Shown piece after piece: positions 1 to 64,000 of a stretch of DNA of 64,000 nucleotides (its first letter is position 1; each line of letters begins with the position of its first letter). The notes under the pieces were generated by a model. The model was not told the origin of the DNA and did no database searches. It saw only the letters and a program-made list of their open reading frames with translations. Position numbers and translations under genes: made by a program. Source of the stretch: Cenococcum geophilum 1.58 (lineage: Eukaryota; Ascomycota; Dothideomycetes; Gloniales; Gloniaceae). The stretch spans positions 124,001 through 188,000 of the forward strand of contig KV748176.1 in the NCBI GenBank assembly GCA_001692895.1. The letters run 5' to 3'.

Positions 1-3000
1 TCTACTTCCCAGCTGCCTTCCTTAAGCTCTTCTACTACCGGGGGTTAAAACCTAGGGCGTGACCTATAAGGCTCTAGTAGGGAGACATAGAAGGCTAGGT
101 AGAGCCATACTATAGCAGGTAGAAGCTCTAGCTTATATACTTATTACCCTACGCGCTCTAGGATCTAAAACGGTCCTATAAACTTATAGTTAAGCTTTTT
201 ATAGGGACGTTTCGTGCAAATATTCTTAGAGAAGAGCAGAACTCGTTTACTAACGGCGAAATGCTTAGCTAGGTGGTAACAATTATAGTATTTTACCTAA
301 AGCTTTTAGGCGTATATTATCGACGCCACCACTACCTCATATATAAGGCGCAGGCGTTATAGATATATCTCTGCGAGTTGGACATTTGTTAACTTGGACC
401 CCTCCCCACCTTATTAGGCGTCTTAGACGCTATCCAGGACTCCATCCGGGACATTTAGTAGCTAGCTATAGGCAAGCTTAATAGGGGAACGCTTTATTAT
501 AGTATAGACCTTAGAGTTATAGGCAAAGGCTGCTTCTTTAAGTAGGGAGGCCTAATTAAACTGTTCCCAGTTCGTAAATATACGTAGGTATACCTTAAGC
601 TCCTAGTTCTGACGCTCCGTCTAGCTATCTATCTATAAGTGGAATATAGTACTAAGTTTACATTAAACGCGGAGATAGTAGCATATAGTGCTCTAGTACT
701 TACTTATAAATACACTACCCTTATTAGAGACGATATTATCTAAAGGTCCTATTTATACAAAGACTCTAAATAAGAGTTCTACAAGTTACGTAGCATTAAT
801 TATCTTATACACTAGATAGTAGCGTACTAGCTTTATAAAACGGTCTATAAGGATAAGGACGGAGTTATACTCTACGCTATTAGGAGTCTTAAACTCTAAA
901 AAATCCGTAATAAAGTTAAGTAAATAATGCTACTAGGCTTAGGTAGGGGTCTAAAGAGGCTATAGCTTACTATAGGGTTTATAGCGGCGCGATTTAAAGC
1001 GTTAGTAGGTATTATAATTATCTAGGTATTTACGGAGGTCCTAGGTAAGGCCATTCTAAGTATACTTCCGCATAATTACCTTAAAGGTACGGTTAAAACT
1101 ATAATAGCCGCCTATAGAATTGTTATAATTCCACTTAAGGATCTTCTATCGCAGTAGTATACAATTCGGCACCTAGACCTTATTATTTTGCCTTAGGAGT
1201 CCTTATTACTAGCAGGAACTTATTCCTAGGTTAACTAATTATATATAGAGTATATAAAGGCGTCCCTTTTTTATACTCTATAAATAAAATTAACCAGTAA
1301 CTTAGGGGGGTATTCTATAAACGCCGTTTTGGCTAAAGTAGCTACTACTACCTCTTACTATAGCACGAGACTCTGCGTAAAGTTAGTGCCAGCGAAGTAA
1401 TATATAATACGTAGGTAACTCGCTAAGTTATCGCGGGGGACCGTAGCCTAGGCTAAGGGGTCTTCCCTAAGGTTAGGCGCTATTAGGTCAGTTAAAGTGG
1501 TCTTAAAGAGAATAGTAGGACGCTCTAATCCGCCAGCGCCAGGTTCGCGAGGGTCGCTTATATACTGCACGCATACTATTTACTAGTTTAGTATAGTAGC
1601 ACTAGGGCCACCCACAAAGCCTATAACCCGCAACTTTTGCTATAATATAGGTAGCATAGCATTAAGGATTATCCTTTTACTGCCATCTTTAAAGCCTTTA
1701 ATATAATCCGGGTGCCGGAATAGTATATTAGTAGGATTTATCTTACCTAGCTTATATTTAATCTTAAAATTAAACTTAGCTAGTTTCTTAGCGTACTAGG
1801 CCTAGTAAGCAGATAAGCTCTTAGTAGTTATAAAGTACCTAAGATTATTATAATTATAGAGCACGCGCGTTATATACGTGGCGTGTTTAAGGTAATAGCG
1901 CTACGTTTTAAAACATTGCACTATAGCGAGTAGTTCTTTATTATACGTATCGTACTATATTTCTAGGCTAGTAAGCTTCTAACTATAATAGGCGATTGGG
2001 TGCTAGTAGAGTTAATCTCCCTGCCCTAAAGGCTGTAGAAGTATACCGCTATAGGTATAGTTGGAAGCGTTAATAATTACTATTAGGGGTAGATTAGGGT
2101 TAAAGTGGCGAAGTAGAGGAGCCTATATAAACGTAGCGCGTAGCTTACAGAACGCCTACTGCGCGTCATTAAGCCAGGACCAGAGTTAATACCATTTAGT
2201 AGGCCCTTTTAACTTACGCTTCTTCTTCTTCTCCCTATCTAATATTGGGTTGTAATATGCCTATGCAAGATATATATATAAGGGGTATATAGTATCCAAG
2301 TAGTTCTAGATAAATCGCTTATAGAAGTTAGCAAAGCTAAGAAAGACCTAGATATCCCTATAGGACTTAGGCTTAGGCCATTCCTTAATAGCTTTTACGC
2401 GGTTAGGGTCTATTATAATACCCCTAGGGGTAATAATAAAGCCTAGGAACTCAACATTCTTAGTATAAAAAATGCATTTTAATAGTTTAGCGTATAGGCC
2501 CCAAGCGCGGAGCTGTCGCAGTACCTACTTAACGTGCTTAACGTGCTTATCTTTATTATTTAAGTAGATAAGAGTATTATCTAGGTAAACTATATAGATG
2601 GTATCTACTAGGATTCCTAGAGCTTTATAAATATAGCTCTAGAAAGTTATAGGGGCGTTAGTAAGACTAAAGGGCATTACTAGGTACTTAAAGTAACCAT
2701 AGCGTGTCTTAAATACGGTCTTCTATTTATCTCCCTTTTTAATACGAATTCTATGGTACGCATTATAAAGATTTAGCTTTATAAATATCTTTATATAGCT
2801 AAGCCTATTAAAGAGTTTGCTAACCAGCGGTAGGGGGTACCGATTTTTAATCGTAATCTTATTTAGGTGCCTGTAGTTAATATATAGCCGTATTATACTA
2901 TCTGCTTTTAGTATAAAGAGGATAGGTACTCTAGTAGGCGACTTACTAGGCCTAATCTAGCCCTTTCCAAGAGCACTGTCTAGGTACTCTTATAAGATCT

Positions 3001-5485
3001 ACAACTCTTTCTATAAGAGGTTGTAGAGGGGCATTTACGATAGTGTCTTGCCTTCTTCTAAGTCGATCGCATGGTTATACTTAGAGTTCTGCGGTAGTAT
3101 ACTTGCTAGCTTATTAGAAAAGACATTAATTTTTTCCTTATATATATCTAGCAGGCCAGGGGCCACGGAGGTTAAAGCGACTATTGCGTAGTAGTATGCT
3201 TCCGGAAGCTAGTGAAGAGAAAGGTGTAGCCAATATGCGTTTCGCAGGTATGCTTATATTAAGAGTATATATAGCTCTGCTATAGTATACTTAATAGTTT
3301 TAGGGTTTTAATTACCTCCCCCTTATATATAGGTGATCTATACTGGCACCGGAGGGTCTTTATAGGTACTCGCTGCTAGTAACGACAGGTCCTCTACTAT
3401 ATTTACGACCGGTATCTCTATATCTAGAGGGTCTGCATAGGTACTCGCTGCCAGTAATAATAGGTCCTCTATTATGTTTATAACCGGTATAGAAAAGAAG
3501 TCTTCTAGCTATAGCGAATAAACTATTTCGCTAGCCTTAATGTCTGCTAGGAGAGCGTTAAGGGTAACTATCTAGAGGTGTCTAGGGTCTAAAATACCCT
3601 AGACGAACTATCTAGAACGGAAGCTAATTAATAGATCTACTTCCGCGAGCCAATCCTATCTAAGAACTATATTATAACTATTAAATAAGCCGCCCTAAAA
3701 GGTCTACGGGCCAATAATACAAGAGGTACCCTAGGAGTTACTAGTAGTAACCATTAGATTATAAGCATCCCAGATTATTATCTGGTTGCTATTAAGGAAA
3801 CGTGCAATAGGTTTATATAAACGTAGCGCGTAGCGTATAGGCAGGTTAAATCTACGGACAATATCTTAATTAATGAGGTTAATTTAGTACCTATTATTAT
3901 ATAAAGCACGTAGGCGGACTTCGCCCTAGGGCGTATCTATCGCGATATATACTATAATACGTTTCTTCTCTCCCTCTATATTAGGCCCTAGTTATAGTTA
4001 AGAGAGATACGCTACTAGGGCTTTGGGTTTTCCGAAGCCCGAGCTGATTTCTCTTTAGGCTGCTTCTAGTGTTCCTTACGGTGGCCGCCTGCGGTCTTTT
4101 AACTCGCCTGCGTAGCACCGGCGTTTAGGGGGTCCCCTAAGCCATCTAGCTTTTGGGTAGTCTCCCTAGGAGTTTACTTAGAAAAGCGTTGCCCTTTTTA
4201 GGTTCTGTTCCCTAAGCCTAAGTCTATAGAGCCTATGCTATAACCGCGCTTTATACGCGATAATTTGCTACTGCCGCTTACGCAATCTTTTACGAGCTTT
4301 ATAGTATTGAGTAATTACTCTATATAGCGGATTTTGTTAAAGAGGTCTTTAGCAGTTTTTACCTATTAGGCGAAGTTCTGGCGGAAGAGCTCTGCTTATA
4401 GGTGGGTTGGGAGATATAAGAACTAGAAGTCTACCTATTATTTAGGATTAATAAAAGGGGTATATAAGAAGAGGTCCTCTAAGCTATATATATAGGCTAG
4501 GAAGACATTAAACCTCTAGTTCTCCTTTATAACAGCCGTATAGTATATTATAGCGTTATTAAAGCGTCTTACTATAGGGTTCCTAATCTAGTCTTAGACC
4601 ATAGTCTTAAATTCGTCCTATAGTAAAGGACCCTTATCTTTAGTACCTAACCGGCGATAAACTAGTTAGGTAATTGTCTTCTCTTTTATAAGACCTTTAA
4701 TGGCCTAGCGCGTGCGTTACTTATTATAGTTAGCGTTATTAACCTTAAATCGGTTCTTAACTGCGGCGATCCACCGGTTAAAATGCTGTTAGGTAGTACT
4801 GCTAATATTAGGTAGTAACTTCTTAACTAGGGCGTTAAGATTTATTCAGCGTATATATTTGCTACATAACTTATGCTCTTCACTAGAGAGGCAATAGGAG
4901 GGCTTTATTAAATTGATAATACTCTATAAGTTGGCTATTTTCTTAGCCAGCTTATCTAGCTCCTTTATATTAGCGGTATTAGATAGGACGCTAATAACCT
5001 TACTAAGCTCCTATTAAGCCTAGGTATATAAGTCGAACTAGTCTCTAGCATTTATAGATATCTAATCGTTTTAGGATTTAGAAAATGGCTTAAATACTAC
5101 TAGTGTGCTTCTAGCGGTTTCGTCTACACTAAATCCTAAGGTATTCTGCGATTGTATTACTAGCGTATTACCATCGGGTATAGGCGTCGGTTTTCTTTTC
5201 GGAGGCATTATAGAAAAATTAAACCGGCTATCCTCCTAAGGGGATTGGTAAGGATTTAAATATAAGGTAAGGATATAGATAGGGAGTCTAATAATAGAAT
5301 AATGGGTATATTGTATAGACAGAGACAAATCCTTAAGGGAAAAGGAGGAGTCTGTGTGCGAGGTAGGAAGGGTTTTCCCTAGGCATATGTAGAGCACGTG
5401 CCTCACGGGCGAGTCACCCCTGGGTTACTCCAGGGTTGCCCGTACCTTGCGGCTATATAACTATCTACTTAGGTTTTACCTAACA
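1..5485 (-). mobile_element. Ty3/Gypsy retrotransposon, minus strand, heavily decayed, runs off left edge
   Basis: A fossil Gypsy-type element read on the minus strand. The gag start lies near 5208, next to the 5' LTR. A protease-like zone lies around 3.5-3.9 kb, reverse transcriptase around 2.2-3.0 kb and RNase H around 1.7-2.1 kb; all are recognisable by family resemblance only. It is broken by many RIP-type transitions. The right edge (TGTTAG read on the minus strand) abuts sequence that continues an older Gypsy copy (5486 onward), so this element is inserted into that one. I could not assign a function to the leftmost 1.3 kb. Confidence 0.75.
5240..5485 (-). repeat. 5' LTR of the leftmost Gypsy element (inner edge uncertain)
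   Basis: The outer edge is clear: the minus strand begins TGTTAGGTAAAACC, and on the other side the older Gypsy reverse-transcriptase sequence resumes. This stretch is less AT-rich than its surroundings and holds no reading frame. Its partner LTR is outside the window, so the inner boundary is an estimate. Confidence 0.45.
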
Positions 5486-6390
5486 ATACTATAATAAATT
5501 TATCTAAGTGTTCTCCTAATATATTGTTAATACGTTTTTAGAACGTTACTAGTGCGTTTATAAGCCTAAATTGTATAACTAATAGCTTATATAGTCCTTC
5601 CTTTAACCTAAAGGCTGCCTTTTATTCGTCGCCTTCCTTAATTCTAATCTAATGGTACGCCTATCTTAGATCTATCTTTGTAAAGATTTACGCATTACCT
5701 ATCCTATCTTAGATTTCGCTAATTAAGGGTAAAGGATACCTATCCTTTCTAGTAATGCTGTTTAATTGTCTATAGTCGATATATAGCCTTAGTTTACCGT
5801 TCTTTTTTGGTACGAATAGTACTAAATAACCCGCTAATGACTGTAATGGTCTAATATATCCCTTCCGTAGATTTTCTTAGATAAACTCTTTTAACGCTTT
5901 ACCTTCTTCTTCGGTAAGCTTATAGATTAGAAAAAACCTTAGACTTATTTCTAGTTCTAATTCTATCTTATAGTTCTATGCTATATACTCTAACAGCTTC
6001 TCACTTTCTAGTAACTATAGTTTCTTACTATACTTATAGTATCTCTTTGGTATATAGCTTAGTCCTTTTTCTATTTCTTTATAGGTTGCTCCTTGTTATA
6101 GGACGGGGGCAGTGGCTACAAAGCGTATGTATTCGAGGAGTCTACAAGACGTTGCGCGATCGATCGTAAGGGTCGAGGGCGTAAGGAGGTGATATACCTA
6201 CGCGTAGCTGATATAAGCTGTACGCGAGGTATACGCGAGAGCACGGGGCTCTCCTATAGAGGCCCCTGCGGTAGGGTTCCGTGACACTCCAGACCTGCGG
6301 AGGATAGATTATCCTATCCGGTCGGGCGGATAATAATCCTATCCGAGGATAGCCCGGATATCGGATAATATCCGGATAATATCCAAATAA

Positions 6391-6720
6391 TATACTACCT
6401 ATAGCCCCACTAATATAACTCTATATTTTATAAATAGAGGCCTAATTTATAGCTCTATTCTAGGGCTATAAAATAAGCCTTTATTTATATAATNTAAGGC
6501 CGTTTTGGTAGAGTTATAGGGGGTACTTATTTCTAGGAATGGAGGGGCCGGATAAGTCAGCGGAGAGCCTTAAGCCATTGCAAAGCACCCCCTATAACCC
6601 TACTAATAACGCTCTATATTTTATAAATAATAGCTTATTTTATAGCCCTAAAATAGAGCTATAGAATAAAACTCTATTTATAAAATATAGAGTTATATTA
6701 GTGGGGTTATAGGGTGTATA
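6391..6720. mobile_element. Nested MITE pair with about 45-bp terminal inverted repeats
   Basis: The left arm 6391-6438 (core CCCCACTAATATAACTCTAT) recurs inverted at 6673-6720. Inside it a second, related inverted pair (about 6432-6530 against 6580-6660) shows a copy of the same family inserted into another. It is non-coding, AT-rich and contains one N at 6494. Confidence 0.6.
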
Positions 6721-6769
6721 TTGTTTTAATAGAGGACAATACACGCCGCTACGGCTTGGCGATTTTTAC

Positions 6770-8050
6770 CGATCTTTTATAGTACGTAGATAGTAGAGGC
6801 TCTACATAAAGCTCTGCACGAAGCTCTGCAAAAGCTCTCCATAAAGCTCTGCTTAAAGCCCTATTTAGATCTCTAAGGCTTTACTAATACGTAGCACTAA
6901 TATACTATAACGCTCTATATAACGCTCTGCACAATACTCTATATTAAAAACTCTATATATAGACGCTCTATAGGACGCTCTATATAACGCTCTATATATA
7001 AAGGCTATATATATAGAGGCTTTACGTATAGGGCTCTATACGACGCTCTATATTAAAGACTCTATATATAGAAGCTCTACGTATATAGCTTTATATAAAG
7101 CCTAGTACTAGCTATATTTATAGTGTTATATAATAGAAATAAAAGATTTAGTTTTATAGTTAAAATTTTATAGATACTAAGCCTTATCTAAATATTATAT
7201 CTAGGCTATCCTTAGATAGGATTATTATCCACCTAACTAAATAGGATAGTTTATTCTTTATAAGTATATCTTTAATAGACTTATAAAGGATAGGCTAGAT
7301 AGGCCTCTTAGATAATAGACCTATTAGCTAATAGTATTTGGAGACTATCTGGATAGTCTTTAGATAGCCTTAGCTATATTTCTTAATATATAATTATTTA
7401 AAGCTTAGTAAGGTCTAGATGTCTATAATAAAATAAATATTTATCTTTACAAAAATAATATTTATTAGCTAAGTAGTTATATATATTTTTAATTAAATAT
7501 TATTATATTATATAGAGGCTCTGCATATAAAAGCTTTATATAAGGCTTTATACGAGGATCTACACGAATCTCTACGTGCAGAGGCTCTGCGCGACAGCTC
7601 TGCGTACGACGGTTCTGCGTACGACGGCTACTACGGGAGGCTCTATATAAAAGCTTCGTGCAGAGCTTCGTGTAGAGCTTCGTGCAGAGTCTCCATACGC
7701 AGAGCCCCGTGCAGAGCCTCCGTACGCAGAGCTTCGTGCAGAGCCTCCACGCGCAGAGCTTCGTGCAGAGCCTCCATACGCAGAGCTTCGTGCAGAGCCT
7801 CCATATGCAGAGCTTCGTGCAGAGCCCCCATACGCAGAGTCTCCGTACGCAGAGCTTCGTGCAGAGCCTCCATACGCAGAGCTTCGTGCAGAGCCTCCAT
7901 ACGCAGAGCCTCCGTACGCAGAGCTTCGTGCAGAGCTTCGTGTAGAGCCTCCGTACGTAAAGCTTCGTGCAGAGCCTCCGTATACAGAGCTTCGTGCAGA
8001 GCTTTGGTAGAGCTCCGTGCGCGGCTCTTGTTCCGCAGAGCTCTTGAAAG
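6770..8050. repeat. 12-bp 'AGAGCTTCGTGC' array element, copy A
   Basis: The left part (6783-7100) is degenerate and the right part (7500-8050) well ordered, with a 12-bp unit (GTGCAGAGCTTC) alternating into a 27-bp higher-order unit. The array stays open in several frames on both strands, giving pseudo-proteins of repeated QSLHTQSF or EALHEALR type. These open frames are a product of the repeat period and not evidence of a gene. 7100-7500 between the parts is AT-rich with nothing identifiable. The same array type recurs at 29.56-30.45, 36.36-36.50 and 56.25-57.45 kb. Confidence 0.7.
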
Positions 8051-11000
8051 CTTTATATCTATAATATATTACTTATCCTTAGGATATTTAGATAAAAGTG
8101 GTACCATTTTAAAGCGCTTTATAAGCTCTATAAATCTATACTAATAGAAAATTTATTTATTTAATATTGGGAGGTGCATTACAAGTGTAAGCATATTAAG
8201 GGGATTTTGCCAAGACTATCCGGAGACTATCCGGATAGTCTCCGGATACTATCAGCTGATAGGCCTATTATCCGAGAGGCCTATCCGGCCTATCCTCCGC
8301 AGGTCTGTGACACTCCTACTTAGTACCATACTATCTTAGCTTATTATTATATCTTACGGCGTTAAGTATCTCTAATATTAACCTAACCTATAACCCAATC
8401 AATCTTTAGATTATATTCCTATAACTAAGGTATTCTTAGTACTGCCTTATTATTTCCTAATGGTAATATATTAAAAGACATCTCGATTTATCTTCCTTTA
8501 ATGGTTAACTAAATAGGTCCTGTTTTAAGATTAATAATGCCTCCTCTATAGGCTATTGGATCTCCTAAAATTGTTACTAATAGGTAAGAATGCTCCTTTT
8601 TCCAGTGTGGTAAACCTATCCTTTTAACTACCGTTGGCGAGATATAGTTCCTTATTGCTCTACTATCTATTAGTACCTTAAACTGTTAATCTTGCTATTT
8701 AACTTATAAATTTAGGTACCGTCCTTAAACTCCTTTAAGGGTCTAAGGCCCTACTACTAGTTCCCTTTAGTCCCATAGGCCTCTACTTTTCCTAACTATT
8801 AACTGCTTAATCCTGTTTATACTTAGTCTAACTTAGGCCAATACTTAATTCGCTTTTTGTCTTTAATATGCTATAGACACGTATTTTCTAGGTATTCCTA
8901 CTACTATTGTCCGTTTAGGCATTCTTCCGTAAGGAATCTTCCTAGCTAAAGTATTAAGTCTTCTAACTCCTAAACTTCTACTAGATGCTAACTATATATA
9001 TACTTAGCGTTTTAATACCTCTATTCTTCTGCCAACTAATATATTTTTATAGGGTATTTCCAATACTTATCCTTTAGTGCTCTATATATATTATACGTAT
9101 CATCTATATATGCAATCTACGTTAATATATAATATGCTAGGTGCTTTAGGTTAACTCTTAGCTCATCTTTATCCTTAAGTTTAAACCTCTCTTGTGTTAA
9201 TCTAAACGTTATAACTTTATTTATAGGTACTAAGATGCGCCTTTTACTTCTCTAGTCCTCTAATTATTCCTCTAGATCCTTTAATATTATAATTAAGGCT
9301 CCTTTAATGTAATTTATGGCCTTCTCTATAATTGGGTAGTTTTAGATAACTTTTTCATCTAACTATATATAGAAATTTTCCTACTTATTGTTATGCCTTT
9401 GCCTATACCATTTTTGGTATAGCTGCTAGAGTGTATATAGCTTGTTTATAAGGAAGTATCTTCTTATTACTATATCGTGATAACCTTTAGTATATCGTTC
9501 CTTAAATCTAGTCGGAATCCCTAGATTCTCTTTATTTTCCAGTTCGGTAAGCCACTTAGCTCTTAGTATGCCTGCCCTAGGCCTATTAGTAATTCTTTGT
9601 ACTAGCGCTCTATTCCTTATATATCCTAATATGCTAGATCTCTTATCTAGTTTCTGTTCTTACTATGCGATAATTCTTCGTCTAAATTCTTCTATGGTTT
9701 CCTTTGGTTTGCGTCTTGCGCTTAGATCCTTAAAATCGTCTTATTTCTTAATCTTAGTATTAATTTTTCGATCTTTAGGCCGAATACCGCGTTCCCCTAG
9801 TAAATCCTCTAGGTCTATATATCTGTCTCCTAGTCTAGTTACTATTTATATTATAGATTCTCTAATCTTTTTAATAGTCCTTATTTGTGTCTTAAAGTCT
9901 TGGTCCTATAGGATTCTTAATTCTAAGCTCGCTTCTAACTTAAGCTTCACTCCTACCTTAGTCCAACTAGGCTTACTTAGTGTTCTTATTTTATCTTAAA
10001 AGTCTTAAATCTCACTTATCTCTTCTTAAGAATCTTATGCCTGTGGGAATCTCTGTCCTAAGCTTATTTATATATCTTTAAACTAAGCTACTGCTCTACT
10101 CTATCGGTTTTCGTCCGTTATGGGTCCTTAAGCTTGCCTTATCTCGTCTTAAGAATCTTAGTCGTCTCTTATCTTATCTTAAGAATCTTAAGCCTTTAGC
10201 CTTTTGCCTTTATTAAGTGCCGAAGTGGTTTACTGTCCTACTTCTCTTATATCTTATAAAGTAATAGACATTATGTCTAGCGGGGTCTTAATCCCTACTA
10301 ATGTTCCCTATTCTATAGTGGAATTATCCTTTACCTCTAGTATAATATCTCTAAGGTCTGCTTACTTCTAGTAAGCGGCCCTTATTGCCTTATCGTTATA
10401 AAATATTTCGCCTTTATTAAATTTATCGTCCTTAATGTCCGATCTGCGAACTAGTTTATTAATTCCTCTATACTCTATAGATTTTAGCTCCTATAGCTAA
10501 TAGCTTACGCTATACTTAGCGTCTTTATAAATTTGGTATGTATTATTATAACAAAACGCAAAACTTCTAATTAAACATTCTTTTGTTCCTTATAGTATAC
10601 TATTATCCTTCTATACATATATATCTTCTACTATTAGTCTAATTCCCTTTATTATATAGTAACTCTAACTATCTTTATAATCCCTTACGAAGTAACCTTA
10701 TTTTCTGCAATTTATATAAGCTCTATTTTTAAACTATTAACTTTGCTATAGAGTCCGCCTAAACGTCTTCTGCTACTAAGATCCCTAGTTTAGCCTCTGC
10801 TTTTTAGTCCTGTAATTACTAGATCCTTAACCTCTAGGTTTCTATAGTTTTTTACTCCATCTTTTATGGGCTTCTTTAGTACTACTTAGGTCCATTGGCT
10901 CTGCGCCATACTATAGTTTCTAACTTAGCTTTTATTGTTGTGTACTCTACGCCTTATATAACTATAGAACTCTATCCTAACCTCTTTTAGTCTGTTCCCT

Positions 11001-11303
11001 TTAGTAGATCTAATTATTAATCTTAATCGCTTAATCTATTAGTTCCCTTAGGGTGTCTGTATCTTCCATTAGGATAATTACATCCTAAACTTTAGCCTTA
11101 AGTCCCTGCTTATACTATGCTATAAGTGCCCTATTATTCCACTCTACTTATATCGCTAGCGTTTAGAACTGTATTATATACTTAATTACTAAAGTTCGTT
11201 ATATAATATCTTAGAGTTTTCTTTCCGCCGTAGTTATTAATTCTAAGTCTCTAAATATTTGCGTAAGTCGCTCTATAAACCCTTTCTAGCTTAAGAATAT
11301 AAA

Positions 11304-11518
11304 TGTAAGGGATATTATTGCGGACACCTCGGGTTGCCCTCAGGACAACCCCCGGACGCCCCTCGGATGGTCGCCAGGCACGTGCCTCCGGCACGTGCCC
11401 GTAGTATATAGTCTCCACAATCCCAGAGGCCTTACCTCCTTAAGGATTCGTCTCTCTTACTAATCTATCTTGTTCTAATCGTGTCCTTATAGCCCCCTGT
11501 CTACAAGATCCCCTCACA
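11304..11518 (+). repeat. 5' LTR of the 11.3-20.2 kb Gypsy element
   Basis: 215 bp, starting TGTAAGGGATATT and ending CCTCACA. Nearly identical to 20008-20222. It is preceded by ATAAA, which recurs after the 3' LTR. Confidence 0.9.
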
Positions 11519-14500
11519 TTTAAATTTTTCCTACTCTTTTTTAGAAGGGTAGTCGGCTTTAAGGACCAGATTGTTTATTTATATCATTTATTTACAACTA
11601 CTATCCTCCCTTAAAATCTCGCGACAACCTAAACGGAAACTCCACGGATACCTTATAGAAAGCCGTCGCGTAAAGGCAGGAAGGTCCCTTTAATAGCGAG
11701 AGATTACAACAATACAACCCTCTAGGTAAGACGGCTAAATAAGCCCCAATACCTAGATGCTCTAAGAGCTCGAAGACTCTCGCACACCTACGGTTACTAG
11801 CAACGCTAAGGAAAATACAGACACCCTCTACGACGGTCACAACACTGCTAAAAAGCAGCTAGAACCCCTCCGGCCCTACCTAGGCTAATTAGAAGATTAA
11901 GCGCCAGAGGCGACTCTAAGATCTTCCCCTAAGCCAGAAATGCCAGAGGAATATACTAATATATCCAACCAGGGAACCAACCGGAACCCTCCCGGAAGAC
12001 TACCGGCCTATAATCGGCACAGTAGCGGTATATAGACTGCTTACGAGCCAAGCGGGCCTACCCCTTTAGGTAATCTAAGCTAATTACTAACTTAAGACCC
12101 AAGCCCCGTTGGGAAGCCCACACCAGCTACTAGTACTAACACTACCTCTATAGCAGGAGCCTCCCCGGGCCCAAGTTCGGAAGGTTAAGAGCCCTACACC
12201 AATCTCCTTTAAAATAGATATTAGGAAGCTGTTGTAAGGCTCTCAAAAGCTATACGGGAGAAAGCCACTAATAAACATATTAGAACCCTTTAAGGGCAAA
12301 TCCAGATCTGGCAGGGTCTAATCCAAGCTAGATAAATTCTTTTATAACCTAGTTAAGGCTAAGGGCTTCCTGGGGGCTACCTAGTACCTACCTAAAGAGG
12401 TATAGAAGACTTAGAGAGGCACCTATATAATAAATAGAAAAAGGATATAGACTAACTAGCTAAGGCCTCTAATAGTCTAGAACTTCGTTATAGACCCAAC
12501 GCCTAATAGCTGGACGATTGGGTTCGCAAGGTAGACAACTTCTTTAAGATGCTAATAATATAAGATAATACCAAAGAGCGTATACGCTAGATTATTAGCA
12601 AGATTAAAGACCGATCGCTAAACCAGATCGCGCTTAATTAACTTAATAAAGAGCAAATTATAATATGGCTATAGCTATAGACCTTCCTAAAGGGTTAGAC
12701 CTAAGATCTATATATTATATAATACGACAATACAGAACAATTCTAGAATGGTACGCAGCTAGACCGTTAAGACTTCTACTAGTTTATAAACTTTATAGAA
12801 ACTTATACTTAACAGATAGATCTAAAGCCCTTTAAAAATAAGGACGGCAGCGTCTATAAGAAAAAGAAGATCGGATTTATCTGGGCTAAAATTAAGCTAG
12901 TAATTCATAACAAAATAAAGCGCGTAGGAGCCCTACCGCAAATTACCGTATATACGGATTTTGAACGAGCGGTTCTAAACGCTAAGGATACAGTAAAGAA
13001 CTAGACCTCTTCCAGTAGAAAGCTAGGGGGTTACCAAAAGCATAGGCACTTTAGTAGTAACGCAGGGCAGACCTAACCTTTAAAGAAGCCGTTCTTAAAG
13101 AGAACTTCAAAAGGGTTAAAGTTAGAAACCTTAAATAACGGGAAAGACTCCTAGGGCCAACCTAATACCCATCTAGCACCTTTATAGGAACACTCTAAGA
13201 AGTTAAGAGAAAACTCTAGAGGCAGATCCTATTAGAAAAACAAGTAGGGCAATAACCGCACTAATAATCTAAAAAAAGAAAAGCCCTAGTTACGGACTTT
13301 TCCTAGCTATAACTAGGGCAAGATACAAAAGGAGAGACTCTCTATATTACTGTTAAGCTAGAAATAACACTCCCTATAGATAAGGTATAATAGTTCTAAG
13401 CACTATATAATAGCAGCGCCAAAATTAATCTTATACAATATAATTTGGTAAAAGAGCATAAACTTATCCTATTATAAAGGTGGTAAAAACCTATCGTAGG
13501 CTTTCTAAATAAGCATTGGATTAAACTATATAGTGCCTATAAGCTTACAGTGTTAGTGGCCGATATATATAACTGCACCAAGGTAGTCGGCCCGCAACCC
13601 TTCTAGGCAGCTAACTTCGTAGGTTACAACCTTATTCTTAGATACCCTTAGCTAGCGAAAGTAGATCCTAAGATACGCTTTAAAACTAAAGCCTTTAAAT
13701 AGTAGAACGATAAAGATTTAGAAGGGCGCATATTACTAATAAGCCTAAAGGACATCCTAGAGAATGTAGCCCTAGGCAAAACAGTGTATACTCTATACCT
13801 AAAGGAGTATCGGATTTAACCCCTATTTGGTAGCAAGATAGGTATAGAGCCTAGTATAGGTAATAACTCCTCTATAACGGAGACCCTATAGGGAACTGCT
13901 GGATAGGTCGCAGAGATATTATAGGGAGGCGGCGATCTTAAGGATCTTATAAGATACTTTAACCGCTACGGATTACTCTGGCTTAAGCAATATATAGAGA
14001 GCATACTACAGCACCTTAAACGCTGCGTTAAGGAGTTCCCTACCCTCCACTAGCTACTGCATAAAACGGTTTAATATATGGTGGCAACTATATATAAGCA
14101 ACCACTATAGCGTATAACGCTGCCTATAAGCATCCTAAGAGAGCTCCGGGACCTACCCGATAATAATATAAAGAATAAACACAACCCTAATTTATTAAAT
14201 ATCCTAGTAGGCCTAAGGGACTTACTAAGGGTATTTTCGGGTAGGAGAGCAAAAGTCCTACCATAGAACTTAAAGTACGATTATGCAATTAATTTAAAAG
14301 AAGGCAAACAACCGCCAAACCTTCCTATCTATAACCTCTCGCGTAAAGAGCTTGAGATCCTACGGGAGTACCTTAATAGGTCACTGGAAAAGGGGTAGAT
14401 CCGGCCCAGTAAGTCGCCGTTAGGCGCACTGATCCTCTTCGTCCCAAAACCAGATAGAACCATAAGGCTATATATAGACTATTATAGTCTTAACAAGATT

Positions 14501-17500
14501 ACAATTAAGAACCATTACCTACTACTACTGGTTAGTAAAATGCTAGATTAACTATCTAGGGCGAAGATCTTCACGAAGCTGGATCTATAAGACGCCTACC
14601 ATAGGCTCCGTATCAAAGAAGGGGATAAATAGAAGACCGCTTTTAAGACCTAATACGGCCACTTTAAGTATCTGGTAATGCCTTTTAGGCTAGCCAATAC
14701 GCCTGCGACATTCTAATTGTACATTTACAGAGCCTTAGGGGGACTAGTTAACCGCATATACGTCGTCTATTTAGATAACATCTTAATCTACTCGGAAGAC
14801 GAGGATTAATATAAATAACACGTCCGCGAAGTGCTGAAACGTTTAAATAATTAGGGCCTCTACGCTAAGGCGTTAAAATATATCTTTAATACTAAGTAGG
14901 TTAAGTTCCTGGGTTATATTATAACGCCTATAGGTGTAGTTATGGACCTAGTACGGGTGTAGACGATTTAGGAGTAGCCGGAGCCAGAGAGCTACTAGGA
15001 TATTTAAGTGTTTCTAAGCTTTACCAATTTCTATAGGCGCTTTATCTATAACTACTCGGACATTACCCGACACCTATTTAACCATATTATAGAAGCTTCC
15101 TAAGACCCAACCTAAGGAGTAAAAAGCTTAAAGGCGGCAAGGAAGAAAACTAAGAAGGGACTAACTAAATGGTATAAGCTATGGTTATAGCCCGGAAAGG
15201 TTTAGGAGGCCTTCCGGGAACTTCGCGTAAAGTTTATAGAAGCTTTATTACTGCGGCATTTTAACCCAGATTAGCCATTAATAATAATCACTAATGTATT
15301 AAATTTTGCCCTTGCCGGTATCCTATTATAACCTAATAGGCATCTAGACGCTACCCAGCTCCATTAGAGACTAGTAGCATTTTATAGTAGAAAATTCCAG
15401 GGACCTAAAGTTAGGTATTATACCCACGATAAGGAACTGCTGGCTATAGTTAACTACTTTAAACAGTGGCGACACTACCTTGAGTACGCGAGCCATACCA
15501 CTCGTATACTCTTAGATCACTATAATCTATACTACTTTATAACTATAAAGGAGCTTACACCTCAATAAGCCAGATAGGTAGAGGAGCTCGCATAATTTGA
15601 TTTTAAGATCAAATATAAGCCAGGGGAAAATAACCCTACTAATGGACCGTTATGACGGCTAGACTATGCCAAAGGCTTTAAAACGGGAGAAGGAAAATAG
15701 ATAATAGATATCTTACTCCCTATATTGTAGAACAAGCTCTAGGTATAGGATGCTTAAGCACCTACAGCTTTATATACTAAGTCTTAGGCGGTATAAGCCC
15801 TATTGGTTTCTACTGATATTCTAGCTAGTACCCGGTCCGTTGCCAATAAGGGTCCAAATATACCTAGACAGGACGTCCTTAATACATTCTCGGAACCTAG
15901 TAATACACTATCTCTAATTGCTAAGCTATCCCCTTAAATAAATAGCGAAGCTATAGAGCAATCGGAACTCGGAGCCCTGTAACAACTAAAGGACTTTAAC
16001 CTCGTAGCGGCCTTCTTAACGCACGCGTATTGAAGAGTTATAAAATCTATGGTACCATCTAGTCTTATACTTAGAGCAGTACGGGATGAAACAGCTTTTA
16101 CCTAGGAACTATCCGAAGGGTTAACGGATCTTATCTATAAGGTGCAACGGAGGGACGCTTCCTATGCCATTCTTAATACAGAAGTAGACCGGAAACGTAA
16201 CGGAAAGGAAGCTGCTAGGCGCCACTATTAGGAACTAGACCTAATGGGCCTACTATATAGAGGTAATAAGGTTTAGGTGCCATAAGAAGCAAATCTACAA
16301 TAGAAGATTCTTATGAAGAATTACGATGATCCTTTGGGCGGCCACTATGGTTAAGTAAAGATAGTGGAATTACTTTAGCGCAAATACTATTAGCTAAGGC
16401 TTAATTAGGAAGCAAAGGAGTATATTAGCTATTGCGAGAAGTGTTAAGTATACAAGATCCGCAGGTATAAGCTATAGAGTCTACTTAAATCAGTTCCCCC
16501 CGCCAGTAAGCTATAGTGACATTACGCCATAAACTTTATCACGGATCTCCCGCCATCTAAAGATAGCTAAGGACAAATATATAATTCGGTCCTCGTACTT
16601 ATTAATAGGTTTTTAAAGTACGTCCAATACCTTCCTATTAATAAGACGATTAATATATAAGAGCTCGCCAACCTAATTAAGGAGAAATGCTTTCTTAAAG
16701 TAGATTAGCCGCACTCCATTATTACTAATAGGGGCAGCGTCTTTATAAGTCAGTACTGGTCGGATCTATACTTCCATTTAAAGATAGACCACCGGTATAG
16801 TACGGCTTTCTACCTATAGACGGATGGGCAAACGGAACGCCAGAACTAGAAACTAGAGTCTTACCTACGGATATATTTAAACTACTAGTAAGATAACTAG
16901 TGCGAGCTACTTCCGTACGCGGAGTACGCTTATAATTTAAAGCAATATACATTATATAAGTATACACCAATCCAGATTGCCTATAGCGTTCAACTATTTG
17001 GGTTTAATAGTATACCCAACGATTACTAGCTAAGGCCGTATAATTAGTTATAGGATCCTACCAGAAAGTCTAAGGACATCCACCGGAGAGTATAAGGATA
17101 CCTCTAGGAATAGGAGGAGTAATGGAAGCATGCGAAGTAGAGCCTACAAAATGCCTAAGAGTAGTAGAGACTTTAGTATAACCGTAAGCACCAAAATAAG
17201 CATTTCGGAGTAGGCGATAAGGTTCTATTATGTTTAACGAATATCAAAACCCGTTAACTATTAAAGAAGCTCAATATAAGATACCTAGGTCCCTTCCAAG
17301 TTAAGGAACAAATTAGTAAGCTAGCCTATTGTCTCCAGCTACCCCCATCTATAGCCCATATATATCTAGTGTTTTACATAAACCTACTAGAGCTATGGTA
17401 TAGACCACCGCTAGAAAAGAACTTCCGTCTAGGTCCAATTAAACACCCTAAAGTGGTAGGCGAGTAGTATAAGGTTGAAGCTATACTACGCCATAAGTCT

Positions 17501-17999
17501 ATTAAGAACAAGCTTTAATTTAAAGTCAAATGGCTAGGCTAGCCCGCTAAGGACTTTATATGGGAACCAGAGGATCACCTCAATTATTGCGAAGATATTC
17601 TAAAAGAATATTAGGACCAAGGTCCACAATCTATAAGTTATAGAAAGCGCTCTAATACTATGGTGTTATCGCGACCTATAAAGAAAGCTCGCAAAAAGAG
17701 TAAATAGGTTAAATTAGATATAGAACGGATAGGCTCCGGAAACTATAGGGATAGGGCTACGGCCCAAGGCAGGACGGGTCCTTAGCCTTTTCACGTACAT
17801 AGCATAGAGTTAATAGGGCATTTTGCTAGAATTGCATTCCCATTTATTAATCTATACTAGGAACATTGTTCCTAGGGCTTCCAAGTCCTTTCCAAAAGCC
17901 TTATAAGGCCTTCCTAAGCACCTAATTAAGGTCCTTAATTGCTACTATATATAAGAACGAATCCCAAAAGTCTAAACCATAAATGCCTAATCTAAAAAG

Positions 18000-18965
18000 C
18001 CACTATGCCTTATCATTAGGAGTAGGATTAGTATCCATCAGGCCACTAAGTGATGGCTGACGAGAATGGGATCTAGATGCCTTGGTAGGCGTACGAGTAG
18101 GCATAAAAACAGGGGTAGGACGATAAGGTATAGCTAGAGCAGAGACTCTTAAACGCTTAACACTAATATTAGGTCCAAACCAATACTAATAAAGCTCTTA
18201 CGGCGTAAGCTTATAGTTAATAAAGACACACTTAAGCCCAGAATAAACAGAGACGTTAGCTAGCTGGTATAGTCCAGAACTACCAAGACCTTACTATAGC
18301 AACTATTAGTTACCTATCCGGCAGGTATCTAAAGGGTAACCTACCTAATAACGTATTATATTATGCTCTTTCAAAACTTAACACGCATACGTAAACTCCT
18401 TCCTATAGTAGACAGCAACCTTCTTCTTATCACCCCCATCCTTTACCCTATCCTCAGTATACCAACCTTACTCTTATATCAGGCGTTACTAGCTAGCTTA
18501 CTAGGAATTATAGGCAGTATAGATGGCCGTAGCATAGTCTTAAATTCGGCTAAGTCATTTAGCATTTGCGCTAGAATAAGAGAGAGCCCGGGCGATATAG
18601 TAGTTAAGGATATTAAAGGAACGTCGCCACTCAGGCCCAGGCTATTAAAGCTTAAAGTTAGCAATGGAAATCTATTAAGAATAGAAAAGCTCACCTTAAC
18701 GCAACTGCCGCTCTTAGTACGCATGCATCAATTACAAGGACTAAAGGTATTGGATCTAACGTAGTGCGTCTTATTACAAGCCTCCAGAATCCTATTATTA
18801 GATTTCTAGTCTTTTAAAGACATGCAGGCAAAATTATTTAGGCAGGACTAGCACCAGTTATAAGTTAGCGGAGGTTAGGGTTCTATATACAAAGGTAGGG
18901 CTAGGATACGCTGTGGAATCTGCTTAAAAGAGCAGTTAGCAGGAGAACAAAGAGGCATATTAAAT
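18000..18965 (-). other. Antisense accessory reading region between pol and 3' LTR of the Gypsy element
   Basis: Downstream of the chromodomain the coding sense switches. The minus strand from about 18.96 kb shows a protein-like, cysteine-containing region. The second copy of this element (reverse orientation, about 26.0-27.0 kb) carries the same block, so it belongs to the element. It is decayed in both copies. I do not recognise a family; an element-borne accessory protein is the simplest reading. Confidence 0.45.
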
Positions 18966-20007
18966 TATTAATAGAAAAAAAGAAAATCTTAATAATATAT
19001 TAAAGATACGTCCAAAATTAAATAAAGGTTAATAATGGGAAAGTAAGGTGTTAAGGAAAAGGAGCTGCTCGATAAGTAAAGGTGTCCTTATACTTTACCA
19101 TCCAATACCCTTTCAGTAAATAACCGCAACCTTACTAATATAACTCCGTTACAATAGCGCTATTTAGAAGGAAGGAAACACGCGTATAAGTTATTTAACC
19201 ATTACTTCCTTACAAAAACTAACTACGCGGCCGGGGGAAGGCAATTAAGACGTTAAATTAAAGACGCATATAGGTTAAATTAGACCTAAAACAATACCAC
19301 AGTATCAAAGAATAACGTCATAGACGTTCTTAACAATCGCATAATAGCTACAATTGCTATTACGAAATGTCCCTATTTACTAGGTAGTAGAGCTACGCTA
19401 AATATACGGCATAGGATTACCAGATTTAAAACCATATACACCAAATCTTAAGAGACAAGTCTCTTTAACTAACTAATTGATACCTTAACCGCATCTAATA
19501 ACCTAAGGGCAAATGCGGGAGCAATACGTTAGTAACGCAGGGGATCATAAGAAAAGGATTATAAGAAAAGATCATAAACTATATCTTAGCAGTTAAAGAC
19601 AACGGCAAGCCAAGGCTCCGTACGTTAAATCCTATACCAAAGGTTCTATGGAACTATACTGGAACACCAAATTGCCTATAATACTCGTGATTAATTATAG
19701 ACCGGCATAAAGGCTTAGAAGCAGAGTTATATAAAAATCCCTATATCAGCCCAGGTAGTCACTAGCATGCTTCCGATAGGCTTCTAATAGGTCTCTTAGC
19801 AATCCTTACGTCTTTTCTCCAGTTATATTTTTTCCTTATTAAGGTTTTTTAGGAGTTTAAAGTAGGGGTTAGATAGATAGATGATATACAGCGGCATGCC
19901 AACACCTCTCCAATATCTCTCTGAACCTCTTCCGGGACGAGCCCTTATAATCTCCCTACCGCAAGGTAATGGCGATCAGGGGCCGACCGTAAGAAGGGGG
20001 GGGGCAA

Positions 20008-20222
20008 TGTAAGGGATATTATTGCGGACACCTCGGGTTGCCCTTAGAACAACCCCCGGACGCCCCTCAGATGGTCGCCGGGCACGTGCCTCCGGCACGT
20101 GCCCGTAGTATATAGTCTCCACGATCCCAGAGGCCTTACCTCCTCAAGGATTCGTCTCTCTTACCAATCTATCTTGTTCCAATCGTGTCCTTATAGCCCC
20201 CTGTCTATAAGATCCCCTTACA
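20008..20222 (+). repeat. 3' LTR of the 11.3-20.2 kb Gypsy element
   Basis: 215-bp partner of 11304-11518, TG...CA ends, preceded by a G-rich polypurine tract (AAGAAGGGGGGGGGC) and followed by the ATAAA duplication. Confidence 0.9.
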
Positions 20223-20227
20223 ATAAA

Positions 20228-20689
20228 TCGCACGTCTTAATTAGTAGTCGTTATTCTGTTCATTTATATCTCTATAGGATAAGGTTTAAACTACTCTAGT
20301 GCTCTTCCTAATAGGAATAGTTCTATATAGGCTATTCAATCCATAGGTATTAGTAGCTTTACCCCTTCCTATAAAACTTTAAAGTGCATTTATATAAAAA
20401 ATCCCTTAAGCTTTAATCTTTCTCCTAAAAATCTCTTAATAGATAGTAACTTAACCTTTACCGCTCTAATCCCATTAACCCTTTCTTCTAACGCTGTATT
20501 ATTAGCTATTAACTAGTTAATTACCTCTTATAACTATCCAACCGTTATAGGTTGCTATAAGTTAGTATCTGCCATACTAGTGTTACCTAACCTTAAAGTA
20601 GTTGCCGCCGTCAATGGCGTTATAGTGGCTACTTTTGGTGGTATATTGTTCAACTTTTTATATTTAATACTATAACTAGGTAGTGATTA
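20228..20689 (-). mobile_element. gag 5' part and leader of the family-B Gypsy copy
   Basis: Continuation of the minus-strand element interrupted at 11303. The N-terminal gag region reads leftward from about 20.64 kb, followed on the right by a short leader and the LTR beginning at 20690. Decayed. Confidence 0.6.
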
Positions 20690-21013
20690 TGTAACGGAAC
20701 CTAATAGTAGGAACTACAATAGGTCCTATTATTGGGCTAGGTGTATAGGAAATATAAGTATAAAAGTTAACAACGTAATAATAACTGGTGGAGTGGTTGC
20801 CTAATAGATTAACTCTAATTGTATTCTAAGAATTACTATAAGGAAGGAACTATCTAGGTAGGGACTGAGGGTCCTTAAATATATAACTGTACTCCTATAA
20901 AATCCTTCTTATACGTAACATACGTATACTCTATCTACTCTGTTATAGATTTTATAGATTATATAGATTATACAGATCACATTATGTAACCTCGGTTACT
21001 ATTTCTCGTCATA
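20690..21013 (-). repeat. LTR of family-B Gypsy
   Basis: About 324 bp, plus-strand start TGTAACGGAAC and end near CTCGTCATA. Further copies at 59516-59837 and 60466-60787 share TGTAACG...CGTTACA ends, which identifies this as an LTR family. Confidence 0.7.
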
Positions 21014-21423
21014 TAGTTCTATCGGCTCCATCCTAGACCGTGCTTAAATTAACCAACTAGCTTCTTTTGACTCTTCCCTAAGTAGTTATAACATTGTACT
21101 TAAAGCGTTCGTAATAGATCCTATCTGGGAAATATATATAGTAAAGTAGGAGTATAAGCCTAGTATAGCTTTAGAGTTAGTTAAATAGCGTAGTAGTTTA
21201 TTAATTGCACTATTGTAATACGAAGACGAATTAGACTAGTTATTACTTTTTATTTTTAAAGGTAAACTAATAGAAGATTTTATAGGCAATTTTATATGCA
21301 ATAAGTTCTTTTATAATAAAGAACGCTATTTATAATAATACGTATATTCTATAGCTGCTATAGTAGTATAGGTATTTACTATATTATAGTAAATAGAAAT
21401 ATAATTAGTAGAGGTTGTTGTTA
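21014..21423. other. Gypsy 3' fragment and unidentified AT-rich DNA
   Basis: 21014-21117 matches the sequence right of the family-B LTRs at 59838 and 60788. From about 21118 the match stops abruptly and AT-rich DNA without recognisable features follows. Confidence 0.5.
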
Positions 21424-21545
21424 GGTGACGAAGTCACCTTGCCTATATATATTGTTCCGCACAGCCGTGTCTAGCATTAAGCCAGTCACCCGTTTACCTT
21501 TTATGGGTTTATATAGCTGAGTGGTGCGGAGCTTATCACCTCACA
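21424..21545 (+). mobile_element. SINE-like tRNA-derived short repeat, plus orientation
   Basis: About 122 bp beginning with the palindromic AGGTGACGAAGTCACCT and carrying an A-box-like TAGCTGAGTGG (Pol III consensus) near 21515. Two better preserved copies lie reversed at 52527-53053, one with a B-box-like GGTTCAAACC about 60 bp beyond the A box. It is decayed relative to those copies. Confidence 0.6.
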
Positions 21546-21592
21546 TTTGTAGATAAGATTTAATTTAAAAAGTAAGATTATATAGCGCTATA

Positions 21593-24489
21593 CAGTTTTG
21601 TGGTTGATACCCCCGATACCTAGTATTAGGATACCCGAGTATCGGCCAATACTATCGCCGATACCCCGATACGTATCCAATACTGCAGTATTTTACGCCA
21701 CTATTACGGGATACCCCCGTGACACCTTATATACGTCCACCTATTTCTACTAACCTAGCAATTAAAGACCAATTATAATATTGCAATATCCGCAATATTC
21801 GCAATATTTATGATATCCGCTCGCAATATCCGTAATACCCGAAATATCCGCGACTTCTGCCCCGTATACTTATTATACTCGCTTTGTAACAGCTACTATA
21901 AAAGCTAATTTTAGGCTGTTAAGGATTCTCTAGTAAGCTAAGGAGGTAAAAAAGTAGATTTCTACTTTATATAATATAGAATCTAAAGTGGAATACTTAG
22001 AATCTCCTCAGCTACCCAATCCTTAAGCATTCTACTGCCTTAAGTATTTTTATATTAGTCTTTGTACGATCCTATAAAACTTAACGTTAAGTACCTAAAA
22101 ATACCCTTTCTAGCTTATTACTTATTCCAGGTATTAAGAGAACCTTAATTACTAGTTGTAAGAGCCGTGGAAAGCGAATACGCTAAGCTAGAAAACACCA
22201 CTAGTTAATAGCCTTCGTATAACTCTTTAAAAGTAATATTACTTTTTTACAGATATATACCTTAAACTTATTAACTTTATCTGCTTCTATAGCCTCTTAA
22301 AGCATATTATAATAAGCCTTTTTAAACTCAGAGAGCTCTTTTTTAGAAATATCTTCTCTTCCTCTTTAGGTGTTATATGATGGCTTAGGATCTAGTAGTA
22401 GTACCTTATAAAGAAATCTCTCCTAAAGCTTTTGTACAATATAGAGTTGCTATTTTCCTTTAAGAGTAAGATTATCCTATTAATTCCTTATAAATATTAT
22501 ATAAGCCTTAGGGTTTAGAACTTGTGTAGCTAGATAGTATAGAGACTTAGTAAGCTCCTTTTAATACTTCTTAAGCTTTACTAAGGCTTATATAACCCCT
22601 AAAAGGATAAACTTATCCTTAGATTTATTTTAAGATTATTAGTAAAAGAGAAGAATAGGGTATTATATAATATACTTATAATTTCTAAATAGTACGTTTA
22701 AAAATAGCAATTAATTCTAGAACTCTTTTAAGTATTAGACGACTCCCTTTAATAAAAAGGGTTGCATTATAGAAGGCTTTAAGGAAGTTATATATCGTAT
22801 AAAGCTGTATCCAATCCTCTATTAATAAGAAATCTTCTTTAGAAATATTTTTTTAATATTCCTTAATATAGAGGCTTAATCCAGTCCTAATTTTAGAATT
22901 AAGAGCTACTAATATCATCTTCCACCAGCTATTCTATCTCGTATAATTACTAAGAGGAATTATACGTCTAGCTTTATTTATAAACTATATTGTATAATTT
23001 ATAGAGGAACGAATATCAATAATAAGGTTATAAAGCTTTCCTAATAGGCCTAAAATCGCTTATATATTTCGACCTCGTTTAGCTAATTAAGTTGCCTTTA
23101 TTAATTGATTTACTTATTATACAATACTTTCTGGCTTAACTTTTTGCGTCTTCCTTTTCCCCTTTTCTCTTCCTTATGGTATCTTTATGGGAGCTAACTA
23201 TTATATAATATCTTTATCTTCTTTATTCTCTTCCTCCTTATTATTATTATCTTCTTCTTTATCTCCTTCTTACTCTACTTTATCTTCTTAGTTATATAAC
23301 TCTATAAGCTTCTAATCCTTCTTTAAGGGAAAGAGGAAAGCTTAAATAATTAGATTAATAACGTGTCCCTAGTAACAAATCCTTTAGTATAACACGTTTT
23401 AGGAAATCTTGTATATAAGAATAAGCTATTTAGATATTATACAATATAAAATATTATTTAATCCCGCATTATCGCCAATAAGTACTCTAATCTTTATTTA
23501 AATACCGTACGACTTAAGAATAGGTTAAAGTGCTTCCTATTAATTCTTACTACTTTAACTCTATACTATACAAAGGCCAATTAAGATATTATAATAGTAA
23601 TTATTAATATTAAGAAAGCTAGCACAGATGCTAAGAAGAAGAGTATAATTAAGATACGTCTAGATATTAACTGCAAGATAAATAGGTATCTTTGTAGATT
23701 AAAGTACTCGTTATATAATATCCTAATTATTAATATAATAACGTTAAATCCATTTTATAATTATTAAGTAATATATTAGGATAATTAGCTTCTTAATTAA
23801 GTGCTTTAATAAAAGTATAAAATTCTGGCTATTTAACGTATAAAAAAGGGAGCTATTGTACAACAATTAGATCAACCAGCGTTTGTTTAATTAAGTCTTT
23901 CTCCACTATATAATAAAGAACTTTACCCTTAAGCCCCTTAATTCCCCCCTTTTCTAAAAGGCTTTTGTATAATTATTGCATTAAATCCTTTATATAATCT
24001 TGTAATATTATATAAGACTTATTCTCAGCTATTATCCAGTTAATATTATACTCCCTTTTAAGGTATAGTTTAAGGCCATATGTTAAAGGATAATACCCTT
24101 TAGGATCTAAAGGCTCGCAGTATTTATAGAAATAGTAACCATTCTTTATATAACGTTTATCGTCATTTATAAGACGAGTATCTTTATAGATTAAGGAAGT
24201 AAGTTTAGGTGTTATATAAGATACTAAGGCTAATGCAGTATTAGTATCACCACTAAAGAGAACAGTATCGGTATTTCTATTAAGAGAATTAAGAGTTTTA
24301 AAGTCATTAGATAAAAGAATAGAATTCTAATTAGCTATTACAGCTTCGTATAAGTAAAATTTTGGATATTTATATAAATGCCAAGACTTTATATAAGTAT
24401 CGGCGATACATATTGGACACTAGGCCGTATCGGGGTATGGAGGTATCGGCGATACATATTGGGGGTATCGGGTATCAACCGCAAGACTG
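21593..24489 (-). mobile_element. hAT-family DNA transposon, complete ends, decayed transposase
   Basis: The left end CAGTTTTGTGGTTGATACCC is matched by an inverted right end (GGGTATCAACCGCAAGACTG, ending 24489). The flanks are perfect 8-bp direct repeats GCGCTATA at 21585-21592 and 24490-24497. CAG-type ends plus an 8-bp duplication are diagnostic of hAT. Sub-terminal CGATAC/GGTATC motifs repeat at both ends. The minus strand encodes a transposase remnant. Near 22.0-22.15 kb the C-terminal dimerisation motif (ERVF followed by a KAVECLR-like helix) is recognisable; the rest, to about 24.3 kb, is riddled with RIP-type stops. About 2.9 kb, the usual hAT size. Confidence 0.85.
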
Positions 24490-24497
24490 GCGCTATA

Positions 24498-24799
24498 ACT
24501 TATTAGCGCATAGACCCTAAACCTTAAATTAAAAGCAAACTTCACTTTTAGTTAAACTTTTAACATCTCCTATACTACGCCATCTACTATATTATAGTAA
24601 ATGCCTTTTTATATACCTAATTCGCTCCTAATTTGCTATTCTTACATTATTAGCTTTAAAATATTAGAAAAATATACCGCTCTACCTTTAACTAATGCAC
24701 CTGAGCTAAAAAGGGTAAATCTCTCTACGCTTTATAATAAAAGATAGGCTATAGTAGCTAAGAATAAAGTAAAACCCATAGACTCTGCCAATATCTTAT
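24498..24799. other. AT-rich DNA without recognisable feature
   Basis: Flanking sequence between the hAT element and a reversed Gypsy LTR. I see no coding signal or repeat that I can name. Confidence 0.4.
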
Positions 24800-25014
24800 T
24801 ATAGGGGGATCTTGTAAATAGGGGGCTATAAGGACATAATTAGAATAGGATAGATTAGTAAGAGAGATAAATCCTTAAGAATGTAAGGCTTCTGGGATTA
24901 TAGAGACTATATACTATAGGTATATGCCTTTAGCACGTAACTAATAGACGCCTAAGGGGTATCTGGGGGTTGTCTTAAGGGCAACCCAAGGTGACCGCAA
25001 TAATATCCCTTACA
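24800..25014 (-). repeat. LTR of the truncated Gypsy copy
   Basis: Reverse complement of the 11304-11518 LTR, including the ATATCCCTTACA end at 25003-25014. It has more substitutions than the paired LTRs show between themselves. Confidence 0.75.
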
Positions 25015-27265
25015 TTGCCCCCCCCCTTCTTATAGTTAGCCCCTAATTACTATTACCTTACGGTAGGGAGTTTATAAGCGCTCGTCCTAGAAGGGGTTTA
25101 GAGAGATATCGGTATGCTATTATATATTATCTGTCTATCTAACCCCTACTTTAAACTCCTAAAAACTTTAGTAAGGGAAAAACATAACTAGAGAAAAGAT
25201 ATAAGGATTGCTAGGAGATCTATTAGAAGCCTGCTAGAAATATACTAGTAACTACCTAAGTTAACCTAAGGATTTTTATATAACTCTACTTCTAAGTCTT
25301 TATACCGGTCTCTAATTAATTATAAGTATTATAGGTAATTTAGTGTTCTAGTATAGTTCTATAGAACCTTTTGGTATAGGATTTAATATATAGGGCCTTA
25401 GCTTACCATCGTCTTTAACTGCTAAGATATAATTTATAATCTTCTCTTATAACCCTTTACGTTACTAACACATTACTTCTATATTTGCCCTTAGGCTTTT
25501 AAATATAATTAAGGTATTAATTAGTTAATTAAGGAGACTTGTCTCCTAAGATTTAGTGTATATGCTTTTAAATCTAGTAGTCCTATGCTATATAATTGGC
25601 GTAGCTTTACTATTTAGCAAATAGGAAGGACACTTCGTAACAGCATTTGTAGCTCTTATGCGATTATTAAAAACGTCTATAACATTGTTCTTTAATACTA
25701 TAGTATTGTTTAGATATAATTTAACCTATATACGCCTTTAATTAATGTCTTAATTGCCTTCCCCTAGCTATATACTTAGTTTTTATAAAGAAGTAATGGT
25801 TAGATAATATATACTTGTATTTCCTTTTAAATAACGCTATTATAACAGAGTTATATTAGCAAGGTTGCGGCTATTTACTAGAAGGATATTGGACGGTAAA
25901 GTATAAGGACACCTTGCTTATTAAGCTGCTCCTTTTCCTTAATACCTTACTTCCCCCCTATTAACCTTCGTCCAATTTTACACATATCTTTAATATATTA
26001 TTAAGATTTTCTTCTTTTTTATTAATAATTTAATATACCTCTTTGTTCTCCTACTAACTGCTCTTTTAAGCCAATTCCTTAGCGTATTTTAGCCCTACCG
26101 TTATATATAGAACCCTAACCCCCGCTAACCCGCAACTAGTACTGGTCTTGCTTAAATAACTTTACTTATACGTCCTTAAAAGACCAGAAATCTAATAAGA
26201 GGATTTTAGAGGCTTGTAATAAGACGCGCTATATTAGATCTAATACCTTTAGTCCTTATAATTAATGCATGCGTACTAAGAGCAGTAGTTACGTTAAGGT
26301 AAGCTTTTATATTTTTAGATAGTTTTCTATTACTAATATAAAGCTTTAATAGCCTAGGCCTAAGTAGCAGCATTCCTTTAATATTCTTAACTACTATATT
26401 ACCCAGGCTCTGTTCTATTTAAGCGCTAATACTAAATAATTGGGTTGGATTTAAGACTATACCATAGCCATCTATACCGCGTACAATTTCCAGTAAGCTA
26501 GCTAGTAGCATCTAATATATAAGCAAGGCTGGTATACTAAAGATAGGGTAAAAGATGGGGACAATAAGAAGAAGGTCGCTATATATCATAAGAAGGAGTT
26601 TATATATATATATTAAGTTTTTAAAGGGCATAATATAATATATTATTAGGTAGGTTACCCTTTAGGTACCTAGTAAATAGATAACTAATAGTTACTATAG
26701 TAAGGTCTTAGTGGTTCTGGACTATACCAGCTAGCTAATATCTCTATTTATTCTAGGCTTAAGTGTATCTTTATTAACTATAAGCTTATACTATAAGAGC
26801 TTTATTAGTATTAGTTTGGACCTAATATTAGTATTAAGCGTTTAAGGATCTCTGCCCTAGCTATACCTTATTATCCTACCCCTATTTTTATACCTACCTA
26901 TATACTTATAAAGGGATCTTATTTCTATTAGCTATCCCTTAAAGGGCTAATAGATACTAATCCTACTCCTAAGGATAAGGCATAGTAGCTTTTTAGATTA
27001 GGTATTTGGGATTTGTTCTTATATATAGTAGTAATTAAGAACCTTAATTAGGTGCTTAGGAAGGCCTTAAAAGGCTTTTAGGAAGGGCCTAGGAGCCCTA
27101 GGAAATGTAATTATAGTAAAATACCCTATTAATTTCATGCTTATATATATAAAAAGGCTAAGGACCTATCCTGCCTTAAGCTGTAGCCTTAATCCTTATA
27201 GTTTCCGGAGCCTGTCTATTCTATATCTAATTTAACTTTATATTCTTTTTTTAAATTTAATTAAC
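24800..27265 (-). mobile_element. 5'-truncated second copy of the 11.3-20.2 kb Gypsy family
   Basis: Reverse-orientation copy: LTR at about 24800-25014, then the 3' part (polypurine tract, antisense accessory block) up to the chromodomain tail near 27.2 kb, where similarity to 17.69 kb stops. No upstream pol or gag is seen. It is more decayed than the 11.3-20.2 kb copy, hence older or more heavily RIPped. Confidence 0.75.
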
Positions 27266-28380
27266 TATATATTTTAACCTAAGGTATAGATAAGATTATT
27301 TTATCTATTTTCTTCTAGACGTTTAGTCTTAGTTTCTATACTTAAGGGCACTTTTACTTAGCAATATAGTAGCAGTCGCTATATTAATATTTAAGGCCGT
27401 TTATATATTTCTTATACTATTTTAAATCGGAATTGGAATTATAATTATTTTAAAGAGTTATAAATACGGAGCTACTAGTAGTAGTACTAAAGGATGCAAT
27501 TTGCTATATATGGTAATATTCTTTACATTCCTTAATTAGATTGATAATAGATAGGGCAGCTTTATCCTTCCGCTCTTTATAAATAAGATCTACTTTTAAT
27601 ACTTCTATAAAGCTAGAAGAGATAGACTTAATTACTTAACCAAATTACAGTGTGGCCTAAATTCTTATACGTCTAGTAGCTCCAATTATTCCGCAAATTT
27701 ATAGATATTCCGCTAGCTGTTTAACTATTTATTAATACTCTTTTATTATAGGTCTATAGAGCTATATATTAAGTAAGAATATTATACTTTTAACCTAAAG
27801 TAGTAGAGGTAAGTATATTCTTTAATGCTTAAAGTTATTTATATACTATTTCTTGGCCATTAATAAGGGGAAGGTAGGCTACTAATATAGAGCGAATAAT
27901 ATAGTTGCTAATATCGTTTATAGCTTATTCTCGCTTTTAGTATATATGGAGATTGTCTTTATATTTAGTATAGAGCTAGTTTTAAGTAGTTATCTAGTTT
28001 TAGTCTAGCTTTAGAAGCTCGTCTTTTTTTAAATAGGTTAATATATTACTATACTTTATTAGTTTTAGCAGTATCTTAGATAATAAAGAACTATTAAATC
28101 TAATTAGATAGCTTATTAAGGATAAGGTTAATTTTAGAATAAATTTTATTTAAGGTAGTCGTTATTTTTAGAGTTTTAAAAGGGTTAGTAAGGGTCTAGG
28201 TTAGGGTCTAGTTAGTATCTTAACAAAACCTTATTAGACGTTTTAAACTTTTAATTTACTTCATTGGTTTTTTTTATCGGTTAGGTATATTTGTCGGTTA
28301 TTTAGTAAATAAAGAAGCTTAAGATACTATAAAGGTAGTAGAAGTAGTTTAGAAGGCTTTTTGGAATAAGGTAGTAGATT
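27266..28380. other. RIP-decayed DNA, origin not identified
   Basis: Very AT- and TpA-rich, no long open frame. The minus strand between 27.4 and 27.9 kb has a faint protein-like character, but I cannot assign a family. Confidence 0.35.
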
Positions 28381-29560
28381 AATTGCTTAGCAAGTAGTGC
28401 GATCCGGGCTTATAACTATAAGCTTTGCAGTGTGGGTATTAAATAAGCGACTTGATTGTAAATGTAGCTCTAGAGTCTCTATATATACACGAGGTAGGTG
28501 GCAAGAGGCTAACGACGATGATCCACAATCTCCACTGTAGATAGTGCCACTTAGTCGGTGATAGGTAATAGAAATAGGTAATAGAAATAGGTAATGGAAA
28601 TAAGTAGCATAGCTCCCAGTAATAAATGAATGTATATTTATACCACTTATCGTATTCATATCATTAAGGCCTTTAGATATTCGTTATCGTGATAATATTG
28701 CGATATTGACTCAATAAGTAATATCACCAGGCTTGGCAAGGCGTTTGAGGGAGGCGATCGTCTTTAGAGTCCTCCCAAATCGTCACCCCCCTTCTGCCTC
28801 TTGAACCAATAAGCTCATTAATAGCTCCTGCATCCATCCCAATATAAATTAATACAATATTGCTCGTGCGTATATTTTAGAACGATAGGCGTATTTACAA
28901 TCCTTTGCGAACACTATACTACCCCTTTACAACACCATCGACTACTACTAACGCTCTAAATTATATATATATATATATTCATAAGCTTATAAATATTTAT
29001 TTATTTATAAGATTCAATATCATATCCATATCACTTTATAACGATAAGCATATCGCGATATATAAATGAATAAGGTTATCATTGGGAGCCCTGATAAGTA
29101 GTGAGACATGCGATGCCAAGAAACAGGATCGTAAGTCATAAGGTAGCGCAAGCTTTGGTACCGGTGGTCGATTACATAAAGGATTAGGTGGATTCTGTTT
29201 ATAGGAAATTGATGTTGAAATAAACGAAACTTTGTAGGTGGATTTTGTATTAACCACATTCCAAATCCGATCTCTTCGCAGTGAGGTTTTCAATAAGCGA
29301 AATTCCAGCCAATAAAATACTGTTATTTGTTAATATTTACGGTGTCAATATTAAATATTAGCAATAATTTAAATAAATTTATTATAATAGAAATATACTT
29401 ACTTAAAAATAAATATTATATAAATTATTGGCATAGATTGGCAGTTTTACAATATATTCTCCCGTGTAGAAGTATTTGCATACTATAAAATATCTTAGCA
29501 CGCGCTCCCTTACTAAAATCGATTGATTTAAATATTAACTACCCCTAACTACACCATAAC
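28381..29560. other. Less decayed intergenic island with a short 12-13 bp tandem repeat
   Basis: Base composition is more balanced than the flanks and CpG/CpA are present, so this stretch is probably low-copy. 28561-28603 holds three near-identical units of the type AAATAGGTAATAG. 28955-28978 is a TA microsatellite. Short open frames on the minus strand (up to about 90 codons) resemble nothing I know. No gene called. Confidence 0.4.
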
Positions 29561-30456
29561 CATACGCAATTAAAGCTCTATATCTCTAATATAGCCTCTT
29601 AACTCTGCTATCTACGTTATCTATAAGTAGCTAGTTATATAATAGCTTTATAGTAGCGCAGTAGAAGGGTATTTAGATTTTTTGCGACCGTATACGTCCT
29701 ACCAAAGCTCTGCAAAAGCCCTACACGAAGCTCTACTCGAAGCTCTACTTGGAGCTCTACTCGAAGCTTTGCTCGAAGCTCTGCTTGAAGCCCTATATAG
29801 AGCTCTAAAGCTCTACTAATATGTAGCACTAATATACTACAAAGGTTCTACAATTGGCCGTATAAACGCCCATACGACTAGTTGCTATACGATCGTCTCT
29901 ACGAACGGCTCTATAAATGTCGCACGATTGCCCGTATAAACGCCTATACAATTTAATTGATTGATTAATTAATTACCTATACAAACGCCCGTACGAACGC
30001 CCATACAATCGATTAATTAAACGTCTATATAATTGCCTATATAATCGTCTATACGAACGTCTCTATAAACGCCTCTATAAATGTCTACACGAACGCCTGC
30101 ACGAACGCCTATACAAAGCTCTGCTCAAAGCTCTATACAAAGCCCTTTACAAGGCCTTCAAAAACAAGCCTAAATGCAAGGTCTATATAGAGAAGCTCTA
30201 TCAAATCTCTAACCAAGCTCTGCTCGAAGCTCTGCTCGAAGCTCTATCAAAACTCTGCTCGAGGCTCTATCGAAGCTCTGCTCAAAGCTCTGCACGAGGC
30301 TCTACTTAAAGCTCTATCAAAGCTCCACTTAAAGCTCCTCGAAGCTCTGCTCGAAGCTCTACCAAGGCTCTGCACGGAGCTCTTCTTAAGCTCTGCTCAA
30401 AAGCTCTACGCGAGGCACTGATCGAAGCTCTACACGACACTCCACTCCAATAACCC
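29560..30456. repeat. 12-bp array element, copy B
   Basis: Arrays of GAAGCTCTGC/GAACGCCTGTAC units surround a non-repetitive core (about 30140-30200: AAAAACAAGCCTAAATGCAA). The same core occurs inverted in copy D near 57.26 kb, between similar arrays, so this is an organised element and not simple satellite. A second shared word, CTCTACTAATATGTAGCACT, lies at about 29812. The right side is cut by the piggyBac insertion at TTAA 30457. Confidence 0.6.
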
Positions 30457-30460
30457 TTAA

Positions 30461-32667
30461 CCCGTCAAAATTCGTCCAACGGGCGCCAGCCAATCAGATC
30501 ACGCGAATCAAAATACCCGTGCTCAGAAATATAAGGCTGGCGATATTCGTTAAATACTATATAAAATTGATATATAAACTTATTGCTTGGAGTTGAGTCG
30601 CTTAATATAAGGTTGCTAGCATTACTTATTATTATAGAACGGAATTTGATACACTTTACAGCCGTACAGAGTCCTTAGTGCACGCTGCGGTCTCTTCCAA
30701 TTTAGATCGTCCCTGCCTTTCTTTATAGTATTTGGTGATAGATCTGCCAAAGCCTTCCTTCGTCCTTAATACTTTACCTTAGACTTCCTACTAGCCTCTA
30801 TGCAGGCTAAGTAGTTAAAGGGTTTCTTCCAAAGCTTCTCCAACGTGTGTTCCTTCACAGGATACTATTTAATCTTATCTGTAGAGCGTCAAGCCTTTTC
30901 TTCCTGCGTATAAGCCTTTTGTTTATAAATTAAGCGCTCGAATAAGGCATTGCGAAGATCGATTTAGAATTGCTTATAGCCATCTACACGACCTGCTTAG
31001 CGATCAGTAAGAGTATAGGAAGACAATAGGAAGCAGTTGCTAATTACTATATTAAGTAGGAAGTGCCATAGAGGCTTCCAGGTCTGCCTATAAACCCTCT
31101 ACGTCGTAAAATACGAGCGCAATTGGTCCGCAATATCCACGCCGCCCATATAGCAATTGTACCAGAATATAAAGGTTGGAATAGGCAATATCTTCTTAAC
31201 ATTATTGCTAAAGACTTTCCGAGTCTGTCTGGCGCCGCTAGCGGTAAGGGGAGGACGTTTTTATATAGTAGTCTTTGTGTAGCGACCTGGCAATATATAA
31301 CGTTATTAGATTTTAAGCCTTGTGGTTAAGGTAATTAACTTACCGTCGTCGATAGTACTCATAAAAAGCACTACATTGGCGTCCTTCTAAGCAAACTCTA
31401 TTACCTGCCCATCTTTAGAAAGCTCTCTATATAATTTACTCTATGGAATTTAAGCTGCATGGGTTAATTTAAGCTCTGCAAGCGTTCGGTTAATCTACTC
31501 AGCAGGCACCTTCTTCTTTGTCTTTCCTTTTGTAGTTATAGGTACCTTAATATTACCTTCAATGTTACCCTATTCCTTACGCTGCGTTTTAGTTATTTAA
31601 ACGGTTCCTACGCCTCTAATACCAAGGCCTCGTAATTGTGTAAGAAGCTTAACGCTTATAAATAGGTTATTAAGCCAGATAACGTGCTTTCCTAGTTAAT
31701 AGAGGCGTTCTTCTATTTTGGCGTCTTTTTATAAGAGCAAATTAAGGACTACTGCCTACGTCTTTAAAAAGCCTTCCTTGGTAAATAATGGGTCTAGATT
31801 AACTAGGCCTTCCTTATTACCTTTAGCGTGCCACATAAAGTCTAATATATAGCCTTCGTTCGCCAGAACCCATATTTTAAAACCTTTTAGTATTAGTTTA
31901 AATGGAATATTAACTATTTTGGGAGCACGGCCTATAAAGCGCTGGATTATTTTATTAACGGCAAGGTAGGTTTTAGGGGCGTAAAGCTTTTTATAAGTAA
32001 GCCGAATATACTTAGCAAGCTCATTAATTCGGGTAAATATATTTTTAGGTGTTTTATTAGATTCTAGCTATAGTAGTAAGGCTTAAAAGTGGCGATTAAG
32101 CTGCTAAAATCGGGAAACCGCAATGTACTTTTTGATAATATGCTTAGTGCCATATATGTCTAAATCCTTCTAGTAGTCCTTAATGCACGATTCTATAGTA
32201 ATTCCTATATAAATAAGCACCCTAAAGTACGCGTAGAGTTCCTGCTTGTATATTGGCTGCTATAGGCATAGGTATTCTGCTTTCTCATCCAACAGGTAGA
32301 GCTCCGCATACTTATTCGTCCACTCTATAAGCTTATCCATAATCTCATCTATAAAGAAAAGACTAAATAGCTTAAAAGAATTGTGTGTATCGATGTTTGG
32401 AGGTAGATTTAATAAGCCATAGTTGTCCCAATCGTCGATATAGAGAGGTTTAAATTTGGGCAACGGCTAGGGCTTTAGGGGAGGTGTTTTCGCCGTCTTA
32501 TTTGGGGGAACCTTATATTAAGTCTTTTAAACAAGGTCTGCGTCAATTCTAGTACAATTAGAAGGCATAGTGATAGTGTAATTAACGATTGAATTCTATG
32601 TAGATACACGCGTTGTTTTAATACTAGTGTTCGTGCACGGACCACATTCTCGTAGGATGTTGACGGG
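30461..32667 (-). mobile_element. piggyBac-family DNA transposon with TTAA target sites
   Basis: Ends CCCGTCA...TGACGGG are flanked by TTAA at 30457-30460 and 32668-32671, the invariant piggyBac target. The minus strand carries a transposase of the DDE_Tnp_1_7 type from an ATG at 32568 to about 30.69 kb. Recognisable pieces include a start near 32568, a conserved N-terminal block with FSLFFIDEIMDKLIEWTNKY (about 32400-32320), a GFKIWVLANEGY-like block near 31.87 kb, and the closing DGQVIEFA...VVLFMSTIDDG block near 31.35-31.4 kb. Stops interrupt the frame repeatedly, all of the kind RIP makes. 2.2 kb in total, so close to full length but dead. Confidence 0.85.
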
Positions 32668-32671
32668 TTAA

Positions 32672-33100
32672 GGGATAAACGCCCGTACGAACGTCTGCAC
32701 GTATAGGTATCGGAGGTCGGGGTTAGGCTTAGCATAACCTCGGGTTACGCACGACCCCCTAAGGTCCGCGACATATCGTCTAAATATTACCCCCCCCTTT
32801 TGGTGGTGGCCCCTACTTTTTGGACGCGTTTTTGAGGCCTAGGTTAGTACTAGGTTAGTATAGAGGACCTTGTCGCGCGCCTTCGACCTTATCATCGCCT
32901 CGACAATCCATTTTTTGACCCTCTTCCTATTCTCATGTCGACCTTATCATCGCCTCGACAATCCATTTTTTGACCCTCTTCCTATTCTCATGTCGACCTT
33001 ATCATCGCCTCGACAATCCATTTTTTGACCCTCTTCCTATTCTCATGCCCGCGCTAGCTCCTAGCTCGCGCGGGGCTTCTAGTTTTATATAGAACGGCCT
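32672..33100. other. Spacer between piggyBac and Crypton elements
   Basis: Starts with the tail of the array that piggyBac interrupted, then GC-richer DNA holding a perfect 55-bp triplication (32883-33047, listed separately). No coding signal. Confidence 0.5.
32883..33047. repeat. Three identical 55-bp tandem units
   Basis: The unit begins TCGACCTTATCATCGCCTCG and ends CTATTCTCATG. Starts are at 32883, 32938 and 32993; the three copies are identical by eye. It lies just upstream of the Crypton coding region and could be part of that element's 5' region. The perfect identity in a heavily mutated neighbourhood suggests recent expansion, below the length RIP detects. Confidence 0.9.
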
Positions 33101-35745
33101 ACTATAATTCTAATTCTATAATATAGAGCTCTCTTCTTCTCCTCCTCTATTAATATTTACGCGTTTAGTGGCTTTATTTACCCGTACCTGCGCCGCGCTT
33201 ACGCGTCTTCCCCCTAACCTCTTGCGGAGATAGAGTCTTTTAAGAATCTTCTTACCCTACAGTCTACTTTATAGTCGAAGGAAGCCCCCCTAGCCTCCTC
33301 CTCCCCCTCTTTTTATAGCCTCTAGAACGAATTCAAGGCCTAGACGTTACGGCTATATGATATTTATAAGGCCTAGCGCTTAAAGAATACTATAAGGGCG
33401 TATAAGCCAAAGTAGAAAGAGTGGAAAGACTAGTATATAAGACTGGAAGGTAATACGGACGGCGCCCGGGTAACAGAAAATAAGCTTTACCTATTTTTAA
33501 AGTAGTAAGTTGTTAACCAAGAATTATAGGCTGCTAGCTATTAAAAACAGAAGTTAAAACGGAAAGAGATGTGGAAAGATAGCGAGTGGGTAAAGAAGAG
33601 GTAGAAGACGGTTAAGCGGGTAGGGTAGCTAGAGGGGAAGTTAGCCGCAGGGGCAGCTATAGGGGCAGCCGTAGGGGCAGCTATAGGCATAAGGGAGGAA
33701 GCTATAAAGGAGGAAGGGGAGATATAGGACGAGGAGGCCCTAGACGCCCTATTTAATAAGATAGTCCAATACTTAGTTATAAATAGCTACGTCTCCACTA
33801 TTACCGAGCTTTACGTGTAGTAGTTAGAAGGCAAGACCTTACAGCCGCTGTGGGGGGTAAAGCTCTTAGTAGTACTAGACAGCGTCCGCTGTAATAAGGA
33901 CCGGATTTAACGCGTTAACTTTATCAATTAAGGCCTATTTATAATTACTAGCGGCTACAACGTTAAAGGGCTTAAAAAGGTAATCACTTAGTACTAGGAG
34001 ACGGGCTCTAAGATACTAGGTTTAGTTAAGTCTTACCTTTAAACTGCAGCCAAGTATTTATTAGGTTCATATATACCCTACCTAGTCTATATAGCTGCCG
34101 TTTTCTGACCCGTTTCTTAGGCCATACTACCGTTACCTATAGTAAAAGTAGATAAAACGTTTAGCTTACTAACCTTATTTTTATTAAACTAGAGAATAAA
34201 GGGCCTAAACTAGATAAGTTAGCGCTATGTATAATTATATTGATAATATAAGGGAAGCAGAATTAGTATAGTAAGGTTAAGTATATGGGCTATATACGGA
34301 ACGCTAACCCTATCCTCTACCCCCTCTCTATAGTAGCCTTTTACTTCTTTAACCACTAGGGTAAAGACGGTACTAAGAGCTTCCCATCCTTTTGGTAGCT
34401 AAAGGACTACTATAACCTATACGTCTTCCCTAGTAGTATTAAAGTACCATAACGGCCGCTAAGTTATTATATATAGTTTAAATAAAATAAAAAGATATTC
34501 TAGGGGGTAGGAATTTACTTAAAGGAGAAGACCTATAGCGCCTATAAGTAGAGCGTCCGGTATACTAAGCTTAGCGGCGTTAAGGAGACCTAAATTAGAT
34601 GGGCCGGACGCTAGAATATGGACGCGATAATAGGAGCCTACCTTAGCTACCTACCCTATACGTTTATGCGGTCGATCGCCAGCTTCCTAAAGAAAGAAAA
34701 GGGCTACTTTCTCCCCCACGCACGGGAGGTGCTAGAGGAGGCCCTCTATTTAAAGATATAGCCTAAGACTAACGTCTGGCTAAAACGCATAGAGGCCTAC
34801 TACCTAGGTAGGGCCGATAATAAGGTTATACGGCTTAACCTTACGGGCTTAGGATTTCTACGCCTCCTCTACGCGCTTAGGGTAATCCTATATAAGCAGT
34901 TCCCGCTCCACCCCCTATAAAAGGACCCCCTCTTTAACTACAAGGAGTACTAAAGGTTCGCCGCGCGGATAGAAAGCTTGCTAGCTAATATAGTTACGCC
35001 AGATAAGCTAATAATACGGAAATACTAGCCTACCTATAAGGCCGTAGCTAAGCTAAGATATAAGGCCGCGATCTCTAAGATAAAGGGGGTTTAATTACGT
35101 GTGTAGACGATCTTAGAACGCCTTAGCGAAATAGAAAGGTTATTAGCATTATTCGCACCTATATAGATCTAGTAAGGGAAGACGGGTATCTAGATAGGGC
35201 CTACGGAGTCCGTATGTCTACCTTTAGGCAAGCCCACGCCGTCTACTATAACGTCTACTATATCCACGCCGCCTGCTCGGCCATCTACAATATCCGTACT
35301 ACCCGCTTAGCCGCCGTCTATAATATCCGCACCGTCCACTTAGCCGTCTATAATATCCGCACCGTCCGCTTAGCCGTCTATAATATCCGCACTACCCGCT
35401 TAGCCGTCTACTATATCTATATTACCCCTACTAGCGCAGGCATAAGCTAATACTTAACTATCTCTCCTATTTATCCTTAACCTATAAGCGCCGCTAAGGA
35501 AATATAAAATACTTTAAGGCGGTAATTCGGTCTTCTAGCTCTAGATTAAGTGGACTTTAGGGCTAGCGGGTAGGCCGTTAATTAAAGCTCTTAATCGTTG
35601 CTAGGGGGCACGCTAGCGGGTTAACGGCAAGGCTATGTTCTATAGCTGTCGCTATAGAATAATTAAGGATATAAGACGGCGCGTAGAAGACGGTATAGTA
35701 AGAGATAAGAGATAGGCTATTGACTAGCTGGAACAGCTATAAGGT
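33100..35745 (+). mobile_element. Crypton-type element (Ndc10-like tyrosine recombinase plus GCR1_C domain), decayed
   Basis: The plus strand encodes a remnant of the large fungal protein that joins a DUF3505/Ndc10-like tyrosine-recombinase region to a C-terminal GCR1_C DNA-binding domain. By eye: the N-terminal helix-rich region about 33.45-34.1 kb, the catalytic core about 34.2-34.75 kb (block ending near YLPYTFMRSIASF, then GYFLPHAREV at about 34.71 kb), and the GCR1_C block about 35.53-35.74 kb (NGKAMFYS...RRYRIIK...). Stops interrupt it often, at positions where C-to-T change gives TAG/TAA. No terminal inverted repeats are expected for Cryptons and I see none; the outer limits are estimates. 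Confidence 0.7.
35214..35450 (+). repeat. Short tandem repeat inside the Crypton coding region
   Basis: Five to six imperfect units of about 30-33 bp (TATAATATCCGCACCGTCCG type) encode a repeated YNIRT-LAV peptide. This is the proline/serine-type linker between the recombinase and GCR1_C parts, read in whichever frame survived decay. It is not a separate gene. Confidence 0.55.
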
Positions 35746-35789
35746 CGGCGTTCTTTAGATTAGCTTTATAAGAATATCTAAATAGTTAT

Positions 35790-36137
35790 TTTACTGTAGT
35801 AACTAGGACGCCTTAATATATAACTGCACTACGGTAACTAAAACGCCTCTATATACGATTGCACTACAGTAACTAAGACGCCTTAATGTACGACTGCACT
35901 ACAGTAACCAAGACGTTTTAATGTAGGACTGTACTAGTGACCGAGACGTCTTAATATAGGACTGCACTATAGTAACTAAGACGCCTTAATATACAACCGC
36001 ACTATAGTGACCAAAACGTCTTAATATAGGACTGCACTGCATTAACCGAGACGCCTTAATATAGGACTATACTATAGTAACCGAGACGTCTTAATATAGG
36101 ACTGTACTACAGCAATTAAGACGCCTTAATGTAGGAA
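35790..36137. repeat. 35-bp minisatellite, about ten copies
   Basis: The unit is close to GCACTACAGTAACTAAGACG plus CCTTAATGTAGGACT. Copies differ mainly by transitions. It directly follows the Crypton C-terminal domain and may be its 3' region. No coding role seen. Confidence 0.8.
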
Positions 36138-36359
36138 TAGAGCCCGTTTAGGTGTTATAAATTTAGAGTAACATTACGCGACCGTCCAAAAGTACCGATC
36201 TAACACAAATTATATACCTTTTCGCCCAAAATCGCGTGCGAAAGTACTCAGGGGCGGTCGCTGCGCGACCTCGTGCGGGGTTCGGGCGCGTTATCAGCAG
36301 GGGTGGCCCTAACCTCATATTAACCTGGGTCGTAACCGCGCCAAATCAGCCCCCCCAAT

Positions 36360-36505
36360 ATGTGATAGACATCTATACGTCTACACGCCTGCACGCCGCA
36401 CGTGGCTCTGCATGCCGCACGTGGCTCTGCATAAGGCTCTGCGCGAACCTCTGCACGAAGCTCTACTAAAGCTCTATACGAGGCTCTGCCTAAAGCTTAC
36501 CCCCT
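36360..36505 (-). repeat. 12-bp array element, short copy C
   Basis: Reversed copy of the array with its conserved edge. Reading the minus strand, ATTTGCTTCGCA, a G-run and AAGCTTTAGGCAGAGCC lead into the GAGCTTCGTGC units, as at 56.26 kb (copy D). Sharing a defined edge in opposite orientation argues for a dispersed element. Confidence 0.6.
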
Positions 36506-36739
36506 GCTGCGAAGCACGACGGAGGGATAGAATTTGCGAAGCAAATCCCTACCAACTAGTATCTATAGGTTAAAAGTCTTCTTTTACTAGCAGTTTAATA
36601 ACTCTTCTATATTAAGGGAGTCTAATATAGGTATAAAAAGTAATAAGTCTGCTGTAGAAGCTATAATATTTAATAATTTATCCGTACAATGTTAAAGTTA
36701 AAATTTTTAAAGGGGTGCCAAGAAGATCTGCAAATATTA

Positions 36740-36800
36740 CAAATATAGCCAATATTCGCCAATATTCGCCAATATTGATTAGTAACAATATTGATCAATC
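36740..36800. repeat. Short ATATTCGCCA tandem repeats at the repeat/gene-island border
   Basis: About five units of CAATATTCGC/CAATATTGAT in a row. They mark the abrupt change from RIP-type DNA to normally composed DNA. Confidence 0.5.
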
Positions 36801-36859
36801 TGATTGGCCGATATTGATACTGAAACCCTTGTCTCTTCAAGATCTTCATGGCTTTTTTA

Positions 36860-39350
36860 ATAAAAGCTTAAACACAGGGACCTGCCTGCCATATAGCCTG
36901 AATTATCAGAATGTTCGTTCCCTCTCGGCCGAAATCAAGACTCTGGGTCCCGAGCTGAACGACAATGTTGCGCCAGTGGATTCGATGCCCGGCACATGGA
37001 GAGCCGAAAGCGACGTATTCATGCCTTGTAAACTATGTCCGGGCATTCTGGCTCTTTTGAGATCACACTATTAGATGTATGGCATAGTATTCTCAACCAT
37101 GTTCTGCATTTCACTGAACGAGCGGGAAGGGAGATCTAGCGTGCACATTCTCCAGACATTGCATACCTCTAGATGATTTGCCGCTAAAGTGTCTGTTCGT
37201 GTGTCAAACATCTCATAACTCAGACCGTGATTAATACAGACGTTAGCCTCTGTGGCTTCCGATATTTTCTAAGTTTCATAGTGCAAATTAAGGAATGGAT
37301 GGTTAACAGAGGCGAGCCGCAGCCGTCCCCTTGGTGAAACATATTTTCCTGACATACCAGCGTACTTGTCAAGGTAGTAAGTTTTCGGATGCCTCGGGAA
37401 GAGCACCGGGTGAGAAAATGTCGACCTATAGGGCAAATATCGTATCCCGCCAGAGAAAATTGCTTCAGGAACATCAAGTTCGAAAACAACTGCATTTACC
37501 TCCAGTTCTTGCCCTAGGAGAGGTCATTCATGGATATTTATGATTAAATTATCAGCCTGCGAGTCCGATTGGCGTTTCTGGCATGGGCGTTCATAATGAA
37601 CGTCCTCTTCGCTACCATCACGTCTGTGATGTAGGTGTATCCGAGCCTACCGGCCTTTGTCTTTAGACTAAAGTAACTTTGGAGCGCTTGATAAGTTGTG
37701 GCTTCTTTCGGGACCTCGATTCTCTTGCTTCTCTCTCGATCTTACCCCGTAAGGTCTTGTGGTGAGGCGACTGTTCGAGAAAAGGGATTGCTGTATATGT
37801 GTATCGCTCGATTACCTTCGCAATGACTACGTTGGAATAACTTCCGTTAATATTGGCATTTAGCCAGCCGTCTAGAAAGAGTTCAACCCACAGCGCTAGG
37901 TCGGTAAGAAAGAGACGAGTCTCTTCATGACTCATACCAGATAATAGGCCGCAGTTTGGTAGCTGTGAACTTGATTACATGATGCGGGTGGAACACCTCG
38001 TCTTAAGCCCATGATAACTAAAGGCAGGGATTTCCCGAGAAACAATCCGGGATATAAAGGTTGCAAAGTCGGTAGCTTTAGTTTTGAGTCTGCAAGGAAC
38101 GATAGGCCTGACGGATTCTAATATTTTTGAGTTTGTTCAGGATCGGCGCTCTTCTCCAAATCGTGCCATCTACTAACCAGCTTTTGATAAACCTTAGTAG
38201 CTATCTTGCTTACTACCTAGAGCGAATTAGGCTCCACGGTAGTACCCAACTTCCGAAGGCGGCGGCAGATATTTACGTTTATGGAAGGCAGCGCGTCACT
38301 AGGAAGAGATTTCTTTGGCGAATAACGCAGGACCTGGGCCTTAAAAATGCCATGAATGGTTTCTGAGATATATGCATATTTGGCGGATTGCCATGGAGAG
38401 TTGTTTGTAGAACCACTCGATTAAAAGCCACAAAGGGGAACGGCGCCATGTGTCGGACGATGCGCTAATTGCGATCGTCGTCCTGTTTCCTTTGAGGGTA
38501 TAGACCAGGGGTGTCTAGGCCATTTGACTTGACTGTATATATTGAGGCTCAACAGCCTACATTAATTCGACAGAGTTCTCCTTCTTGACTGCATAGTTCA
38601 ACACCATGGTTTTTCAGCATTTGTCCACATAACACCGTCTCGCGTATGTTTGTAAATTCGAGGGATATTATCTGGTTTGCCGATAGCGCGCAGAAATGCC
38701 GTGAGCATTTCTGTGACAAATTTCGGGTGTATAGTGTCCCTGGTTTCTGCAACTTGTGACCGTGCCTTTTTTGTCATAGGTATTGCTTCGCTAACAGGTT
38801 CGCTGTCTAGCTTAGCAATGAAATCTGTGAAAAGGCTCTCGAAAGTTGACGTCTTTGACTGTCGCTCTTGATTGGCATTACTGCTGGGCCGGAAAAACAT
38901 CAAATTAACCGTCCTTCCGTTGCCATAACCTTTCAATTAGTTGCCGACAGCTCCAAAGACTCGAAAGGGTATTGATCGTGAGACCCTCGAATGGCAAGTC
39001 CGGCATTTTGAGCGCGTATCTCGAGGGCGAGAATATCTTTAGTGGAAAGGAAAAGTTAACCTTCGTCTAAAATCAAGATAATCCATAATTGAGCATACCT
39101 TCACCAGCCATCTCATCGAATGCTTCGTCGGACTTTTGGATCAGAAACCTGCCAGAATTGTCTCGCATTCCGCTCATCTCGCAGAGTATTTTGATGCATG
39201 GATTCCGTACGGATCTTTGAGCAGAAGGCAAGCTTTGAATTATTTCAGTGATACGAGTACTTGCGCCATGAGAGCCGCATCCATTGCGGGGCTATGGTCG
39301 TCCGTCTGGAGTAATCTTGGTGGGATGAAGACATGGCTAATTATGTACAT
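36860..39350 (-). pseudogene. Decayed fungal DUF6606/DUF3638-family gene, N-terminal third only
   Basis: Minus-strand relic of the giant (about 3000 aa) fungal family whose N-terminal domain is DUF6606. The start is probably at 39350 (MYIISHVFIPPRLLQTDD). A good 62-nt intron (39037-39098, GTATGC...AAAG) precedes the hallmark EIRAQNAGLAIR block (about 39.0 kb). Further blocks: RDTIHPKFVTEMLTAFLRAI (about 38.7 kb), RRSPLWLL (about 38.45 kb), a LALWVELFLDGWLNA block (37.9 kb), QELEVNAVVFELDVPEA (37.5 kb), NHGLSYEMFDTRTDTLAANH (37.2 kb) and IIQAIWQAGP (36.88 kb). Defects: in-frame stops where CAA/CAG/CGA would be expected (for example 39240), frame changes near 39.2 and 38.9 kb, and small losses near 37.75 kb. 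The DUF3638/DUF3645 parts are absent; repeats begin where they should follow. Members are annotated as ubiquitin-hydrolase-like; no function is claimed for this copy. Confidence 0.85.
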
Positions 39351-39399
39351 TAAGGCAAGTCATTCGCCCATCTTGACAGATCTGGCAGTTGACTGCTAG

Positions 39400-40083
39400 A
39401 CCGGGCGGGCACAGTCCTCAGAGAGGTGCAGCATTTAAAAGTAGAAGAGATGAGAAGTGAGATCGAGTTCGGAGGACAAGCTAAAGACTGTGCGCAACCC
39501 AAACAAGATCTGCATTCACTCACTAAGTGTTAGTAAGGATTCAAAGGGCTATATCGCAGATTATTCAAATAAGATGTAGCCTTACAACATTTATCTTTGG
39601 GTCATAGGCAACAGCTCGCATAAATTCCGGCACACGTAAAGTGCCTAGAACAAGGCGTATGATGTGGGATCGTATGAAACAGTGACTTTGCATAAGAGGT
39701 GCGTAGCACAAAACAACGCTGATAGATGGAAAGAATAGATGGAAAGACTACATAAGACAAGGCAATGATATCTTGACTAGACCATTTCCCACTAATCTGT
39801 GTCACAGAATTCCAGCCTCTTAGCCTCTGAGACATTGAAATGACAAGCCTCCCTGACGTAGATAAGCATGAAGGTAAATGTGGCCGTGCCACCTTTAGGT
39901 CGGCAACAAACCCTTATTGAGGTTAGAAGAGCATATTCCAGTTTCTGGTGAAGTAGAAGTGCCCAGGTGTGAGTCGTTGAAGAGAAAATGGCACTAATCA
40001 GATTCGCGTTAAGCCAAACTTCTCCGCAGAACTTCCGAGCCACAGCTTGAAAACTAAACCACCAACCCTCACAACTCTTCCCC
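39400..40083. other. Intergenic region upstream of JIP5
   Basis: Normal composition. Lies between the 5' end of the DUF6606 relic (minus) and JIP5 (plus). Open frames here on the minus strand are shadows running into antisense of JIP5. No promoter motif that I would defend. Confidence 0.5.
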
Positions 40084-41417
40084 ATGTTCGATACAATCTG
40101 TACTTTACCTCTCACTTCCGACCTCTTTACCCAAGCAATCCATCCTACTGAGCCTATCCTTTCTGTCGGGCTAGCGGGGGGCCACGTCCACACCTTTCTC
40201 CTTCCTCCGACTAGCGACGACAGTAGCGACGAACATGTGACAGTTTCGGAAAATGGCCATGGACAGATAGAAACGGCATGGAGAACACGAAGGCACAAAG
40301 GGAGTTGTAGGAGCTTGAGCTTTGGAATTGATGGCGGGCAATTGTATTCCGCAGGCACGGATGGGTTGGTGAAAGCCGCCGATACAGCAACTGGGCAGGT
40401 GTTTGCCAAAATCGCAGTGCCGCTCGACACGTATGCCTTCCCAACATATCCTAATTACCCGCAGCTTCTATCTCGTAGATTATTGCGGCTCTTAATTGGC
40501 TTCTCTAGCTAACTAGAACTAGTTCAAAGGGCACCCCCGATCCACCAGCTCTCCTCCATTGTCTCTCCCCACAAACTCTCCTCCTGGCAACCGATTCTTC
40601 TGCCCTTCATATCTACGACCTACGTACCGCAAATTCAATGCTTGCCCCTAAGCCCAGCCAAACACACCATCCGCATGACGACTATATTTCTTCGTTAACT
40701 CCTCTCCCACCATCCCCAACCAGTACAAGTGGATTCAGTAAGCAATGGATCAGCACAGGTGGGACAACCCTCGCTATCACCGATCTTCGCCGTGGCGTGT
40801 TGGTCAGAAGTGAAGACCAGGAAGAAGAGCTGCTCAGTAGCGTGTTCGTTGATGGTCTCCCGGCACGGGGTAGCAGCAAGGGCGAGAAAGTTCTTGTGGG
40901 TGGCGGTACAGGTGTTCTAACCCTGTGGGAGCGAGGCGTGTGGGATGATCAAGATGAACGTATTATTCTAGATCGAGGGGCAGGAGGTGGGGAGAGCTTG
41001 GATAGCCTGGCGTTATTGCCAGAGGGCCTGGGATTGGGAGGAAAGGTGGTTGCGGTAGGAATGGGAGATGGCGGACTAAACTTTGTGAAGTTGGGACCAA
41101 ATAAGGTTGTCGCGAAACTCAGACACGATGAGACGGAGGCAGTAGTTGCTTTGGGCTTTGATGTGACTGGGAGGATGATCAGTGGTGGAGGGCAAACCAT
41201 CAAGGTGTGGCATGAAAAGATTAATGAGGAGGATGGAGAGGATGTTGGAACGGGCAAGAGGGTGGTTGGGAGTAGTGATGAAGAAGATAGCGATGATGAA
41301 GACGAGGAGAGTAGCGAGGAGGAACAAAGCAGGAAGCGAAGGAAGAGAAGGAAGAGGAATAAGGGGAAGGACAAGAATGCTGGAAAGGGTGTTATGGCAT
41401 TCAAAGGGTTGGGTTAG
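40084..41417 (+). CDS. JIP5: JIP5/WDR55-like WD-repeat protein (ribosome biogenesis), one intron
   Basis: Two exons, 40084-40430 and 40523-41417, joined over a 92-nt intron (donor GTATGC, branch GCTAAC at 40509, acceptor AACTAG). They encode 413 aa, the usual size for fungal JIP5. Diagnostic stretches: [20 protein letters not shown] at the start, [10 protein letters not shown] and [10 protein letters not shown] in the first WD repeats, [14 protein letters not shown] just after the intron, [55 protein letters not shown] and [11 protein letters not shown] in the last repeat. The C-terminus is an acidic Asp/Glu/Ser run followed by a Lys/Arg-rich tail, the family's nucleolar-localisation-type end. 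In yeast JIP5 is a nucleolar factor linked to 60S subunit assembly. The acceptor at 40521-40522 was chosen over the two upstream AGs because only it restores the frame and the conserved [16 protein letters not shown] block. Confidence 0.92.
40431..40522 (+). other. JIP5 intron
   Basis: GTATGC donor, CTAAC branch site 9-13 nt before the acceptor AG. In-frame stops at 40510-40512 rule out read-through. Confidence 0.85.
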
Positions 41418-42440
41418 CGTGACGTTTGGCAGAATATGTGACTTTTCTCGTTGGGAAGTCTGCCATCTCATTCTCCTTCACTCGGCAATTATGTCAAGCA
41501 GTTAACGGGTAACTAAAGTTATTGGCATTAAAACACCTATGATCATGCACGCATGTATATTATGTGATTTTGATTTGTTGAAGTATGGATTAGGCCTACT
41601 CACAAAGTAGTTATCTAAAAGCTATGGAGGACTATGTGGGTCACTACGGACCGTAGGGAAGCACTAAGGGAGAAAGTCTCATTACTACCAGAGCATTTTG
41701 GTAGCTCTGCGGCTGTCATTAAGGGAAAGAGCGTGTACCGATGACCTCGCTTTCGCCATTAACCACACTTTTGCCCCTACCTCTACCTTTGTCTTAGTCT
41801 TAGTCCTACAATTTCACTACTCTCAGACAAGCAAAACCTTGGCCTCTCAAGTCTCCATTTCGGATAAGTTTATTCTCTTTTTAGCTTGAGCACCTTGGAA
41901 CAGGCCCTTTTCCTACTGTTATTTCCTTTGCATATCCCAGAATCTTGCCATTGAATTCCTTTTGATCGAATTTCTGCTAATGGTTCATAGTCAAGCCCAG
42001 TCCCACGATTTACCAGCAGACATTTTGGTTCGACGTTCCCAAAGTAATGTCACCACCGAGACTGTGACATGGTAATCGAGTAGTCTAAAATGAACGCCGG
42101 ATTCTGCTCTGCTGAGGCGGGTTAAGCAACTCAACGGTCTGCCTGAATAGGACTGGTGCTGCCTGGTCGGTCCGGGCGTCTACCTTTTGGAGGAATTGTA
42201 GCTTCGCCGGATTCGCCGCGCCGCTACGCCGTTCGGGTTCCCCTGGAGTACTTTTACCACGTTTTTGTCGACCTTTGCCTACCACCCTGTTGCCTAACTA
42301 GGTCTGGGCGCAAAGGCAGTGAAGAGGTCAAACCATATGCCTGCTTTCCTTGCTTCTTGCATCACTACCAGTCCACCATCGCCACGATTACCATCCTCAG
42401 AAACTAGCATCAAAGACTTATCTAATTTGATGAAATAAAA
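41418..42440. other. Intergenic region between JIP5 and the SRPK-like kinase
   Basis: Normal composition, CT-rich stretches (41730-41890) of the kind seen in fungal promoters. Open frames of 60-83 codons on both strands have no recognisable product. The kinase promoter and leader are presumably here. Confidence 0.5.
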
Positions 42441-43858
42441 ATGGCTCCGAATTCGCTACCGCAATACAGATGCCAATACATTGAAGGGGTGGAAAAGGTA
42501 GAAGGCTACCGCATAGGCGGGTTTTGTCCGATCGCCATTGGCCAGATGCTAGATGATAAGTACGAGGTTATCGCTAAACTTGGTCACGGTGGATATTCTA
42601 CTGTTTGGTTGGCTAAAGACGTGTCTGTAACGTACGACTTTCCTGCTTCTGATGCTATGTTTGCTTGCTAACTTAATAATCGTCGACATGGTAGAACATA
42701 CAACAGCTGGGTGGCAGTGAAAATCCTGAAAAGCGAAAAAAGTAGTAAAACCAACTCTGAGCTGGCGATTCTTCAATCTGCTCGATATGCGACAATTGTT
42801 CAGTATCTGGGTAATTTCTGGACTCAATCTCCCAACGGATATCACCTTTGTCTCGTCATGGAAGTCACCGGGCCGTCAATTAGAGATTACGTTGAGTCAT
42901 TATGGTATGGAATGCTAGACTCAAATACTGCAATAGATCTAAGTAGACAGTGCGTAACAGCGCTGAAGACCCTACACGATAGCGGATTTGCTCATGGTGG
43001 TCAGTCACTTCAAGCCAACACTAACGGAACCCTAGACAATATGCTAATATCATTGTGCAATAACAGATGTCTGTTCAGCGAACTTCGTACTTGGTCTATC
43101 AGATATTTCTAGTTTCACAAAAGAGTCCATGCAACGTTTTCTTGGTGATCACCGGAGCGGATTAGTCTTGTCAAGAGATGGGTCTGCTTTACCAGCTGGA
43201 GTGCCAGAGCGTCTTTTCTTATCAGTTTCGTTTAAGGACCTGGTTGATCCATCAAAGGTTAAGATAATTGATCTTGGAGAAGGTTAGTCTAAAACTCCAT
43301 TCCGCCAAAAGCAACTATAGCGGGGGCTTAGAAACTGACATTAAAACGGCAACAGCTTTCTCTGGATGCAAGAAGGGCGTAGCGAATCACGTAACTTCTA
43401 GAGCTCCAGAGCTATTGGCAGAACAGGCTGCTACTATGCAATCAGATATCTGGAGTATAGGCTGTCTAGTAAGATCCCTTAGCACTTTATTACTTCTCAT
43501 ACCCTAGTCCTAACTCGTTAATAGATGTTCGAGCTTGTAACTACACATCCGCCATTCTCAATTCCCGTGGGCAAAAAGCAATCATCATTTTTCGGTACAG
43601 CGAATGATTATCCCACCAGTTAGTTCCATATGCTAATTTCCATTCTCTCCAGCCAAAACCCCCGACGAACAGTATGAATATCTATGGGAGTTTCTTTCAC
43701 GACATTCCGTTCTTGACTACGAGGAAGAAAATGACTACTTAGCAGGACTACTCTGTCATATGCTCGTCCAGGACCAGCAGGGACGAGTAAGTCTTGGGCG
43801 CGTGTTGGAGCACAACTTCTTTAAGTTTGCAGATATACCTCCTGAGTTATTAGGGTGA
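42441..43858 (+). CDS. SRPK-like serine/threonine protein kinase, six exons
   Basis: The proposed exons 42441-42622, 42695-42999, 43067-43282, 43356-43468, 43525-43618 and 43653-43858 total 1116 nt (371 aa) with all phases consistent. The N-terminus has the SRPK signature: EGYRIGGFCPIAIGQMLDDK then the glycine loop LGHGGYSTVW (residues 47-56), followed by the lysine motif VAVKIL, a catalytic loop HGDV...AN (HGD instead of HRD), DLGE in place of DFG, SRAPELL and DIWSIGCL. It lacks the long spacer insert of metazoan SRPKs and is short, like the expanded small SRPK-like kinases of Pezizomycotina. The first donor could be 42623 (GTCTGT) or 42632 (GTACGA). Introns 2-4 are well formed. The fifth is only 34 nt yet has donor, branch site and acceptor. 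Substrate unknown; SR-protein phosphorylation is the family role. Confidence 0.85.
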
Positions 43859-44043
43859 TTTCGCTCGGATAGGCGGCGTTGGGCTGTAGGGTTATCGTGA
43901 TTTACAATTTCCTGTGAGCAACAGGTACTCAACTCCATTCCGGCAAACATGGGTCAGCGCTGAGCGCTGCAACTAGTATTTATTTGCTCGGCCAACCCAA
44001 TCGTGCGCATATGGCCTCAGCTGCCAGAAACTTCATCCCCTCC
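43859..44043. other. Spacer downstream of the kinase
   Basis: 3' flanking DNA between the kinase stop and the casein kinase relic. Nothing recognised. Confidence 0.4.
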
Positions 44044-44508
44044 TCATATTTTTCTCCTTTCCCTGCGACGCTCCAAGAATTTCAGCTCTGCTATGTCGAA
44101 AACGTGATCGTATTCGTAACCTTTGCGGCGTAAGAGTTTGCTGAATAAGTCGTGTAGATATCCATAATTAGTAGTCTGGTTAAAGCTGAGGGAGCGGACG
44201 TGCTTGAAATACATCGCGAACTCTTCGGGCAGACTCTCGCAGAGTTCCTGGATCGATGTCGTCTCTTTCTTCTCAAGAATCAGCTCTTCTTTCAGCCCTT
44301 GCGTTTCAGCCTTTAGTCCCTGCTAAGGGATGGAGCCGCAAATGAAGTATACTAGTGTGGTGGTGTGGAAGATTCCGAACGGAATGTCACGTGGATTGTG
44401 GCTCAATAGATATACCTTCTTCCTTTCCATGTAATAGAGATTCAGGCGGGCAGGACAGATCAGACACGGCAAGTAGTACAGACGGTGCTGACAGTAACAG
44501 AAGTCCAA
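44044..44508 (-). pseudogene. Casein kinase I fragment, C-terminal part, decayed
   Basis: Minus strand 44322-44044 reads as the last part of a CK1 catalytic domain: QGLKAETQGLKEELILEKKE, TTSIQELCESLPEEFAMYFK, HVRSLSFNQTTNYGYLHDLF and RRKGYEYDHVF, then a stop at 44044-44046. The stretch just upstream (44323-44430) gives TTLVYFICGSIP, the CK1 'VYFLRGSLPWQGL' position, but the conserved tryptophan codon of P-W-Q-G-L is a TAG (44323-44325). The rest of the kinase (N-lobe, catalytic loop) is missing upstream, so this is a fragment and not merely an interrupted gene. Confidence 0.75.
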
Positions 44509-44756
44509 CAGGCTATCCGAATATTAGATAGGCTTCAGATACTTGAATTCAATTCTTCTTTCCTTCTTGTATATTTCATTTTTCATACACGGCCTTTGCT
44601 ACATGGTTATCCAGCCCTATGTACAGTCCAAATTGGGGACAGTCTTCCAACATGATCGTAATAAAGATTAGTCAAAATTTAACATAGACCCAAATCTCTT
44701 GATCTCTCATTGTCAATGCTGCGTCCAGTATATGCCCTAACCCACAGTAGTTCCTC

Positions 44757-45764
44757 CTACCACCCCCACCACCCCTTAATAGTGTCGCCGATTGTTTCTC
44801 TTCCCTCCTCTTTCCGCTGCAACCTATGTATTCTTTCTTTGATGAACTCTGCTTCAATCTGTTTGCTATATGCCCTTGTAGCCGCCAGCTCTCCTTCTAT
44901 AGCCCTCTCTTCCACTGCTCTCTCGATGGGCGATAGGTTTTCTAGCCGTTTCTCATACTCTTTCCGTGTTGACTCGGCTACGCCTTCCCAGATGGTGGAA
45001 GTGTGCTCGCATGAAGGTGTTGATGGACCTTCCGGATCGGTGATGAGTGGCCTTCCATTCACTGCGGCAAAGATATTCTCTTTAGACATGACAGACGGGA
45101 ATTCCGGTATTGGCCTTCCCTCCTTCTTTGCCTTTTGCATAATTTCCTCTTGCTCAATCATCCGTCGATACAACTTATCCGCATGAATTTGAATTTTCTC
45201 CTCTTCTTCCACTGATCTGTCTACGATGTTTAAATATCCTAATGCTTTTAGAAACTTCTTTTGCATGTCATAGCATCGATCAAAAGCTCTGTTCTCTGTC
45301 CTGCATAATGTTGCGCGTGATGCCCAAGAGCCATAAGTGAAACATTCGGAGACCGCTAACTGTTCCAAGGCACAATTTTCGAGAGCTATTCGGCCAACAG
45401 AGGCCTTTCGATCATTGTAGACGCCGACGATATCAGATAACCTTTCTTGGTCTGACTTCCCCCTAGACTCGATGACCGATTGGGGCTCGTAAGTTTTCCA
45501 AAGGTGCGCATATCGGCCGTCCGGAAAAAGCGATTCGCTTGGGACTTTTGGATTCGAATCATCCTCAGAAGGTGGTTTGTGTACCACTTGTATAGGTTGA
45601 GGGGTTTGTGCAAGTGGTGATTGCGGAGAATACGAATCTGGAGGAGAGCTAGGTGTGTATTTTACAGGAGCTTCTTTATCGAGAAATTGGCGGAGGGCAG
45701 GATCAAGCTTGCTGACAGCATCATTCTCCGATGGGCCATCAGAGTTCTTCCACCACCAACCCAT
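44757..45764 (-). CDS. Twin CX9C (CHCH-type) protein, probably mitochondrial intermembrane space
   Basis: Single-exon frame of 335 aa. Cysteines C131/C141 and C154/C164 form two CX9C motifs (CALEQLAVSEC and CRTENRAFDRC) separated by 12 residues, inside a conserved helical block running from HLWKTYEP (residue 88) to FLKALGYLNI (180). Twin CX9C proteins are typically oxidised and trapped in the intermembrane space by the Mia40 relay. The N-terminus is MGWWW followed by a Pro/Ser-rich, disordered 80 residues. The C-terminal half is charged and coiled-coil-like (residues 185-215, 265-320), ending GWWGW, so tryptophan clusters mark both ends. I do not recognise a named orthologue. The start at 45764 is the first ATG and fits the WWW signature. 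It shares a 186-bp divergent promoter with the CENP-Q-like gene. Confidence 0.85.
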   Translation of the reverse strand: MGWWWKNSDGPSENDAVSKLDPALRQFLDKEAPVKYTPSSPPDSYSPQSPLAQTPQPIQVVHKPPSEDDSNPKVPSESLFPDGRYAHLWKTYEPQSVIESRGKSDQERLSDIVGVYNDRKASVGRIALENCALEQLAVSECFTYGSWASRATLCRTENRAFDRCYDMQKKFLKALGYLNIVDRSVEEEEKIQIHADKLYRRMIEQEEIMQKAKKEGRPIPEFPSVMSKENIFAAVNGRPLITDPEGPSTPSCEHTSTIWEGVAESTRKEYEKRLENLSPIERAVEERAIEGELAATRAYSKQIEAEFIKERIHRLQRKEEGRETIGDTIKGWWGW

Positions 45765-45950
45765 AGCAACAGTAGCGGGGATACCAGGTTATTAAGAGAG
45801 GTGACGTGCAATTGAAACTTCGGAACTTTCACAGAACGGGGATGGAATATCATTTCACCGATGGTGTTTGTGTGTATGGCGAGCGCGTCCGCCGCCCGGA
45901 AATCATGACGCGCTCCCGCAACTAGTACATTATTTCATAGTATTTCAATT
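45765..45950. promoter_or_regulatory. Divergent promoter with a perfect 9-bp inverted repeat
   Basis: Only 186 bp separate the start codons of the twin-CX9C gene (minus) and the CENP-Q-like gene (plus). GAGCGCGTC (45881-45889) and GACGCGCTC (45907-45915) are exact inverted repeats with a 17-bp spacer. Each contains ACGCG or its complement, close to the MluI-box core of fungal G1/S genes. Factor identity is inference. Confidence 0.5.
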
Positions 45951-48094
45951 ATGGCACCTAAAGGTATGTGCACAAGGTAGCTCTATAGGAAGCGCTAACC
46001 AACCCTCATCTAGACCGAGAAGAGCGCCGCCGAATGCGCCAGCGTGGAGCTGGGTATGCCATCTAAGGATCACTTTAAGCGGCTTCTTATTGACTATATA
46101 ATAGTACCCAACAGCTGCAGAACGTTAACTTTGGTTTTAAATTTGGCGCACCTTCGCTGCCTGCACAGCGCTCATCGCGTCGGACTCCACAACCTCTACC
46201 TCCACGCCCCTCCTCTAGTCAAACACCTAAAACCATTCCACCACGACCGTCATTGCACAGAACGCCAGTTGAGGCGAGCATACAAAAGCGAGGTGAATCT
46301 CCCCGACAAAGCCGGAGCGCTTCGGTTCCGATTCACAGCAGCGCGCAAACGGGGAAATTGAAGTCGATCAAAAACCCCAAACCGAAAAGCCCATTGTTGT
46401 TTGTTACGCCCACTGTAACTGGTAAAAGGAAAAGAGGCAAGCAAGAAGCAAAAGCTGCGCAGGATTTAGAACAGGACGAATTGGAGCAAGACGATGAACA
46501 CAGAACATCTGCCCAGAAGAGTGGGGCTACGAGAGCAAGATCTACCACAACCCCAAAATCAATGACCGATCGCGATGATGTACCGGATGAGCTTGAGGAG
46601 AATGATGAGAATCATTTTGTGTCAAGTGATCAGAAACGGCGGGAGAGATTGTCAAAATCATTAGAAGCTACGCCAGCAACTCCGAACATCAATGAGCATG
46701 AAGATCCCCTTCAGAGCCATCGACTACGCCAAGCGCTAGCCGCCATTGAAGATAATACCCCTGCTCCCTTGCAAAAACGAAGTAGGCAACAGGGAGAATT
46801 AGCCAGAATCGGAAACTCAAATCGCACTACCCGGTCACAAACAAAACAGCTGATACCCAATAGGGGCGGCGCTCGTCATTCAGCGCTATTGAAACCTGAT
46901 CCACAAGCTACCGCGCAAGAGGATAACGAAAGTGGTGATGAGCTGTCTCCAGACAAAAGTCAACATACACCGGGGAAGCAGAGAGGAAGAAAGTCCGCCG
47001 AGCCTGTAGTGGGGGAGTTAGAGACTGGAAATGTCGCAAAAGGGGATGGAGCGGAGGATTTTGACGAATTATCGCCGGAAAATGATAGAATACGACGGAG
47101 AAACGATAGACATCAAACCCTCTCTGGACCGTCACTACGAGCGCCAGCGCCACTGCTGAAGCCTGGTTCGGACGGAGACAACGAGCTTCATGCTTCCGAA
47201 GATGAAGATGTTAACTATCATCGTAGACGTCCAATGAAAGTGGTGGCGACTGAAACACTCCAGGAACGTGGAGAGCTCCACCAATCTGCTACCGTCACTG
47301 AAAATGCACATACTCGACGACCAAAACGTCCGAAGCCATCGACTAGCTCCAAGCCCAAGAAAAAACGCCAGAGAGGCGGTGACGCTGCTATCCCAATAAC
47401 AATCTACCGTCTATTTCACCCCAAGCCCCGCTCTCACACTGATATCGAAGGCGGTGAAGACAGTGCATATGTTGCTGCAGCAGCTATAAACTCCTCGATC
47501 CGTCTTCCGGGCGTCAATGCGGTTGATGTCCTTGCCCAGATCACAGAAGAGATACTGTCCCACCGGATTACAGAATTCCATGAACAATCTCAAGTCGCCG
47601 TCAGTCAAACCGTGCGTTCTGAACTTAAGCGTAAACGAGGCGTGGTACAGCTGTTTAACGCCTCACTCTCAGATCGACTATTTGAACTTACAGAAGCGGT
47701 AGATGCGGGTACAGCGCTAAAGGGGCGGTTGAAAGGGGTCCTAAGGGAGAAGCTAAGGCTTAGAGAAGAGTTCCTATCGATTAGGAAGCAGAGAGAAGAT
47801 TTAGCCTTAAAAATGGACGAAATCAGGACTGAACATAGGGAGCGGGTGAGATCCAAGAAAGAACGAGATGATATCAATGCAGCGATGTTCGATATCGAGG
47901 CCGCGGTGCTGAGAGGTAAGGAAAATGCTGAGAAAGAAGGAAGAGAGAATGAAGGTCCCAAGATGCCGTTGGAGATGCTACTCGAAAACCGGGCAAGGGA
48001 CGTGGGATCAGATGGTGGCGGTCTATTAGAGAAAGTAAAAGAGTTCAATGGTGCTCTGGAGAGTGCTGCGGCGGTTTTTGAAAGCAGGGCCTGA
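45951..48094 (+). CDS. CENP-Q/Fta7-like inner-kinetochore protein, three exons
   Basis: Proposed exons 45951-45963, 46014-46053 and 46105-48094 (2043 nt, 680 aa). Intron 1 (50 nt) has GTATGT, GCGCTAACC and TAG; intron 2 (51 nt) has GTATGC and TAG. The long last exon is certain; the two short 5' exons are inferred from splice signals and frame. The N-terminal two thirds are low-complexity, Pro/Arg/Ser- and acid-rich with basic patches. The C-terminal region, roughly residues 440-650, has the CENP-Q pattern: AIPITIYRLF, then LPGVNAVDVLAQITEEIL, RSELKRKRGVVQLFNASLSD, RLFELTEAVD and a long coiled coil ending INAAMFDIEAAVLRG. CENP-Q (Okp1/Fta7 in yeasts) is a COMA/CCAN subunit linking centromeric chromatin to the outer kinetochore. 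Confidence 0.82.
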
Positions 48095-48221
48095 TTCTGG
48101 CTACCTTACATTGGCTCTTACGTTCATAAAGCCTATCCCTTGCAACGTCGGTTTTCGTTCTAAGAATCTGACCAATCAGTACACGGGACCCCCCTCCGGT
48201 GCTTAGATATATGAGGCTTTT

Positions 48222-48350
48222 GATAGATCTGCATCAATTCTAGCACGTTTTCGAGGCATGGTAGTGGCGTAATTGATAGTTGATTATATTGATATACACA
48301 CGTTATTTTGAAAATGGTGTTCGCCCACAGACCACTTGCTTACTGGTAGG
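48222..48350 (-). mobile_element. Terminal fragment of a second piggyBac-family element
   Basis: Closely matches 32535-32655, the 5' transposase start and end region of the piggyBac element: GCATCAATTCTAGCACG, the GGCATGGTAGTGGCGTAATT block holding the initiator ATG, and GTGTTCGCCCACAGACCAC. It is far less RIP-decayed than the 30-32 kb copy. The remainder is missing. Confidence 0.65.
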
Positions 48351-48376
48351 GAAATGCGATTAAGGTTCCGATGTAG

Positions 48377-48620
48377 CTAGTCTCTTCGGAGAAGAAAAAA
48401 GCGGCCGAAATTGGCATATAACACATTTTATTCAATATTAAAACAACTGCTTATTAAATTTTTATACGGTTTAGTGCATTAGAATTGCAGAACGCTTCTC
48501 TACAAGTCCTACTCTTAGCATATAATTTTATATATGGTAGTAGGGGAGTTTTAAGTGTCTATGATTTAGTGTTAGCGCAAGTGCCAATTTCAGCCAATTT
48601 TTTCTTCCCCGAAGAGCTAG
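48377..48620. mobile_element. MITE with about 38-bp terminal inverted repeats, CTAG at both ends
   Basis: The left arm (TCTCTTCGGAGAAGAAAAAA then GAAATTGGCA, 48381-48415) is mirrored at 48583-48616. CTAG occurs on both outer sides (48377-48380, 48617-48620), a possible target duplication. About 244 bp, non-coding. It sits inside the reverse copy of repeat R (48622-48965). Confidence 0.7.
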
Positions 48621-48621
48621 T

Positions 48622-48965
48622 TAGGCAGGCCTGGGTTTAAACTTCCTTGGCAAAATTTTAAGGCTATATATCGCTCCCTAATACGCAGGCTAGCTGGCCA
48701 AATAAAGTAGAATATATAAGTAGAAAAGATTAAGATTTAAATGTATTAACAACCGCGATTATAGCTACTGGGTTAGTCCCGTTATAGCTGTTTAAAAATA
48801 ACCTATAGTTAAAAAACCGCCCGGTTTATAGCAAACGTGCGCCTATAATCTCTTAAGACGCTTTGTAGAGGATTGTTAGGGCACGTGGAGCTGAGGATTA
48901 GTAAGAAGTTATGCAAAGGGGTGGGCCTATTATCGGCTGAGGCACCTAAGATAAGGCAATCGGCG
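48622..48965 (-). repeat. Repeat R, reverse-orientation diverged copy
   Basis: Read on the minus strand from 48965: TTATCTTAGGTGCCTCAGCC, then AGAGATTATAGGCGCACGTT, TATAAACCGGGCG, GCGTATTAGGGAGCGA and CAGGCCTGCCTAACTAGC. The order and spacing match the plus-strand copies at 52217 and 55684. It is more diverged and internally altered. It lies directly upstream of the MazG-like gene. Confidence 0.65.
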
Positions 48966-49223
48966 TTATTTCTGTTGATTTACGTAAGAGCATTGAACTT
49001 CGACCCAAGAATTGCTTTTTAGAACATTCTCGCAATCTGGCTCTGAGTTGCAACCTCCACCGTTATGATTTCCCAGATACTAGTTCTACTCCTCCAAAGA
49101 GTGCTGTCATACTATCGACTCTAGGTATTTCCCCCCCTGATATTACCATAAACTAGTCGACTTAGAGCAGAGCTCTCATCGGCAAGTTATAATCTGCGAA
49201 GATGGCGTTTCAACAACTTACCT
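48966..49223. other. Upstream region of the bacterial-type cassette, with an overlapping upstream ORF
   Basis: Unique DNA of ordinary composition, presumably the promoter and leader. An ATG at 49202 opens a 24-codon frame ending at 49276 that overlaps the MazG-like start at 49224. No bacterial promoter or strong Shine-Dalgarno sequence is evident. Confidence 0.45.
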
Positions 49224-49604
49224 ATGATGATACAGGCTTGGACGACACTCGTCTCTACTGTGAACCCAATGGTTAGCAAGGCAGTCCACGACACCCTCGC
49301 GGCATTCGTCGCTGAACGCGATTGGGCGCAGTTCCACACTCCGGAGAACCTCGCCAAGAGCGTTGCGATCGAAGCCGGCGAACTACTCGAGTGCTTCCAG
49401 TGGGGCGGCGAAGCTGACCCGAAGCGCGTACGCGAAGAACTTGCAGACGTACTGACCTACTGTCTACTTCTCGCTAATCGCATCGGAGCCGATCCTGAGC
49501 AGATTGTGCTGGAGAAGCTCGAAATCACGCGCAAGAAGTATCCCGTGGACAAGGCCCGAGGAAGCAGCAGAAAGTATGATGAACTCCAACATGGCGCGGC
49601 TTGA
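49224..49604 (+). CDS. MazG-like nucleotide pyrophosphohydrolase (bacterial type)
   Basis: Intact, intron-free frame of 126 aa. It fits the small MazG-like/dCTP-pyrophosphatase-type family, which hydrolyses (d)NTPs to NMP and pyrophosphate with Mg2+. The metal-binding EXXE...EXXD signature is visible: E50-AG-E53 and E72-LA-D75, separated by an FQWGGE helix turn. The C-terminus carries the family tail RKKYPVDKARGSSRKYDEL. Residues 1-15 look unlike the family, and the ancestral start may be M16 (49269, MVSKAVHDTLAAF); that is within the uORF-overlap zone. GC content and codon choice are higher in G/C than most neighbours. Its last 14-29 bases overlap the next frame, as in a bacterial operon. 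Actinobacterial relatives are what I would expect as best matches; this is recall, not a search. Confidence 0.9.
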   Translation: MMIQAWTTLVSTVNPMVSKAVHDTLAAFVAERDWAQFHTPENLAKSVAIEAGELLECFQWGGEADPKRVREELADVLTYCLLLANRIGADPEQIVLEKLEITRKKYPVDKARGSSRKYDELQHGAA

Positions 49605-51345
49605 ATTCTCCAAAGCTGCCGTTACAACGTGGGAGCTCCACGACGAGAAACATGGCAACTGGCCTGTCGTGTATGTATTGGACGATGGCCGTGACACCGC
49701 ACAGGCCAATCCGAACAGACTAAGGGACATCTACGTTGGGGAATCGCTCAATGCCGCAGGCCGACTGCGTCAGCATCTCGAAACACCCGCGAAACAGCAC
49801 CTCAAGAATATTCGCGTTATCATCGATGAAAGGTTCAACAAGTCGGTCTGCCTTGACTTGGAGTCCTACCTCATCAGAATGTTGGCCGGCGACGGTGCCA
49901 ATCGGGTGCTCAACCGAAACAACGGGATCACGGAGTCCAAATACTACCAACGCGAGATGTATCGCGAGGGCTTCCGCAATATCTTCGAACGACTCAAGGC
50001 TGATGGCATCTTCACGCGAAGTATCCCCGAAATCGAAAACAGCGTCCTCTTCAAGTTGTCACCATTCAAGGCGTTGACGGAAGATCAAGCAACTTCGGTA
50101 GAGGAAATCGTCAAGGGGTTCCTCATTGACGTCGAGAGAGACGCCAAAAGCATGATTGTGATCCAGGGCGATCCGGGCACTGGCAAGACGGTCGTGGCCA
50201 TATATATGATCAAATTGCTCGTCGACATCAAGACATTCACTTCACTTGAAGATCTGGACAGCGACTCGCGATTCTCTAACTTCTTCACCGAAACCAATCA
50301 GAGGCTACTCCAGGGTCTCCGCATCGGCCTGGTTGTGCCGCAGCAATCGTTGCGAGACTCCATCAAGAAGGTCTTCCGGAAGACGCCTGGGCTTAACCCC
50401 TCAATGGTCATGACACCCTTCGACGTGGGACAATTCGATGGAATTTTCGATCTGCTATTGGTTGACGAGACTCATCGGCTTAATCAACGTGCTAACCAAC
50501 CATCGGGAGTGCTCAACGCCAAGTTCGCAACCATCACAAGAGAGCTTTTTGGCAGCGACGATACCAGCAAGACTCAACTTGATTGGATACGGGCGAAGAG
50601 CCGACACCAGATCTTCCTTTTAGACGCAGCGCAGAGTGTTCGACCAGCCGATCTACCCTCGGAGCTGCTGTTGGACCTCGTTGCTGATACTCGTGCGTCG
50701 GAGCGGCATTTTCAGCTTCGGACTCAGATGCGCGTACAAGCGGGATCGGACTTCGTGTCTTACGTTCGCTGGATTCTCGATTCTCGCCCTCTCTCATTTC
50801 CACGAGTGAGACGAGATTTCGGGGAATATGATTTCCGCGCGTTCGACAGTGTTGCACACATGCGAGATGAAATTTTCCGACGCAACGCCGAAGTGGGCCT
50901 TTCACGCATGGTCGCTGGGTATGCATGGGAGTGGAAGACCAAAAGGGACAAGAACGCGTTCGACATCGAAATCGGCCTGACGCGGCTCTGCTGGAACAGC
51001 ACCCCGACCGACTGGATTGCTTCAAGCAACGCGCTCGAGGAAGTGGGATCGATTCATACGGTTCAGGGATACGACCTAAACTACGTTGGCGTCATCATTG
51101 GTCCTGATCTGCGATTCGACCCAGAACGAAGGCGTCTTTTCATTGATCGCGACTCGTATTTTGACAAGAAGGGCAAGGAGAACAACCCGGCTCTCGGCAG
51201 GACCTACTCGGACGATGACCTGCTGCGATTCATCACGCAGATCTATGCCGTGCTCATGACGCGTGGGATCCGGGGAACGTACGTTTATGCGTGCGATCCC
51301 GGTTTGAGGGAGTATCTCAAAGCTTTCATCCCATCCCGCTCCTGA
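49576..51345 (+). CDS. GIY-YIG nuclease fused to DUF2075 (Schlafen-group-3-like) ATPase/helicase, bacterial type
   Basis: The frame is open from 49504; likely starts are ATGs at 49576 or 49591 (the latter gives MARLEFSKAAVTTWEL, the family N-terminus, in a good Kozak context). About 585-590 aa, intact, no introns. Numbered from 49504: a GIY-YIG-like domain at 52-140 (VVYVLD, then DIYVGES, R87, E120 in CLDLESYLI); the conserved linker RSIPEIENS...LSPFKALTEDQ; Walker A GDPGTGKT at 222-229; VVPQQSLR; Walker B LLLVDETHR at 317-325; FLLDAAQSVRP; LRTQMRV; EVGSIHTVQGYDLNYVGVII at 513-532; and MTRGIRGTYVYACDP near the end. These are superfamily-1-type helicase motifs as found in DUF2075. It resembles full-length actinobacterial proteins end to end. 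Role unproven; nucleic-acid cleavage coupled to ATP-driven translocation fits the domains. Confidence 0.9.
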   Translation: MMNSNMARLEFSKAAVTTWELHDEKHGNWPVVYVLDDGRDTAQANPNRLRDIYVGESLNAAGRLRQHLETPAKQHLKNIRVIIDERFNKSVCLDLESYLIRMLAGDGANRVLNRNNGITESKYYQREMYREGFRNIFERLKADGIFTRSIPEIENSVLFKLSPFKALTEDQATSVEEIVKGFLIDVERDAKSMIVIQGDPGTGKTVVAIYMIKLLVDIKTFTSLEDLDSDSRFSNFFTETNQRLLQGLRIGLVVPQQSLRDSIKKVFRKTPGLNPSMVMTPFDVGQFDGIFDLLLVDETHRLNQRANQPSGVLNAKFATITRELFGSDDTSKTQLDWIRAKSRHQIFLLDAAQSVRPADLPSELLLDLVADTRASERHFQLRTQMRVQAGSDFVSYVRWILDSRPLSFPRVRRDFGEYDFRAFDSVAHMRDEIFRRNAEVGLSRMVAGYAWEWKTKRDKNAFDIEIGLTRLCWNSTPTDWIASSNALEEVGSIHTVQGYDLNYVGVIIGPDLRFDPERRRLFIDRDSYFDKKGKENNPALGRTYSDDDLLRFITQIYAVLMTRGIRGTYVYACDPGLREYLKAFIPSRS

Positions 51346-51584
51346 AATCGTGCGGTAAACTAGTTAGAATTAATACGAAGCAGATAACTTGCTCTGCATA
51401 CTTAGAGGCAGGAGGGAAGAGCTAAATTAAGAAGCTTTTGAGTAGGAAGCCTCTTTGCAAGCTTTTAGTGAATACAATAAAGAGATCGCGCGATAGTAAG
51501 GAGTTTGGGAGACCTTAAAGGTCGCCAAGAACAACGTACGGTTGTAGACTCTGTTGAATACCACTATCCCTTGACTGATAACTG
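51346..51584. other. 3' flank of the cassette
   Basis: Unique, moderately AT-rich DNA between the stop codon and a MITE. No gene recognised. Confidence 0.4.
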
Positions 51585-51927
51585 CGTCCAATAAATTGTG
51601 GCCCGTGCGCATCAATTAAAAGGCTTGCTTGAAGGGAAATGTTGGGGAAGTATTAAACGTGCGCGGGCGTGATGTAGAGTACCTAGAATGTCTCGCACGG
51701 GCCACTTATTATTGGCAGTCATCAGTGCAAAGGATATAAAGACGGCCCGTGTTAGCAGGAGCACGTAGATAGGCTCAACACCAAAGGATAAGTGTCTATA
51801 TATAATATACACCAACATTTCAATATATTCGTAGCTTCAGTAAAGACCTTTGGTGATGCGGCAGAGCGATTGACCGCCTAAGAATGCAGCTTGTTGGTTG
51901 GCGCGCACGGGCCACAATTTATAGGAC
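51585..51927. mobile_element. MITE with about 25-bp terminal inverted repeats
   Basis: The left end contains ATAAATTGTGGCCCGTGCGC (51591-51610); the right end contains its complement GCGCACGGGCCACAATTTAT (51903-51922). Similarity extends outward over CGTCC. The interior has further GCACGGGCCAC copies (around 51695). About 343 bp, non-coding. Confidence 0.75.
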
Positions 51928-52216
51928 GTAAGTGACAATGTAAGGGATAAAACACGCCTATTTTCTCTTAGACCCTTAGAGAGAAATTTGCCTCACATAT
52001 GTCCTAGATTATATTACTTACCCCTAGTGCTATCTAATTGGCTAGATTGTTCGCGCACGGGGCCTTCCTTGGCAGAATTTTATGGCATTATTGCATAAAA
52101 TGCATAACAAGGTGCAGAGGTCGATTCCTCAACGAGGGTTAGGGCACCTGAGATAAGCCAAAGCCCGTCGAAGACTGCGTGTGCACGTGCCCACGCATCT
52201 ACCGACAGGACCCTTA
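51928..52216. other. Intergenic DNA with an inverted repeat facing repeat R
   Basis: GGCACCTGAGATAAG at 52143-52157 is inverted relative to the CTTATCTCAGGTGCC edge of repeat R at 52217, giving a potential hairpin with a loop of about 60 bases. Otherwise no gene. Confidence 0.45.
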
Positions 52217-53310
52217 ACTTATCTCAGGTGCCTCAGCCGCTTCTCCAAGGAATTTGTGGCGTTGTATGGCCCCACTCTCCCGCCACAGCCCCACTCTGCC
52301 AACTCGTGCAAACTCCTGAGCCAATTAGCGGCGCGCACTAACTCCTGCGAACTCCTAAGCCAATAGAACGTCGCGCTACTCCCTAGCCCCCCTATAACCC
52401 TAAAATTCCTCTATAAAGCGTCTAAGAGATTATAGGCGCGCATTTACTATAAACCAGGCGCGATTTTTAACGTATATTAACTTTAAGTAACTATAACGGG
52501 GTTAATATAGCGGCTACAGCTACGGTGTGAGGTGATAAGCTCCGCACCACTCAGCCACACAAACCCGCAAAAGGTAAACGAGTGACTGGCTTGATGCCAG
52601 ACACGGCTGTGCGGAACAATACATATAGGCGAGGTGACTTCGTCACCTGATAATGCATCCCTCCCAATGGCGACTGTCCACAGGCGCAATTCCCTGTCCC
52701 GTGGTGAGGCTTAGGAGCGCGGCTTAGTGCCGAGCTACGGTTAATGCCGGCTCGCGGATCGTGCGATCGTTGTGCCCAATATATTAGACCCCCAGCAGCT
52801 ACAGCACGGCGCCCGAAGAGGCCGCCTCGCGCTTCGGTCGTAGACCGGCATAGGCTGTCCCTGAGTTAGCCTGGGGTTCGAATGAGGTTTGAACCCACGA
52901 GGCCCCGGGTATTAAGCCAGTCACTATGTGAGGTGATAAGCTCCGCACCACTCAGCCACACAAACCCGCAAAAGGTAAACGAGTGACTGGCTTGATGCCA
53001 GATATGGCTGTGCGGAACAATATATATAGGCGAGGTGACTTCGTCACCTGACATACGGTTCCCGATATAATTAAATTATAACATCCTCTATTAGTATATT
53101 CTAGCAAATTTAACTAGCTAATTAACGTATTAGGGGGTAAAGTACAGCCTTAAAGTTTAAAGACGCGTTTTTAAACCTAGTTACGCCTAACTAGCCTTAT
53201 TAATACAGCGACCGTACTCCACTACTACAACTCTATTTACTACTAAACTTTATAAAATACCTCTTATACCTTATTATAAACAGCTCGCCTAATTATACTA
53301 CACTTATATA
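52217..53310 (+). repeat. Repeat R, plus copy 1, interrupted by a SINE insertion
   Basis: Begins CTTATCTCAGGTGCCTCAGC and matches 55684-56247 over about 565 bp once the insertion 52527-53053 is discounted. Shared words include GGAATTTGTGGCGTTG, CCAATAGAACGTCGCGC and GTAACTATAACGGGGTTAAT. It is AT-decayed toward the right. Confidence 0.75.
52527..53053 (-). mobile_element. tRNA-like SINE, tandem pair, with TACGGT target duplication
   Basis: Two near-identical 124-bp units (52527-52650 and 52928-53051) enclose 277 bp of GC-rich DNA. TACGGT flanks the whole (52521-52526, 53054-53059). On the minus strand the right unit has an A-box-like TGGCTGAGTGG (52958-52948), followed about 60 bp on by a B-box-like GGTTCAAACC (52895-52886). 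That spacing suits a type II (Ser/Leu-like) tRNA head. Each unit starts with the palindromic AGGTGACGAAGTCACCT. Open frames of about 60 codons here come from the repeat and are not genes. Confidence 0.65.
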
Positions 53311-53344
53311 ATATTTATAGCGCGTTATTAGTTAAGTACGCTCT

Positions 53345-53522
53345 TTTAGGGACTTTTATAAGCTTCTGCAAACTTTTAGGCTAATTAAAAAAGCTTTTAT
53401 AAACTTCTACAAACTCCTAAACTAATTAGAAGAGTTTTTATAAACTTTTATAAACTTTTAGGCTAATTAAAAGAGCTTTTACAAACTTCTATAAACTTTT
53501 AGGCTAATTAAATAAGCTTATG
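53345..53522. repeat. 41-bp AT-rich tandem repeat
   Basis: About four units of AGGCTAATTAAAAGAGCTTT plus TACAAACTTCTATAAACTTTT. Related units, inverted, occur at about 58590-58815 (GGAGTTTATAAAAGTC type). Confidence 0.65.
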
Positions 53523-53979
53523 CGAGCCCCTAGGCTAAGCTAGGTAGATGCTAAGATACGGGCCTAAACCAAAGAAGAAGAAGAAGGGCGCTAACTATTG
53601 GGGTTAATAGTATAGATCTTGGGGTAGGGCAGTAGAGTTACCTATATTATAATCGTTAGCTAATCGATTTAAGCGTAAAGCAATTACTATTAATTATCCA
53701 ATAGGTAGGGTGTATAGAGAATGTACTATTTTAGTATAAGGTTATTAGCCTTTACCTTTAGTGAATTTTTCTTTAAACCTGTCTATAGCTTAAAGACTTT
53801 AAGCCACGTAATAAGTAGGTACGTACTCTGCGTTAGCTTATATTTAGAAAAGGCAATACTCTTCTTATTACCTATATAGGCTTTAGTAAAAGTCTAATCT
53901 TTTATATATATTCTATCCTTACCGGTAAAATTACTATTTAGATAATACCGTTAAACAAGCTTGGCGATAAGCAGTTAGA

Positions 53980-55683
53980 TAATATTAAGAAGATAAATAA
54001 GTCTAATTTAGTTCTTGTTAACGCTAAGACAAAAAGTTAGGAGAAGGATCTAATTATAAAGATTTAGGAAGGGGTGTATACACATATACTTCTTAGACCC
54101 AAGTAGGCGTTAATAAAGTTATTTTAGGACGCCTTAAAGGGGCCAGAGCTGCAGTCTCGGATTAGGCTAGTTATAATTAATAAATATTATCTAATAAAGA
54201 ATTGGGAAAGCTTCTGACCAGCCTACTTAATACTAGGCGAGCTGCGAATAATCCTCCGTCTAAGTATTGTCTAGTTTACCTATTCTATAACACTTAATAA
54301 AAAGGTAAAGAGATTAGTCCTATCGCGCGCTAGGTTCTAAGCAGTTGGCGTTTATTTATACTAGATTAAGGTTATAAGAATATCTATTAATTGTCCGGAC
54401 GTATCTATATATATATAGCCAATTTCTAGGCAAAAGGTAGACCTATAGAAGAACCTATATTTTCTATTAGATGACTATATAGATGGTAACGGAATACCTA
54501 TACCTATACGTATACTAAAGACAATAGTCTTTATTAATGGTCGAATTTCTATTCGGGACGCAGTAGAGTACCTCTAAAATGTACTACTTTAGAAGTCTAA
54601 GGCGTATACAAAAGGGGCTAACAATAATAATAAGGCCTTTTATATTAGTAGCGTAATCTAGAAGTTTACCGCTACTATATAGGAGTATAATTGCAACTAA
54701 CGGTATATAGAGTTTAAGAAGCCTTCTTCTATTATCCAAATTATAATAGCTATAACCTCCCTTAGCATGGGTGTAAATGTTACTAATATTAAGTGCGTAA
54801 TTATTTAGGGGTTTCTAATTATAAAGAGCCTGGGTAATACGTGGCAGCGGATTAGTTAAGGCGGATAAAAAAAGAATTGCACTAGTATAGGCTTTATCTT
54901 CTTACCGTACTAGGCGTTTAATATAGAGGGAGTAAATAGGCTAGGATAGAAGCTACTACCACTACGTATAAAGCCGCAGCCTACTTAAGCGCCTTAAAGA
55001 GGACGTAATAGCCTACCTACTAGATATAGATAGAGTTAACTTATCTAGAGTTATACGCCTAGCGACATTAATAATATAGAGAGTGTCGCCTTAGAGAAAT
55101 TAGCTATAAGTTACAATTCTATAGCTAATAGCAACCTTCTATTTTAGTTAAAGGCTAAGATAGCTAGTTATAAGAAGATGATAACTAAATAGAAGGAAAT
55201 GGTGAATAGTAAATACTATTAAAAGGCCTTCCTTACCTTCCTAGGAGAGGATAGGTTACTACCGGCGGTCTTAAACTATATTATTCGCGCCCTAACTAAT
55301 TAGTATTATAATTAATGCAATCCCTTATTATTTCCTGCGTTTATATTAGCCTCTAATACTCTAGCACCGCTTTATTGGCTAAGGGCTGGTACCTAGCCTA
55401 ATATTATATTAGGGTTTATTAACAAGTAGGCGGTTAAGTAGGCAGAGTTAATATATACTAGCAAATATTAACGCTTCCCTATACTATCGTCTATATTTAT
55501 AGACAAGAAATATCGTTAGCAGCTTACGTATTTATATAATAGGACTACGCCTAATACCTTTTAGGAGACACTTATGGCGGGTTTACTAGGAAGTACGGCT
55601 CCCCTATTTATCTTATAGCGATATCGCGATACCTATAGCGATTAGTTAATTAAGTAATTAAGGAGCATAGCTAAGATAGTTAG
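53980..55683 (+). pseudogene. RecQ-type DEAD/DEAH helicase relic, repeat-associated
   Basis: The plus strand retains the helicase order of a RecQ-type protein: a DALKGPELQSRIRL-like block (about 54150), the degenerate DECHLI motif II (about 54180), a SATLNKK motif III (about 54290), AVGVYLY, a DRPDVSI-like block (about 54400), LDDCIDGNG (about 54475), TTSLGMGVNVT-like motif V (about 54760) and WQRIGRGGR-like motif VI (about 54850). A C-terminal block with NRTTPNTF and RYRDTYSD follows near 55.55-55.65 kb. It is interrupted by many stops of C-to-T type. Similar helicases occur in fungal subtelomeres (TLH genes) and in some mobile elements. The coding sense runs straight into repeat R. Plain host/transposon gene relic; not functional. 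Confidence 0.7.
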
Positions 55684-56247
55684 GACTACTTATAAATTAT
55701 CTCAGGTGCCTCAGCCGCTTCTCCGAGGAATTTGTGGCGTTGCATGGCCCCACTCTCCCGCCACAGCCCCACCCTGCCAACTCGTGCGAACTTCTGAGCC
55801 AATTAGCGGCGCGCACTAACTCCTACGAACTCCTGAGCCAATAGAACGTCGCGCTACCCCCTAGCCCCCCTGCAACCCCAAAATTCCTCTACGAAGCGTC
55901 TGAGAGATTATGGGCGTACGTTTGCTATAAACCGGGCGCGATTTTTAACGTATACTAACTTTAAGTAACTATAACGGGGTTAATATAGCAGCTATAGCTA
56001 CAGTTCCTAATGCAATTAAATTATAATATCCTCTATTAGTATATCCTAGTAAATTTAACTAGCTAATTAACGTATTAGGGGGCGAAGTACAGCCTTAAAG
56101 TTTAAAGACGCGTTTTTGAACCCGGTTATACCCAACTAGCCTCGTCGATATAGCGACCGTACTCTACCACCACACCTCTATTCACCCTAAAACTTCCTAA
56201 GGTACCTCTTATACCCTATTACAAACAGCTCACCTAATTATACTATA
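55684..56247 (+). repeat. Repeat R, plus copy 2 (uninterrupted)
   Basis: Reference copy for repeat R: TTATCTCAGGTGCCTCAGCC at its start, about 564 bp, less decayed than copy 1. It ends at the edge of the 12-bp array element near 56250. Together with copy 1 it brackets the RecQ relic as direct repeats. The ends lack TG...CA, so an LTR pair is not supported. Confidence 0.7.
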
Positions 56248-56249
56248 CC

Positions 56250-57450
56250 TATACTAGTAGGTATGGATTTGCTTCGCAGTAGGGGGGAAGCTTTAGGTAG
56301 AGGCTCGTGCAGAGCTTCGTGTAGAGCTTCGTGTAGAGCTTCGTGTAGAGCTTCGTGTAGAGTTTCGTGCAGAGCTTTGTACAGAGCTTCATGCAGAGCT
56401 TCGTGTAGAGCTTCGTGCAGAGCTTCGTGCAGAGCTTCGTGCAGAGCTTCGTGCAGAGCTTCGTGCAGAGCTTCGTGCAGAGCTTCGTGTAGAGCTTCGT
56501 GTAGAGCTTCGTATAGAGCTTCGTGCAGAGCCTTGTGCAGAGCTATGTGTAGGCGTACAGACGTGTAGATTGCAGACGTGCGGACGTGCAGACATTCGTA
56601 CGGGCGTTCGTATGGGTGACTAATTAATTGATTAATTGTATGGACGTTTATAAAGCCGTTCGTATGGGCGTTTGGTTGGTTAATTGTATAGACGTTTATA
56701 GAGCCGTTCGTGTAGACGATTATAGAGACTTCCTAGTATATTAGTGCTGCGTATTAGGAGAGTTTTGGAGCTCCGTATTAAGCTTCGAGTAGAGCTTCCA
56801 GCAGAGCTTTGAGTAGAGCTTTAAGCAGATCCTTGAGTAGAGCTTTTGAGCAGAGCTTTTGAGCAGAGCTTTTGAGCAGAGCCCGTGCAGAGCCTTAAGA
56901 ATAGAGCTTTGAGCAGAGCGTCGTGCAGAGCTTCGAGCAGAGCGTCGTGCAGAGCTTCGAGCAGAGCGTCGTGCAGAGCTTCGAGCAGAGCGTCGTGCAG
57001 AGCTTCGAGCAGAGCTTCGAGCAGAGCTTCGATAGAGCTTTAAGTGGAGCGTCGTGCAGAGCTTCGAGCAGAGCGTCGTGCAGAGCTTCGAGCAGAGCGT
57101 CGTGCAGAGCTTCGAGCAGAGCTTCGAGCAGAGCTTCGATAGAGCTTTAAGTGGAGCGTCGTGCAGAGCTTCGAGTAGAGCTTTAAGCAGAGCTTCGAAC
57201 AGAGCTTCGAGCGGAGCAAAGCTTTCAGTAGAGAGCTTCCCTATATAGACCTTGTATTTAGGCTTGTTTTTAAAGGCCTTGTAAACGGCTTTGTATAGAG
57301 CTTTGAGCAGAGCTTTATATAGGCGTTCGTGCAGGCGTTCGTGCAGGCGTTCGTGCAGGCGTTCGTGCAGGTTTGTAGGGACGTTTGTAGGGACGTTTGT
57401 AGGAACGTTTGTAGGGGTATTAGGGGCCGGCTGGGCTCCATTGCGAATGC
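56250..57450. repeat. 12-bp 'AGAGCTTCGTGC' array element, copy D (largest and best preserved)
   Basis: Starts with the conserved edge ATTTGCTTCGCAGTAGGGGG and AAGCTTTAGG (as in copy C), then about 20 units of AGAGCTTCGTGC (56310-56545), a spacer with GACGTTTATAGAGCCGTTCG words, a second array (56770-57230) with higher-order AGAGCGTCGTGC alternation, the core AGGCTTGTTTTTAAAGGCCT (57259, inverse of copy B), and GCGTTCGTGCAG and GTTTGTAGGGACG units to 57420. Both strands stay open over long distances because the unit length is a multiple of three. Confidence 0.75.
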
Positions 57451-57592
57451 AATATAGAGTAGGAAGATAAGCTTTCAAATGGAGGTATTGGCGAGCTGGG
57501 AAGCGCTGTATTAGGGGTCGAAGTACGACGTCGAAGGCGATACAACTGTCGTCCACCAGTGAGGCTGTACAGCCCTTATAAAACGCGCCCAT
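56741..57592 (-). other. 283-codon open frame over the array element; coding status doubtful
   Basis: From an ATG at 57592 the first 57 residues are non-repetitive (MGAFYKGCTASLVDDSCIAF...), then TNVP, LHER, KALL and SKLC/TTLC peptide repeats mirror the DNA repeats. The non-repeat start lies outside the array and may be chance. I would not treat it as a gene without transcript evidence. Confidence 0.3.
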
Positions 57593-57775
57593 AATCTCTC
57601 AGACCCTCGGAGAGGAATCCACCTCGGCGCTCTGTAATTGGCTGCTAAAGCTAGCGCAAGCACTAACGCCTGCGGCGTACATTAGCTGCGGCGCCAGTCG
57701 CTAATTGGCTTAGATGTGGCGGTGCCAGCCGCTTATTGGCTCAGGAGGTAAGGTGGATTTTCTCTCCGAGGGTCT
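57590..57775. mobile_element. MITE-like inverted-repeat element
   Basis: The left arm TCAGACCCTCGGAGAGGAAT (57600-57619, then CCACCT) is mirrored by GGTGGATTTTCTCTCCGAGG and GTCTGAG at 57742-57771. About 185 bp, GC-rich interior, not RIP-decayed. A weaker relative of the arm occurs near 51966-52010. Confidence 0.65.
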
Positions 57776-57779
57776 GAGT

Positions 57780-59515
57780 CAACTGAGATAACTTATAAAA
57801 GCAATCTAGCGTAGAAGAGACGGGCAAAAGCTACTTAGGGCGAGGCCTTAGTAGTACGCAAGTTGCTAAAGCAGCCGTCTATACCGGCGGAGTATACTAC
57901 GCACGTTTGGCGACGGGATAATAGCCTTACTATTTAGGTTGCTATATAGGAGGTAGTATAGAGCGTAGTAGATATACTAGCTTCGCTACTTAGAAGTTAG
58001 GTTACTAGTAGGATTAGCGCGCCAAGCTCTCTATTTAGTACTCCACTTCTAGCTATACTAAAGGGTATTAAACGCGCGGTATAGGTACTTAAGGATATTT
58101 AGAGACTAATCTCTACGCCTATAACGCATAGTATGTCCGCTATAGGCTTTTAGAATATCGCTGCTCCTAATACTTAGGATGCCGCAGTTCTTAACTCCTA
58201 GGATACAGCCGGTCTTAATTCTTAAGTCGTCGCTGTTCTTAACTCTTAAGTTATAGCTATTCTTAATTCTTAGCCTACCGTTTCAGTTGCATCTTAGTTA
58301 TAGGTCTTAACGCCTAGCTAGAAAAGACAAGCTAGTAACTAAAGGGACTTACCTATTAAATATTAAACAGTTATATAGGAGAGGGATATAAATGTAGATA
58401 TAGTACTTATATTTACTCCAAAAACTAGATCTAGGCGTGTTAGAAAAGCAATACTAAGGGGTAAAGAGAATTTCCTTACAGAATTATAGATAGAGGTAGC
58501 TTAGGGTTTTATATAATGGCAGTTTTAAACAATAGCTTAGAAGTTAGTGGAAGTCCTAGTAATATATTATAAAGGCAATATTTTTACCTTAGCGTATTCT
58601 AATTAGTCTAGGAGTTAGCAGGAGTTAATAGGGGTTAGTAGGAGTTAGTAGGAGTTAGTAGGAGTTTATATAGCGGATTTTATATAGAATCTTACCTATA
58701 AACCTATAACCTCTACTTAAAATATTATAACGTGCTCTAATTGGCCTAAGAGTTTATAGGAGTCTTCTAATTAGTTTAGGAGTTTATAAAAGTCTTTAAA
58801 AGTTTTATGCTAATGACTTAATTAATAAGGTAAATAAGTATTAGATTACGGTAAGTATTTATAAAGGTAAAGTAGATAAGCTAGTACTTATAGTTATCTA
58901 TGCCCCTAAGTTCTCTTTATAACAACACCAATTTTTTTTAAAAATTGTTTATAATAACTCCTTTTATAGCTTAGGTGCTTTCGCACCTAATAAACTTTCT
59001 AATTAGTAAAGAGACCATTCTCGCCGCCGCCTCCACGCTCTATCGCGGAGCCCTATATTTAGGTCGCGTCCGGCGTCCTCTATAAGTATTTTCCTATACT
59101 AAGTGGTTAATTAAAGCTTTAGTAAATTAACCTAAGCTTCTAACTACTTCCCTACTTAGAGAGGCCGTTTACTAACCAATTCTATAGCCCCCCTCGCCCT
59201 TACCGCGCTCGCGCTCCCCCTATCCCCGTCCCTATCCCCGTCCCCGTCCCCGTCCCCGTCCCCGTCCCTACCCCTATCCTTACCCTTACCCCCTATTCCT
59301 CTCCTATAATACCTCTTAGCGGCAATAATAATAATAATAATAACAACGGTTTTAGCTGGTAGCTTAATCTACTATACGTTTTGCAATGCCTTATATCTTA
59401 AACGTTAGCTAATATAGTATATAGATTACTATTACCATTACTACTACCTCCTCCTCTACTACTACCACTACCACCGCCACTGCCGCTCGCGGCCCCGCCG
59501 CTACCCCTTGCTTAG
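57780..59515. other. RIP-decayed DNA with short tandem repeats, no gene
   Basis: 58140-58290 has about 30-bp units reading as an AVLNSQ-type peptide in a decayed frame. 58611-58670 has six units of GGAGTTAGTA. 59216-59275 is a CCCCGT hexanucleotide tract and 59322-59342 an AAT tract; 59440-59490 is an ACT/ACC triplet tract. Protein-like plus-strand sense at 57.8-58.4 kb belongs to an unidentified decayed element. Confidence 0.45.
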
Positions 59516-59837
59516 TGTAACGGAACCTTATAGCAAGAACTACGATAGGCTCGTTAATGGGCTAGGTGTGTAGGAAATGCAAGTATAAAAGTCAACAACG
59601 TAATAATAACTGGTGGAGTGGTTGCCTAACAGATTAACTCTAATTGTATTCTAAGAATTACTACAAGGAAGGAACTATCTAGGTAGGGACTAAGGGTCCT
59701 TAAATACACAACCGTACTCCTAAGAAAGTCGTTACTCTATTTACTCTATCTGCTTTACTCGCTCTATTGCAGATCTTATAGATTATACAGATTACACAGA
59801 TTATATTACGTGACTCTACTTACTATTCCTTATTATA
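59516..59837 (-). repeat. LTR of family-B Gypsy, copy in the outer element
   Basis: Starts TGTAACGGAACC; about 322 bp. The same order of words as 20690-21013 and 60466-60787 (GGTGGAGTGGTTGCCTAA, GGAAGGAACTATCTAGGTAG). Confidence 0.75.
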
Positions 59838-60465
59838 TGGTTCCACTAGTTCTATCCTAGACCTTACCTATATTAACTAACTAGCTTCCTCTAACTCCTC
59901 TTTTAGTAGTCGTAACATTGTACTTAAAGCGTCCGTAATACTATCTCCCTCCTCTTTATCTTTATCCTTAAAGATACCTAGCATCTCTAGGTCGTTTACT
60001 AGAGGTATAATATCCGTTTAATTAATTTGGTTAACATTATTACTTATAATACCTAAAGCATCCTTTCTTTCTTCCACAGCTCGCCAGTCTTGTACCGTTG
60101 CTACAATATTATCTCTTAGTAAAATAATACCATCTCCGTATTCTCGTTGTTTAAAAGAGGGGTTAATTTATATTATATTGGCGAACCTATCTTTACAATA
60201 ACCGTCCTCTTGCTTAAAGTACACCAAAGCGAATATTTATTTATCCTATAACGTTCGCTCTACTTCTAATACTAAATATACGCGACCTATTACTCTTAAT
60301 AGTCGTCTGGTTCCCTAATTAATTTATCTTAGGGTCTCGTATTTAATCTACTACTACGCGGCTAGATAGTAAACTATTATAAGCCCTTACTAAGTTAGAA
60401 CGTTCCCGTAACGTAGAACAAAAGGCTTTAAATACTTAAATCGCGGCATCTACTTATCTACTTTG
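59838..60465 (-). mobile_element. 3' interior of an outer family-B Gypsy copy, cut by a nested copy
   Basis: Closely parallels 60788-61420 and stops exactly where the second LTR begins. A family-B element is therefore inserted in another member of its own family. Decayed. Confidence 0.65.
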
Positions 60466-63400
60466 TGTAACGGAACTTTGTAGCAGGAACTATAATAGGC
60501 TCGTTAATAGGCTAGGTGTGTAGGAAATACAAGTACAAAAGTTAACAACGTAATAATAACTAGTGGAGTGGTTGCCTAATAGATTAACTCTAATTATATT
60601 CTAAGAATTACTATAAGGAAGGAACTATTTAAGTAGGGATTAAGGGTCCTTAAATACACAACCGTACTCCTATAAAATCCTTCTTATACGTAATATACGT
60701 CTTATATATAAGGTACGTAAGTTCCTCTTATTCCTCTCGTTTAATATATAGCATATTATATAACCTTAGTTACTATTTCTCGTTACATAGTTCTATCGGC
60801 TCTATTCTAGACCGTGCCTAAATTAACTAACTAGCTTCTTCCGTCTCTTCTCTAAGTAGTTATAATATTGTACTTAAAGCATCCGTAATACTATCTCCCT
60901 CCTCTTTATCTTCGTCCTTAAAGATTTAAAACATCTCTAAGTTATTTACTAGAGGTATAATATCCATCTAATTAATTTAGTTAATATTATTGCTTATTAT
61001 ACCTAAAGCAATTTCTTCTTTATACGCCCAACGTCGTGCTCGCACTATTACTGCAATATTATCTCTTAGTAAGATTATACCGTCTCCNTATTCTCGTTGT
61101 TTAAAAGAGGGGTTAGTCTATATTACGTTAGCGAACCCATCTTCGCAACAACCGTCCTTTTACTTAGAGTGCACTAAAGTAAATATTTATTCGTCCTATA
61201 ACATTCGCTCTACTTCTAATACTAAATATACGTAACCTATTACTCTTAATAGTCGTCTAGTTCCCTAATTAATTTGTCTTAAGGTTTTATATTTAATCTA
61301 CTACTATGCGGCTAGATAATAAACTGTTATAAGCCCTTACTAAGTTAAAACGTTCCCGTAACGCAAAACAGAAGACTCTAAATATTTAAATTATGGCGTC
61401 TACTTATCTACTTCGTCTTAAGAAGGTTTATAAAAAGGTTTATTCTAAGAAGTGGAAACTTATAAAATAAGGTCTACAGAAACTAGGTGATAAAAAAACG
61501 GATTCTCCTCTAATAGAGAAGGAAACAGATCTAAGTAGTTTAGCAACTACTCTTTTTAGGTCCCCCTTAGGTAACTCATTCTTTAGCGATCCTTTTTTAT
61601 TAATACTGCCTAACCTAATCTCTTCTAATACTCCTATACCTTTCCTATAGCATTTTTTAAATTCTCTAATAGCTCCTAAGTAGTCTTAGTATAGCCTATC
61701 CACTTTACTTCGTACTATATTTCGTCGTTAATGTCCTTATAATTAACAATCTTCAAAACTTACTATTTATCTTCTTCTTATCCTTTATACGTATCTACTT
61801 TATAAACTAATAGCTTAACATTCCTATATACTGGCTCTAGCATTACGATATACTATATAGGGTAGATCTTCATTTTAGCTAATAGGTTTAACTTAAATGT
61901 AACTAGTAAAATTCTCTATATAATTTTAAAAGGTCCTAGTTTAACATAGTCTAACTTCTTACTTAGTTGTTAACTCTTAAAATTTTTATATAGTAGCTAT
62001 ACTTTATCTCCCTCCTTAAGATCTGGTCCCTTAAATCTCTTAGCATTATAGTACTTTTTTATTCTCTTTTATACTTTCTTTACTAATTCCATAAGGTCTA
62101 TATAAAGATTTATTAACGTTTTTATTCTTTCTTTAGCTATACTACTCGTTTTCTTTACTTACTATAGTAATAACAATATTCTTAGCTTATATCCGTAATT
62201 TGCCTTAAATAGTAATATGCCTATTCCTTCTTAAGGTGTTGCATTATATATAAACTATATAACTAGTAATAGCAATACCTAATTATTCTGTATATAGTTA
62301 ACATAATGCCTTAGATACTGCTTTAGCGTCTAATTTAACCTTTCTATTTAACCGTCTATCTGCAGATAATATACGGTAAAAGTTACTACTTAAACTCCTT
62401 GCTCCGCTAAAAATACTTCCTAAAATGCTACTATAAATCTTAGATCTCTATCTAATATAATNTTACTTAGTNCTCNATGNCTTANAAANACTTCTTTAAC
62501 NTANATTCTAGNNATATCTTCCNCTAAGATTTCTTCTATATATGCTATAAAGTATCCCCACTTTATAAGCTTATCTACTATTACTAAAATNANNTTATAA
62601 TNTTATCCGGTAATANNNTCTNTTAANTTTNGCAACTTAATAATAAAGTCCTATAATATAACCTCCTATAGTCTCTCTAGTATTTTAATAGGTTATAGCC
62701 CTCTATATAGCTTATACCTTATTAGTTTATTCCTTTAATAATCTAGATATTCCTTTATAACCTTTCTAGCTATCCTTTAGATTCTATTAATAATATATTC
62801 CTTCTAGAGTCTTAACACTAAGCCCTTAGCTTTATTGTGTCCTTAAGTTGGTCTCTTATAGAAGTCTTCTATAAACTGCTCTACTATACTTCTTAGGATA
62901 TACTTTACTTCTTAATTTTCGTATATATCCGTCTATAGATCTTCTAGCTATATTTTTAGAATTCTTTATACCTAAAAGCTTTCTAGTGTCTTATAGACTT
63001 TCTCTAGTTTATTATCTTTTTAAGTTACTATAATTTTCGGATAATTATACCTAATTAATCCGTCTATATCTTTTCATAATAAAGCCCCTAATAGCTTCTC
63101 CTTATTTTATAGTTTAGCTTTATAGCTTAGAGCATCTACCTATATATTATCTATACCTTTAGTATACTAAATCTTAAAATAGTATTCTATAAGCATCTCT
63201 ACCCATCTAACCTATCTTTAGTTAAGTTCCTTTATTATTAAAAATCCTATTAGGTTCTTATAATCCGTCTTAACTATAAATAGTTTCTCTATACCTTATA
63301 AGAATACTCTCTATTTTTTTAATACTATAACTATACCTAATAACTCCTTATTATAGATGTTATAGTTTAACTCTAATGGTATTATCTTCCAACTATAGTA

Positions 63401-64000
63401 TGCTACTAGGTGCCATTTATCTTAATACCTTTATATAAAGCATACCCCTAGTATATAGTTTAATATATCCGTCTTTATAACCATCTCTAGTCCTAGTTAA
63501 TAGATTTTAAGAACTAGCTCCTAGGTAAACAACTCTTTAACTTTTTTAAAGAGTTCTTTTTGCTCCTCTCCTTATACCTATAGTTCTTCTTTCCTTATTA
63601 ACCGCGTAAATGGCTTAATATCCTTTAACTACTACGCTATAAACCTTTTGTAGTAATTGTAAAACCCTAAAAATAATCTTAACTATATAACGTTCTCTAG
63701 TTCCTACTAATTTACTATAGCCTTAATCTTCTTTAGATCTATACTAAGTTAGCCTAGTTTAATAATAAATCTAATAAAATCGGTCTTCCTAGTAAAGAAT
63801 TTATATTTCTTAATTGCTACTAGCATCTGTTCTTCTTATAGTCTCTTTAAAACCCATTTAATATATTCCTCGTGTTCTTCCTTAGTTATTAAGTAGATAA
63901 TAATATTATTAAGATATACTATAATAAATTCATCTAAGTATTCTCCTAATATACTATTAATACGCTTCTAAAACGTTACTAGTGCATTTATAAGCCTAAA
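60466..64000 (-). mobile_element. Family-B Gypsy copy, minus strand, runs off right edge
   Basis: LTR 60466-60787 (TGTAACG...CGTTACA), then on the minus strand a 3' accessory region (60.8-61.45 kb), the chromodomain/C-terminal zone (about 61.6-61.9), integrase (about 61.9-63.0), RNase H (about 63.1-63.5) and reverse transcriptase (63.5 to the edge). Broken by heavy RIP-type decay, with clusters of N at 62462-62640. Same family as the copy split across 5486-21013. It looks whole in outline as far as seen; gag and the other LTR are outside the window. Confidence 0.75.

What the first reader, a model, noticed from the sequence alone, without database searches (positions are those of the whole stretch)
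49224..51345. Bacterial two-gene cassette (MazG-like + GIY-YIG/DUF2075 helicase) inside a fungal chromosome
Seen: two intact, intron-free frames with complete catalytic signatures (EXXE/EXXD; GIY-YIG-like Y/Y/R/E; Walker A GDPGTGKT; Walker B LLLVDE) in a GC-richer style, a few kb from spliced fungal genes. Known: MazG enzymes hydrolyse nucleotides, GIY-YIG domains cut nucleic acid, and DUF2075 is the Schlafen-group-3-like helicase fold. Similar pairs are, to my recollection, common in actinobacteria. Inference: horizontal acquisition as a unit, perhaps of a nucleotide-depletion plus nuclease/helicase defence or genome-maintenance module now available to a fungus. The frames have stayed open beside heavily mutated repeats, which suggests selection or recency.
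Basis: partly seen in the sequence, partly recalled or inferred. Interest (0 to 1): 0.92.

Follow-up and report, generated by a model that had tools for sequence, protein, structure and literature searches.

The report
Bacterial gene pair in fungal DNA
A 2.1-kb bacterial gene pair, one gene for a nucleotide-cleaving enzyme and one for a nuclease-helicase, sits intact between native repeats and genes of what looks like a filamentous fungus, and was most likely acquired whole from a relative of bacteria of the family Microbacteriaceae; whether the fungus uses it is not yet known.

Summary
Window 49224-51345 carries two intact overlapping frames: a MazG-like protein (A), closest in the PDB to dCTP pyrophosphatase 1, and a 589-aa protein (B, start 49576) with a GIY-YIG domain fused to an SLFN-g3 (DUF2075) SF1 helicase. 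Both match one operon of Microbacteriaceae (A up to 77%, B up to 70% identity), and B branches inside that family in a rooted tree. Gene order and overlapping start survive. The flanks are eukaryotic: a CENP-U-like gene 1.1 kb away, an intron-containing kinase, and RIP-type repeats of one family on both sides. Acquisition of the operon as a unit from an unsampled Microbacteriaceae relative is the best reading (about 0.85). Catalytic residues are kept, but codon usage is still nearly bacterial, so recency and selection cannot be told apart. In bacteria the pair is patchy (105 of 398 Microbacteriaceae genomes) and sometimes lies beside known defence genes, so a defence role there is plausible, not shown. 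Expression, fungal relatives and long-read support could not be tested; an assembly artefact is unlikely but open (about 0.1).

The parts
49224..49604 (+). Gene A: MazG-like (DCTPP1-like) nucleoside triphosphate pyrophosphohydrolase, 126 aa from the first in-frame ATG; the start homologous to the bacterial start is ATG 49269 (111 aa)
   Evidence: PF12643 E 3.4e-20; human dCTP pyrophosphatase 1 E 4e-21; alignment A2
49576..51345 (+). Gene B: GIY-YIG domain (about residues 29-113, by the invariant residues) fused to SLFN-g3 / DUF2075 SF1 helicase (residues 191-574), 589 aa
   Evidence: PF09848 E 1e-63; 70% identity to L001; AlphaFold2 mean pLDDT 89 and Foldseek matches to Dna2, Upf1, SLFN14, RecD
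49576..49604 (+). 29-nt overlap of A and B; in most relatives 14 nt. The usual A stop after KYDxL is absent in the window and A runs on by 5 codons
49253..49271 (+). CTCTACTGTGAACCCAATG: possible remnant of the leaderless bacterial promoter (12 of 22 relatives have CTGCTAGGTT there, 8 a close variant, 2 neither); left edge of recognisable bacterial DNA
   Evidence: compared by eye; could be chance
49202..49276 (+). 24-codon upstream ORF with a good eukaryotic start context (AAGATGG) that overlaps A's starts; it would bear on how A and B are translated in a fungus
   Evidence: role inferred
48653..48955 (-). Left flank: inverted, degraded pieces of a native dispersed repeat (long arms 72-73% alike, short pieces 88-95%)
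52215..52516 (+). Right flanking copy of the same repeat family (another copy at 55693-55992, 92% identical)
46094..48094 (+). Eukaryotic neighbour: CENP-U-like frame, ends 1.1 kb before the cassette
   Evidence: PF20994 E 1.8e-20 on 46253-48091
42441..43109 (+). Eukaryotic neighbour: protein kinase with a 63-nt intron (42632-42694, CTAAC branch-like site); only the first two exons were read
   Evidence: PF00069 E 2.6e-8 on the second exon; spliced reading open across the junction
40051..41414 (+). Eukaryotic neighbour: WDR55-like WD40 protein in two adjoining frames
   Evidence: PF24796 E 2.8e-9 and 6.7e-13, below the family's cut-off

Best explanation
A complete two-gene operon, little more than its promoter edge, gene A and gene B, moved from an unsampled relative of Microbacteriaceae into the genome of a RIP-competent filamentous fungus and has stayed intact. 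(Shown: families, operon order, overlap, tree position, eukaryotic flanks, catalytic residues kept.) Likely working, inferred: A is a dCTP-type nucleoside triphosphate pyrophosphatase that cleaves dCTP or modified dCTP to the monophosphate; B is an ATP-driven SF1 helicase that moves along nucleic acid and cuts it with its GIY-YIG domain. In the bacterium the two probably act together against incoming DNA or on damaged DNA. In the fungus, if transcribed, A would be read from its ATGs and B from 49576 by leaky scanning or re-initiation, since no other ATG lies between 49271 and 49576. I put about 0.85 on the transfer itself, at any age, and 0.8 on the whole account of origin given here; activity in the fungus is not shown and gets about 0.4.
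For: Matches over nearly all of B to Microbacteriaceae, best 70%. Tree rooted on 12 distant rows: B inside a 27-row clade (25 Microbacteriaceae, 1 Arthrobacter, the window) with SH-aLRT 98; the same group 100/99 in a 48-row tree. A beside B in 99 of 102 loci with full-length B (89 A then B, 8 B then A, 2 on opposite strands; some loci are duplicates), none within 400 nt in 3. 14-nt overlap in 47 of 55 loci with A next to B, recognisable in the window. Composition changes at the operon's edges: GC 0.44 in 49100-49249, 0.56-0.62 inside, 0.38-0.42 in 51350-51499, though 0.38-0.52 further on. One native repeat family on both sides. RIP composite index +0.91 to +1.37 in six large repeat-rich blocks and +0.76 in the nearest right-hand repeat block, -0.4 in the gene block, -0.71 in the cassette. 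No decay: 2 of 126 invariant and 8 of 211 near-invariant positions changed in B against 35 actinobacterial rows (12 distant rows left out), 0 of 36 and 1 of 46 in A; 8 of 36 and 10 of 25 rows do worse or come earlier in the ranking.
Against: The own genome is not held, so coverage, copy number and long reads cannot be checked. Codon usage is the most fungus-like of 27 rows, but only just (-0.086 against -0.110 for L013), and CpG and TpA values are bacterial: little amelioration. No full-length relative above 70% in B was found (one 140-residue fragment at 71%), so the donor is unsampled. The ratio of change at codon positions 1+2 to position 3 on the window branch, 0.158, is inside the range of 33 tips (0.065-0.492) but above their median of 0.108. 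The tree program flags the window's end branch as long and its exact place as unsure. No evidence of expression.
Confidence: 0.8

Rival explanations
1. Silent passenger: the operon was inserted recently, is not expressed, and is intact only because too few mutations have happened. (This shares the transfer with the best explanation and differs on function.)
For: GC3 of B 0.647 against 0.656-0.911 in 26 clade relatives and 0.43-0.49 in three neighbouring fungal frames: hardly moved towards the host. CpG o/e 1.24 and TpA/ApT 0.38 are bacterial. It lies at the edge of repeat-rich DNA. In a simulation on the L001 gene, 20 neutral substitutions leave B stop-free in 49% of trials.
Against: The end branch is the longest of the 27-row clade (0.54) with a low rate at codon positions 1+2, and A's usual stop has changed. 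But all this could have happened in the donor, and A's end also varies among bacteria (11 of the 67 listed A proteins end otherwise, some of them distant).
Confidence: 0.4
2. Assembly chimera or contamination: a bacterial fragment was joined into a fungal contig.
For: Nearly bacterial codon usage; no read data; the genome is not held.
Against: Fungal sequence, with pieces of one repeat family, lies on both sides, so two misjoins are needed, and judged from 50-nt GC windows both would have to fall close to the operon's promoter edge and stop codon. The window B protein matches no searched bacterium above 70% over its length.
Confidence: 0.1
3. Old fungal gene family: the pair entered fungi long ago and is inherited vertically in many fungi.
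For: No fungal collection could be searched, so it is not excluded.
Against: B branches inside one bacterial family with an end branch of 0.54 against 0.43 for the bacterium L013, little for a very old transfer; codons hardly ameliorated; both frames run without introns.
Confidence: 0.1

Closest known systems
Operon MazG-like + GIY-YIG/SLFN-g3 helicase of Microbacteriaceae (e.g. L001 Microbacteriaceae MAG, Rhodoglobus, Cryobacterium, Mycetocola)
   Same: Same two proteins, same order and strand, overlapping start; by tblastn up to 77% (A) and 70% (B) identity; catalytic residues kept
   Different: The window copy lies in fungal DNA; overlap 29 nt instead of 14; A has 5 extra C-terminal codons and up to 15 extra N-terminal ones
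dCTP pyrophosphatase 1 (DCTPP1 / RS21-C6), all-alpha NTP-PPase
   Same: Sequence match E 4e-21 over residues 25-124; metal-binding EXXE and EXXD, and the aromatic residues aligned with human W47, W73, Y102 (their roles recalled), are present
   Different: Bacterial lineage, operon partner of a helicase; substrate untested
Schlafen group 3 helicases / Dna2 / Upf1 (SF1 helicases)
   Same: PF09848 helicase domain; Foldseek E 6e-10 Dna2, 2e-9 Upf1, 4e-8 SLFN14
   Different: N-terminal GIY-YIG domain and no Schlafen core; query TM-scores only 0.28-0.36 and rmsd 11-22 A for the first eleven matches, so the overall arrangement differs
Nhi, AbiO and candidate-defence models PDC-S41 and PDC-S14 of PADLOC
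   Same: Weak partial matches: PDC-S41 2.9e-7, AbiO 9.5e-7, Nhi 6.6e-6, PDC-S14 1.4e-5
   Different: Nhi and AbiO cover about 50 residues around Walker A, PDC-S41 the last third, PDC-S14 the GIY-YIG part; not members
Bacterial operons acquired by yeasts (thiamine salvage; enterobactin)
   Same: Whole bacterial operon moved into a fungus
   Different: Those are metabolic and in Wickerhamiella/Starmerella yeasts; here a nuclease-helicase module in what looks like a RIP fungus

Membership tests
MazG-like PF12643 / DCTPP1-type all-alpha NTP-PPase | Score above Pfam's curated cut-off | tested here: met
   72.5 bits against 27
MazG-like PF12643 / DCTPP1-type all-alpha NTP-PPase | EXXE ... EXXD metal-binding residues | tested here: met
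   E50, E53, E72, D75 invariant in 25 rows and aligned with human DCTPP1
MazG-like PF12643 / DCTPP1-type all-alpha NTP-PPase | Hydrolysis of dCTP to dCMP and PPi | not testable with these tools
   needs an enzyme assay
SLFN-g3_helicase PF09848 (DUF2075) | Score above cut-off over the whole domain | tested here: met
   216.3 bits against 24, profile 1-354 of 354
SLFN-g3_helicase PF09848 (DUF2075) | Walker A and B intact | tested here: met
   G198, G201-T205, D297-E298 invariant in 48 rows
GIY-YIG nuclease | Pfam PF01541 above cut-off | tested here: inconclusive
   window protein 18.0 bits against 22.6; 36 of 48 members match at E <= 0.01
GIY-YIG nuclease | Catalytic Y, Y, R, E, N | tested here: met
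   Y33, Y53, R63, E96, N113 invariant in 48 rows; assignment to motif positions recalled
Schlafen protein | N-terminal Schlafen core (AlbA_2) domain | tested here: not met
   not among the 8 families listed for the window protein at E <= 0.01
Bacterium-to-fungus transfer | Nested within a bacterial clade in a rooted tree | tested here: met
   27-row Microbacteriaceae clade, SH-aLRT 98; no fungal homologue could be included
Bacterium-to-fungus transfer | Native eukaryotic sequence on both sides | tested here: met
   CENP-U-like frame and intron-containing kinase on the left, repeats of one family on both sides; no eukaryotic gene was identified on the right
Bacterium-to-fungus transfer | Physical linkage in single reads, presence in other isolates | not testable with these tools
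   genome and reads not held
Anti-phage defence system | Protects a bacterium against phages | not testable with these tools
   only patchy distribution and some hand-picked defence-gene neighbours
Nhi / AbiO | Full-length profile match | tested here: not met
   best stretches residues 191-238 and 191-240 of the 613-aa frame only

The most novel reading that the evidence does not exclude
A bacterial defence operon, dNTP pyrophosphatase plus nuclease-helicase, has been taken up whole and put to work by a filamentous fungus, both proteins being made from one two-frame messenger by leaky scanning, to act on foreign or damaged nucleic acid (mycoviruses, transposons, plasmids) or on methylated cytosine nucleotides in a fungus that mutates its repeats by RIP.
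Probability: 0.15. Interest if true: 0.88.

Novelty: new variant of a known kind. Interest (0 to 1): 0.6.

Why it matters
Transfers of whole bacterial operons into fungi are reported, in the passages read here, for two metabolic cases in yeasts. A nuclease-helicase operon with a defence-like distribution in a RIP fungus would show that fungi can sample bacterial conflict systems as ready-made units, as reported for single antiviral genes in other eukaryotes (abstract). It also points to a bacterial two-gene system, patchy in Microbacteriaceae, on which my searches found no paper, and which can be tested directly in laboratory bacteria.

Tried and rejected
Own-genome search: none held. Viral contigs: no relative in two scans. 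Phage records: 4 of 50,697 match B, the best an unverified faecal contig with 51% identity and A beside B. Plasmids: 40 of 72,556 records, all under 60%; the top row 32.6% over 94% of B, and 10 rows not listed. PHROGs: only a pyrophosphatase family for A (5.5e-9) and a weak PhoH-like match for B. Rfam: no match in the window at the gathering score. tRNA scan: one entry without a named tRNA at 52873-52966, partly inside a repeat, taken as spurious. PDB by sequence: nothing significant for B (best E 0.58).

Age of transfer by codon usage: not decisive. Selection by codon-position rates: the window branch lies in the bacterial range, above the median, but it includes donor evolution, so it says nothing certain about the time in the fungus (33 of 48 rows used). 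Absence of ATG codons between A's and B's starts: none in the window, but 2 of 38 relatives also have none and 24% of 5000 synonymous shuffles do, so it is not evidence of selection. An intron fusing A and B: considered by eye only, none found. TTG 49504 as B's start: rejected, since that stretch is A's coding DNA read in another frame. My first choice of ATG 49591 was corrected to 49576. The inverted repeats as ends of a transposon carrying the cassette: not supported, since the left copy is degraded, the copies belong to a larger repeat cluster, and no matching ends were seen. The tree of A alone has too few columns to place it. VIA-align was not available. Literature on the gene pair or on DUF2075 in fungi: nothing relevant listed; one search gave one related paper, read as an abstract.

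Rows left out: the tree uses the 47 of 72 loci that have the 14-nt overlap, plus the window; one search adds 12 distant rows. Alignment A2 uses 24 of the 38 A proteins extracted. Neighbours of the bacterial operon were chosen by eye as defence-like before the Pfam and PADLOC scans (10 proteins each, 12 different ones, of 402 neighbour ORFs), so their defence content is not a measured enrichment; 3 of the 10 given to PADLOC had no match.
Full report
OBSERVATION. Frame A runs 49224-49604 and frame B is open 49456-51345, both on the + strand. A is Pfam MazG-like (3.4e-20) and B is SLFN-g3_helicase, PF09848 (1e-63), with a weak N-terminal GIY-YIG match. B's start was placed by comparison: in the bacterial loci looked at, B begins at an ATG inside the last codons of A (AAGTATGAC and the like, in KYDxL-stop), and the same ATG in the window is 49576. 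From there MMNSNMARLEF lines up with bacterial starts such as MTPFDISRLDF. B is then 589 aa, against 590 in L001.

WHERE IT COMES FROM. A scan of the 84,980-species collection for six short peptides of B gave 72 loci that encode relatives; the best eleven are Microbacteriaceae at 64-69% identity. A search of 398 whole Microbacteriaceae genomes found B in 105 at E <= 1e-60, the best full-length match at 70%, with one 140-residue fragment at 71%. An order-wide draw gave 21 of 396 and a phylum-wide draw 1 of 396 at the much stricter E <= 1e-200, none above the same 70%. Within Cryobacterium 13 of 57 genomes have it at E <= 1e-60, so it is patchy. In a 60-row tree rooted on 12 distant rows (Saccharibacteria, Dojkabacteria, Lachnospiraceae and others) the window protein lies within a 27-row clade (25 Microbacteriaceae, 1 Arthrobacter, the window) with SH-aLRT 98; within it the window groups with Lacisediminihabitans, Herbiconiux and Plantibacter at only 84. 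The program warns of long branches and unlike letter make-up among the outgroup rows. A 48-row tree with bootstraps gives the same 27 rows 100/99 and flags the window's end branch, 0.54, as long. The tree of A alone is unresolved; its nearest row by path is L001, and its highest identity 79% over 106 columns, to L087.

OPERON. Of the 105 loci held, 102 have a full-length B; 89 have A directly before B, 8 have B before A, 2 have A adjacent on the other strand and 3 have no A within 400 nt (some loci are duplicates of one genome). In 47 of 55 loci B's start codon lies 13 nt before the last base of A's stop. In the window the stop after KYDEL is absent and A runs on for QHGAA to the next stop, which makes the overlap 29 nt. 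All 24 relatives in alignment A2, chosen from 38, end at KYDxL or KYDSI; over a wider set 11 of 67 listed A proteins end otherwise, some of them distant, so the shift is no proof of a change after transfer. Upstream, 12 of 22 relatives have CTGCTAGGTT a few bases before A's ATG, 8 a close variant and 2 neither, a pattern like the -10 box of a leaderless promoter (recalled); the window has CTCTACTGTGAACCCAATG. This may be a remnant or chance. GC is 0.44 in the 150 nt left of 49250 and 0.38-0.42 in the 150 nt right of 51350 (0.38-0.52 further on), against 0.50-0.62 in the 50-nt windows sampled inside, so the recognisable bacterial DNA is almost exactly the operon.

THE HOST. The genome is not held and no fungal collection is available, so the species is unknown. 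The neighbours on the left are eukaryotic: a CENP-U-like frame ending at 48094 (PF20994, 1.8e-20), a protein kinase whose reading frame is restored by removing a 63-nt intron at 42632-42694, and a WDR55-like frame (below the family's cut-off). No gene was identified on the right. Six large repeat-rich blocks have a RIP composite index of +0.91 to +1.37, the block 52200-53300 +0.76, the gene block -0.4 and the cassette -0.71; the DNA just beside the cassette is intermediate (+0.24 left, 0.0 right). RIP is known from filamentous ascomycetes (established knowledge), so the host is most likely one of these. Pieces of one repeat family lie on both sides of the cassette, inverted: 48653-48955 on the left, 52215-52516 and 55693-55992 on the right. 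A chimera would need two misjoins, both close to the operon's edges.

IS IT ALIVE? Positions invariant in the other 35 actinobacterial B proteins are kept in 124 of 126 cases and near-invariant ones in 203 of 211; 8 of 36 rows do worse (the 12 distant rows were left out). For A the figures are 36 of 36 and 45 of 46, eleventh of 25 in the ranking by changed positions. The window's ratio of change at codon positions 1+2 to position 3 is 0.158, eighth highest of 33 tips, range 0.065-0.492, median 0.108. So there is no clear sign of decay. But the time spent in the fungus is not known: codon usage is the nearest to the fungal neighbours of 27 rows, yet only marginally nearer than L013, and CpG and TpA values are bacterial. 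Between the window and L001 there are 125, 100 and 328 differences at the three codon positions of 583 codons; 200 random changes to the L001 gene leave it free of stops in 0.15% of 2000 trials, 20 in 49%. Selection would follow only if many of those changes happened after the transfer, which cannot be shown here.

HOW IT PROBABLY WORKS. A: the best solved relative by sequence is human dCTP pyrophosphatase 1 (4e-21), aligned through the metal-binding residues (window E50, E53, E72, D75) and the residues aligned with human W47, W73 and Y102, whose role in base recognition is recalled. I therefore expect cleavage of dCTP or modified dCTP. B: the AlphaFold2 model (mean pLDDT 89.2, pTM 0.89) is closest in Foldseek to Dna2, Upf1, Deep-Sea Helicase 9, SLFN14 and RecBCD's chain D (E 6e-10 to 5e-8 for the first eleven; query TM-scores 0.28-0.36), that is, SF1 helicases, one of them (Dna2) with its own nuclease. 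The GIY-YIG residues and both Walker motifs are invariant in 48 proteins. A nucleotide-cleaving enzyme beside a nuclease-helicase, patchily distributed, in changing gene surroundings, sometimes next to known defence genes (HmaB 2.3 kb from B in L018, a Hachiman HamB-like helicase by L028, a type IV restriction enzyme by L071, Vsr and a cytosine methylase by L019, chosen by eye) reads like a defence or DNA-maintenance operon. This is inference. In a fungus two overlapping frames need leaky scanning or re-initiation: there is no ATG between 49271 and 49576, and B's ATG has A at -3. Of A's ATGs, 49224 and 49269 have C at -3, but 49227 has A, and an upstream ORF at 49202 with a good context overlaps A's starts. 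B could thus be translated; the lack of ATGs is not statistically notable.

KNOWN OR NEW. Bacterial operons in fungi are known from Wickerhamiella/Starmerella yeasts, for thiamine salvage and enterobactin (passages of PMC13376923; Kominek et al. 2019 seen only in its reference list). Repeated uptake of single bacterial antiviral genes by eukaryotes is reported (abstract of PMC10732462). I found no paper on this gene pair or on DUF2075 proteins in fungi in the open-licence library; most subscription journals and bioRxiv are not in it. I rate it a new variant of a known kind, of interest 0.6, held down by the missing proof of integration, expression and function.

Mended: the plasmid identities, the 71% fragment, the start context of ATG 49227, the wider variation of A's end, the promoter counts, the median of the rate ratio, the rows left out, and further PADLOC matches of B.

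Noticed in passing
window 7652-8020, 29716-29795, 30192-30432, 56305-56544, 56781-57371: Long 12-nt tandem arrays (consensus like AGCTTCGTGCAG) that stay open in several frames; parts recur in inverted orientation across the window.
   Followed up: no
window 17869-20070 and 24952-27104: A broken inverted repeat of about 2.2 kb, pieces 78-89% complementary, in RIP-like AT-rich DNA.
   Followed up: no
window 31759-32067 (-): Fragment of a transposase, Pfam DDE_Tnp_1_7 (E 3.2e-7).
   Followed up: no
window 2726-2956 (-): Fragment of a reverse transcriptase (PF00078, E 6e-4, below the cut-off).
   Followed up: no
window 59511-61338: Several repeats spaced exactly 950 nt apart (three families 82-91% identical), with further copies of two of the families near 20.7-21.1 kb.
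   Followed up: no
L048, L049, L050, L053, L054, L055, L056, L069 (Butyrivibrio and one other Lachnospiraceae): The same two genes occur in the opposite order, B before A, and in L051 and L052 on opposite strands, so the association is wider than the operon order.
   Followed up: partly
L073 (MT836409.1, unverified phage clone) 6646-8689: A (64%) and B (51%) side by side in a contig from human faeces deposited as phage; it may be bacterial.
   Followed up: partly
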